Shown piece by piece: positions 1-64,000 of a stretch of DNA of 64,000 bases. Every line of letters begins with the position of its first letter. Position 1 is the first letter of the stretch. A model generated the notes under the pieces. That model did not search any database. It had not been told where the DNA came from and was given only the letters and a program-made list of their open reading frames with translations. The DNA comes from Halocafeteria seosinensis (lineage: Eukaryota; Sar; Bigyra; Bicosoecida): positions 327,145 through 391,144 of the forward strand of contig LVLI01000005.1 of assembly GCA_001687465.1 (NCBI GenBank), read 5' to 3'. The position numbers were made by a program, and so were the translations under genes.

Positions 1-1691
1 CTCGCTGCACATCAAAATGACGGCAACAATAGGATTATGCAGCAGCTTTGTTGGCGATTTAGTATATGTCGCTTACAGTGCCACTTGTTCCTGTTGCTCT
101 TCTGCTTTTTTCTGCTCCATTTCCGCTTTACGCTGAGCAGCCTTAGCACGTTTCACAGCATAATAATAATCTTTGTACTTTTTATCGGCACTGCAGGTAC
201 CAACATGAAAGTTGAGTAATACGTGATGACAAATTACAGTCCCTCAATCTATGCGGCTACATACTCGCGGAACTCCTGACGCAGCCGTCGATACTCAGTA
301 TTTGCTTCGTCCATTTCTTTGTAAATTTGCTTCCGGCGATCCATCAGTTGTGAACTACCTTGTTTTCGTTGTTCAAACTCTTCGCTGTACTTGTTCAAAA
401 CTTCCTGCTGTGCATTAAGTCGTTCCTTGACAGCATTGAATTGCGACACAACTTCCGAAAGTTTGTCCTTCACAGCATTAATCTGCTCTTTGTTGGAGTC
501 CCTTGCTTCTCTCTCGCGTTTTTGGAGTTCCTCTAGTTCTAAGACTTGCTGCAAGCATATCAAGTGCGTGGTTATCGTAATTACTATTCGAATCCACGTG
601 TTGCAAATGACCTACATTTCTTGATTGTCTCAGTTCGGATATTTCCTTTACTAATTTCTTCTCTTCTGCCAGACTAAGGGTGTTTGTAGACTGAATATCT
701 TCTAGTTCCCTGCACAGTACACAACAGGTGAGACAGGAAGACTATCATGCAGGCGAGATCCATGACGAACCTTATCTTGTTATCAACGTCCTCTACTCTC
801 CTGTATCTCAAGTTATTCTTCAACTCTTGGATCTTATTCGACTGCGAATGTTCGACGAAAAGTCACTTGGCAGAAAATGTCGTCCTTGACTGCTAGAGGT
901 ATTCACTTACAGTAGTATCTCCACCGGCTTTTAGAGAATCCCGTTGGTCCAGCAGGGCTTTCTTCTGATCTCTTAGGCTATTTAATTCATTTCTGCAAAG
1001 TAAAGGTAAGCAATATATACCAATATACGCTTATAGTCTTCTCGCATATAAATACATACTTGATTTCATTGAAGCGTGCCCTTGCTTCTTGGAGTTTCGC
1101 CTGCGGACCGGCCACAATAAGGAAGCACAATATGATCAATATGTATGGGTTTCCTCTAAATTTCTATGGAAAGGGACAAAGAGCTCATATCCTAAAACAT
1201 GCAGCCCATTGGCTGGGCGCACCAGTTTTCTGCCTTTTTAAGGCGTTCTTCAACTCTAATAAGTTCGCGGTGGAAAAACCATTCCCCTGGAAACCTTTTT
1301 TTCCCTTTCTTCCAGGAAACCCCTTCAACGACGCAAAAATAAGAGAAACAAATAGGACGAAAACACTTACTTTCAAATCTTTGCTGGACTCCATTTTCTC
1401 CTCGATTTTGGCCTGGATGCCATTTTTTTCCTCCTTGAGCTGATCGATTTTCTTGTTGAGATCATTCATTTTCTTGTCGTAGGCCTCTTTGTCCGGCTTG
1501 GAGACCGGGGTGAGTTGATCCAAAGGGATCACTTCGCGCTCTTGATGCTGCTTTGGACCAGTTTTCTCCTGAGAAGAAGACTGGCCTTGGCTAGGTTGCT
1601 GCTCTTGCGTAGAGCTATGACCATTGGTTTCCGCCGGCTCTTTGGGTCCATTTTCCATGGACAAGTTGGCTGTTTCTTCGACCAACGACAT
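1..1691 (-). CDS. BFR1-like coiled-coil protein (C-terminus cut by window edge)
   Basis: Bfr1 proteins are coiled-coil, polysome- and mRNA-associated factors linked to secretion and nuclear segregation in yeast. The ATG is at 1691. Exons read on the minus strand are 1371-1691, 1060-1100, 911-992, 771-841, 616-709, 265-548 and 77-190; each has GT-AG borders and the reading phase is kept. The product starts with a Q/S-rich disordered stretch of about 60 residues. Heptad-rich, charged helices follow, including ARARFNEIK, a KALLDQRDSLKAGGD segment and RRVEDVDNKI, which resemble Bfr1 family blocks. The exon ending at 265 uses a GTATGT donor; reading through instead gives a stop at 249, but the spliced form continues in frame into a K/A/E-rich helix typical of the family. 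Any exon left of 77 lies mostly outside the window. The identity rests on remembered family pattern and is moderate. Confidence 0.7.
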
Positions 1692-2547
1692 TGTATGTGT
1701 TTTGTCTTTGTAATGTACTCGATATATACTCGTTCGAAGCTATAAAAAGACGTAAAATGCCCCTCTGTTGGCAAGCTAAATTGGCACAAAAAGGCGGGAT
1801 AAGCACTCCAAGGTCGTAAAAACTACCTTTTTTCTCTCGTTCAATACGCCCAAAATGCTTGCGTTCAATTCAAAATAAGTATAAAAATTGGTTTGTGCAA
1901 CTCTCCTAGTATACAACGACTTATCGCGGCGCACACGGGGCCTGCACCAGATGATCTCCAGATCTCAAGGTGCATGTGACACCCGCGGAAAAGATTGTCT
2001 GGTTGGTTTTTCCGAGAGAAATATTTAATGTTTACCCCAGACACACGTGTCACACAGCTTCGGCGGCAATTGCATACTGGTCTATGGGGTGATATATCCT
2101 CTACTGTGTCTGGCTTATAAATGACTTTTCCCATTACTTCCTCGGTTACCCGGAATTTCCGAAGTCGTTTCTTAAGGAATCTTAGCAATACATGTAGAGC
2201 AAAACAAGAACTCAAGAGTGAGGCAGAATACAGGAAGTCCCCACGCAATCCTTAGAAAGCATATTCCACGCATGATCGTGAAAATGTTGAACCATAGGAA
2301 TGATGGACAGAGTAGTCAGTAATATCAGCGGGATTTCTGGGAGTCTGGATTCTGAATAATTCTTGTGTGGCATTCTGCTACCCACTACTTTGACGTAGTT
2401 ACTATTTCTAATCACAGGCATAAAACATGCAATAGCACCCAAGAGTTCCCTAAAAAGTATCACTGTATTCACTTATTCTGTAAGCGTTATTGTCGTGAAT
2501 CAAGAGGACGCTCTCGTGCCAACATTAGGTTGCGGGATGACGATTCC
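1692..2547. other. Intergenic region, possible small unidentified gene on minus strand
   Basis: This 856-bp stretch separates the BFR1-like start from the polo kinase stop, both on the minus strand. It should hold the BFR1 promoter and the kinase 3' UTR. Two overlapping minus-strand open frames are present (about 2212-2472 and 1865-2248). Both lack an early ATG. One contains a hydrophobic stretch (PLILLTTLSIIPM) and the other a hydrophobic start followed by a basic Cys-containing tail. They could be exons of a small membrane protein, but I found no convincing join and recognise no family. An AT-rich run near 1720-1732 could be a core promoter element for the BFR1-like gene. Confidence 0.3.
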
Positions 2548-5315
2548 TTAAACGCCGTCCTTGCGCTTTCCTACGCTCAATTGATGTAGTATATCCCTGG
2601 TATAGCGAAGTCTCCTGGAGATGTCCGGGCGTCCCTCGTGGAGAATCTTCGATAATACATGATGCGAGCGGTTACCAGATTTATCTGCGTAAGTGACAAG
2701 CGAAGACTCTGAACATAGTATGATGGAACTAGTATCCTTGAAGTTCACTTGGACGGTGCGGTTAGATAATCGAAATAGTATCGCATCAGGTGTCTTTATC
2801 CACTTCTTGACGAACGTCAAGTCAGAAGTACCGCTGCCCTTAGCAATAGCTGCTTCTTCTTCCGAACCAGTTCTCCCTTTCTTCCTTTGTTCTTCAAATA
2901 GAAACCCTTTGAAGTGGCGAACTAATGTAACTTTCTTCTTCAGTGAGTCGGGATAGTTAGACATTGTGTGATGTTCACAAACAACGGGGGTGTGTTCGCT
3001 GTGTTTGGTATGCTTCGTTGAGGGAGACCTTTCCACATATTCAAAGTCTTCCCCATTGGACGCTAGTACAAGCTTACTAGTGTCGTTGAAGAAAACTCCT
3101 ATGCAACCGTTGCTTAAAAGGTATGCCATACCGTATTTTTCTGTGTAGTCAAGCCATCGTGCGATCCAAATTTGTGGGGCATCTCTGGCATCAGCGTTGC
3201 GAGAGCCACCACCTTCGTAAGTGGAAAGCCTCTCCTGCATTTTTCGAAGCGTATCTACTGCAGGAGACCCTATTTGGTCCTTTGCATCTTTAGGCGTTGA
3301 GCGAGCTTTCTGGAAGCACTCGTTCTGCTCTCTATACGATGGTTTCCTATCCTCAACAATCCCCGAGTGAGCAGGAGTTTTGTTGCTATCTAAACGTTGA
3401 AAAGCACTGTAGTTTTTCGGAGAATTGGTTTTGTTGGTGGTGTTTCTGCATTCTGAAGCCGTGTTCAATGCTTCAGTTGTTTTCCGTGGCTCCCCAGGTT
3501 CCGCTCCACTGGGGCTCTTAGCTGTCCCGGAAGGTGCTACTGGAGGGGTAACAGTCATTTTTTCCCGTTTTGTAGCTGTCGGGTCCTTTCCAGTCTCGAG
3601 GTTAATTCCGTGATAGCGTAAGGCCTCGTCTTCCGTCACATAAATGTGGTCCTCATTTCTGGTCTTCACTGTCGTTCTGTTGTCTCCGATAGTAAGTGAC
3701 CGAACTGCTTCTCTAACACTGTTGGTTTCTTCTTTTCTACCGGAGCTTCCAGCACTCTTGACCGGTTGCTTCCTTTTGATTTCACTTCTCAAACCCCTGA
3801 GAGGCTGCTCAAGCATTTTCATAACCATCTGATACCCCGAGTCACAAGGAACCGATGCCATATCCGGAGCCTGATAGCTGACAGAGGAAGGAAGAGACCG
3901 CGGAATGGCCGCCGATGCCTTGACGAAAAATGGGTAGTAGCAAAGTTGGTCAATACTTGGCCTCCTACTGGGTGAAGCATTCAACGACGCCCTAATTAGC
4001 TCTCTTGCTTCGCTAGAAATTCCGCAGTTGGTTGGAAAAGAATAAGAATTGGATTTTATCCGTTTGTACGTGGAATTTACATCCTTCGTTTCAAATGGTG
4101 GAGTGCCAACCAACATAGTGTACATGATCACACCAAATGACCAAATGTCTGCCTGAGATGAATGTCCAGTACCTCGAAGTACTTCTGGCGCAATATAATT
4201 CGGCGTTCCGCAAACGGTTTGCTTCCTCTCTTCTGCATAATCTAACGCCGCCGCTAGACCAAAATCGCCAACTTTAACTTGCATGTCTTTTCCCAAAAAA
4301 ATATTTCCCAATTTTAGGTCACGGTGGATGATGTTATTTTTGTGAAGATAGCGCACAGCGTCAAGTAATTGCAGACCAAAGTATCTCGCTTCGTGCTCTG
4401 TCAGTCGCTTTCTCCGTTTGATCACTTCCATTAAAGTCTGTGATCAGAACAGTTTGTACCCTTTGTAGTGCTGAGCTGGGGTGACTTTGGATACCTTACG
4501 TTGTCGAACTTACCTGATTTGAGCATAGTTCGAGCATGATATAGACATTGTGCTTGTCTTCGAAAAACGACTCGAACCCTACAATGTGCTGATGCTCTAA
4601 AGACCGATGTATGCGAATCTCAGCTAAGAGCTGCAAAACGGCGTCGAAATATTTACCTCCCAAGAAAACTGGAACGCGAAAGATAGATTCCTTACTTTCT
4701 GCTTAGAACTGGATTTTGTTAAGGACGACTTCTCAACCACTTTCCCCGCCACAACTTTTTGATTCTCCAAGTTCGTAAACTGGTACACTTTTGCAAAACC
4801 ACCCTGCACAATTTTAGTTATTCAGCAAATTATTTTTATGCATTTACAATGTTACCCATGAATGTTGGGGACAACACAGCACGATACTTCACAAGTATCC
4901 AATCCAGCCGTTTAGAGTGGAACAGGAATGAAGAGGCAGCTACAGCGAGAACCCTAGCTTCTCACAAGCGTTTATGCCACCTCCGTGAGCGGATATCGGC
5001 CATATGTGCTTGCCGTCCATGACACACCCTTTTTGTCGAGCTAGCACATACCTTTCCTAATAGTTTATCCTTGCGGTATCTCCTGACAATCACAGATCCT
5101 GAACTACTCTTACGCGAGTCTTCTACGATTTCTCCGAGATTGGAGCCCGAGCTCTTGGAGGATGCCCTGTGCTGTGTCTGCACTGATCCAGTCTTGTGTT
5201 TGGGAGATGGAGGTCCCTGGTTCTGCTTATTTGTCAGCTCCGCAAGAGGAGCTCGACCAGCGTTACGACCCTGCTGGGAAGATGGCAGCACGGGCGGTGG
5301 TACTGCTATACTCAT
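2548..5315 (-). CDS. PLK1: Polo-like kinase, PLK1 type (kinase plus polo-box domain)
   Basis: This is a mitotic Ser/Thr kinase of the polo/Cdc5 group, 792 residues. Exons are 5052-5315, 4696-4803, 4514-4630 and 2548-4437, all phase 0. The ATG at 5315 is chosen because the frame further upstream begins only at a GTG. Visible are a disordered N-terminus (1-75), the glycine loop GKGGFAKV (residues 87-94), catalytic Lys109, HRDLK (201-205), DFG (221-223) and an activation-loop Thr237 in [16 protein letters not shown], the counterpart of PLK1 Thr210. A roughly 250-residue polar linker leads to two polo boxes (about 580-785) that align along their length with the PLK1 polo-box domain. The Trp equivalent to PLK1 Trp414 is kept (WIARWLDY), but the His-x-Lys phosphopeptide pincer appears replaced by Thr/Ser. 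Two polo boxes close to PLK1 rule out PLK4. It probably acts at basal bodies, spindle poles and in mitosis, by family inference. Confidence 0.93.
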
Positions 5316-7431
<2,116 letters not shown>

Positions 7432-7438
<7 letters not shown>

Positions 7439-10345
7439 TACATCTTTTTCTTTCCTGCTTCCTGCTGCTTCCCGTTTGTATTCCGTCTCAAGTGTTTCGG
7501 TGGCGATCTCTCAGAAACTGGCTTCCGCTTCTTCCGCCGTTGCTGTTGCCACAGAGACGTGGAAATATTAATGAGACCTGACTCAATCATATTAATTGCT
7601 TCAGATTTCATGGACGTCGCTTGGCTGCGCTGAGGGAAGTGCATAGGAAACCTGTAACTGAGCCAAAGGTACAAGTCAATGGCTTGGTGGCGCCCCTCTA
7701 ACAGCTCCATATCTCGTAGGCCTGAGATCTTGTAGCGAATCGGTAACTGAATATCCATCATTTGGACCTTCCTCTCGGCGAGCGTCCGAGCATAGCGTTC
7801 AAATGCGACGCGAACTTCCCCATTTTTCAGCTGCGCAGGAGCACAACACAGAGTGTACTTTTCGGACAACTTGAGCCCTTTGATTTCATCGAGTATTTTG
7901 GCAGCAGAAACAGCGTCGTCATGGCGACACATAAAATAATCTCCGTCCATTTGTGACACATCAACGAAGTTTTCTAGTAGTTTCGAAAGAGGCGTATTAG
8001 TCCCCTCGGGCATAACTCGAGCAAAAGCTTCAAGCTGTTCAGAACTGGGAAACAAACCAGCTCGTGTCAGAGTGTGTGTCTCGCTGTTCATGCAGTCTTG
8101 AAGGTATTCAATATCGTCATCCAAGAAGGTTGTCACTTCTCCGGTGGAGTATTGGGTCCCGTGGCGTCCCGCTCGTCCACCAATTTGCTTCACCTGAGCG
8201 GGGCTAACGGGATTAACACCTGTACCATCATATTTTTCTAGAGTGTGAAATATAACTCTTCGAATGTTTAGATTGAGCCCCATTCCTATGGCATCGCTGG
8301 CAACAAGTACATCATAGCCAGAATTGGGATCATTAAATAACTGCGCTTGTGACGACCTAGTTTCCGGGGGCAAGTTCCCGTACACAACACAGCATTTGTG
8401 TGAGGTACTTTGTTCAATGTTCCGACGAATTGCATAAATATCGCGCCGTGAAAAAGCAACAACGGCATCGCCGGCTCGAATGTTGGAATAATCACCCTGG
8501 ATGCTTTCGTCGCACACTTTTAGAGGCGAAAGCCTTTCATACGTTCGCACGTGGAAATCATCACCGGAAATGTCGCAGAGCTTCTCCAGTGCAGGAATTG
8601 CAGATGGATCCCCGCACACATGGATTTCTTTGGCAGGTGCTCCCATCACAGCTCGCGTCCAGGCGTGGCCTCTAAACGAATCCCCAATAAGCTGTATTTC
8701 GTCTATCACGGCAACATCCAGTGGATCGTTTAAATTCAGCATTTCGACAGTACATGCAGTGTGCGACGAGAAGGGCATCCTTCTTCTTTCTTGCCCAGTG
8801 AGGAGGGATGTGTAAGTACCCTCCATATTTAACCTTTCGTATATCTCCAAGGCAAGTAATCTAAGTGGACCAGCGTAGACTCCTTTATCTGCAGCTCTGA
8901 GGCGTTGCAAAGCATTATACGTTTTCCCACTGTTTGTAGGCCCCGCATGATAAATGATCTGTCGTTTCATCGAACGGGCTATTGTATACCACTGATGTGG
9001 GAGTCTCAGATCCGCACCTCGGCGCATATTGTGTAAGAGATTGATATCATCCGGGAAATATACTTGGGCCGCACGAACCACGAGTTGAGTCATATCCTTT
9101 AAGTGTGCATCTTCATATGCACTGTTCGTGATGTTGCAGCGATGCAGAAACCGCTCAAACGCATGTTGGGCTTCAGTGTAATCTACACGTCGCCTGAAAT
9201 CACGTTCTCGTTCAGTCGGCACCTTTTTCACACCCTCGATAACATCCGTATCAACAGTAACTCCATCAAATATGATTGATGGATTCGCCATTAATGCTCT
9301 TCTTAATCGTGCGACACTACGAATCCACAGCTGTGTGCTCAAACCTGCCTGTTCGGCTGCAACCTCCATGGCAGGAGTATAATCATACAATGGTTTAATC
9401 CTATTGGAAAGAACTGTCTGATCCTCAGGAGTGACAATGTCTTTAACTGAGTCTTCAAACTTCTCTTTGGCCAGTGTCGATGACGGGCGATAATCTACTA
9501 TATGCGTTGAGATTGCTCTGCTATCTGGTTCCATATCTTGCTCTTCCTCGAAAGTTGGTGCTTCTGAATTACAAACTGCATGGTGGCAAAGGTCCACTAA
9601 GTCGGAAACATGTTCGCGCTTGGTACTCCTTTCCGATAAGTTGCACCTCGCAAGGAATGCTTGAAACGCTTGGTTACTACTAAAGAGATCTTCTGGTCCT
9701 GAGTATAGTCGTTCTCTAAAAAAGGCTACAGCTTCTTTCCATTCATTTTTTGAGTACCCGTATCGGCCTTGTGCAAGCTTATAGCCCAATTCTTGCTTCA
9801 TCTGTCCCAGTCGCCGTTCAACCACAACACTATCTGACTGATGCAGAAACTTGGCCTCTAAACTTGATATTGGGCGATATTTTTTATCATAGACTTCTTC
9901 GGAATTTAATTCATCTGCACCGTGCGTACCAGTTCAACACGTATGGCTTCCCCAGACTCATCTACGACTGACTCACCTGTGCGCACTTACCTGTCGTTTC
10001 ATTGGCGATTTCCTCTGCGGCTTGACCTTGTGTGCATGAACCAGAAGAGGAACCGCTGGCACGCGCAACAGCTTCCTGTGATGAAGCAGAGCGCCGTTTA
10101 TGTCGATTAAGGACTTTCTCTTTAGCGGCAGGCTTCAGGAATTCAAGTAAGTACTTGTAGTCTGCCTCTCCCCCTTTTCTGTCCGCTTCAGTATGTTGAG
10201 AAGTTTTCTTCGAAAAAGATAAATATGATGGTGAGCCGAAAAGGGGAATAGACCTTCTTGTCCAATAATAGGAGCCATAAAGCTCCTTGAAAATGCGTCC
10301 GGAGGACAGTCCTCCCCGACACCGTCGATACACTATCCTATTCAT
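7432..10345 (-). CDS. SUV3: SUV3-type mitochondrial ATP-dependent RNA helicase
   Basis: SUV3 is a Ski2-like superfamily 2 helicase that unwinds RNA for degradation in mitochondria (sometimes plastids). Exons are 9991-10345 and 7432-9914 with a 76-bp intron near the 5' end, giving 945 residues; human SUPV3L1 is 786. The N-terminus is basic and Arg-rich, consistent with import. Core motifs are AGPTNSGKT (motif I, about residue 441), VIDEIQLIGD (Walker B, about 522), ASDAIGMGLNLNI (motif V) and QIGGRAGR (motif VI, about 697). The C-terminal part carries the small helical SUV3 domain and a Lys/Arg-rich end. The long N-terminal region holds several charged helices, as in other SUV3 proteins. The stop codon lies inside the convergent ProRS stop region, so the two coding regions overlap by 7 bp. 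Confidence 0.94.
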
Positions 10346-10554
10346 GGCCCATAGCGACTACCGCACTAGCCATATGCACGCACACATACACCCTAATTAA
10401 CTAATTACACTATCAATCGGATGAGAAATCGCCGCATTATACGATAAAATGACCCTTAACAAGCCATCTTCACAAAAACATGAAGTCTTGTGAAGCTCCA
10501 GCGGCGTGAACTTCATGGTCTGGTGAAGAATTCGTAATTAAATTGTTTTCATTG

Positions 10555-12384
10555 TTATGTTTGGACGCTACCGTTTTGGTCTCCCTCCTTGTAGTGCTGT
10601 TGGAGTTTCCGGCTCTTTTTCTTCCTCTTGCGTGCGGTTTGGACGGAGTCCTGGAATCCATTCTCCTGCAAACGCAACTTGGCCAGACGCTGAGCTGTAG
10701 ATACCCGTTGCATCCTGGCAAGAGCCTGTTTCTCCTCTATTCCGGGAAGCTCCTCCAGATTTTTTCCTATTTTTTCTTCGATGGCGTGTACTCGTTCTAC
10801 ATCATATTGTGTGACAATAGAGATTGCACAGCCCTCTTTCCCAGCTCTGTAGCACAATGTGAGAATTCCGACGGTGGTTCATACAGTCCAAGTAGTGTGG
10901 ATAGACTTACCTCGCTGTTCGACCAACGCGATGAATATAGTCTGCACTCACTTGCGGGAGATCGTAATTTACCACCAGGTCGACTTCTGGTATATCTAAG
11001 CCACGAGAGGCGACGTCCGTCGCAACTAGAATTTTAGCTAATCCAGACTTAAAACGCGAAAGCGAAGCCAAGCGTCTTCGTTGGTTCATTAAACTGTGCA
11101 GCGGCGTACAGACGATTCCCAATTCGACCAGCGTCTCTGCAATCAACTGGCAGGATTCACACTTAGCAACGAAAATTATTGCGGAATTAAAACGCCTAGC
11201 TTCACCGTCCTCATCGTCGAAAAAAAACTCTTCTGCATTCTCTCCTTCCCGAGCTCCCTCTTTGGCGGTAGTCGCGGATAGTTGTTTCTTCTTTTTCTTG
11301 TTCCGCATTCGCTTGGTTTCTGGAGTTTCCAAGGGAACAACCAGGTCTAATATACAGCTAAGGTAGCACAACTTCACCGCTTCAGGAACAAACACAAAAT
11401 ATTGTTTTAGCGTCTCTACAGTTGTGGGAGGAACGTCCATGTCATATCGGAAAGGGTTTTGCAAGTACAGCGAATTAAGCTTCTTTAGGTTTTCCGTAAG
11501 GGTGGCGGAGAATAGCAAAGTCTGCCGGTCGCCCGTTGCATGTTCCATGATCACACTAAGATCAGGGGCGAAACTCAGTTCCAACAGCCGATCAGCTTCG
11601 TCAAGTACAAGAAATTGTAGGCGCGATAGGTCTGGCGGCATAGGGTTTCGGGTTAACATATCGGCCATTCTTCCAGGCGTTGCGACGATTATGTGTGGCT
11701 GTTCCGACAACGCTTTACCTTGCACTACCATATCCATCCCTCCTACGACTACCGTCACTCTTACTCCAAGTTGCGCACCTAAAGCTTGAAACTGTTCGTG
11801 AATCTGGAACGCTAGTTCTCTCGATGGAGACAGAACCAATGCGAATGGTCCAAATGGGTCTTCCGCTAGTTTTTGCAGGATAGGGAGGGCAAACGCAGCA
11901 GTCTGCAGAAGCAACGTTGCGTGAACGACGTTAAGTGTACACGATAATAGTGATAGCTGTAACAGAATCCACCCACCTTTCCGCTACCGGTAGGTGCACT
12001 TGCCAGTACGTCGCGCCCTTCGAGAATTGGAGCCACGCAGTTAGCCTGTACGGCAGTTGGTGTCTTTATGCCCATATGCTGGCATGAATCTACCAACCAA
12101 GGGGCTAACCCGAGGGAACGAAAACCGTGTTGACGCTCCGGAGCATTAACATCGGTTCGATCATCAGCGCTTTCCTGTCTTCTGCCATGTTCGCCTCCAT
12201 TCTGCTCTTTTCCGGCAGAGGCTTTCGAAGACGCAGACGAAGCATGAGTTGCGTCGTCGTTGACTTTCTGAGATGTTGTCTGATCTGCTGCCGTATTGCG
12301 GCTAAAGAGTTGTAAAGAGTCTTGTGTCTCATCCTCGTCGTCAGAGGACGACGAAGCAGTAGAGTCGCGGTGATGTTTGCTCAT
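10555..12384 (-). CDS. DDX49: DEAD-box RNA helicase, DDX49/Dbp8 type
   Basis: Dbp8/DDX49 is a nucleolar helicase required for small-subunit (18S) pre-rRNA processing. Exons are 11977-12384, 10911-11902 and 10555-10846 (introns of 74 and 64 bp), giving 563 residues; human DDX49 is 483. After about 80 acidic, Ser-rich residues come the Q motif region (GIKTPTAVQANC), motif I APTGSGK (ends at residue 136), PSRELAFQ, TPGRM, VLDEADRLLE, SATL, ATDVASRGLD and HRVGRTAR. The C-terminus after the last intron (ISIVTQYDVERVHAIEEKIG) matches the Dbp8/DDX49 tail and ends in a basic RKRKKKSRK stretch. An insertion between the two RecA domains contains a Lys run and an acidic EEFFFDDED segment. The last GT-AG join lies right after GRTAR; without it the frame would stop early. 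Confidence 0.92.
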
Positions 12385-12671
12385 GCTATATCACAGAAGG
12401 GAAAATAGAATAGATACATAAATGTACGCTTTTCTTTCTCTAGCTAGCTACAATACCGCGTTGGGGGACTCAATGAACCCTCGAACCATCGTGTCAGTGC
12501 AAGTTGAAGTTGAGTAGCGCGTGCACTAGTCTACAGTGTATGGCATACAGCGGTGTAGAAAGTGTAAGCTATTGTATAGATTCCGTGGAGAGATGGTAGT
12601 GCCACGGCGTGAGTGAACCAGCACGCGTAAGTACGGTCGATTTGTCGTCTTGACGAGAGAATGAATAATTG
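12385..12671. promoter_or_regulatory. Bidirectional promoter region between DDX49 and CIAO1
   Basis: This 287-bp gap separates two divergent start codons. No TATA box is evident. The region is rich in GT and CA runs close to the CIAO1 start. Confidence 0.4.
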
Positions 12672-13870
12672 ATGGCAGCAGCAGCAACAAGCTCGGTGTG
12701 TGGAGTGAAGAAGCGTAAGATGAACCCTGATACAGTCAATACAACAGCCGTTGCGGTGGACGATGCCATTGCTGCAATGCCCTCGTTAGAACAGGTGACG
12801 ATCTTACATCGTCATGACGAGTGTGTATGGCACGTCTCGTGGCATCCAACGAAAGCAATGCTCGCCACATGTGGAAGTGATAAAACGGTGTGTGTATGGA
12901 AAATGGACCCAGACGACGAGTCGCAGTGGTCATGTGCTGCTATTCTTGATGAAGCCACAAGTAGGACTATTCGCTCCTGCGAATGGTCTCCAGACGGTAA
13001 ATTCTTGGCCGCGGTCAGCTTCGACGCGACTGTCATTATATGGGAAGTTGCCGGAAACAGCTTCGAACCTTTAGCCACATTGGAAGGTCACGAAAATGAA
13101 GTTAAGAGTGTGGCATGGAGGCCTGATGGATCCATGCTTGCAACCTGTAGTCGAGATAAAAGTATATGGATTTGGGATGCCGATCCTGAAGAATTTGAAT
13201 CAATATCGGTACTGCCGTCGCATAACCAAGATGTAAAATTTGTCAGGTGGGATCCTTCAGGGGAATACTTAGTATCTGCTAGCTATGACGATACAATCAA
13301 AATATGGGTGGAAGAAGAAGATGAAGAGTGGGCTTGCGTGCAAACTTTGAATGGACATTCGTCTACAGTGTGGGGTGTAGCCTTCGATTCTTCCGGCAAG
13401 AATATGGCGTCCTGCAGCGATGACTGCTCTGTTATAATCTGGACAAACCAAAACAAAGGGAAACCGGGACCTCCAAAGTGGACTCAAGTAAAGTGCCTGC
13501 CTGGCCACCATGATAGAGCTATTCTAAGTATCGACTGGTCCAAAGACGGAAATACTATCGCATCCTGCGGCGAAGATGATAGACTATGCCTCTATGGGCC
13601 GAAGGGAGGAGATACTGACGACCCATCTGTAAGTCTCTTGCTGTTCTCCAGTTGATTTGCGATCGAATTTATATTCATTCTTTCTCTTATTATTGTTTCT
13701 TCCAGAGTATAGAAATCGAGTACTGCAAAGAAAATGCTCATGATGGAGACATCAACTGTGTTAGGTGGTCACCAGTACTGCCGCATTTACTGGCTTCCGC
13801 TGGTGATGATTGCGAAGTTCGCATCTGGAGGTATCACCCAGATAAATTTCGAGAAGCTTTGAGACAATAA
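12672..13870 (+). CDS. CIAO1: CIAO1/Cia1, cytosolic iron-sulfur assembly WD40 protein
   Basis: CIAO1 is the WD40 subunit of the cytosolic iron-sulfur protein targeting complex (with MMS19 and CIAO2B), which passes Fe-S clusters to DNA and tRNA enzymes. Exons are 12672-13628 and 13706-13870 with a 77-bp intron, giving 373 residues. The ATG at 12672 is the first in frame; a TTG just upstream is not a credible start. Seven WD repeats fill the protein, with family-typical strings such as HRHDECVWHVSWHP, LEGHENEVKSVAW, CSRDKSIWIWD, SASYDDTIKIW and, in exon 2, HDGDINCVRWSP and ASAGDDCEVRIW. There is a non-conserved N-terminal extension of about 35 residues. The intron falls between blades six and seven. 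The full set of CIAO1 signatures makes this a confident call. Confidence 0.95.
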
Positions 13871-14195
13871 CCTAATACACCTGTGCACACATGTGCAACT
13901 TGTACCTAGTGTACACACACAGTACTTGCGCCTTGCTCCGAATAGTTTGTCGTATGTATTTATTCATTAACCTCAGAACTGGCCGACGGCGAGTGGTTGT
14001 GTGCGTTGTGAAGATAACTTCACACCGCTGACGTGTGGTAGACCACTGGTAGTAAGTACCCTGTGTACTCCTGCTTATATGCCATACATGCGCCCATATG
14101 AAGAATCAATGTACTCTGTAATCGATTTTACAGTCTCGCCTCCATTAGAACAGGCTCTATCGGTATAGACGAGCAAGAAGTCGCGTGCCAATGTG
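13871..14195. other. Intergenic region with a small hairpin
   Basis: These 325 bp lie between CIAO1 and the UPF0598 gene, both on the plus strand. They hold the CIAO1 3' UTR and the next promoter. The first 60 bases are dense in CA/GT dinucleotide runs. No tRNA cloverleaf or open frame is visible. Confidence 0.4.
14007..14024. repeat. Perfect 7-bp inverted repeat with 4-base loop
   Basis: TGTGAAG and CTTCACA flank an ATAA loop about 135 bp after the CIAO1 stop. It could be a transcript hairpin in the 3' region or chance; no T-run follows it. Confidence 0.35.
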
Positions 14196-15444
14196 ATGTT
14201 GGCTCTCAGACGAGCATTAACAAGTTCTGTCAAACGCACCATACCGGTATGTCCTGCCTTCAGTCAGGTACTAATTTCGAAGACTCGTCGATCGCACGAG
14301 CAAGGGAAGACGCGATGGAACAATAGAATGTTGGCAACGACGGCGCAAGCAAGTTATGGACAAGAGGAAGCTGAAGTTGACGACGAGCACTATGAGGAAG
14401 TCAGGCAAAAACAGTCTATAAAGCCCGTTGACTTTTATGAATATTGGGCTCAACAGCGTCGCTATTTCTACTATGTTGACAACCAAGTAAGTCTACTTGA
14501 TGTGACCTGAATGCATTGGAAACTTAGGATAGACTCGGATCTTGCAGGGCCGTTTGTTCATTGAGGATGTACTTCCCAAAAACATTGCTACCAGTCTCAA
14601 GAGTGAAAAATTCCTCAACTTCTTTTGGAAACAAATCCGACGTAATGACCAGGAAGGTAAAAGAAATTGCTTGGTTAAAGACACCGTTGGCTTGCCGAGT
14701 TTCACTCTTCTCAATATCGTCACTCAGAACATCAAGACTATCCCTACTATAGCCCATGCGGGAAGGAGAAGAATTACATAAAGGTATGAACTCAAGGCCT
14801 ATTAATTATCCAAATCACCAAAGGACGCGCATCATTTATTTCCAGGTTGCTGATCGGCCGGTCGTTTTCCACGAAATCGTTGACGGACACCTTGTATATG
14901 GTGGCGCTCTGACGATTCCTTTCAGCCCTTACAGATTATATATGACTGACACTGGACGTTTATATCACTGTGCCGAAGGTATGTTTTTGAATTGAGAAAA
15001 TTCGGTGGATGGACGAAACTAACAAACTCCATATGTGCAGACACGTCTGTCGGTGGAATTGGCCTCGTCAAGTCTCAAATCGCAGTCGGAGTCGCTCAGA
15101 ACATTCTCCTGATGGACCAAGTTGAGAGCGCTGATATGGAAACAATGCGCCAAACCATGAATGATGTGCAGAATCGGAGTGATGGAGACGAAAAAGGCAG
15201 CAAAGAGGGTCGAAAAAAGAAAAAACGGCGAGATCCTCCACCTCTGGATCCGCTCTCAGAGTGGTCCGAACTCAGCTCCGATATATCCAACGGCGGACAA
15301 TTATTAGAGAAACTACAGTACAAAGATACAATACAGGGTGTGTATGCTCCAAGAGAAGACCGGATTTTTCCCATATGGAAAGCTGCAGTCAATGGGATGG
15401 CTGGTGACCCTTTCCGTGAGTTCTCCGAGCCCATAACAGAATAA
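14196..15444 (+). CDS. UPF0598 family protein (C8orf82-like), probable mitochondrial
   Basis: This is a conserved family of unknown biochemical function; the human member is C8orf82. Five exons (14196-14486, 14548-14656, 14728-14783, 14846-14978, 15041-15444) join in frame to 330 residues. The start at 14196 is used because the ATG at 14191 runs straight into a stop. The first 50 residues are Arg/Ser-rich without acids, like a mitochondrial presequence. Family landmarks are RRYFYYVDNQGRLFIEDV, YPYYSPCGKEKNYIK, ADRPVVFHEI, IPFSPYRLYM, GRLYHCAE and GGIGLVKSQIA. The protein is about 110 residues longer than the human one: a charged insertion with a KKKKRRD run follows the VKSQIA block, and the C-terminus is extended. 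A second possible acceptor 8 bases from the chosen one at exon 3 would shift phase, so 14728 is preferred. Confidence 0.88.
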
Positions 15445-15836
15445 TACTTCCGAATTGTATTAAAAAAAAATGTAGCAAAGGTTTCAACGAATAAACACTC
15501 AATCTATCTTCTTACGCGGCTTCTGTGCACTATGACATACTGTTTAAACGTAAAGTAGACTATAAGTAGTGTTTTGGAATTGTGATGATGCGTTTCACAA
15601 GTTTTTCCGCACTACCACCCCCTTGCTTAGGTCTTTTGCCCTATGTATGGCAACGGCCACAACATATAATAGTAGCTCGTGGTACTGGTTCGATAGAGCC
15701 GTAGACCATTAACATTATAGATATCAATGACGGTCTAAATGTACTCAATGAGATTGGGCTGGAAGCACTTGAGCGCTCATGATCATGAAGTAGCACAAGT
15801 CCACGTTCACGCCCCCCACCAACATGGCTTCTTAAG
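15445..15836. other. Intergenic region upstream of the giant surface-protein gene
   Basis: These 392 bp hold the UPF0598 3' UTR, with a poly(A) tract and a likely polyadenylation signal within 55 bp, followed by the promoter of the giant gene. No open frame or RNA gene is recognisable. Confidence 0.4.
15490..15495 (+). terminator. Possible polyadenylation signal AATAAA
   Basis: A canonical hexamer lies 46 bp after the UPF0598 stop codon, just after an A-rich run. Its position suits an mRNA 3'-end signal, but the hexamer alone is weak evidence in a protist. Confidence 0.45.
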
Positions 15837-18800
15837 ATGAGGGATAGGAGTATTGCGCTCCAGGCAGCTTCGATAGGAAGCTTTTGGAAGCTGTTCTGCT
15901 TCCTTAGCCTTAGTGGCTTATTCACTATTTCGACGCAGCAGCCTGCTAGTCCCTCTACAGGTGAGCTCTGCCTATCTGCCGACTGGTTGACTTTGATGCG
16001 ATCATGGATTATCATTCGCTTCGTATGTGAATTCTCTGCATATGCAGTGCCATTGGGAATATGGACAGTTCGCCCTTTATCCCCAGCTCTCCTGAGACCC
16101 GCGAAAAGTTCGTATAATTTTCACTTCTTTTGTAGTTGCCAAGTGAGCTAGTGGACTTCACTTACGAGTTTCAATACAGGCAATCAGTGGCAACATGTAG
16201 TCGACACCGAAGTTAACTTTACGCTGGCAGAGGCAGGCCCAGTATATCTCTCCTTCCATTTGAACGCTATGGCGCACAGCAGCAGGCCAACCAACGATTT
16301 TGGAATGGTTGCTCCCCCTGATCTGCTACTCGGCCGACTAGTTGTGAACGGAGCTCCATTTCGGCAGTCTGGAACTTCGGTCTCGCCAAATCTGTTTCAG
16401 AAGGAACCCATTCTACATTTACAAGGGGGGGTGGCTTTAAGGCTTCCCAAAGGAGACCACCATGTGGCACTCCAGTGGAAAGCACATGGGGAAACTGTCG
16501 ATATGTACAGCTCCACGCCAGATGGAAAAACTGGACAGTACACAACACGATCTGTCATAGTACGACAGGATAATGACATTGTTTATAGTACCACGTTGAC
16601 CCCGAAACAAACCATGTCGGAACAAGGTTGGACCGAAATTGAGAGTGTAAAGAATTATGACGGCGGACGACAACTCAGCGGAGAATATATTCTGAGCGTT
16701 AGAAGCTTCCCGAACCGACTGGTAAAAGGTGCGTACTGTGAAAAATGCTGATGCTGTAATAGCCATGCTCGAATTGTTTCCGTTTCCGATGCATTTCAGA
16801 ATTAGGACAAGGATCAATGATATCGGCCAGAGTTACAGTGAACTCGCATCCGCTGGAGGGAAGCGAAACGCACTTCCAGACTTCTTCTGTAGCGGCCACA
16901 TCTGTGACACTCGCGAGCAGCTTTTCAATCCCGCCTTTTGAACGGAATGCAACCATATCACTGCAGTGGAAAGCCAGAGGTGAGAAGAAGACGTGGAGAG
17001 CAGACCCAACAGTTTTGGACGGTTTCTCAGGGGGACGCATACTCGCTATTTTCAATCCTCGATCTCAAACCCGTGCATCCTTGTTCCCCTCTGAAGATCC
17101 CTCAACAGACCCATTTGTCTGGCAAGACCTTCCTACCGGTGTTATCGTCAACAGCGTCAAGGGTCGGGGAGCTTTTCATATAAGTTATACAATAGATCCC
17201 CGAATTTCTAGGACGGCAGGGATTTTCAAGGCCATGCTAGCGTTTCGGCTGACCCTCGACGATTCGGTCTTGCCCCGCTCAGTGGTGCAAAGTGCCGTTG
17301 ATTCCCAGCACCTACAGAGAATAAGTGCGAAAAGTGTTCACCAGCCGGTGGACACAGGAACTCACACTATACGCTTGCAGGTCAAGGCCGTAAACAGTTC
17401 GCTGTTCTATGGTTTCAATAGCCTCGTCTCTAATGTTATGGACCTTTTTGAAATCCGAGTCTTATTCTCTGACAACATTGGCTTGAATCACGACCCTGAA
17501 ATCATAAAAGAACGAATGCAGTTGCCACTGGTTACCCTCGAGGACGATAACCTGGATATGAGTGGTCTTTACTTCAGGGACATCGATCAGAACTTAATTG
17601 AAGACATGAATGTCCAGATAGGAATTTGTCTAGCATTTGGTAGCTTCAGAGAGCTCTTACTACATAATGACAAGTGCTTCAACAAGACTGGATCCATAGC
17701 GAAAATGAACCAGCTCATGGACCGTCTCACTTACGTTCCCCACGAAGACTTTTTCGGATACGACACATTCGTTGTGGAAATTGATGACTTAGGCAACGTC
17801 GGTAGCGGGGGGCCGAAGCAAGATCGCTTAACATTGCCTATTGAAGTGGTTCCGGTAAACGATCCAGTCCGATTGAACACGACAACGTCTGTGGATATCG
17901 AAGAAGGAGGGAGCATTTGGTTACCAACACTCAGTATACTGGACAATGACCAAGCCGGCCTCGTAAATTCGAGTACGACGGTGAAAAACATGAACTACAC
18001 GCTGGAGTTAGAAGCGTCCTTCGGGCGCTTTCTTGGGCAAGATAGTGTTTGGAAAGCATCAGATATCGTCAACGTTTCCGCTGATATAGACCAGTTGCAA
18101 GCGATATTTTCTGATATACGCTATCAAGTTCCTCGTGGTTTGAAGCCGAGTAGCAACCCCCATTTATCGCTGAGAGTTTGTGATGAGGGAGCGTTCGGCG
18201 TAGAAGATGCAATTTCAACTTTGAAGCCCAGAAAACAGAGGAAAAACAACTGCGCTGAGACGAGAATCAGCGTTACTATATTGCCTGTGAACGATGCCCC
18301 CCTAATTGAAGCATTCCCTCAACAGGTGGTATCATTGAATGTGGAAGGTCTGTCTTCTGCCCACAAAGTGGTCGGAGCCGCTCAACACATTGACATCCTC
18401 AAGACTGAATCTATAGAAATCTCAGGCAAGTCTCTTGTCGACGCATTGCAGCAATCGTCCATTACAATTTCGCAGAGTAGTGATGCGGGGGGTTGGACTG
18501 CTTTTCGACTAGTCAACCAGTCTGGTAACACTGTTCCTGTTGACTTCTTCCTAAGCGTCGGGAAGAGAACACCCTCCATTAGTATCCACGACGAAGAGAT
18601 GGTTCTTTCCGTAGAGAGTCAAGAGCATATTGAAGTTCCGTTGATGCAAAACGCATCAGGGAGGAGTTTAAAGTGTGTATTTATAGCAGTAGTGGACTTT
18701 TCAATTATTCTCGCCGACATGGATTGTGACGACAGCTGTCTTCAGTCATCCCGACCAAAATATTGCAAAATCACGCCTTCGCAATTACACGCAAGAACCA

Positions 18801-21800
18801 ACTCCTCCACCTTCTATTTCGCTGCTTCAGATGAAAACAACGTATGGAGCAATTTTATATTGGTCAACTTGCAGGTCTCTTCGGAGGAGGAGTCGGAGTT
18901 TGCCCAGAGTACTCTCCCCAGCGACTTTGAACAATTCGTCCAAAATCAGAACAATAGTGCAGTTGCCACATTCTCGGGGATACTACGGAAAGAGCTCCCG
19001 TTGTCAAGGAGTATACTTCTGCAAGTGGAGGGAAGCAACTTATGCGAAACGAGTATTTCTTCTACGTTACACATATCATCACAGGATGCTTTTATATCCT
19101 TTTCACATACGGAATCCGATATGGATTCAGATTGCCGCTTAGTTAGTCTGCGATTTGATCCTCCGGAACCGTTTGTTCTGTCCAAGTCAACTTTGGAGGG
19201 GTATATTTCTTTGATGGCAGACCGTTTCATTGGGAGTACTACTGTTTTCCCTCTCAAACTGATCCCGATTCCCTGGATCCATAGCGCACAATTCGTCAGT
19301 GACACAGTGATTAACGTTTTTGGAAGCGGATTTATCCCGCCCTCGTCAAACTCTCACTGTGGTTGCATTGTTTCACACGGGCAGGACGATGTTCCAGCAA
19401 ATTGTACATGGCACTCGTCGACTGAAGTGGCTTGTACATTGACAACAGAAGCGGNAAAAATGGGCTGTTGTAATGTTATGATATCAAATAATGAGCGCTC
19501 CTTGTCAAGATCTTTCCAGGTATGCCCGAGAGATAAACCAATTGTCGATGACGTGGTTCTCTCAAGCGAAGGAATCCAGGTAACTGGCAGTGGGTTTCAT
19601 GCAACATTAGGGATAGGCTGCGAAAGCACGACGTTCTTCTTCGCCTTAGTGGTCAACGAGAGCTTCATGTTGTGCCCACAGACGACTTTGGCCAAGTCTG
19701 TCAGAATAGTGCACCAGGGACACGTGTTGCACCAGTTGGAGTCTGATCCCGCCGAGAGTAGTTACGTCGTGGAGCGGTGTCAGTTAGAAACGGGTACAAT
19801 ATATACTAGTTGCTCCGCAAACATTTTCCAACAGTTCAATGGCAAGAGAACGAGCTCACGTGTATTATCAAAGGAGAGGCTATTGCATCTTTCTCGCATG
19901 CTGAACACGAATCGCTACCAGCAACCAGAGGTTGTCAATGAAGTCAACAAAGCTGATAAGACAACAGCAGACTGTGCCTCACGTCTAGTAGCAGTTGCCC
20001 CACGGCAATTCCAGACAAAAGATGAAATAAGGGTCCTCACTCGGTTTACAAAGGTCGCCAATTGTGGGTACCCAGTTTTGGCGGTTGGTACTATGTTATG
20101 TCGGATGATATCGCTGTCACAGATCGACAGAATATGTTTCGCGGATGGTTTGCAGCCCGGAGCTTACCCAATCACTAAAGAGGGTAGGCATGGTAAATTT
20201 AAAACGACAGAATTTTCCATTGAAGTATTTGAAGATGTCCATCCCGGAATTGTCTCTCACTCGATAATCAGTAATGAGTCCTTTAACATCGTGGGGAGTA
20301 ATTGGCGTGGCCTGTCGGAGAGGCAGAATTTGGAATGCATTGCGAAATCCCAAAAGGATGGTGCGAAACAGGTCGTTCGATTTGAAAACGTTACTAGGGA
20401 TGCTTTTGAATGCATTTTTCATTTTTCTTATGCCATATGGGGTCAATGGGAAATTTCTGTTGTCTTTGATGCACACGAACTCTTGTGGCGGCAAACACTA
20501 GCTATTCCTCCTGTGCCCCGCCTGAGGGCTACGCCTAAGGCGATGCTTGTAAAATCGCTGAAGCATATCATACAGCTTGAAGCAGAGAATCTGTTAGAGA
20601 ATACTCGAATCGTATGCAACTCCACTGAAGCTAAAGGGAAACGGCGTGGAGAATATTCGATCATCTTCAGACTCCCATCTATGGAAACGGGAGTACATTC
20701 TTGTGCATTGACAAACGACGGTGTGCATTACAGCGAGACCATCAATTTAACGATCCTTGTGACTCCGAAAGTGAAAGCGTATCCGTTGCAAGGAATAGTT
20801 GGACAACCAATGTCGCTCCGAATAGAGAGCACTATAGCGCCACGGTTATGTCGGTTTTCGGATTCACAAATCAGTGCAGTTACTGCTACGTGGAGTGCCT
20901 CCGAGAAATCACATGTCTGTTTGCTTCATCCTAAAAGCTCAGGCAACATCTCTGTGGAAATCGCGTTCGAAGACAAAGAGTTTCAGGACAGTGGATTGAC
21001 CGTTGAAGTGTTCGTTCGTCCACGCATAACCGAGGCAGTTATGTTGCCTGTACGCAGAGCACTAACAGAAAAGCAAGGACAAGCAGGTTCCGGAGTGACG
21101 TTCGCAGTTTTATTCAAGGGCGAAGGCTTCCATCGAAGAGCAGTGTATCACTGTAAGACAGAGGGGACTCAACAATCAGACAGTGTAGCCGAAAGAGATC
21201 AGCATGGACAACCCTACTGTTTTGTAAACCACTCGCTGGCTGTCGTATCCAAGGCAGTTTCTTTACACATAAAAACTACTATGTTGCACTACAAACTGCT
21301 AGGAGATCCCTATTATGCGGAGATTAGTGATCTTGCACCTCGCCGTGTGGTAAGCAACTATACAAAGAGCTTCATGGTAAGAGGAGCTCATTTAGATATT
21401 GGGACAGTTCTATATTGTAATGTGGAAAGAGGTAACAATTCTTTGGTCATTCCAGCGAAGTCCGTCGACTCAGGAAGAGTCAGGTGCCTCAATCCACCTC
21501 AGTTGGCCGTGGGTGTATACGAAGTCTCACTCATCTATGAGTTTGCGGAATTTAGCACAAACTCGGTTGAGTTGGAAAGTATCCTTTTGCCAACAGTATC
21601 TGCGGCTCGAGCCTACATCTCCCCCCAAAACCGCATCTTCGATTTGCTCCTTTCAATTGAGAATACAGCACTGCGAGTACGTTGTGCTAACCGAGGGTTT
21701 GAAGTTGAGGCGACAATCCTTAATGGGACCTCTTTGATATGCAAAGATTTAGCGTACTTCGATGAGCATCTTTCCAAAACATTTAGCCTCTGTATCGGGG

Positions 21801-24800
21801 GGCTGTGTATGAACGTCCTGGAGAATGTGACAGTCCAAGAAGAGATAATTGAACTATCATCTTCCTCGACCGACAAGCGCGATCTACCAAGGATACGCCA
21901 TGGCTTTGCTCTTTCCAATTCAAGCGGAACAGTAGTGCTTGCGTTGTCCCTCAGTAGCTCCGGTTTACGTCCACAATGCGAATTTTCCAGGCAGATAATT
22001 GTGAATGGTGTTAGGGGTTTCAACGGATATGAGTACTGCACATTGCCAGCAGATGTGTTACCCAGCCAGTTCACCGGAGTGCTGTTTCAGCATATCCCAG
22101 ATCGGCGTGTTTTCCCTGAGAATTGCTATTTTGTCGGCGGTAATTGCATCTTACCTGTCGTAAACCATTCTCTCCCTTCTTTGCAAGGAGAATGCGAGAA
22201 CAATCGGAGCTATGCGCAGTCCATAAAGCCAAACGTAATGGTTGCACCCGCTATTTCTTTCATTCAGCCTACGCAGATTGTCAACGGCATTGAGCATAAT
22301 ATTTTTGTAAAGACTGCTGACGATCATCCTCTCTTGAGCTGTGAATATGAATGCTTGCCGACCTCGAGGAAGAAGGTCACCATGGCTATACCTGCTACAG
22401 AAAATGGGCACCTTTGCGCTGTGCAATGCGCAAACGGCTCGCGAGAAGTTAAACTAACAGTTGCCATTGCGGGTATCCAGAAATCGCGAGAGATCACACT
22501 GCCGGCTGTTGACTTTGGTCAACACAAACTAAGCAGTTCATGCATATTGGCAAATTTACACTCTCGGATTCAAATCTCCCACTCAGCGCAGACAGTATTC
22601 AAGAGACCGGTGTGCTATTTCAACGAAATCGCGGTCGCGGGATTCTCGATTACCCCAAACATCATTCAATGTGAAACCCCTAAGTTTCCCGAGGACCATC
22701 GCGAGGTTGATTTCGCACTGTCTTTTTCTCATTCAAATTGCTTTAGTCCTGTGAGGAAGAGCATACGAGTTTTACCAGAAGTAACGTCAAACGTTATATC
22801 CGGACGCGTTGACGGAGAAGTGCTCGAGATTTTCATCCGCAGAGACGACTCTCGTCTGGAGGAGGGGTGTACGCCGATGCAGTGCCACATCAAACCTTCA
22901 GGCACCATTGATGCTCCGATATTGAGCAGTTCACGTCGGCTAAATGGGACACACCTAGTATGTTCTATACAATCACCTGAACCCAGGGCATCCGAAGTCT
23001 ATGCAGCTTTTTCCATAAGTGGCAGTGGCCCGACTGCGTTCCGAAGAGTCTATTTGAACCATGAGAAGGTGGTCACTCCGCTTGCAGTCCAACCGGCAAT
23101 GTTTTTTGATAGTTACAGCGGAGCTGTCAGTATCGAACTTAAGGAAGTCACACGTCCCGATGATATGAAGGGATGGAGATGTATCTTCCGAAGCCAAACG
23201 TCGAGCGCTACCTCGCGTGCACGACTGATCACTTCAAATATAATCTCGTGCAGTCCTGGTTTGTTAGCATTCGGGAGGTACAATGTAAGCCTCGTTGATG
23301 GAGGAAGCAAGCTTCATTCAAGTGTTCTTCCGCTTACCGTAATCAAGACTCCTCGACTTACTGGCGTATCAACGAGACACTATCAAAGCCTTAGGGTAAC
23401 GGGATATGGATTTCTTGAGGGTGTCTTGTCTTGTCAGCTCTGCGGGAGCCTGCTCGCCGGAAGTTTCAGATCTAGAACAGAGGTTTCGTGCTTCATACCT
23501 CTTGAAATGGGAAATTTTGAGAATTGTCCCGTAACTGTGGAGTATTTGGACCCTCCTGGAAAAATTATCGGATCTTCAGTAGTTTCTCCGCAGCATGAGC
23601 CATGCAAAGAGAAACGACTCGTCGAAACAACCGAATACATAGTGGTTGACTACGCCGAGCCAGAACTCTTCTTAGACCACATCCAATGCTGGATAAACGA
23701 CGTTGAAGTGGACATAAGAAGAGCGGAGAACTCCATAGCTTGTAGTCTTCCCCAAGTATCAGAGGGAAGAAGCAGAAGTATGGTAGAGCTTGTCCTAAAG
23801 AAGGATTCTGTGGTAGAAGAGTGTTTACATGTTAAATTCGTCCCTACTCCAGTCCCCATATCCGTGGACCCTTCGCTGGTAGTATATGGTAGTCATGAGA
23901 CACTACGTGTTCAAGGCACCCGTTTCTTCGAAGATGTTCGGTACCAGGCCTTTGTGCCGGGCGAAAGCACAGTGTTGGACTGTTTGGTTCGTAGTTCTAC
24001 TTCACTGGATTGCGACTTTTCTCCCAGCCGTACGGGACTGCATGCTTTGTCGTTGGCATCGGGAACTCCTGTGAATGAATCCATTCTGGAGTTGGTTGTG
24101 GTTGAGCCGGTGAAACTTCATACCACCCAATCGAACTGTGATGAAGCCTGCCACATATCTGTATCATTTTTTGGGACAGGCTTTTGTGATAACGTTCCCA
24201 TCCAATGTGTGGCCGACAATCAGTCGTATGTATTTCCAAGCCTTAGCCGAAACTGTCGGAGCTTGTCCTGCTCCTTTCAAAAAAGCAGCATTGCAAGTGT
24301 GGCTGTTAGTTTCCAGAGCGGGGCGACTATGATGTCCATTATAGGGCCCCGAACGTGTTGTTGGAACTACGCTCCACCCCAGGTGGTATTTCTGGAGCCT
24401 GAAAGCCAGTGGAACGAAGATGTTCCAATGTACCATGTTCAGGAGGCCCAAATGGAGTATGAAACTGCAGAAACCCTGTTGCTTCAAATTGAGGGGCACG
24501 GGTTCTCGAGTATCCAGGTTCCCCGTTGTGTGGTTACCGGAGTTAATATGGCCATCAATATTTCGCTAGCTTGCGGAGTCTTGCATGATTCATTAATTGA
24601 AGCACATGAAGTTAAGCTTGTTCCCGCAGTGTATCAAGTTGCTCTGCTGGATCTCTCGAATGGAAGGAGTAGCAACACAGTCACTTGCATACTGGATCCC
24701 GTGCCGACGATTTCATTCTTCCTCCCGCGTATTGTCCAAGATACCGGGGGAGGCATTGTATCTGTTCGTGGAAGCAACTTTGTCAGGCGGATTAAATTTC

Positions 24801-27800
24801 AGTGCCACATTGGAAGCTTTGTGATACCCGCCGTTGTACGTGACTCGACGACTATATATTGTCGCCTTCCATCTCTACAGCCCAACTCAAGTGTACGCGT
24901 TGGGATCGCTACCTCTAAGCTTCTCTTGGAAGCCGACGGCAACTTGCAGGTGATATCGAATGACATCATTGTACAGGATCTGCTCGTTACGAAATGGAAG
25001 GAGCAGGCAATCTACTTTGAGTGCCCGAGCTGCCAGTTGTTTGCTTCGGCGAATTTATCCTGTCTCTTCTCTGGGAGAACGAAAGCTGTTTTCCACTTAG
25101 ACAAGCACTTCTACGAGTGTGTTGTTGTTGTTCCTGCTGACGTCAAAGCAGGAAGCATGCTCACGTTTTCCTTACTTCACAATGAATACGGTACAATGCC
25201 ATTTATGGATACCGTCGGCGTAGTCGCAGCGCCCGAGGTATGGGACTATTCCCCGAAGGTGCTAGCAAGGACACGAGACACAACATTTTCCTTATTCGGG
25301 ATCTTCCCTTCAAGCGCAAATTTAAGTTGCGTCCTTGGAAGGCGCTCGTGTAATACTGTGGCTATACTCACGTCCCAGATGCGTTGCATATGTTCCCCGG
25401 ACGCTAGTCACAGCGTTCTCCCTCTTACGCTCTGGTTAGGAAATCGGTTACTACTAACATTGGGAAGCGTGCCGCAAACTTTCTATAAGGTCGTTCACTC
25501 AGTTGAGAGTGTTATCGAACAGAGTTTTGCGTATTTTGATATCCAAGGAAAGAACCTGGACTCTCGCTCAATACAGTGCCGACTGAACCTGGGCTCTCCT
25601 CGCTCCGCACTGTGCTCTACTCAATCAATGTGCGGTTGTGGATTCTTCTTTGAGAACAATGGTAGCCAGATCCTTCTTGATATATTTGAGGATAGTCACT
25701 TCCTCTGGAGACATAGACCGGAGCCCACTTCCCGGGGGAGCCAGGTACGTGGTTCTGAAAGTGCGGTATTGAACCAACCACCATCGATGATCGTCGACTC
25801 CTCAACGCCTCTCCTTGGTAGTGGCATTGGACTTGATTTTCGATATCGTCAAGCGGAAGGATGTAAGATTACTTGCTGCTTGCTGGAGCAGTGCGTGGGT
25901 GCAACGACAATTGCGCCAGGAAGAGGCATATGCCGGTTTCCTCAACGGTTTGGCAGCTCGGCCCTGATTCATGTATTGTGCGGGATAAAAACCGTCCATA
26001 GATCCGCTCTACCGACGCCGCTCAGGGAATCCGAAAGTGTTGTGTACGTTGATTCTCTTGCTCCAATTCCACTTTCGTGGTCGTATTGGCCTGATCTTTC
26101 GCCCGTATCGCGAAACATGGACTGTTATGCTGGAAACAAAGTCATTGGATATATTTCTTTTGGGGGAGATGAAATATATTGTCATCCTGACAGAGAAAAT
26201 GTCGTATTCAATTCTATACAAGAAACCCTTGACGCCACTATCACGGCAAAGACCAGCGCTGGTACCGTTCTCGCTTTCCGGAATGTGGTTTTCCGACGGC
26301 CACCTATGCTTACGGACTTTACAACGGTGTACGTGGCCGCTAACGAGTCTGCATATATCCGCTTGGATGGCTTCTTCCCTGTATCGTCTGATCTCCAGTG
26401 CCTGGTGGACGGGCGTTCGTCGTTTCCTCCAGTTGTCGAGGCCGATAGCGTCTTCTGTAAAGTTCGCCTTCCAGCTGGGGAGCACACACTGAGCATAGCT
26501 CTAAGCGGAGACAACAACACCCACTCCGCGCAACGTGTGGTAACAGCTGTTCCTCGCCTCAGGATATACAAGATTGAGCAATACATTGACTCTTCAGAGA
26601 TCCTTGTGCTCAGACTTGCCACGAGTGATCTTTCGTCACTTCAGCGACCGATATGTTTGGTTAACGGGAAGAGCTACTTGGCACGTGTGATCACTTCTCG
26701 AATAATATCATGTTCGATTTCCACCTCTGCGGAACGATTGAATATTTCAATTGGGGCGTCAACGAATGAACGCCAACCATTAAGTGAGGAACAGGCTGTC
26801 CCTCGACAGGAACTTCCGAGGGTTTTGACGTTTTCACCAGCTGTACTACATTCCGGAATGGTACGAGAAATGAAGGTTACACTTGATACCGCTATATCTT
26901 CTGCGACTTTGGCGATACAACCAAAACACAAAGAGTTGTTCTCGGCTACATTTGCTTCTGCAGATAGAAAGATACTTATCTTCCACGTCATGATTAAAGC
27001 ATGCGCCTCGTTACTCAGTGCCGATCTGTCGCTTCGAATACGGACGAATTTTGTCCGTATTACCCACCAATTGCCATGTGCTACTGCTCTGTCTCTAACC
27101 TCAGTTTCTCCTTCAACAGCACGTACAGGGGAGGATGTTGTTGTAAAAGGGAGCAACTTCCGACGAGTGTCCGCATACTTCTGTGCGTTTATAGGGGACC
27201 GTACTAGGGTGATAAGTAAAGCAGTCTATTTGTCTCCTTCGCTACTCCACTGTACGCTTCTCGAAATCGAACCGGGAACCTATCAGTTGGAAGTGAAAGA
27301 CGAGTTTGGAAGCGTCAGCAGAGACGCGTTAAGTTTTACCGTCGTAGGCCCGGCGCGGATCACAGGCTGTAGCCCTTGTGTTGGATCTCAACTTGGAGGA
27401 ACGAAAATAACCGTGACTGGTCAGAATTTTCTTCCTTCGGACCAAATCTTCTGCCAATTTGGAGAATCTCATTCGAGAGCTTTGGTGACAGGCTCGGAGC
27501 AAATCGTGTGTCGAAGCCCTCCTGTAATTGAAAATTCCCTTTTCGCTGGTACTAATCTCACGGTTTCATCCAGAACCACAGTGGATGGTAGTCTCCCCTT
27601 TTCCTTCTATCGCATTCCCACCGTGCTCAGTGTTACCCCTACTGTTCAGGTATTCGGAGATAAGTCTCCAATACAGATAGTCCTCAAAGAGCCAATTTCT
27701 CCGATGCCTATTCCTGCTACATGTAGGTTCTCAATCGCAGGGAGTAAAGAGGTCATGGACGAAACGGATGGAATCACTGATGGAACGGTAGTGCAATGCA

Positions 27801-30800
27801 CTGCTCCTTCTACCAAGAAACTACGGCGTAGTGACGAAGAGATGTTTTCTGTTCTCATTCATTTTTCGTTGGATAGCGGAGATCATTTCTTTCAAAGTGG
27901 GACCCAAGTAAGAGTAATACCATCCCCCACACTGGATCGTTTCGAGCCTTCATCAGGCCCGGTGATTGGTGGAACAAGTGTGAACGTGTTTGGGAAACAT
28001 TTCTCTCAACTAGAAGGACTTGTATGCACGTTTGGGGATATTTCAGTCGTACCCATGTTTGTTTCAACTACGCAAATTGTATGCATGTCACCTGCGCAAA
28101 CTTTGGCAGGCGATGTCCTCTTATCAATTTCCTTCGGAAACGTGAGCAGTTACAGTGACAGACCCTTCACATACTATTTTCCAGAACACATTGAATCAAT
28201 TCATCCACTCCGTGTTGATAGAGACGGAGGAGAGACGTTGGTATTCCGTGGAAGCAATTTCGGCAGCTTTCCGGAACTAAGCTGCTCTTTTGGCTCATCA
28301 AGAATTAGGGCGACGTTTGTTAATGACTCGACGGTCGCCTGTCGAACGCCAATGCATCCGACCGGGAAGGTAGTTGTTTCCCTGGCAAATAATGGGCAGA
28401 ATTTTGTTCAGTCAGATGTTGTAGTCACGGTGGAAGAGACCGCAGTGATCTCTTCGGTCACTCCAAGTCTGGGATTAGTTACCGGTGGTTTCGTGATGTA
28501 TATCATGGGATCCAATTTTCGTAACTCTGACTCTCTGATTTGTTCTGTGGGTGACGCCCGAGTGGGTTGTACTTTCTGCAATGAGAGCGCGATCAAAGTA
28601 TTCGCCCCGCCTTCACCATCGGGTTTAGCTGAGTCGTTCGCAGTAGAGATTTCTCTCAATGGGCGCGACTTTAGTTCTAATTTGAAACAGCTTCACTATT
28701 ATCTGGAGCCTCGTATTCTTCATGTTGTTCCTGGGATTTTTTGGGCGAACGAAAAGAGTACTATTCAGATTACGGGTAGAAACTTTCTTTCTACCCGCTC
28801 CTTGATGTGTAGAGTCACGAGCCTGGTTGATAATACTTCCTCGAGTGTATCGCACCAATCGGAGGCCCAGTTTTTGAGTTCATCTAGACTAAGTTGCTCG
28901 ATACCACCATTGGCTATCGACACTTATCTTGTACAGATTTCTTTTAACGGAAGAGACTTCCATCCAACAATCTCCGAAGAGCTACTCAGTCAAGATATCA
29001 GGGGGGTGCATCCTCAAATCGCCTTCGACGTCGTTAGTCCAATCGACCTTCAAACTGTGGCTCCATTGGACGGTGTGGTTTACCCTGGGTCACTGGTGCT
29101 ACTGCGTGCTGCAGGGCTACCACCTGCAGGTGTGATCAATGTAATCTGTCTAATGGGTTCTACGATCACCCATGGGACTGTCTCTGGAGACGTAGTAGAA
29201 TGCAAGGTACCGACGATTCTTCTGGATGAAATGCTCTTTCTGTCCCTAAGCCTCAACGGACAGCAGCTATCTGAGGTGATCGCTTTACACGTTGCCAAAC
29301 CTCCGGTGATTCAACAACTTGCACCGGCGCTGTTGATCACTACCAAAGCTACAACTGTTACTGTTAAAAGCGAGCTACGCAGCGTCGTTGATGTTGAGTG
29401 CAGCTTCTTCGAGGGGTTGTCAAAGCTATCTGTGAGATCTAATGCCGTGCTCATAGATAATAGTACGCTGCAGTGTGTCGGACCAACTTTATCAAACTTT
29501 ATTAGGGAGACTGGTGTTTTGGTCAGAAATTTTGGCTCAGGGGATGCCTTCCGGAACACAATAAAGCTCCCTTCGATACACCTCCGATTACTCGTTAGGG
29601 GCGTTACCCTCTCATCAAACTCCATGCCTATTCAGTTTGTTTCCCCTCCCGCTTTGTGGGCTATTATGCCGGAAATTTGGTTGGAAAACAATTCCATGGT
29701 GACGATTGACGGATTTTTCCCGCTTAACTCTGATGGTCTATCTTGTAAGATACGTAAGAGAGCTTCAAAAGAAACGGTGGACACATCTCGCTTGCTTGTG
29801 TCCGAGGAGTCTAAAGCCACCTGTACTTTCCCCCACGGTGTGTTCACTCCTGACAGGTACTTGTTAGAGTTGACTGTAGCAGGAGTTACGGGGAATTTCG
29901 GGTCGGTGGATTTCGAGGTTGTAATATCTCCAAAACCAGAAAGTGTCACCCCAAATACTTTCTCTGCCGACACATACACTTTGCTGAGCATTTTTGGGGC
30001 CAATTTTATGGCTCGGAATTCCTTACGAGGGGCAACAGACGGAGGACTCACCAGCTCTGCCGCGTGGCATTGCAGGGTGAACGAAGTATCCTTTGTGGCC
30101 AGCGTAGTCAGCGATCAAGAACTGCGGTGTTATATCCCTCCTCAGAGCGCTGAATTGACACGACTTAGACTGATGTTCAATGGTGCTCTCTTATCGTCTT
30201 GGGAACAACTTATGCCAGTGAGGAGGGGTGTAGTGATAACGAGTGTTCACCCAAAGATATTCACCACAGGGGAAATTCGTACTTCGGTAAGACTCGCTCC
30301 TACGAACAAAACCCCTTCTCTCTGTTCCATAGGACCTATTCAGTCTCTCATAAGCTCTTGCGGCTTAGATGACTGGGGCATCATATGTGGATGCAACGTA
30401 TCGTTTGGTTTTGCAAGAGGGAGCCTGAGTTGGGGAACAATTCCATTATCTATTGGGTTTGAGGATGGAACTCAGACGACAAACGCCATTGGTATCAGAG
30501 TGCTTCCCCAACCAGTGGTGACCTATATCGACGCTTCGGAGCTTGGAAACAACAATAACGGGCTTTTGAGAATTCGAGGGTTTGGATTTGTCAATAGCAA
30601 CGCGTTGAGGTGTGTTTTCTCCGTTGGACGGAAGTTGTCTTTCAGAGTTGTTCCGATTTTCAACTCATCAAGAGAGCTCTACTGCCCGCTTGAAGCCAAA
30701 CATATCAACAGCATAGGTTCTACAAACAGTGTCCTTGATGTAAGAGCCGGAGTCACCAACGATAATTCTTCGGTTGTATGGTATGCTCTTCCCGTTGTAA

Positions 30801-33800
30801 CCTCGAATTCCTTTTCTCTGAGTGGATTAAGTCCGACGGTAGTGAGTCCTCAGGGTGGTACAATTGTTTCGATAACGGGGTCACGCTTTTATGGAAGCCA
30901 AGCCTCATGTGTCGTTGGAATTCAAGAGGTTCCTGCAACTTTGGTCTCACAAACGATGCTACAATGCCTCACTGTGCCAAACCGAGATCTACATCGTCAA
31001 TTCTATGCCATCTGGGTGAAAATAGATGGGGTCTGGTCTAAGAACTCGCTAAACTATTCATATCACAGTCCACTGCAGCTTTCGTCTATTTTACCTAGCT
31101 CTGGTCCAAGCAGTGGCAATACTACAGTGAATATTCTACTGCGGGGAGCTGGGAACTTCCGCCGAGTGTTCTGCAAGTTCGGGGAAAGTGTAGTCCAAGG
31201 AACTGGAATCGGCGAAACGATTACCTGTGTCACCCAGGCCACCGAACTAGCAGAACCCGTGGACGTAACTGTGTCCGTAGACGGCCAGGTATTTTCTGCG
31301 TCTGCCCTTCGTTATACGTTCTATTCTACTCCTATAGTGACTTCCCTCAGCCCGAGAGAAAGTTGGTCTGGCGTACCCCTACGGATAAGGGTATCAGGAC
31401 TGCAATTCTTCTGCTCACCAAATCTGACCTGCAGCTTCGGAGCAACATCGTCTCCCGGTCGCTGTATACCTGGTTTCATTCTGTGTACGTTTCCAGCTAT
31501 GTCTCCAATGGAGGGGCCAATATCCCTGAGCTTCAACGGTAAAGACAAAGAAACGTCTAGCCATTTCGACATGATAGTATCGAAACACCCGACAGTCTCT
31601 TCAGTGTCCCCGATGGTTCTTGTAGCTAACCTGAAGAAGGACATCAGGATTGAGGGGAATAGTTTCGGGATCGGTACCTGGTATTGCGTATTCGAGGGGA
31701 AGAGAGTAAAAGCTTTGCGCCTTAGTGAAAGTGAAATGCTTTGTTCGGTGACACCTGAGTCTCCGTCGCACAATGCTTCGCTTGGTATAGAGTTGCAGGG
31801 GGTTGGGCTACTCGAAGCCGCTACTGGTCTGAGAGTAACCAGTATATTTGACAGTTCTGAATCTCGGTTAACTAAGTATGCGATGTTCCGGGATGATGGT
31901 AGGAACGACGTTCTTCATGTTTCGGTTGAGCGTGCGGCTGCAGACACGGGAAACTGCTTTATCGGAGACTTGCAACTGCCTACTACTGTTTCGAACGCGT
32001 CCGCAAACTTAGTCTGTCAAGTTGATCGAGCTGCATTTCCTCGCATAAAAAACAGCTTTGTCTTGGGAGTCGCTTATCCCTCTGTCGTATCTTCTCAAGT
32101 ACATGTGAAGGTTTTACAAAGGCCCATTGTCACCATGGTTGAACCTCTCGTTGCATCAACAAGCGGAACAACATTATTGAGTTTGGTAGGAGACCAGTTT
32201 CCCTCTCACGGCATCGAATGTATGATAGGAGACGAAGTCGTAGCGGCAGCTCAGGTCAACCCACAGCTTCTAAGTTGCCGAGCCCCGAGTCGTAGACCAG
32301 GAGTTGTACCTGTAACTCTATTGCTATCAAATGGATCATCCTTTTTCAGCGGATTCCATATTGAATATAGAGTTCCGCCCCAAATTTTCCAGATGTCCCC
32401 TTCGTCGGGATCAATTACTGGAGGTACTTTGGTAACGGTCGTTGGAAGTGGCTTCTCAAAGCGGAATAACATGACATGCAACTTCGGAACGGTTGACACG
32501 CCTGCTGTAGATGTCGAAAATGAAAATCAGATGCGTTGCTTATCACCGCCCTTCGTTGCACCTCGAGCTGTTCCGTTTTCTGTGTCAATTGGACCGATTA
32601 GCTCCCCCGCTGCTGCAGAAGCTTTCTTGTACACCTTTAACCCGATAATTCGGCGACTGACCCCTTCTACAGTAGCTACGGGAGAGCCGTCTGTCGTGCT
32701 TGTGTTTGGGTATTTTCCAGCCCTCGAAGATGTCACACAAGATGGTTCCTGTAGATTTGGTGAATTTATGTCCCCGATGCGTGTGTTGTCCCTAACGCTG
32801 GTGGAATGCGCCCCCCATTTCCCTAAGGGTATTCGAGGCTTTACCTCTCCTCTGGAGCTCACATTCAATGGGCTTGACTTCTTCACCTCCGGACTAAGTA
32901 TTACTGTCAAAGAATCAATTGAGATACTTAGTATATCACCTTCGACGGGCAGCGTCTCTGGCGGAACGGTCGTAACTCTTCGAGGTAATGGTTTTGTGAA
33001 TTCAATCTTCCTGACTTGCAGGTTTGGCAACGTGGTAGTTTCAGCTTGGTATATCAACTCAACGAATGCGTTTTGTGCATCTCCGCCGAAAATCCCGGGG
33101 AGCACACCGCTTTCTTTGTCAAACAATGGTCTTGATTTTTCCAACAGTCTTGATTTCGCTTATTTCGAAGATCCCTCTGTCTTCGATTTGTTCCCGCAGT
33201 ACACGTTATTTACAGGACAGGTACCTGTCATGGTCAGGGGAGCGCATTTTAGAAATACGACCGACTTGCAGTGCAGTTTTTCAGAGCTTGTCGGATCAAC
33301 GACGGTTAGAGCAGTGTTCTTATCCTCTTCCCTAGTTGTGTGCTTCGCACCTTCTCGGATTCTTCAAGGATCTTTCGGCTCTGCCGACCTTATCGTCCCT
33401 GTCGAAATCACCAACAATGGATTAGACTACAGTAATAGTCGTAACTTGTTCACGTTCTTCAGTGTGTGCCCTGTAGGGAGCTACTGCAATCATTTAGAGA
33501 TCATGCCAGCTCCCAATGGCACATTTTCCTCGGGAACAGGAAATGCTAACTACACACTGTGCCCTCCCTCTACGTTCCAGCCTCGGGCTGGGCAATCCCA
33601 GTGTCTGCTATGTCCTATTGGATACTTTTGTCCAGATTTTGGGTTGGCTCAGCCGGTTATTTGTAAAAGTGGTTACGTCTGTGACGAAAAGGGCTTGGTT
33701 ACTCCGTACCGGCCATGTGTCCCTGGACATTTTTGCAACACAGGATCGAAAACAAACGACCAGTTTGATTTAAAGTTAGATGCTACAAGATTTGGCAAGG

Positions 33801-36800
33801 ATTCCGTAACTTGGACACGCCAGTATAATGGAACTCTTATCTTTAACAGTACATCACGAGAGGAAACCAAGGTGGATTCGACTTATCCTGAGGCCCACAC
33901 ACTGGTAGTTCACTGGACCTCTGCAGGTGATGTTCTAGCAGAAATGCCATTTCCGTGCATGGCTGGTTATTATTGCCGCTCCGGTGTGGCGCATGCCCTA
34001 CCTTCTTCAAAGAACTTCAGTACTCCTCAGAAGTGTTTCGATGGATTTTTTTGCCCTGCTGGCTCCGCATCTCCGCAAGGTTCTGGACCATGCCCCACGG
34101 GCCACTATTGCCCACCAGGGTTCAGGGCGTTCGTGTGCCCCACTAAACACTATTGTCCTTCAGTGGGAAATCTTCAGCCTAGAGAATGTGAACCTGGAAC
34201 CTACAATCCGTTTGAAGGACAGTCAAGATGCGCAGTGTGTCCGAAAGCTCATATATGTCCCAGAAAGGCAATGCGGGAACCCATCATTTGCCCTGCGGGC
34301 TTCGTGTGCAACGAGAAGGGGCTGATTCTTCCTGTTGTCTTGTGTCCACCAGGCTATATCTGTGATTTAGGGACATCAATGCTTCCTTCCGAATCTGAAG
34401 GCTTTCAGCCGGACGGAAGAAGATCCTTATCAGAGGTTGAACAGGAGATGATCCGGCAAGAGATCGTTTTGGAACTGTTAGAGATTCCAAATAGTTCTAC
34501 GCTTCATATTATTGAATCTATAGATCTCATAGGGACAAAGTGTCAAGCTGGCACATTTTGTTTGGGAGGGGTTGCCTCGAACAAGACACTTCCAGCATTG
34601 CCAATATTTGGTGTAGAAGGATTGCGATCGCCACAGCCTTGTCCGGATGGTAAATTTTGTGGTGAAGGCACAACCAGTTCTTCAGGGTCTGATGCTTGTC
34701 CTCCAGGACACTACTGCCCCCGGGGTGCTTCCACCCCACTTGCTAGTCTGCGTGGCACGTTCTCATCTGGTTCGGGGAGCGTAGCTCCTTCTTTATGTTT
34801 CCCTGGTACATATGCTCCGGTCGGGGGTCATGAAAATTGCCGGGTTTGTCCGAGTGGCTTTAGCTGCGATGGATTCGGTACTTACAGACCCTCCATTTGT
34901 CCAAAAGGAACATACCGAAGCCAAGCCGACAGGGCATCCTGTAGGGTATGCCCCCCGGGAACTTTCTCCGACCGGCTGGGGGCAGTTTCTGTAACTGATT
35001 GCCTCCCGTGTCCCGTAGGCAGAATCTGCGGTGAAGCTGCCATCAAAGACTTAGAGGTTGGATCGACTGCTTGTCCTGAAGGCTTCGTCTGCGGACTATT
35101 CACCACTTTAGATTCGATGTTTGACCACACTTGTCCTGCTGGATATTTTTGTTTCGAAGAAACATCGCCTAGTATGCAGCTAGACAATATCTGTGCTGAA
35201 GGCAACTATTGCTTGAGACGAACAAGGGCATTTCTAAGTACACGAAACAAGTGTTTTGTGAACCACTTCTGCCCGAAGGCTACAGCGGATTCTCAATCCG
35301 TGGAAACGCTCTGTCCTCCAGGGACTTCCTCCCCTGCAGGCTCTAGTTCGCTGTTACAATGCGAGATAGCTCCAGTTGACGTTTGCGACAAGAGCCCACA
35401 AAGGCGATACTATGACACGTTTGAGTACCATTCACAAGGAACCAGACGAGTAATTGATGATGAGAATACGGTCGTTCAAGTCCAGAGAATGATTGACCCC
35501 ATAAATTCCTCCAGGAGCGATCCGTCTTGGAATAACGACACTGTTTTCCTTGAGACATTGTGCCCCTTGGGACTAGACATTTCCGAGGTGGCGGAAGAGA
35601 CCCCTACCACCAATATCACAGTAGGCGGTGTCGGTTTTGAAGGTCTCTTCCCCTTCCCCCCTATCTGCAGGTTTGAAGGTGCTGACTCTTCGCCCGTGCA
35701 AAATACATTAGGTGTAGTACACACAGATGTCACGATGTCGTGTCCCTTGCCACCGCAGAGTGAGTTATTGGATCGTCAACATATTAAATTAAGGATTCAT
35801 GGTATTGGAAGCTCGCAATTTTCCAATTCCTTGGAATTGCCCTTGGATAAACCTCGAGAGAACAGTGAGGAAGAATGTTTGGACAGTATCGCAGGCCTTG
35901 GACTAAAAGCGCTTCAGCTTCCCCAATCGTTTTCTGAACTCCCAACGAAACTGCGATGGTTCGCAATGACTGGTTTGTCCACGGCTCGCATAAGTTTCGA
36001 TTTCACGCATATATCCCGAGAGGTGGTCTACGGTGAACATTTTTCGATAGCCATATTTGTAACACCTTCAACCTGCGTGAATACGAAATGCGATGAAACC
36101 AGGGAGCTCATTCCTAACAGGGAAGAAAATCAAGAACTTCTTGAAGAATCTCCTTGTGTCAAGCCAATTGAGCTGAGCCACTGGTTTGAAAGTGATGAAA
36201 TCGACAAGCATTCAGCTCTCGAACTAGTATTATTTTCTCTGGAGGATTTATTGGTTCACATCGAGATGCATTTGTTACACGGGTTGTATATCCCTGTTGC
36301 TGAAGAGCTGTTTAATACTTCTACAATCTCGGTCACTTCCCCCAATCGAGCAATAAGTAATCTCGGTGCAGGAGACCGACGGTTGAGACACCTATCCGAT
36401 CATTTAACGTCGCAGCAGAAACTGGTTCCACAGGAATATATTTTTGTTGTGGTTTTCACGCGCGGCTCTTTGAGAAGCATATCCGCTCCGCTGAATATGC
36501 CTCCCAGATTTGCCGAGCTCGAACGAGGAAGAGTGCTCGTAGGTTTCAACGCGTCTGAGGGAATACCATGGGTACTTAATGATCCTGAAGAGCTCCAAAT
36601 AGGGCCAGAGTACTGGGAACCTCCCAGAGGTGAATTATTGGGAAGTATCGACAAGTATCGCGAGATATGGCATGAAGTAGACACGGAAAGCGGAAATCCA
36701 CAGTACAGATTCGAACGGTTGTTGCTTCCGTTCTTCCCTTACTTATCAAGTTGTCGTGGATTTGATTCCTATATTCCCATAGCCGAGTTTACCGAAGATA

Positions 36801-39800
36801 AGAACGCTTGCGACGTACCTTCATCTGACTTTGTTTCGGAGTCGCGAAAGAATTTCCAGGCTTTGCCCCATCCCGATGACATAAAAGTTGTAGGCCCAAG
36901 TCAAGTGTTTCAGAGTCCGGTGGGAGATACATGTTCCCGCTCTATCGAATGTAAATACGAGGAAGATATAACAACTGTCGAGACCCAGCCTCGTTGGTTC
37001 GAGGTTGATACAGGGGAAACATTATTCGAGATAATTAGAAGACCTATCACCTTGGATGAATTCTTCGCCAACGGGAAAACTATCGACAAAGTTGAAGACG
37101 AGATTGGGATCGATGCTTTCATTCCCGTGGCCGTGGATAAGTCTGCAGCTCGAAGCGAGTTGCGGGCACACTGTGGCAGACAATGCTTTCCGAGAGATGT
37201 CACACTAGTGCTGGAATACTATCAGATAAGTCTTTTTGAAAAGCGTCTAATTCGAAGTGACGCTATTTTTGAGACATTCGATCGGGATACTGAAAACAAG
37301 GACTATAGGTTTAGTGTGGTCATGTATCCTCTCAATTGGCTGCAGCTAGTGATCAACTTTGCCTTTGACCGACCCACGTTTCTGTCTATATTTGTGGTGG
37401 TTGGCGCGATGACATTGGGCTCTATTATGATATACTGGGCAATACATCGACTGCTGACGCGGCAGGCTGCACCACCTAAATTCCGCTTCTTAAGTTTCTG
37501 GAGTATTGTCGTTCCCGCTCCCACAGTGGGATTTATGTTTTCCATTATACCAATGGCCTTGGTTATAGCGTTTTTCTATGGAATTATTAACGGGAGTAGC
37601 CAGGTAACAGGTGTAAACGAGGAGGACGTTGGCTTTACCGGTTTCGAAAATATTGTTGGGCATTGGATGGATACAAGTGTGGATATTAGAGAAGTAGACA
37701 GCATTCGCAGTGGCCGAGTCGGGTTTTGTTTCCTTGTACTGGCAATGTATTTGCTGGTGATTGGGTCGCGCCTTTTGGTACCCAGAATCGTCTCGAAGAC
37801 GGAGAAGCGTAATCTACAGAAACCGGCTACTGATGGAAGGGTATCGATATGGCATCCGACGGGTTGGAAACGGAGCAATGTTGTGCTTGTCAGTGTACTC
37901 ATAGCCATGTTCCTCCTCTTTGTTGTGGAGTTTTCTTTCTGGCGGAACTATGGGGACAATGTCTGGTACTTCTTGGTCGTCCTGAAAGTGATTGCCAGAA
38001 TACTGAGCTCCATACTGGAAGCACACTTGAGAGAGTATCTATTGATTTTGCCCCTAATGGCTTCAATCAACATAATTACTGCCTTAGTTACACTGGGTGC
38101 AAGTGATTTCGCAGATTTTGTGTTCGCGTACGCCGTAGAGTATGCACTAATGGTAGCAGAGCGCGTGTACGTTGGCCCAGCGGCAGACGCTATGGTACAA
38201 TGGACTGTTAGAAGCTGCCGAAATGTAAAAAACATGGCTATGAACTTCATCAAGCGACACAGTCGGTTAACACTAAAGCAGGAAGTGGAACTCGAGCTAC
38301 AGCAAGCAAAAGAATTACAGCAGTTGCTCCTGAAACCGAAGGCCATCGAGGGTGAAGAAACGGTGGAACCGATTCTAAGCGCGTTCGGTGATTATACTGC
38401 TGACCTAGTAGCACTCTTTTTCCATCCGTTTACAGTGATACTGTTAATGGTCTTTCGGAATGACGTAAAGATACCTGATCTCTACGGTATCAAAGCTCAA
38501 GATATCGAATTTTACTTATGGTTCTTTGTTGTGGTCTTTGGTTTTCAGCTAGCGGCGGATATGTTCCTTCATAATGTGTTGGAACTGGTTTATGGATGGA
38601 AAATCCATGACTACCTCGTGTACGTCCGATATCGCTTTCTCCAGCGTGAGACTCGATGGAAAGGAATGGAGGAGAAACTGGACGAATGTATTGACGAGAG
38701 CATGCGATCTTTGGATCAGATGTGTTTTTCTTCGCAGTTTTACTTAATGGTGTTCGTGCACACAAGCGGCATCGTATTTGTCGTGTTTGCTGTGGAGATC
38801 ATGATCCGGGCTGAATACAACATGTTTGGAGATCCGGCAGTTTTCATTTTAGCCCCTTTGCTGCTAATCTTTATATACATCCTGAAGACAATCATTGTCT
38901 TTCTGGCTAATATTTGTGGACTTTGGAAGATTCGAGACAAAGACAGCAGCCCATGGGCTACAGACATAGACCAGTCAGAAGGATGGGACGTTCCTGATCT
39001 TGACGAGATGCTCGAAAAATCTTCGGCCGGGAAACCGAAGTACAACACGTGGATCATGAACCAACGCTTGGCCACCGAGACGTTCAGATTCAAGTTTCTT
39101 GACTATAACAGAGCATGGCTGATATCGGTACTTCCAAAGATACTTACTCCCCGTACGCTCGCCCGGTCTCGACCATATCTCCTGGCTCAGTTTGCCCAAA
39201 TGTTGGCAGATTATGATGAAGCCGAAGAGAGTTCAGAGGGTGAAACTGCTAGCGGGAGAAAGAGATTCAAACAGGTAACTCTCCCAGAAAGTGGAAAGGA
39301 CATACTAAGAATGTGGCTTGAAGATGCTAGAAAGAGTCTGCAAATGAGAGATTCCGTCCTTGCAACCATTAACGCTGCGAAAACGTCCCTACAGTCCAAG
39401 CAGAAGGAAAAGGTAGATGTAGAGATGATGATGACAATAGACGAGCTAGGGGCTAGATGGCGACAACAGCATCCTCAGGAGTACAAAAATTTCGATCTGA
39501 GGGCTTGGAAGAAGTTTTTCAATAAAAATCAAAAGTATCGAGTTGTTCGCCTAGGGTCTTCTGGTCCCCGCGTGATTGGTTCTCCGTTGTTTTTGCAACC
39601 CGAACATAGAAGGCCGAAACATACTGGTCGTGCTCCCTCATCGAGCCCAACGGCACCCCAACAGCGACTTAGTGCCGCTACCAAGGCGATCGCACAGCTA
39701 TGGTACACTCGCGCTCAGAGTTCGCTTAGCCCTGTCTCCAAACGAACCATTTCTCCGTCCACAGCCGCTATTGCTCGCAAATGGCTACAAATGGTTCGGC

Positions 39801-39811
39801 GGCGACGATAG
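15837..39811 (+). CDS. Giant IPT/TIG-repeat, GCC2/GCC3-repeat multipass membrane protein
   Basis: About 7,894 residues from exons 15837-15960, 16180-16728 and 16800-39811. The first join is the least certain because the 219-bp intron could hide another exon. Order: signal peptide (hydrophobic FCFLSLSGLFTI, about 19-32); three tandem copies of an unnamed beta module (about 65-450); cadherin-like segments ending in PVNDP and PVNDAP (about 575 and 720); a very long run of Ig-like IPT/TIG units (about 1050-5775), most regular in the last third; a cysteine-rich GCC2/GCC3 block (about 5780-6410); a juxtamembrane region of about 650 residues; some nine or ten membrane helices (about 7070-7600); and a basic tail of 290 residues. 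Many N-x-S/T sites mark residues up to about 7,000 as extracellular. IPT repeats recall fibrocystin and plexins, but there is no GPS, PLAT or PbH1 segment. The role is unknown; adhesion or a flagellar surface coat is inference. One base at 19455 is N. Confidence 0.85.
16320..17470 (+). repeat. Three tandem copies of an unnamed N-terminal beta module
   Basis: Copies 1 and 2 share a block around LQWKAHGE (about 16470-16500) and LQWKARGE (about 16960-16985), each preceded by a strand-rich segment (RLVVNGAPF, RVTVNSHPL). Both are followed by a GR/RS-V-I type strand. A weaker third copy has FRLTLDDS and IRLQVKAVNS (about 17240-17400). The first copy lies in exon 2 and the second begins in exon 3. 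I know no named domain with this signature. Confidence 0.6.
27350..33460 (+). repeat. Array of canonical IPT/TIG domains within the giant protein
   Basis: Units of roughly 85-100 codons each start with S/P-x-x-G-x-x-x-GGT-x-V-x-V-x-G-x-x-F and contain paired Cys, one in a C-x-F-G motif and one in a C-x-x-P motif. Clear starts lie near 27370, 27945, 28205, 28455, 30830, 31090, 32395 and 32935. More divergent units of the same length fill the gaps and extend left to about 19270. Confidence 0.85.
33460..35360 (+). repeat. Cysteine-rich GCC2/GCC3 (ephrin-receptor-like) repeats
   Basis: Repeated C-P-x-G-x-Y/F-C, C-P-P-G-H-Y-C-P and C-P-A-G-S motifs recur about every 20-50 residues in the giant protein, as in GCC2_GCC3 families. 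The block sits between the last IPT unit and the juxtamembrane region. Two non-cysteine stretches of 60-70 residues, rich in acid and Ser/Thr residues, interrupt it. Confidence 0.8.
37320..38930 (+). other. Polytopic membrane module of the giant protein
   Basis: Hydrophobic helices are visible near 37340-37450, 37500-37595, 37715-37785, 37880-37940, 37960-38015, 38030-38170 (probably two), 38395-38455, 38510-38600, 38745-38815 and 38845-38925. A charged, Gln/Leu-rich cytosolic loop (about 38215-38390) splits them. I see no pore signature or polycystin motif. The exact helix count and topology are inference. Confidence 0.7.
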
Positions 39812-40104
39812 GTTGCTGTGCTTTACCCCACTTGATTTGAGAAGTGGAATACACATTGCTTTTATTGCATTCAGTTCGCTATCTTACCCAATGTAGCATC
39901 AGCCGTTGTCTGCTGTGGTCCACCGAGTCCAATCCACAACACACTAAAACTTCAATGTAGAGCGAATGCATGAGGTAGTACTGGGTAGTTGAGAGGGATT
40001 GTACTAGAATGTCCTCTTCTTAGCGTGGTAACAATGGACTCGTTCGGATTTGAAAGCTGCCATGCTTAGCTAGAATACGTGTTTCCTTGTTTGAGAGGAC
40101 TGCA
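39812..40104. other. Short intergenic region between giant gene and ePHD gene
   Basis: These 293 bp contain the 3' UTR of the giant gene and the promoter of the next plus-strand gene. No open frame or RNA gene was seen. Confidence 0.4.
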
Positions 40105-41574
40105 ATGAGCTCAGTACAGCTTCCTGATGGGAACGGAACAAACACCGCTGAACTTGGTCAGACTGTTCATTCAAACTATGGCCCGTACAAAGAACAAGCG
40201 AGTGAAGCAGAAGTCTTCGCTGACACGCAATTAGAGGCGTTCCGACGACGGTGCTTTGCTCAACGACGCAAAAACCATCCTTCCTGGGTGGACGGCAGAC
40301 AGCCTTATGAGGCTTTTGCCGTTCCTCGGAGTACACTGAGCTATGCGCATTATGTTGCATCCTACTATCGGAAGCTAGATATAGTACGCAATGCTTTGCA
40401 GCAACATTTAAGGGCTGAGAGAGAACATACCTTGGCCAAAATTGGACGTGGAGGTCGGCCACCCAAGTGGGTACGTAAGGAAATTCAAGTAGCGCCTGTC
40501 TATACCAACACATTTTCCATCGTTGCAGGCATCTAGTAAAAACCTATTGAATATGCGACTTCCCTCCCTCCCCGACGATACGCTTATAGGAACTCTTGCC
40601 AGCTTTCACTCACCCACAGTTAAGCTGCCAACGCAAAGAGTGGATTCCTCAGGCGAATCCTTGGAGGACAGCAGAAACCAAAGCCGTAAGGTTGCAGGAG
40701 TGGATTCGAGTGCTTCGGTGAGTCTTCGTGGGAGAAAGAGATCGCGACCTAGCCAAGCAACCGTAGGGCCTGGAGGGACGACTTCTTGGGAGGAATGGCT
40801 CAATCGCTTACAGCGGCAAGAGCTCGGAAGATATGCGCCTCCCCCTCAGCCTGTGAAGAAGAGGCCTGCCAGATCCAGGAATCGAGGACATCACCATAAC
40901 GCACTGTCTCAACAGCTACAAGAATCTCGAACTTATCCAGAAAATAGCAGCAAAAGTACAGCTGCTCCGACTCAACTTGTACGAGACCATGGCATAGAAG
41001 CCCCTACAAGGAGGACAACCGGGGAAAGCCAACAAGAAGAAGACACAGAAACTGTTCTCGTAAACCAATCTAACTACAGCTGTCCTATAGTGTACACAAA
41101 TGAAGCCACCGATACTCACAGAGTAGAGGAGTCGATATCAGGGGTCTGTTCGTTGTGTCAAAATGAGAAATGCGAGGGAAATATCACTGGAACTGTCCTC
41201 CAGTTTACCACCTCCAGGAAAACGCATCAAGTTCACAAGACGTGTATTGAGTACTCGCCTGAGGTATACGTTAATGTTAAAGGGGAATATATCAACGCAA
41301 TCAAGGCTATTCATCGTGGTAGGTTCATAAAGTGCGCGGTGTGCAATAAACGAGGAGCAACAATAGGTACGGGGATAGCTATTATGCCTATTATGACCGC
41401 TTTTATTACTTGAATCACTAGGTGATATTGTTTACTCCAGGTTGCCGAGTAGAAAAATGTAAACTAAGCTATCATTTTGATTGCGCGAGGTCGACCGGAT
41501 GGGAGTTTACTGGCGATGCGGAAAGCCCTGAAGACGATCCTCGCGCAATGTTCTGTGAATCCCATCGGACCTGA
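40105..41574 (+). CDS. Extended PHD (ePHD) zinc-finger protein, unknown partner
   Basis: 445 residues from exons 40105-40470, 40529-41366 and 41441-41574; both joins keep the frame and the last completes the zinc finger. The C-terminal 110 residues form an ePHD: CSLCQNEKCEG, HQVHKTCIEYSPEVYV, IKAIHRGRFIKCAVCNKRGA, then CRVEKCKLSYHFDCA and FCESHR. This Cys/His order is that of ePHD modules in PHF6, PHF7, G2E3 and trithorax-type chromatin proteins, which bind histones or DNA. A Trp-containing SSWEEWLNRLQ-like helix (TTSWEEWLNRLQRQELGRY) lies mid-protein among basic, Ser/Arg-rich disorder. The N-terminal 120 residues hold a helical domain (QLEAFRRRCFAQRRKN, YAHYVASYYRKLD) that I do not recognise. 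A nuclear chromatin-reader role is inferred from the finger alone. The ATG at 40105 is the first in frame. Confidence 0.82.
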
Positions 41575-42405
41575 TAAGTCAGTGATGATATCAAAAGGAG
41601 GATTAAATTCATTATTTTTGTCTTCAAAATGCAAAATAGACCATCATGTTCCCTTGAGCCTGGGATTCACTCTTGTTCCCTTCCTAGTCGACGTTTCATA
41701 AGCATCCAAGGAGCAACAGAAAGGAGAATGAAAACATGCTAGATTCACTACCCTCGCGTATAATCAGTTGATGTAATTTCCTAACTCCTGCTAACTGGCC
41801 CAATCCCCTCCTATTGGCCTTGGGGGACCAACTATCTCTTCCTTGGTCTGTGTGTCCAATACAAGTTCTAACTTTCAACTTTCAACTGAAGCGGTTTTTC
41901 CCACCTCCTACGACGCCCTAACGACTCGGTGCTAGCGATCAAGATTTTGAGTTCCCAGTCGTGGTCTGTTGTCCATCTTGAAAGTGAGGTCGTACCGTGC
42001 GACCGCCGAAGTCGCTCAAGAGCGGCTCAACGCCGCTGAGTCAGGGAAGCGCCCAACCAAATTTCAGGGAAAGCTTGTGTTTTGCCAGCCTCGTTCAGAG
42101 AAGGAAGTTATTCAAGTGTTTGCTGTATTCTTTCGTATAAGACGCACACTGTAAGAAATCCAGGGTCTGCTTTCTGTGTGCATCGCAGCAAGGACCGTTT
42201 ACATCCGTACTAAACGGTTAACGCAACCACTTTCTCTTAGCACCCCCTATAAAACCTTTTTTGTAATTTCCTTGCGACCGAATTGTCGTATCATAAACTC
42301 GATAGACTGAAGGTCGTTTCGTGTTCAGCTCTTCAAACAGATAGTGGTTGCATAAATTGTGCCCTGCATGGAATCTGAGTGAACCTTGCTTTCGTTGTGC
42401 GAAAA
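41575..42405. other. Intergenic region upstream of the dynein gene
   Basis: These 831 bp contain the ePHD gene 3' UTR and the dynein promoter. A 61-codon frame at 41969-42154 starts with a non-ATG codon and matches nothing known. A TATA-like box lies about 150 bp before the dynein ATG. No RNA gene was recognised. Confidence 0.4.
42248..42254 (+). promoter_or_regulatory. TATA-like box (TATAAAA) upstream of dynein heavy chain
   Basis: TATAAAA preceded by a C-rich run lies 152 bp before the dynein ATG, a plausible core-promoter spacing if the 5' UTR is about 120 bases. Confidence 0.4.
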
Positions 42406-45400
42406 ATGAGTTTCAACCACCAAACGGAAGAAGCTGAGGAATCGCAGTGGGATTTGCACGGTTCTACAAGCATTCCCGGCTATGATCATGCCAAACAATT
42501 AGTGCCCTCGGGGAAGCGACAGTCTTCTCAGCGGAATGGAAGGGCGTCACGCGCGAGCAGCTCGCGCATATTGCAAGGATCTTACTCGCCTGAGAGACCT
42601 CCGATTTCGCAGTCCAAGGTGTGCAAACAAAGCTCCCGCGCCGTTTCTTCTCTGGAATCCAAACACGGAGGGGCATTTGGTTCGGGAAGTCTTAGTCCTT
42701 CCGGTGATGTTTTCGATGGAGAACCTCGCGAAGGAGAGGAACCAAATGGGGACGCTGATGATAAAATAGGGGAAGAGGGATTGCTTTCTACAGCCGCAAG
42801 CGGGCTGCATAAGTCTCCACACGGTACTTGGAAGGGACCTGGATTTGGATTGCTGGGTCCCAGGGCTAAAACCAAAATCAATATGACTTCTACGAATCGG
42901 AATCTGCCGCAGAGTTTTTCCAACATAAAGAGAAGGAGGGAAAGAGAAGAAGAAGCCCTAGCGCAGACGTTGGCCGTCGGAGGCCCTGATGCTGTAAAGA
43001 GTTCACGGGTGAGAGACTATAGGGTGGAAGAGGGAGCTTTGGAAAAAATTCCAGGCAAGGGAAAACGAAAACCTCAACAGCAGACACATTCTCCCTCGAA
43101 ACCGCTGCTTGAGAGTGATGGCGGTGACAGTGAAGCAATAGAGTTTCAACCGGGGCTCGTGGAGAGGATTGGTTCGAACTTATCGCCGGGAGCTAGCGTA
43201 CTGTCGCCGCGAGTATATGCTGCAGCGATCGAGGGAACAAAATTGGGACAAGGATCGAAGTCATCTGGGTCATCTCTCAACCACCGTGGCGTGCTGCAAG
43301 AGGTGAAGAGGTTGCTTAATTGTCGCCCTATGGTAGTACACGTGCCTACATTTTATAGGCCAAGAGATGGAAGTGCTTCTACTTCGGGCAAAAACATTAT
43401 GCGGTGTATTGGTGAAACCATGTACTTCTGCATGAATCCCACGACCCAGTCTACTGACTTTTCGTTCTACTCCAGGCGCACAGACATTCTAGGCGACATA
43501 CTCGATGCAGCATTTTCTCGAAAGGACTCTAGTGAACCATTGGCTCCTTACCAAGGCCTTCACGAGGACAATGCCAACATTCTCGTAAGTTCGCAAGTTC
43601 CAGAGCGCTCGATGACTGATTATATCGCGGAGTCCGTTTCTCGAGAGGATCTTTGCATAAGCAATAGGAAAGCTTCGTCGAGGGAGATTCGGTGGACGGG
43701 TGTGGGTCAACTGTATGAATTGTTGTACGAAAGTGGTAAAAATCAGGCCACTTCCGAGGATTTGCCCAATCTCAGTGTAGATGCCTCCAAAATCCCGTTA
43801 CATTGGTAAGTTGAATGGTTCCTTAGTCCTTGAAACGACCCCGATCGTTACATCTTGCTTGCAGGTTCGACGACGAAATGTTTGAGGTAGCAGATATAGG
43901 TCATTGTTTAAGCTCATGTGACGCCGGGACACTGCGGCTGGATCAGGAGTACTTTGATCGCTTCTTCGCGCAGGTAGAATATAAAGAACTGGTTGCAGCA
44001 GCTGATTATGAACCTGCCTCAGTGTTACTGAGAGGTCCCGTCGCGTATGCTGCTGTGTTTATCAATGGCAATTGGTACTGGCATCGTGCAGTAGTGGTTG
44101 CTATGAGTGGCTCTTGGCCTGATGGGGAGATTCGCTACCTTGTAGGTTATGATAACTCGGTCGAGCGTCCGTCGTTTTCAGATGCGGAATTAACACAGGT
44201 CTCGTTAGATTATCTGTGGGAGTGTGCCGTCCAGGGCTATGCTACCCTGCAGTCTAAGTTTTCCGAGACCTGCTATGACTGTGTGAAAGATTGGTCATCC
44301 GTGCGAGTAAAAGAATCGACTTTACAATGGGTACGGCGTCTTAACGTGGTGCTTTCTAACGAACCGGCGATTCCTTTCTTTACTAGGCGGTTCGTTGCTA
44401 TGAAACAACGGGAGCTGGCTAAGTCTGCTTTAAGATATGATAAGTATCTTGAAAGTCTCGAGGATGAGGTACAACAGATCGACTCAAATTGGGAAAAGAA
44501 CATCTTCACGCGCGCCGTAAAAGGGCTTCACAGGAACTTAATTTCGCAGTCGGAAGGATCCCTGAAAGGTACCCTGGGGGAAGTGAGGGCTGTCTATTCG
44601 AAGGCTATGAGGCATGCCCAACATGAATACATGCTACACGAGTCCGGCTATTTTCAGAGGCATGTAGATATGAAGCTACCTCCTCCGAGGATTCCTATAG
44701 GAAACGCATGGTACGGCATGGTCTCTCACTCAGCATCTCCAGCGGCGTTTTCGAACTCAGCCGAAGCGCTGTATTCTATACTTGTTAGGAACTCTGAACC
44801 TATACTAGGTCCTACACTACGGCTACAACACAACTTCTACGACAATTTTTCTCATAAACAATTCATTGATTGTCGGCTCCCGTTGAAATTTCGAACGGAC
44901 AGCCCGACTGAGAAGGAACTAGCGGAAGATAAGGACCGTGTGCGGAAACGAATGAGGAAGAAAATTCTAAAAAGTGCCGAGAAAAGCTCAGCTAGGGAAG
45001 AACGCCGCCGTTCGAGTACGGATGATCAAGGCGCTGCACAGCGAGTGGGAGAAATGCTGATGTCTATGGATTCCCAGTCTGATATTCCCCTTCCCGAATC
45101 GGTTAACGCCTGGCTAGAACGCCAATACGAAGCAATGGACTACCTACGTGAGGAACTTCGTGATGAATGGAGGACTAAATTTGTCTCCGACACATATGAG
45201 ACACTGCATAATAAGTACAACATGTACATGCGCGATGTGGAACTCTATGAACGCCACCCGCTGAAACCGATGATTACCCGCACAACTCTTATAATGGATC
45301 ACCAACTGCGATCCCTTACCGATAGCACAATCCAAAATTTTGTCAGCTTCATATCGCGAAGCTGTGAGAATCGAAGAGTACACCAAATTTTGGAAAACTC

Positions 45401-48400
45401 TCTAGCGGGATTGGATGCAGCTAGTGGAGTTCGTGAAAATGAATTTTTCGGTAATATCGTAAGGGGCAGTCTTGAGATTGCCGGAGGAATTAACAGTCGA
45501 TTCAATGGTCCTGCGCTTGATGATCCCGTAGCTTCTCTTTTGGGGCAATATACCCCTGGTGATGGCGAAACGAATCCGCAGGCTGCTAACCCTACTCAAG
45601 GATTCAGGCTACCTCGACGAGGGGACGACGACAAGGTTTCTGAATATCTTAAAAACATTGATGGCGGAGCGGAAAACGTATACGGGTTTTTACAACCTAG
45701 GCGTATGGACTGCGTATCACATCGACCACCTCTGATTTCGGTTGCTTTAGAACTAGGAAAGACTCAGGAGGTTGCTTGCCAAGCAGACCTAGATCAGGAT
45801 AATCTCCATCCTGCGATTGAGTGTTTAGCTGAATTCGGTGACAACAGCATGATATATCGACCATATAGCAACTTGCGGCTGCATGGTTTAGGTAGAGAAG
45901 AAGCAACAGTGAACGACGTGCGTGATAATGAAGAGGTGGTTGAGCAACAGAATAAAAAGGGGAAAGGTAAGAAAGGGAAGAAGCATCATCGGGGTCACCG
46001 GAAACACTCAGTCCAGGTAACGGCAGAGCAAGTATTACCTCCAGCGTGTGAAATTTTTTCCCGACCTGATGTAAAAGTTGGAGTAAACCCTACCGCTGAG
46101 AGCTCAGCGTACTTCGTGAAAGTTTCACCAAGCATCGGCCACGTAGAACAGTGTTTGTTGCGAACTCTTAACTTCGTTTCCTCTGGAGTGAGCTCTCTGG
46201 AGCATCCAGTTACAGCTTTGTTGTCCCTTTTACCAGTGGAGACGAAGCCACTCTTACCTCTGCAGTCTGTGGACGAATCACCGATGTCACAGAAAATTGC
46301 AACACTATATTCTGAGAAGCTCTCGGAGAACAACGCTCGCATCCAGGAAATCGAGGATGAGTTGCACGGAATCTTCTGTGGGCTCGCGCAGAGGGTAAAA
46401 GAGCATCATGACGAAGAGGGATCCGAACCGGAGGAGGAAGAAGAAGAGGTAGAAGAAGAAAAATCCACATCCCAAAGTCCTCGCTCTTCTAGAGAACAAA
46501 AGGCAAAAGAATCTGTTGAATTTAGTGACAACGAAAAGGATCGCATTAACAAGTTATGTGAGGAGCTAAATTCCTACACACCCGCTGCGGTGGAGGAAAG
46601 GTGCATCAAGCAAGTTGTCGAATCAGAACTGTCAAACGTATATGATCGGGTAGAAAACTCTGAACCTCATTCCTCAACCACTCAAATGCGTTTTGAAGCT
46701 GCAGCCGCATTCTTCCGCGGTACAATAGCACTAGAGATGCTCCGACCAAACTTGCTGGCCAGTGCATATAGCCGTTATGCTTGGCTGATGACGGTTTCCG
46801 GTAACGATATTACAAAAGGTGCAACTATTCGCAAAGACTATAAGGTCTTCGGGGACATAGAAGAATTCGTTGGTGGTCAAGAAAACGGCGAGGAGGAAGT
46901 AAAGGAGGAACCCCAGTGGAACCAAGGCAAGGACGATGACTGGGAGGTGGAGTCAAACTATGAGGGCACCATACTTGATGGGTCTCTGGCACGTACCGTT
47001 GCCGAGCATAGAGGAGTTGTTGATCAGTTCTATCCAACGGCGGTAGACTCTGAAGGACACCGTCTTATTAGGTACGACCGGAACTTCGATGGAAGACTCA
47101 AACGGTCTGCGTCGCAAATGGAAAAGCGTAGACTACAGTGGAAGCAAAAGTTAGAGTCACCCAACAATGGCATCGAGGGAGTATTAGAAGAAGAGCTTGC
47201 GGAAATGGAAGAGAACTACATAAGGCAGCCACGAAAGCAAGTCATTGAAGACGAAGAGAATGAACTCTATCAGTACTGGAAGGCGTCGCAGGAGGTCCAG
47301 CGTCTCTCGGATAATAACGTCTGGTTTGGACTCATTGCAGTAGATTGTGAAAAGGTTAAGAGCCAACTGACGAAGAGAGCGAAAGACCTTACCAATGCTG
47401 TAGCCTCTTTGATCATTGAGGACTGCGAATCCCTTGCTTCCAAGATCGATCATGCTTATCGGCGCATTAAAGCACAGATCGTTGAGCCGCCAAAGGGCGC
47501 TGCTGGTGTTGAGCAACAGCGAAATCTACTGAAGTCTCTAGATCGCTTAGTGGCAGGTGTCGATGCAGTAGCGGAGGACGCTATTCGACGCTTGGAGCGT
47601 TTGAGACACTATGATGTGAAACTTCCCCACCAAGCTCTGAAAGATTTATGGGCAGCGCGAGGCATGCAGTCCGAAGTCTATTCTGCCGCTCAACATGCTG
47701 AGGCTCATTTGGACTCCCTTAGTGAGAAACTTGTACAGAAACTTGAGAAAGAAAAAGAGTTGTTCATGAAAGAATGCGAAACGTGGCCCAACAAGGTGGA
47801 AGAGTTCAAAACCAAAGGGGCCGACGTGCAAGATCTTGAGGACCACGATGCCGTCGAAAAGCTTGCTGAAGAAGCGATGGCTTTCCAAGATAAGATTGAA
47901 GCGGGAATGCAGACTGTCCAAGATTTCAATAAGAAGGAAAGAATATTCAACCAACCGTCGGGTGATTTTGGAGTTGTCAACGAGGTTGTCGAGCAGTTCG
48001 CGCCGTACTACCGCTTATGGAGTACGATCGGCGAGTTCGACGGCGCACAGGAGCGATGGCTGACCGGTTCCTTCAAAGAATTAAGCGCTAATGAGATCAA
48101 AAATCAAGTAGAGGAGTGGCTTAACGTGACTTATGGGCTCATTTCAAAGTTCAATCGTATGGATGTTGAGGTGCCGTTGGAAATCGCCAAGTCGCTTAAG
48201 AAGAAATTGCTAGAGTTCCAGCAGATAGTTCCTATTGTCGAGTCGCTTGCAAATCCGGCGTTGAAGGAGCAGCATTGGGCGGACGTCAGTGAAGTACTGG
48301 GTCTCGGTGGGGACGAAGGGAAAAATATGTTAGACCCGGAGGAAGGGTTAACATTGCAAGATCTATTGGATGCAGGTGTCAAAGATCATATCGGGGAAGT

Positions 48401-51400
48401 GGAACAAGTGGCCATGGTAGCAACCAAGCAGTATGACCTTGAAAAATCACTTGAACAGATGTACGAAAAATGGGAAGAAACGTACTTTACACTAACGCCG
48501 TATAAGAACACCGGCGTTAGTATTGTGAAGGATGTAGAAGAAATCAATAACTTACTGGACGAACAGCTTGTGAAAATTCAGAGTATGCTCACTAGTCCTT
48601 ACGTTGCACATGTGGAGCAAAAATGTAAACAGTGGGAGGCAAAATTGCTGGATACAACGAATTTGCTAGAAGCTATGCTGTCGGTCCAACGCAATTGGCT
48701 GTATCTGGAACCGATTTTTGGCAGCGGTGACATCATGCGCCAAATGCCGAACGAGGGCCGTAAGTTTAACACGGTGGATGCTACTTGGCGACGAACAATG
48801 GCGAATATGGAACAAGATCCGAAGGTCATGGATGTTCTAGATCAGCCTGGAATTATTCAGACTTTTGAAAATGCCGATGCGAAGCTGGATGAGATCCAGA
48901 AAGGGTTGGATGCGTACCTCGAATTAAAGCGTTTGTCTTTCCCGAGATTTTTCTTCTTGAGTAACGATGAACTACTGGAGATACTCTCCGAAACCAAGGA
49001 TCCTCGGCGCGTACAGCCGCACTTGGGAAAAAGCTTCGAAGGAATATCATCTTTGAAATTCGAGCAAAGTGATCGGCAACCCGAGGAGGACGTGGAAGAT
49101 AACTGCAAGATCACAGCAATGACTAGCGCCCAAGGGGAGAGTTTAACTCTTCCGAAGAGTATATATCCAAACGAAGGTAACCGCAAGGGAAACGTGGAAG
49201 TGTGGATGAACGAAGTAGAAAGCAACATGCGCTTATCTGTTATTGACTATATCCATCGCTCATTGAAGAGCCTTCAGAAAGACCCTAGTAAGCGGAAAGA
49301 ATGGGTACTCCAATGGCCCGGTCAAGTGGTTCTTGCAGTGGATCAGATAATGTGGACTTATGGGGCGGAGAAAGCCCTCAAGCACCGCTCAGCTAAGCAT
49401 GCCAAGGAGGCGTTGAAGAAATTCTTAGACAGACTGAACAATGAGCTGATGGAAATTGTCGATCTAGTGAGAGGAGAATTGGCCCCGTTGGAGCGAACGA
49501 CACTTACAGCATTAACCACCATTGATGTGCATGCTCGAGATGTTATCTCGCACCTCATTGACATTGGCATTTCAGATGCAAACGATTTCGAATGGATGGC
49601 CCAACTGAGGTATTATTGGAATCAGAAGAAAGAACAACAGGCAGATGTGGGTGATTTGAACGTTCGTATAATCAACTCTGAAGTGATGTATGGCTGTGAA
49701 TATCTGGGAAACACTGAGCGTCTTGTCATAACTCCTTTGACTGATAGGTGTTACCGGACTTTAATTGGAGCGATTCACTTATTGTATGGAGGTGCACCTC
49801 AGGGACCTGCCGGTACCGGTAAAACCGAAACAACAAAGGACTTAGCTAAGGCTGTCGCCATCCAGTGTGTCGTGTTTAACTGTAGTGATGGATTGGATTA
49901 CAAGGCCATGGCCAAGTTCTTCAAGGGTTTGGCAAGTAGCGGAGCCTGGTCGTGCTTCGATGAGTTCAACAGAATTGAGTTGGAAGTACTCTCGGTAATT
50001 GCGCAACAAATATTATCGATTCAAAAGGCAAAGCAAGAAAATGCAAGACGGTTCACATTCGAAGGAAGTACACTGACTTTAAATCCAACCTGTAACGTCT
50101 TTATAACGATGAACCCCGGCTATGCTGGGAGGAGCGAACTACCTGATAACTTGAAAGCGCTATTCCGCCCTTGCGCGATGATGGTTCCTGATTACGCTCT
50201 CATTGCTGAGATCGTCTTGTATAGCTACGGGTTCGCAGAGGCCCGATCTATGGCATCGAAAATCGTGCAGGTGCTGAAGTTGGCGAGTGAGCAGCTGTCA
50301 AGCCAGCATCACTATGACTATGGAATGCGCGCTGTCAAGTCCATTTTCGTTGCAGCGGGTCTATTAAAGCGGAGATTGACTTGGTCTGAGCCACAATTAG
50401 TTCTCAAAGCTATCGAAGACGTGAACATACCAAAATTCACAGGAGCCGATATTCCATTGTTCCGTGGCATTGTAGGCGATCTCTTTCCCGATGTTGAGAA
50501 TGTTTCCGAAAAGGACGAGAATTTAGAGAAAGCTATGATTTCTTCGATGGAAACGTTAAATTTGCAGTCCACAGATATGTTCCTTCAAAAAACACACGAG
50601 TTGCAGAATACCATTGATGTACGTCACGGCCTTATGGTGCTTGGAGAAACCTGTGCGGGGAAAAGTAGCATAATAAAGGTGCTTTCCACTTCTATGACGA
50701 ACCTTGCGCGCGAGGGTGAAAAAGAAGGCGGTGAAGCTCCCCCCAAAGGAACTTATAATGAAGTGCAGACTAAATGCATTAACCCCAAAGCCATTGCCTT
50801 GGGTGAGTTATACGGAAAGTTCGACGAAAACACCCATGAATGGACGGATGGGGTGTTGGCTTTATCTGTGAGGTCTTTCGCGAAGAGCAAGTCATATTCC
50901 AACAAGTGGTTGATTTTTGATGGGCCGGTAGATGCTGTCTGGATCGAGAACATGAATACCGTCCTTGATGATAACAAGAAGTTATGCCTAATGTCGGGGG
51001 AGATTATCAAGCTGACTGATAAGATGAGGATGATTTTTGAGGTTGGCGATCTCAGTCAAGCTTCTCCCGCGACTGTCAGTCGCTGCGGAATGGTTCTCTT
51101 GGAACCGGAAGGACTTGGACATTCAGTGCTCATTAGAAGTTGGTTGAATACCCTACCGTCGTCGATATCGGCCGGGCAGGTTATTCTAGAGCGTCTAAAG
51201 GAATTGTTGTTAGACCCGCTGCTCGCGGAACTGCCTCACTACACCTTGACGACTCCACAGACCCACCAAGGATTTTGTCTGTCGTTCATTCGATTATTGG
51301 ACACTGTTATCCGCAACATTTATGGCGATCACTTTGGCGAGGACACCAGTGCGAGTGCGATTGATGAATCTTCCGTACCTATGCTTTGCACAGCCTTTGT

Positions 51401-54400
51401 GTTTAGTCTGATTTGGAGCATCGGTGCGGGGTTGACGTTAGCTTCTCGCCAGATGTTTGACCAGCAACTGAGGGATAAACTTCAGAATACCAACATCGAT
51501 GTATCGTTTGACCCGCAGAAACCGTCTAGGAAGAGTATAGAATCAATTGCTAAGATTCCGGATGAAGCTTCGGGGGTTGGGGTGTCGGTGTTCGATGTTT
51601 TCCCTCACTTTGGTGTGCTTGAGAAACTTGATATTCCTGGATCCCAGCAGACTTCAGATGGTGGTTCAAAAGACAAGAAATCTTCGCAACTCAAATGGAC
51701 TCCCTGGCTTACGTTAGTTGATGGAGGATCAAAGGGATCGTACTACAAAATCCCTCAGGAGATGGCCTTTGAGGAAATAACTGTTCCTACCACCGAGCTT
51801 GTACAGCAACAAGCTTTGACGAAACTTCTTCTTAGCGCTGGACGGCACGTACTGTTGGCAGGTGAAACAGGAACGGGGAAGAGCGTCGGTGTGAAGCAGG
51901 TTCTTTCGCAACTGGATTCCGCTAAGTTTATGCAAATCGCCATTCAATTCTCCGCTCAGACGAGTAGTGCTAAGACTCAGACGATAATTGATGAAAAGAT
52001 GAAGAAGCGTAGAGCGGGTGTCTACGGACCTACGATGGGACGCAAAGCGGTTGTATTCATTGATGATTTGAATATGCCGGCCAAAGAAAAGTATGGTGCA
52101 CAGCCTCCAATTGAGTTGTTACGGCAATGGATGGATCACAACGGTTGGTACGACCGACACGAACGCGGTAAACCGTTTAGGAAGCTCGTTGATTTGCTTT
52201 TCGTTGGTGCGATGGGTCCTCCGGGAGGTGGTCGGAGTGACATAACTCAGCGATACGTGCGTCACTATAACATTGTATCCTGTGTACCGTTTTCAGAAAA
52301 CTCCTTAAGTAGAATCTTTGGCTCCATCCTCAATTGGATAACCGAAGGCAATTCCAAAGCTGCTTCCTCATCCACACCGAGCTCGACTAAAGTGAAGAAA
52401 CTGGTTCCTGAGGCCATTTCTGCTTTGACGGAAATCTATGACACACTGTTGTCAGAGTTGAGACCTACTCCTGCTAAGTCCCACTACACGTTTAATCTTC
52501 GCGATTTGACGGCATTATTTGCAGGGTTTGCATCCGTAAACGCAAGCTCCCTGCAGTCCGGTGAAGATCTTGCTCGGTTACTGTGCCATGAGTGTCGGCG
52601 AGTCTTTGGTGATCGCTTGGTAGATGAAGAAGATAGCCAGTGGTTTGAGAATATGATGATCGAAAGAGTGGAGAACCACTTGGGGGTGAAATGGAAGCAC
52701 GCCCAGGAGACCTTCTTCAAAGACATCGTCTCGAAGCGTGAAAAGGAACGAGAACTTGAAAAAGACGTCACGGAACTTCAAGAGAAAATTCAGGCTCAAC
52801 AGCAGGATATGGACACATTCGAGGCCGAAGCCAGAGAACGTGCCGCTAATTCTGCAGATGAGGAAAAGAAGAAGAAGAAAAAGAAGCACAAGAAGCCTCC
52901 ATTGCTGCCGGAGGACCAAAGCCATTTAGAACATCTGAAGGAAAACCTCGATGAAATGAAATCCGAACTGAAGGAAACTAGGAAGAAGGCCATCCGTGAC
53001 ACCCAACCCTATTCCGTGCCTGAAGACTTTCGAGAAGGCAGTGAAATGAAGGCCGCAACAGCAGAAGATGGTGCCGATTCTAATGCTGTATACTTTGGCA
53101 ATTTTTTCCGCATGGATTCTGAAGGAGAGATCGAAGAATCCGGCAGAGTCTATGAGCAGTGCCATAGCGAATCAGTTCTTCATACAGTATTAGAGACACA
53201 GCTGAAACACTACAACGAGCATGTTGCTGCAAGCAGCCGCATGAATCTAGTTCTCTTCCGAGTCGCCCGAGAACACATTGCTGGGATATCAAGGAGACTG
53301 TCCCAAGCGGCTGGGCATTGCCTACTCCTTGGCGTCGGTGGCAGTGGACGACGCAGTTTCGCTCGCCTGGCGGCGTTTACGCAACAGTGCCGCATATATG
53401 AACCCGTCGTGAGTCAGTCCTACAGTATAGCAGACTGGAAGGAAGATGTTAAGGCAGTCCTGCAGCTTGCTGGGCTGGAAGGTCGTAAAACTGTTCTACT
53501 TATCAATGACTCGGACCTTGGAAACGATGTTCAGTGGGAAGATGTTAACAATATGCTAAACACAGGTGAAGTTCCTAACATTTTCAATGATGAAGAGTTC
53601 CAGAAAATTACGAGTGAATTACAAAAGGATGCTCATGCGGAAGCGGAAAGGGAGTGGAAGCGAAAATTTGGCGAGGGGCAGAAGATGCCTCCCTTATCAA
53701 ATGCCGAGATCATGGATTATTTCGTGAAATGCTGCAAACGCAACCTAAGAGTTGTCGTCGCGATGTCTCCTGTCGGTGGCGTTTTCCGAAGCCGCCTTCG
53801 TCGATTCCCGGCTTTGGTGAATTGCTGTTATATTGACTGGTTCCGTCCATGGCCTGCAGAGGCTCTTTCAAGTGTAGCACAGTCAATTTTGGGTACCGAA
53901 GAGTCACCTGTTTCTAGTGATGATTTCGACAAGGTCATCAACGCATGTGTGGAAATCCATCTGTCGGCCCAGCAGCTAAGCGAATCACTGTTAAAACAGC
54001 ATGGCCTACACAATTACATCACGCCGACGTTGTATCTGCACTTCCTTCAGGAATTGTCGGCGCTCATCAAATCCGAAAGTAAACAGCTATCAGACAAACA
54101 GTCGAAGTACAGTGTGGGCCTGAAGTCTATCGAGGAATCAGAAGAACTTGTGGCTAAGCTCAAACAAGAAGTTATTGACCTTCAACCGGTGCTTGAGAAA
54201 TCGAAGGAGGAAACCGCTTCAGTGATGGAGGATATCGAGAAACAGCAGAAGGAAGCAGATGAAACGAAGAAGCAAATGAAAGAAGAAGAAGCTGTCTGTT
54301 CAGAGCAGGCTGAACAGGCGTCAAAAATGAAGCAAGAATGCGAAGATGACCTTGCGGAAGCGTTGCCTGCCCTGAAGGCGGCTCAGGATGCTCTTCGCAA

Positions 54401-57400
54401 TTTAAAGAAAAGTGATATTGTCGAAGTCAAGAGCATGGGGAAGCCTCCGGAGGCCGTTAAACTGGTTATTGAAACTGTGTGCATCATGATGGAAGTCAAA
54501 CCGGATAGAGTTACAGCCGAGAATGGGAAGGACAAAGTGAATGACTACTGGACGCCTGCGAAGAAACAGTTACTCAGTGACCCCAAATTTGTTGGAAGGT
54601 TACTTAAGTACGACAAGGATAATATCCCGGACAGTATTGTAAACCAATTGCAGCCGTACCTCGAGCAGCCAGAATTCACCCCTGAAACTGTTCAAAAGTC
54701 ATCTTACGCTGCTTCGGGTCTATGCCGATGGGTTCGTGCCGTTCTCAAATACTACAGTGTCTCAAAGACTGTAGCTCCCAAGCGAGCAGCACTCAAGGAG
54801 GCGGAAGAAAAGTATGAGAGCGCTCAAAAGGTCCTCAAAGAAAAGGAACAGCAGCTTCAGGATGTGAATGACCAGCTCGCGCGACTAATGCAACAATTTG
54901 AAGAGGCCAACGAAAAGAAGCAGAACCTTGAGCAGCAGATGGAGCAATGCCAAGGGCGACTAAATCGCGCTAACATTCTGATCGATTCTCTGGGGGGCCA
55001 GAAAGAAGGATGGCGGAATAAGTCACATGACCTGGCAAAGAAAAAGGAGTCCATCGTCGCGAATATGCTTCTTGCCGGTGGAATGGTGGGCTACTTGGGC
55101 CCTTTTCCGAGCGACCTCAGGGCGGCTGCTTTATTTCGTTGGGAGCTTTTCTGCGATAACAATGGTATGACGTTTGACGGCGCCGACCGGGATACTAGCA
55201 CTCATCATCAGCAGAGCGGAAGAGAACGTGACACGTCAGCCCGCTCTCATGAGGAACAAGGTAGTGGTCGGAAGGAAGAAAGTGCCAGGTCTGGTGGTTC
55301 TGTGGGCATCAAGGAACCTCGGTTTAGTTTGCAGGATGTCCTAGGAGATCCAATAACCATTCGTGGATGGAACGCCAACTATCTGCCGGTGGATAAGTTT
55401 AGCATCGAAAATGGTATCATCTTGCACCAGAGTTCGAAATGGCCATTGATGATCGATCCTCAGGGTCAAGCAACACGTTGGATACGAGCGCAATCTGAAT
55501 CAGAAGAGACAAAGAAAGAGGAAGACAGTAAGAAAGAACAAGGCGTAAGTGCAGGCGCGGCGGGCTCCAGCGGAGTCGTCAATAAGCTGAGGAAAGGGAA
55601 AGGGAAGAAATCACAGCAGCAAAAGAGTTCAAACCTGCGAATCCTTCAGCCTGATTCCCCTGGATTTTACAGGGCGATCGAAGCGGCAGTGCAATATGGG
55701 CACCATGTACTTATCGAAAATGTAGGTGAGGAGTTGGACCCCTTCTTAGACAGTATCTTACTGAAGGAAACGAAATATCAAGGCTCGATGCGTGTGATCC
55801 AACTAGGAGACAACGTGGTGGAATTCAATGAGAGCTTTAAACTGTACCTCTCCTCTAGAATGGCTACACCTCACTACTCGCCAGAAACGCGCGCAAAAGT
55901 AAATCTGTTGAATTTTACCGCAACACCGGCAGGGCTCCAAGACCAGATGCTTGGAATCGTGGTCGCAAAAGAAAACCCCGAAATGGAGCAACAGAGACAG
56001 CAGCTGGTACAGGAAACGGCTGAGAATTCCATGCAGCTTCAGCAGACTGAAGATAGGGTCTTAGAATTGTTGTCTACGGTCGAAGGCAACATTTTAGACA
56101 ATCAGAACCTCATTGACACACTGGCAGAGAGCAAGCAGATCAGTGATAAAGCAGAGGAGCAGCTGAAGAAAGCGGAAGAAACACAGAAGACCATCCAAGC
56201 CACCCGGACAGAGTATACAGCCGTTGCGGTGCGTGCTTCCACGTTATATTTCGTTGTCAGTTCTCTACACCACGTGGATCCGATGTATCAGTTCAGTCTA
56301 GCATGGTTCATTCGCCTGTTTAACATTGCACTGGATCGGGCAAAAGGTTCCAAACGGAAGCTCGTTGAACGATTGGAAAGCCTCATATATACGTTTACGC
56401 TTCTCTTCTATCAAAATGTATGTCGAAGTCTCTTCGAAAAGGATAAGCAATTGCTCAGTTTTCTGATGGCGTTGCGCATTATAGAAAGCGAAGCGGGGTA
56501 CCCTAGCCAATGTTTATCGTACTTGCTAACGGGGAACACCACAATGAAGATGGAGCATTCGAACCCCACGAAAGAAATTGGCGAATGGTTACCGGATACG
56601 GTTTGGGCTCATGTCGATGGGTTACATGCTGTAGCTTCTGGTCCTTTGAGGACTTTCTTGGACCTGTTTTATCAACAGCCTGAGCGCTTCCAATTCCTGA
56701 TGTTCTCCGATAATCCGATTAACGATTTTGCTGTGGAGATGGTCACAATAATAAATGCTGTTGAGCATAGTACACAGGAAAATCTGAAGGAACTGCAGGA
56801 GAACACGTTCCCCAGAAGAAGCGAGGAAATCACTCTAGGAGGCTCTTCTATTACCGTCGGCTGTCAAAGTAAGCTGATGGTGCAATACCTTGACTCAAAC
56901 CGCCAGAAGCGGGGCCACAGAAGGAAGCATCGGCAAAAGCAAGGAAGCAACAAAGATGAAAAGTTGCCAAAGTGGATTATCGACGACCTCAACGAATTGA
57001 CCATGCTAGACCATTTGGCAATCCTTCGGTTCATGCGACCGTCTAAAGCTGTCGAAACGGTGAATGATTTGATACGCGAAACTCTGGGTCGGGAGTTCAT
57101 AGAACCTGTTCCTCTAGACTTGGAGTCTGTATTTGAGGACTCTTCCTTCGAAACTCCACTGCTATTTATCCTTAGCTCCGGCGCCGACCCCATGCAAACA
57201 TTCCTTAACTTTGCAGAAAGCCGCGGATATAGCAAGAAAACAAGAATCATCTCATTGGGACAAGGGCAAGGTCCTATAGCAGAATCGGTGATTAATGAAG
57301 CCATTCAGAACGGCAGTTGGGTCTGCTTACAGAATTGTCATTTGGCAGCGAGCTGGCTGCCGTCACTTGAGAAGATAATCAATTCATTTTCGTCTGACAC

Positions 57401-59045
57401 GGTACACCAAGACTTCAGGCTTTGGCTAACGTCCATGCCGACCCCTCAGTTTCCTGTATCCGTTCTCCAGGCCGCTGTGAAAATGACTAGCGAGCCTCCC
57501 AAAGGACTGCGAGCTAGCCTCATGAACAGTTTCAACAGCATTACCGATGATTGGACGAATGCCAGTGAGCAACCAAAGACCCTTCGAAAGCTCTTGTTTG
57601 GATTGTGCTTTCTCCATGCCACAACCTTGGAACGACGGAAGTATGGGCCACTAGGTTGGAACATTCCCTACCAATTCTCGGAAAGCGACTTGCAAATTAG
57701 TATGAACCAGTTGCGCATGTTCCTGGACGAATCCTGGACCAATACAGATCCTAGCGAAAGATCGAACAAGGAAATCGTGCCGTTCAAGGCACTGCAGTAT
57801 TTGACGGCAGAGTGCAACTATGGTGGAAGGGTAACAGATGCCAAGGACCGCCGATGCCTGTGGGCCCTGGTACAGCACTTGTATTCGGAGAAAACGCTTT
57901 TAGAGGACTTTCAAACTTGCGATGATGACAGGTACTCAATGCCTCAGCAACTTGATAAACAGTCTCTCCTAGATTATGCCTACAGCCTACCCTTCAGCGA
58001 ACAGCCAGGTGTATTTGGGCTCCATAGCAATGCAGAGATTGCAGCTGCTCGTGCAGAAACCGTATACTTATTTTCTACGGCCACTATTTTGCGATCCAAA
58101 GATCTTGCCGTTGCAATGCAAGCAGGTGGCTCGACTGAAGGCGAGGGATCCGATGAGGAAGTCAGTGGAAGTGGTGGTTTGCTTAACCAAGTTACGGATA
58201 TGTTAGATAAGATCCCAGCTGAATTCGACACTGAAGAGGTTGCCAAGCAGTTTCCCGTGAGACATGAGGAATCGATGAACACTGTTCTTCGACAAGAATT
58301 ATTCCGCTTCAATGCATTGATCCGTAGAGTGCGAGAGTCATTATTCAGTTTGAGAGATGCACAAAAAGGACTTGTGGTAATGTCCGGGGACCTCGAACTG
58401 ATTGCTGATAGCATACAACGAGGTGTAGTCCCCGAATACTGGAGTGCCGTGGCGTATCCATCGATGAAGCCATTGGGATCTTGGGTATCGGACTTAGCCG
58501 CCCGTATACAATTCTTGCAATCATGGATAGAAAATGGGCATCCAAATGCATTTTGGATCAGCGGCTTCTTCTTCACCCAAGCATTCCTCACCGGCACGTT
58601 GCAGAACTATGCACGGAAGTATAAAGTACCAATCGATACAATCGAATTCGACTTCCAGGTCCTGGACGATACGGAGAAAGAGTACTTAGACAAGGGCAAG
58701 GATCCACCCGAAGACGGAGCTTATGTATATGGCTTAATCCTTGAAGCTGCTGTCTGGAATATGGAAACTAAAGTGATCGAAGATCAGCCTCCGCAGCAGT
58801 TGACGTGCTTGATGCCGTTGATACACTTCCAGCCGCAACCGTCCAAAGTACTGAACGAACGTCGAAACAACTCCCATGACTACACTTGCCCAGTATATCG
58901 GACTCCCGCCCGCAGAGGGACGTTGTCTACCACGGGGCATAGTACAAACTACGTCCTTGATATCTTGCTACCCATGCATTCGGGTGATAAGCAGGAGAAG
59001 TGGATACGGCGTGGAACTGCTCTTGTGTGCTCCACTGCCGAGTAG
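42406..59045 (+). CDS. DNAH1: Axonemal inner-arm dynein heavy chain, DNAH1 type
   Basis: This is a motor subunit of a single-headed inner dynein arm, driving sliding between axonemal doublets. Exons 42406-43805 and 43865-59045 (59-bp intron) give 5,526 residues, well above the roughly 4,265 of human DNAH1. The start is the first ATG; the frame upstream begins with GTG. The first 330 residues are disordered. The tail and linker follow, with WLYLEPIF, FPRFFFLSNDELLEILS and NDFEWMAQLRYYW. AAA1 has GPAGTGKTETTKDLAK (about 2447) and CFDEFNRI; AAA2 has GETCAGKSS (about 2727); AAA3 has GETGTGKS (about 3133) and FIDDLNMP; AAA4 has GVGGSGRRS (about 3623). Stalk and microtubule-binding domain are at 3876-4189, and the C-terminus carries GTLSTTGHSTNYV. 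Similarity along the tail and linker favours DNAH1 over DNAH3/7/12. Extra length comes from charged insertions. Confidence 0.92.
52720..53010 (+). other. Charged coiled-coil insertion between AAA3 and AAA4 of the dynein
   Basis: About 95 codons form a heptad-rich, Glu/Lys helix interrupted by a Lys run (KKKKKKKHKK, about 52870-52895) and a PPLLPE break, then a second helix. In DNAH1-type chains this interval is short and has no coiled coil, as far as I recall. Confidence 0.6.
54090..55030 (+). other. Dynein stalk: antiparallel coiled coil with microtubule-binding tip
   Basis: The first helix runs about 54090-54430, the globular tip (KPPEAVKLVIETVCIM to LCRWVRAVLKYY) about 54435-54755, and the return helix about 54770-55030. 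The order and spacing fit the conserved stalk of axonemal dyneins. Confidence 0.85.
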
Positions 59046-59111
59046 TCATTTCCAGAAACGCTTCTGGTACAAGCAACAACAATATACATGTGATCATCCG
59101 ACCACCGCCAT

Positions 59112-59486
59112 CTACCTTTCTTCCTCCTGATTTGCGCTTGCCGTTTCTTTCGCCTCTGCTTGTTGTTCAAGGCGCTTGGATAGTTCCTGAGCATGCTTCT
59201 CCCGCTTCCCTTGGTTGGATGGAGGGTTGTCCAATGCTGCACTGGGATCCGGTCGATTTCGATGATTCCAGAGGTCCCGTAGAGGGTCAACCAGTAGCTG
59301 CACGAAAGTGTTTCTTCCCTCTTCCGAGGCCCCGGTCGCCGGGGTGGTGGCATTCTGCGCGTGTTTTCGACTGGAGGACACCATGCCGTACAGAAAACAC
59401 GCAGCCATCATTAAACTGCAGCCAAATGTCCATCTTGATAGACCATTACTTCCGGGTCGACGGCCGTAATCCAGTCCAATTGACAT
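59112..59486 (-). CDS. Small single-pass membrane protein, unknown function
   Basis: A 124-residue single-exon frame starts at the ATG at 59486. One hydrophobic segment (WTFGCSLMMAACFLYGM, about residues 21-38) follows a short N-terminus containing RR. The rest is hydrophilic: a Leu-containing helix around FVQLLVDPLRDLWNHR, then a Gln/Glu/Lys-rich coiled helix to the end. This plan, with an N-terminal anchor and a charged C-terminal helix, is common among small mitochondrial inner-membrane or ER proteins, but I recognise no family. It converges on the dynein gene with 66 bp between stops and is divergent from MAK5. The ordered layout and good fit between neighbours support a real gene. Confidence 0.55.
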   Translation of the reverse strand: MSIGLDYGRRPGSNGLSRWTFGCSLMMAACFLYGMVSSSRKHAQNATTPATGASEEGRNTFVQLLVDPLRDLWNHRNRPDPSAALDNPPSNQGKREKHAQELSKRLEQQAEAKETASANQEEER

Positions 59487-59762
59487 TATTTCACTTCCAA
59501 ATTTCCACCACCTACAGCTACAATACACTCACGCACACAGACTTAACTTGTATGTAAAATGCACACAACACATGTGCCAGGGGACCTTGTATAGAGTGCA
59601 TGGCATGTGAATGAATGAGAATGAAGTTGAAGTTGCAAGTGACACAGATTCATCTATTTAGATAAAGCGTATTGATTGGCTGCTACCACAGATCTTGATC
59701 GACCAATAGATACAGATTATTTTCCTACCTTATGCTTCTGTGTTGTGGTTGTGGAATTCATC
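59487..59762. promoter_or_regulatory. Bidirectional upstream region between small membrane protein gene and MAK5
   Basis: This 276-bp gap lies between divergent starts. It contains CA/TG-rich runs near 59530-59610 and an AT-rich patch near 59650. No clear TATA box was seen. Confidence 0.35.
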
Positions 59763-62551
59763 ATGGAGCAGGAAGAAGAGGCTGTCAACCTGTCGTCCTT
59801 ACCTCAACCAGAGTTCGAGAGCGCCGAATGGGACCATTTACCATGGCAACAAGTGCCTCTACATGAGGATGGTGGAGGGAAATCAGTAGGATATTGGCAG
59901 GAGTACGGACTCCATTCCTTGGAAACTCTTCCTGGGGACGCATACGACGTCATTAAAGGCGAACTCGGGGAGGTGAACATTGAAGAGTAGGTGTTGAAGG
60001 CATTCTTTATTGAGTATTGACTTGTAGTGCAAAGAATACATCCTCTATTCTATTAGCACAGTTCTGAACAAGACTCAACGACCAAACAGAAGAGGAAAAA
60101 AGCCAAAAAAAAGAAAAAAAGTCAACCCACAGTGGAATCGACCACCGACAACACACCTACGACGACGACAGGTGTCGAACCGCTACGAGATGACGATTCC
60201 CAGGCAGAGAAACGCCCATCAGAGGACGCTGGGCTGTCCGAAGAGGGACCACGGGCAACCAAGAAGCAAAAGACGGGAAAGCAGTCCAAGAAGGGGGCCT
60301 CGACGAAAGACGCAACCAACGTGTTGCCACCGGCGCTGCAAGAGAGTCTTGAGAGGGTTGAAAACGGCTGGTCTCACATCACACTACATCCCCACCTTAA
60401 GGAAAATTTGGCAAGGGTACGTGCTGGTATTTGTCTTTACCTATAACGTATCATTTATAAAAGAGGAGGTTATCTGGTTCGCAGAGTGGCTTTTACGATC
60501 CAACTCCGATTCAAGAAGCCAGCATACCCACTGCAATAACCCACTACAAGGATGTGCTGGGTGCAGCAGAAACTGGAAGCGGGAAAACATTGGCATATGG
60601 CCTTCCGATTATTCATCGTCTTTTACAACGCCGAGAAAAGATGGGAATGGACACGCTGACGGACGAAACAGGAAGCAAAACAAAGAATGTCACTGCAAGG
60701 TGGACGACCTTACCCGCACTAATAGTTACGCCTACACGTGAACTCGCAGTTCAGGTTAAAAAGCATTTGAGTGCAATGGCTGAAGGTACTTACATCCGGG
60801 TTGAAATTATCGTTGGTGGATTGGCTATGCAAAAGCAGGAGCGGGTATTGTCTAATAGACCTGATATTATCGTAGGAACGCCAGGTCGTTTATGGGAACT
60901 GATCCGCAATGGATATCCATTCTTGAACGACCTCCCGAGCCTCCAATTTCTCGTGTTAGACGAAGCCGACAAACTTGTGGAACGAGGGCATTTTGTTGAT
61001 CTGACCAACATCCTTGAACAAATCAATCCCACTAGTGAACCAGGGGATGAAGATGAAGACAATGTCACCATGCCGAAGAATGATGCTGTGGAATCTGAAA
61101 GTGAGGAGCATAAAATAAGGGAGATTGACCCAAAAAAGAGTTGGCAACGCCAGACTCTTTTGTTTTCGGCGACGCTTGGAATGGGTACTAGGAAAACTCA
61201 AGAAGACACCGCCATGGCGCTGCTTGACGCTAAGCTGCGGGATAGCGGGAAGAAGGGGTCAGGGGATGGAAAACAAGGCATTAGCAAGAACATGAGGCGA
61301 AAGCTTAAGAAGCAAGTAACGCAACTTTCTCCTGTGGAAGCTATTCTGCAGCGTGTAGGTATCGACAAAGAACCGTCCATCATAAATGTTGCTAATGAAT
61401 CTTCTCAGTCTACACGGGATGGACAGACTCATGAAACAGGAAAGGAGGAGGAAGCCTCTTACTATCTCCGAACGGGTAAAGAGGCTCTTGAAGGAGGTAA
61501 TGAGGAGGAAACTGCGGAGGTTAAACGCGTAAACCTGCCAGCAGGTTTAAGTCTTGGTAAAGTCGCTTGTGAACAGAATGCGAAGAACGAATCTTTGTAT
61601 CATTTCTTATTGTTTCATCGGGGAAAGGCCCTAATATTCGTGAACACCATCAATAGTCTCAGGAAGGTCTCAACACTGCTGAGTGTTCTTAAACTGAAGG
61701 TGTACTCACTGCATGCGCAAATGCAGCAAAAGCAAAGACTGAAAAACGTCGATGGCTTTAACAGCAGCGAAGATGGAATACTGGTAGCAACGGATGTCGC
61801 CGCACGGGGGTTGGACTTATCTCTTGTTGACATAGTTATCCACTACTCTTTGCCCCATAGTGCGGAAACATTTGTGCATCGGTCAGGGAGAACTGCTAGG
61901 GCACGTCGCAGTGGGTTTGCCGTTGCGCTGGTTGGACCCGAAGATCAGAAACGATATTGGCAAATTACTAAAGTGCTTGATTTTCCTCGTGGTTTTCCTG
62001 ATGTTGCTCTGGATCATAAACATCACAAACGAATTAAGGCCAGAACCAATCTTGCAACAAAGATTCAGCAACATATCCTTAAAGTCAACAAGGAGCATGC
62101 GCAGTATCTTTGGCTAAAGAAGACTATAGACAATGCTGATACAACGGTGGATGATTATACCTTAGAAGAACTTGAATCTCGTGAAAGGGATCTCAATGAT
62201 GCGAAGGACGACAGCGGAAGCGATCGCTCGGTGAAGATAGCCAAGAAAGAACTCAATTATCTACTTAAACAACCTCTGGTCCAGAAAGGCACATCTCTAA
62301 AATACATTGCTTCAAGTAGGTCTGACGTGGCTCCCACTCTGCTAAACTCTTCAGCGACGGCTGACACGAACGGAAATAGGGACGATTTGCTCCAGAGGCT
62401 TATGGATTCCAACAGTGGAGTCCGACGACACGTGGGAGGATTTAATGTCGATGTTGGAAAAGGAGGCAAGAAAAAGGCCAATAAAGGGAAAAAGGGTATA
62501 CTTACGAAAGATGACATCGACCAAGCAGCAAAAGAGGCTACAATAGGGTAG
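59763..62551 (+). CDS. MAK5: DEAD-box RNA helicase, MAK5/DDX24 type
   Basis: Mak5/DDX24 is a nucleolar helicase needed for 60S ribosomal subunit assembly. Exons 59763-59986, 60062-60416 and 60485-62551 give 881 residues, with introns of 75 and 68 bp. The N-terminal exon has the Mak5-type segment in which a W-x-x-V/L stretch leads to a LETLPGDAYDVIKG block, followed by Lys-rich, acidic disorder. Helicase motifs are YDPTPIQEASIP (Q motif), LGAAETGSGKTLAYG (motif I, 218-228), PTRELAVQ, GTPGRLW, VLDEADKLVERGHF (about 350), LLFSATL, FVNTINSLRK, ATDVAARGLDL and VHRSGRTARA. GAAETGSGKT and the DEADKLVE-x-GHF string are hallmarks of this group. A long acidic and Lys-rich insertion lies between the SAT motif and the second RecA domain, as in other Mak5 proteins. 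The C-terminus ends in a basic GKGGKKKANKGKKG tail. Confidence 0.93.
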
Positions 62552-62688
62552 TAGAAGGTACACAATGGTTTAGAGTGTCAGGTTGCCAGTTGAACTAAAA
62601 AACCGAAACGAAACAGCGCATTCGATAGAGATCGACACTACTAATGAGACAAAGCTAGCATTTCTTTCTTCCTATCCATGGTTCCATC

Positions 62689-63119
62689 TTATGCGTATTC
62701 GCGCTGCTGCCGCTCGACTTCCTCAATATATTGTTTCATAGCATCCTCTTTGGACATCCCTGGGGACACATAATTGCATGGGGCTTCCGACATCCAACAG
62801 CACTGATAAACACCACTCACCCTTGTTGGCGTTCCAAGCATCCCATTTTGCTTTCCCTTCGAAGTCAAACATTCCAGGTCTGCAGAAATCAAAGCACATC
62901 ATAGAGGTGCAAGATACCGAAAGCGTGTTTTCGTCCATACGTCATACACACCCACACACCCAAGACCTACCGGCTCGTATTGCAGTCGCCTATGGTAGCC
63001 TGTTTGTAGAGGCCATAGGCTTTCAGTTTCTCGTCATTGGGCACTGTCTTGCTGGGCTTAAAGTTCCGAACACTCTCAGCGACTTGATTGAAGCGCTGTT
63101 CCAGATCTGAATCGGCCAT
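62689..63119 (-). CDS. ACBP: Acyl-CoA-binding protein (ACBP)
   Basis: A small cytosolic carrier that binds medium- and long-chain acyl-CoA esters and supplies them to lipid metabolism. Exons 62971-63119, 62821-62879 and 62689-62759 give 92 residues, the usual size for free ACBP. Introns of 91 and 61 bp have GT-AG borders. All family landmarks are present: [65 protein letters not shown] and YIEEVE. The acyl-CoA-contacting Tyr and Lys of the YGLYKQAT block and the Lys/Trp of KAKWDAW are in place. The spliced frame is needed; the unspliced frames are broken. It converges on MAK5 with 137 bp between stop codons. Confidence 0.96.
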
Positions 63120-63252
63120 GGTTGCTTAATAAGACAAGACAACAACAACAAAACGATGATGCCAAACGAGTAAAATAAAGATATAACTTGTATAGTTTGA
63201 CAACTCTTGAAAATGTAGAGATCGTACATGAATTAGACTACAAATGCGCTAG

Positions 63253-63273
63253 AGCTAGCTGCTGCTGCTAGCT
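63253..63273. repeat. Perfect 7-bp inverted repeat around a TGC repeat
   Basis: AGCTAGC and GCTAGCT flank a seven-base TGCTGCT loop, 134 bp upstream of the ACBP start. It could be a protein-binding dyad or chance. Confidence 0.35.
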
Positions 63274-63877
63274 ACGAAGTGCTCAATCACCATGATAACA
63301 TACCGCTGTGAAACAACCAGTGCTAGTAAGTACATTTGACGTACACAACATTGGAAGACCGAGAAAGTTACGCTGTATGGCTTCCGTGAATGGAGTGGAA
63401 CGTTGCTGGGTGCTGCTGTTTCGCTTCCTCCCTAGACCTGGGTAGCTGCACCTTCTTCGACCTCGAGCAGGAGATGTACTTTAATCTGGGCTATGATGAC
63501 GAAAATGAGGTGGACGGAATCTCTGGGGAGCCCCCTCCCGCGTCAGGTGGAGGCTTGTCATTGGTCACAACTGTTGCGTCGGGAACAACACTTCATCCTG
63601 CCTGCGCGGTCTTGGCGTTGGCGCCGCTGTGGCAGGCTCAGGGTCTTCTCCTGCCAGACTGAGCCTTGTCGGTACCTCTGACATTGTGGGCGCAGGCATG
63701 GCTCCTCCCCCGATGCCTCCTGAGCTTAACCAGTGCTGTGTTCCCNCACGGTGCATGTCAGCAAGGCTGCAGGAACAGCGGGCCCGTCGCTGCTTAACAC
63801 GGGCGCATACCGCCCCTCGTTAAGAGGATGTGGTCAACTCCCCGGCTGTGTGCAGAGCCGGCAGACTTTTGTAGCGC

Positions 63878-63885
63878 TATAAATA
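63878..63885 (+). promoter_or_regulatory. TATA-like element (TATAAATA) near right edge
   Basis: TATAAATA follows an AGCGCT palindrome about 120 bp before the window end. It could be a promoter for a plus-strand gene lying beyond the edge. Confidence 0.25.
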
Positions 63886-64000
63886 ACGTATTAGTGGACT
63901 ATATTGGTTAAATTAAAGGTTTACATACTCGCACTGTCCTAAATTGTCCTGTGGCAGCCCTCCTCTCTACACATACCCGCAATCCTGGCTAGGTTAAGGG

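What the first reader, a model, noticed from the sequence alone, without database searches (positions are those of the whole stretch)
15837..39811. Giant surface protein with an architecture I cannot match to a named family
The sequence shows a signal peptide, tandem N-terminal modules, cadherin-like PVNDAP segments, a several-thousand-residue IPT/TIG array, GCC2/GCC3 Cys repeats and then a polytopic membrane module with a basic tail. IPT proteins such as fibrocystin have a single membrane helix, and polycystins carry REJ, GPS and PLAT parts not visible here. A 7.9-thousand-residue IPT stalk joined to a multipass domain would be a very long extracellular rod or adhesin with signalling or channel-like potential.
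Basis: partly seen in the sequence, partly recalled or inferred. Interest (0 to 1): 0.85.

Follow-up and report, generated by a model that had tools for sequence, protein, structure and literature searches.

The report
Giant hair-like flagellate surface protein
This is one member of a little-noticed family of enormous membrane proteins, so far seen only in the algae-and-water-mould branch of life, that join a very long outside stalk to a channel-like membrane base and that may sit on the swimming flagellum.

The parts
15837..15960 (+). Exon 1: start codon and signal-peptide-like sequence (MRDRSIALQAASIGSFWKLFCFLSLSGLFTIS...)
   Evidence: translation and GT donor; signal peptide judged by eye
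16180..16728 (+). Exon 2: first N-terminal module (unclassified; by eye it resembles the start of exon 3, both with an LQWKA.GE motif)
   Evidence: tblastn with relatives, P0034 most cleanly; splice model; no Pfam or NCBIfam match
16800..39811 (+). Exon 3: main open frame (7,664 aa from ATG 16817)
17702..18310 (+). PVNDP/PVNDAP segments, weakly cadherin-like / tandem-95-like
   Evidence: NF012211 E 6.2e-7, 29.3 bits, cut-off 90; Cadherin_4 and Big_9 below cut-off
19280..33454 (+). IPT/TIG array, residues 822-5546 (31 of the 32 copies at iE<0.01; stretches between them may hold degenerate copies)
   Evidence: Pfam TIG, iterated HMM, shuffles
33464..35386 (+). GCC2/GCC3-type Cys-rich block, residues about 5550-6190
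   Evidence: PF07699; CPxG-like motif positions
35585..35842 (+). isolated last IPT repeat, residues 6257-6342
35957..37369 (+). conserved juxtamembrane ectodomain, residues 6381-6851, alpha/beta in the model, no family model
   Evidence: alignments, AF2
37370..38917 (+). membrane domain, about 11 helices, N-out/C-in, residues 6852-7367
38918..39808 (+). cytosolic tail with conserved MNQR.TSETFR.KFL.YNR motif and basic end

Best explanation
The gene is the local copy of a stramenopile family of giant (about 4-8 kaa) membrane proteins. Shown: the domain order, its conservation in relatives from oomycetes, diatoms, brown algae and others, and a C-terminal module that one other gene of this genome also carries. 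Inferred: about 11 helices, N-terminus outside, C-terminus inside. Inferred, less certain: it works as a tether-and-transducer on the cell surface, most likely the flagellar membrane. The IPT/Cys-rich stalk binds flagellar hairs, glycocalyx or a partner surface, the compact ectodomain passes force or binding to the 11-helix base, and the base acts as an ion channel or lipid scramblase of the TMEM16/TMC/OSCA arrangement, with the conserved cytosolic tail docking to the axoneme or a signalling partner.
Confidence: 0.45

Rival explanations
1. A general surface adhesin or glycocalyx rod with a multipass anchor, not flagellar and with no transport function (prey, substrate or partner binding).
For: Long IPT array, 71 sequons outside, and many other IPT frames in the same genome, 144 TIG matches on 29 contigs as a lower bound. 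In another heterotrophic flagellate, IPT and G8 domains stand under cell adhesion in a table on differentially and highly expressed genes (passage of PMC7852580; the direction was not seen).
Against: The module looks more conserved than a passive anchor needs: charged membrane residues and a cytosolic motif are kept across 127 orthologues. Oomycetes, diatoms and brown algae share it and do not phagocytose (recalled).
Confidence: 0.3
2. A gamete or zoospore recognition receptor, whose stalk sets mating or settling specificity.
For: A homologue (P0097) in a transcriptome of Leptocylindrus danicus, a species studied for flagellar genes of the sexual stage (abstract of PMC5654045). IPT number varies from 7 to 65 among giants (some proteins are incomplete).
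Against: Oomycete zoospores are asexual (recalled), and the family is kept there. No test of sequence evolution was made.
Confidence: 0.12
3. A giant relative of meckelin (TMEM67): Cys-rich domain, beta-rich ectodomain, membrane domain, acting at the flagellar gate.
For: VIA-align row 10 is human meckelin, model 131-507 to 318-554, ectodomain plus first helix. One of 29 members (P0005) matches Pfam Meckelin at E 0.0037, 15.8 bits, cut-off 25. Similar order of Cys-rich, beta-rich and membrane parts. Whole-module profile against this genome's own meckelin scores 31.2, the best of 20 shuffles 25.5.
Confidence: 0.1
4. An artefact: a fusion of neighbouring genes by assembly or frame accident.
For: One ambiguous base at 19455.
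Against: Colinear relative P0012 and 79 of 79 giants with the same order.
Confidence: 0.01

Closest known systems
Undescribed stramenopile 'IPT/TIG domain-containing proteins', e.g. Pythium oligandrum Poli38472_002229, Thalassiosira pseudonana predicted protein P0051, Albugo laibachii AlNc14C165G7869
   Same: Same domain order, colinear matches, same C-terminal module
   Different: Stalk lengths differ; no described function found
Fibrocystin / fibrocystin-L (PKHD1, PKHD1L1)
   Same: Giant ectodomain with IPT array; linked to cilia in animals (recalled)
   Different: No G8 domain found here; about 11 predicted membrane helices instead of one. Genes with two G8 domains are elsewhere in this genome
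TMEM16 / TMC / OSCA membrane proteins
   Same: Best structural alignments over the membrane domain; helix directions agree (recalled topology)
   Different: No sequence match found; none is known to me to carry an IPT stalk
Meckelin (TMEM67)
   Same: Cys-rich then beta-rich ectodomain then multipass domain
   Different: Much shorter, no IPT array; kinship not shown
PKD2-SIP-mastigoneme complex of Chlamydomonas
   Same: A possible functional parallel: a channel attached to extracellular hairs and the axoneme (abstract of PMC10846610)
   Different: There the channel and the hair are separate proteins; no polycystin domain found here

Membership tests
Stramenopile giant IPT / Cys-rich / multipass family | IPT array, then Cys-rich block, then the conserved module, on one chain | tested here: met
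Fibrocystin / fibrocystin-L | IPT/TIG array | tested here: met
Fibrocystin / fibrocystin-L | G8 domains | tested here: not met
   no G8 in Pfam scans at E 1; the own-genome G8 search lists none on contig C4
Fibrocystin / fibrocystin-L | single membrane helix | tested here: not met
   about 11 helices
Polycystin-1 / polycystin-2 | REJ, GPS, PLAT, PKD repeats or PKD channel domain | tested here: not met
   none at E 1 in Pfam scans covering exon 3 in four overlapping or adjoining pieces, nor at E 5 for exon 2
Stramenopile mastigoneme proteins (Sig1/Mas type) | EGF-like domains, no membrane helix (as stated for three Phytophthora proteins in passages of PMC12223298) | tested here: not met
   about 11 helices; no EGF model at E 1
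TMEM16 / TMC / OSCA superfamily | sequence match to a family model | tested here: inconclusive
   none for the window protein nor in the 25 of 30 families shown for 29 members; profile search of PDB sequences found none
TMEM16 / TMC / OSCA superfamily | ten or eleven helices with the superfamily fold | tested here: inconclusive
TMEM16 / TMC / OSCA superfamily | ion or lipid conduction | not testable with these tools
   needs reconstitution
Meckelin | Pfam PF09773 above cut-off | tested here: inconclusive
   no match for the window protein; 1 of 29 members below cut-off
Meckelin | meckelin fold of ectodomain and membrane domain | tested here: inconclusive

The most novel reading that the evidence does not exclude
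A tethered mechanosensitive channel or scramblase: a TMEM16/TMC/OSCA-type pore fused to its own multi-thousand-residue stalk, used by stramenopiles to anchor and read the load on their flagellar hairs. It would be the missing membrane base of the tripartite mastigoneme, with sensor and tether in one chain.
Probability: 0.15. Interest if true: 0.88.

Novelty: new variant of a known kind. Interest (0 to 1): 0.6.

Why it matters
A giant protein kept with one domain order in oomycetes, diatoms, brown algae and their heterotrophic kin should have an important shared role, yet it bears only automatic names. The mastigoneme proteins named in the passages that I read have no membrane helix, so what fixes the hairs to the flagellar membrane is, as far as I know, open; this family is a testable candidate. 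If the fold lead is right, it would also be a natural case of a tether and a mechanosensitive-type pore in one chain.

Tried and rejected
Polycystin, fibrocystin and Sig1/Mas mastigoneme membership: rejected on domain tests. Gene fusion artefact: rejected. Meckelin kinship: not shown. A first hhalign run used a global setting by mistake and was repeated locally. The Pfam hits TMEM89 and WASH-7_C and the PDB hits XopAI, MIC60-MIC19 and sterol reductase are at chance level. Plexin-type TIG models (PF17960, PF18020) match the IPT array, but no other plexin domain was listed at E 1.

A second structure job was meant for the membrane domain with an alignment but was sent as a single sequence by oversight; the model is useless (pLDDT 41). 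VIA-align with it listed no TMEM16, TMC or OSCA row (28 chains aligned), a poor control because the list is not comparable.

Folds absent from the VIA-align list are not excluded, since it holds only what Foldseek ranked. The organism was not identified; the 18S search never ran.

Full report
Setting. The window is the last 64 kb of contig C4 (391,144 bases) of an unnamed 30.6 Mb, 605-contig genome. A six-frame search found no chlorophyll-binding protein and one radial spoke protein 3 (E 1e-83), and a dynein heavy chain whose second half best matches axonemal types lies right after the gene. The relatives of the gene that bear organism names are stramenopiles. I read the source as a flagellated heterotrophic stramenopile; the 18S search meant to help place it never ran.

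Gene. Exon 3 is open from 16763, with ATG at 16817, to 39811. Of the splice combinations enumerated, I prefer for intron 2 the donor AAG|GTGCGT at 16729 and the acceptor TTTCAG before 16800 (7,894 aa); others of similar length remain possible. Several relatives match exon 2, and P0034 matches exon 2 and exon 3 in one frame (40 of 57 rows printed). The single N at 19455 falls in residue 880; the P0012 alignment runs across it (residues 659-7662).

Stalk. An HMM built from 13 of the 14 Pfam-positive TIG stretches that one search lists on this contig (one was left out), iterated over eight family members, finds 32 copies in the window protein at iE<0.01 and 38 at iE<1, almost all between residues 822 and 5546. 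In a larger database the same threshold gives 29. Twenty shuffled versions gave none at 0.01 and one at 1. Then come the Cys-rich block (CPxG-like motifs from 5551 to 6249) and one last IPT copy. The N-terminal modules and PVND segments match no model above cut-off. A plain hydropathy scan also flags four isolated places in the stalk (residues 615-635, 2571-2589, 3386-3404, 4093-4111), which I take for buried strands, not membrane helices; this was not tested.

Module. Residues 6381-7560 have no Pfam, NCBIfam or PDB sequence match above chance. In the own genome the search finds one other copy, in a 10,171-aa frame on contig C24. AlphaFold2 on a 43-sequence alignment gives mean pLDDT 78 and pTM 0.74; most membrane helices are at 80-96, several loops and the stretch 741-800 lower. 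It shows an alpha/beta ectodomain, helices at model residues 472-500, 520-545, 577-607, 633-660, 666-691, 694-712, 718-768, 804-832, 847-879, 926-952 and 962-987, and a helical tail. K/R counts averaged over 74 sequences are higher in the loops predicted inside (2.1, 6.0, 0.4, 9.5, 7.2, 6.6) than in the short loops predicted outside (1.9, 0.1, 0.0, 2.1, 0.3), but the inside loops are mostly longer and four of the six have negative mean net charge, so this is support rather than proof. Sequons give further support: 71 of 72 before residue 6841 and one at 6925 (7.7 expected in the last 824 residues under even spread).

Relatives and distribution. Three protein searches gave 10, 69 and 75 hits, 143 distinct proteins. 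Organism names cover 18 genera: Phytophthora, Nothophytophthora, Pythium, Lagenidium, Albugo, Achlya, Thraustotheca, Saprolegnia, Aphanomyces, Thalassiosira, Cyclotella, Chaetoceros, Leptocylindrus, Triparma, Aureococcus, Ectocarpus, Choristocarpus and Phaeothamnion; that they are stramenopiles is my knowledge, looked up only for Leptocylindrus danicus. One further row is a MAG labelled 'archaeon' (P0072), which in the tree lies among the other sequences of the family. The tree used 143 of the 145 sequences (two failed the filter on coverage or length). It groups the window protein with P0012, then P0002, P0013, P0081, P0015, P0014 and P0084, in a weakly supported neighbourhood of the oomycetes, and puts the C24 paralogue with P0078 and P0079 (Thalassiosira exigua) in another clade; several deep supports are weak. 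No pennate diatom is named among the hits, but this is not a tested absence.

Architecture. All 79 sequences over 4.2 kaa (77 fetched, plus the window protein and C24) have at least five IPT copies, then at least four CPxG-like motifs, then the module.

Literature. Ten searches were made (listings and abstract starts); seven aimed at this family and three at meckelin or mastigonemes of Chlamydomonas. None listed a paper that I could recognise as describing it; the library lacks most subscription papers. I read passages only, found by term, of PMC12223298, PMC7852580, PMC12221091, PMC12618581, PMC6678668, PMC8204020, PMC5654045, PMC3879662 and PMC4700764, and the abstract and outline of PMC10846610. 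The term IPT was absent from seven of the nine searched texts; PMC7852580 has the domain in a table on differentially and highly expressed genes, and PMC8204020 mentions IPT/TIG proteins on a contig with viral insertions in Phytophthora. The passages seen do not describe this architecture.

Verdict. Real, conserved and undescribed as far as I could search; a known kind (giant IPT surface protein) with an unusual multipass base. The flagellar placement and the transducer role are inferences that one localisation and one structure would largely settle.

Noticed in passing
window 43830-59045 (+): Dynein heavy chain frame of 5,071 aa; the best-named PDB matches of its second half are axonemal types such as DNAH12, DNAH7, DNAH1 and DNAH3.
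   Followed up: partly
contig C24:93169-123681 (L012-L015): A single open frame of 10,171 aa with IPT array, Cys-rich block and a diverged copy of the same membrane module, the only other one found in this genome.
   Followed up: partly
contig C250:34734-60305 (-) (L016-L019): An 8,524-aa frame with TIG matches whose C-terminus, by eye, is a different multipass domain after a Cys-rich cluster; another giant stalk on another base.
   Followed up: no
contigs C279, C150, C210: Four frames of 3.4-3.8 kaa with two G8 matches and TIG matches each, fibrocystin-L-like; the three that I read (C279 twice, C150) show one hydrophobic stretch near the C-terminus by eye.
   Followed up: partly
whole genome G000: At least 144 TIG matches on 29 contigs (150 of 219 candidates scored), many in open frames of 3-10 kaa: a large set of giant IPT genes in a 30 Mb genome.
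   Followed up: no
contig C308:30287-33165 (L028): A genuine meckelin (TMEM67) gene, one frame of which matches human meckelin 7fh1 at E 2.9e-13.
   Followed up: yes
P0072 (EON65_02100, 'archaeon' MAG): A 7,319-aa member of this eukaryotic family filed under an archaeal MAG; probably a mislabelled eukaryote contig.
   Followed up: partly
window 2548-12384: Ordinary neighbours by Pfam: polo-like kinase (-), prolyl-tRNA synthetase (+), Suv3-type helicase (-), DEAD-box helicase (-).
   Followed up: no
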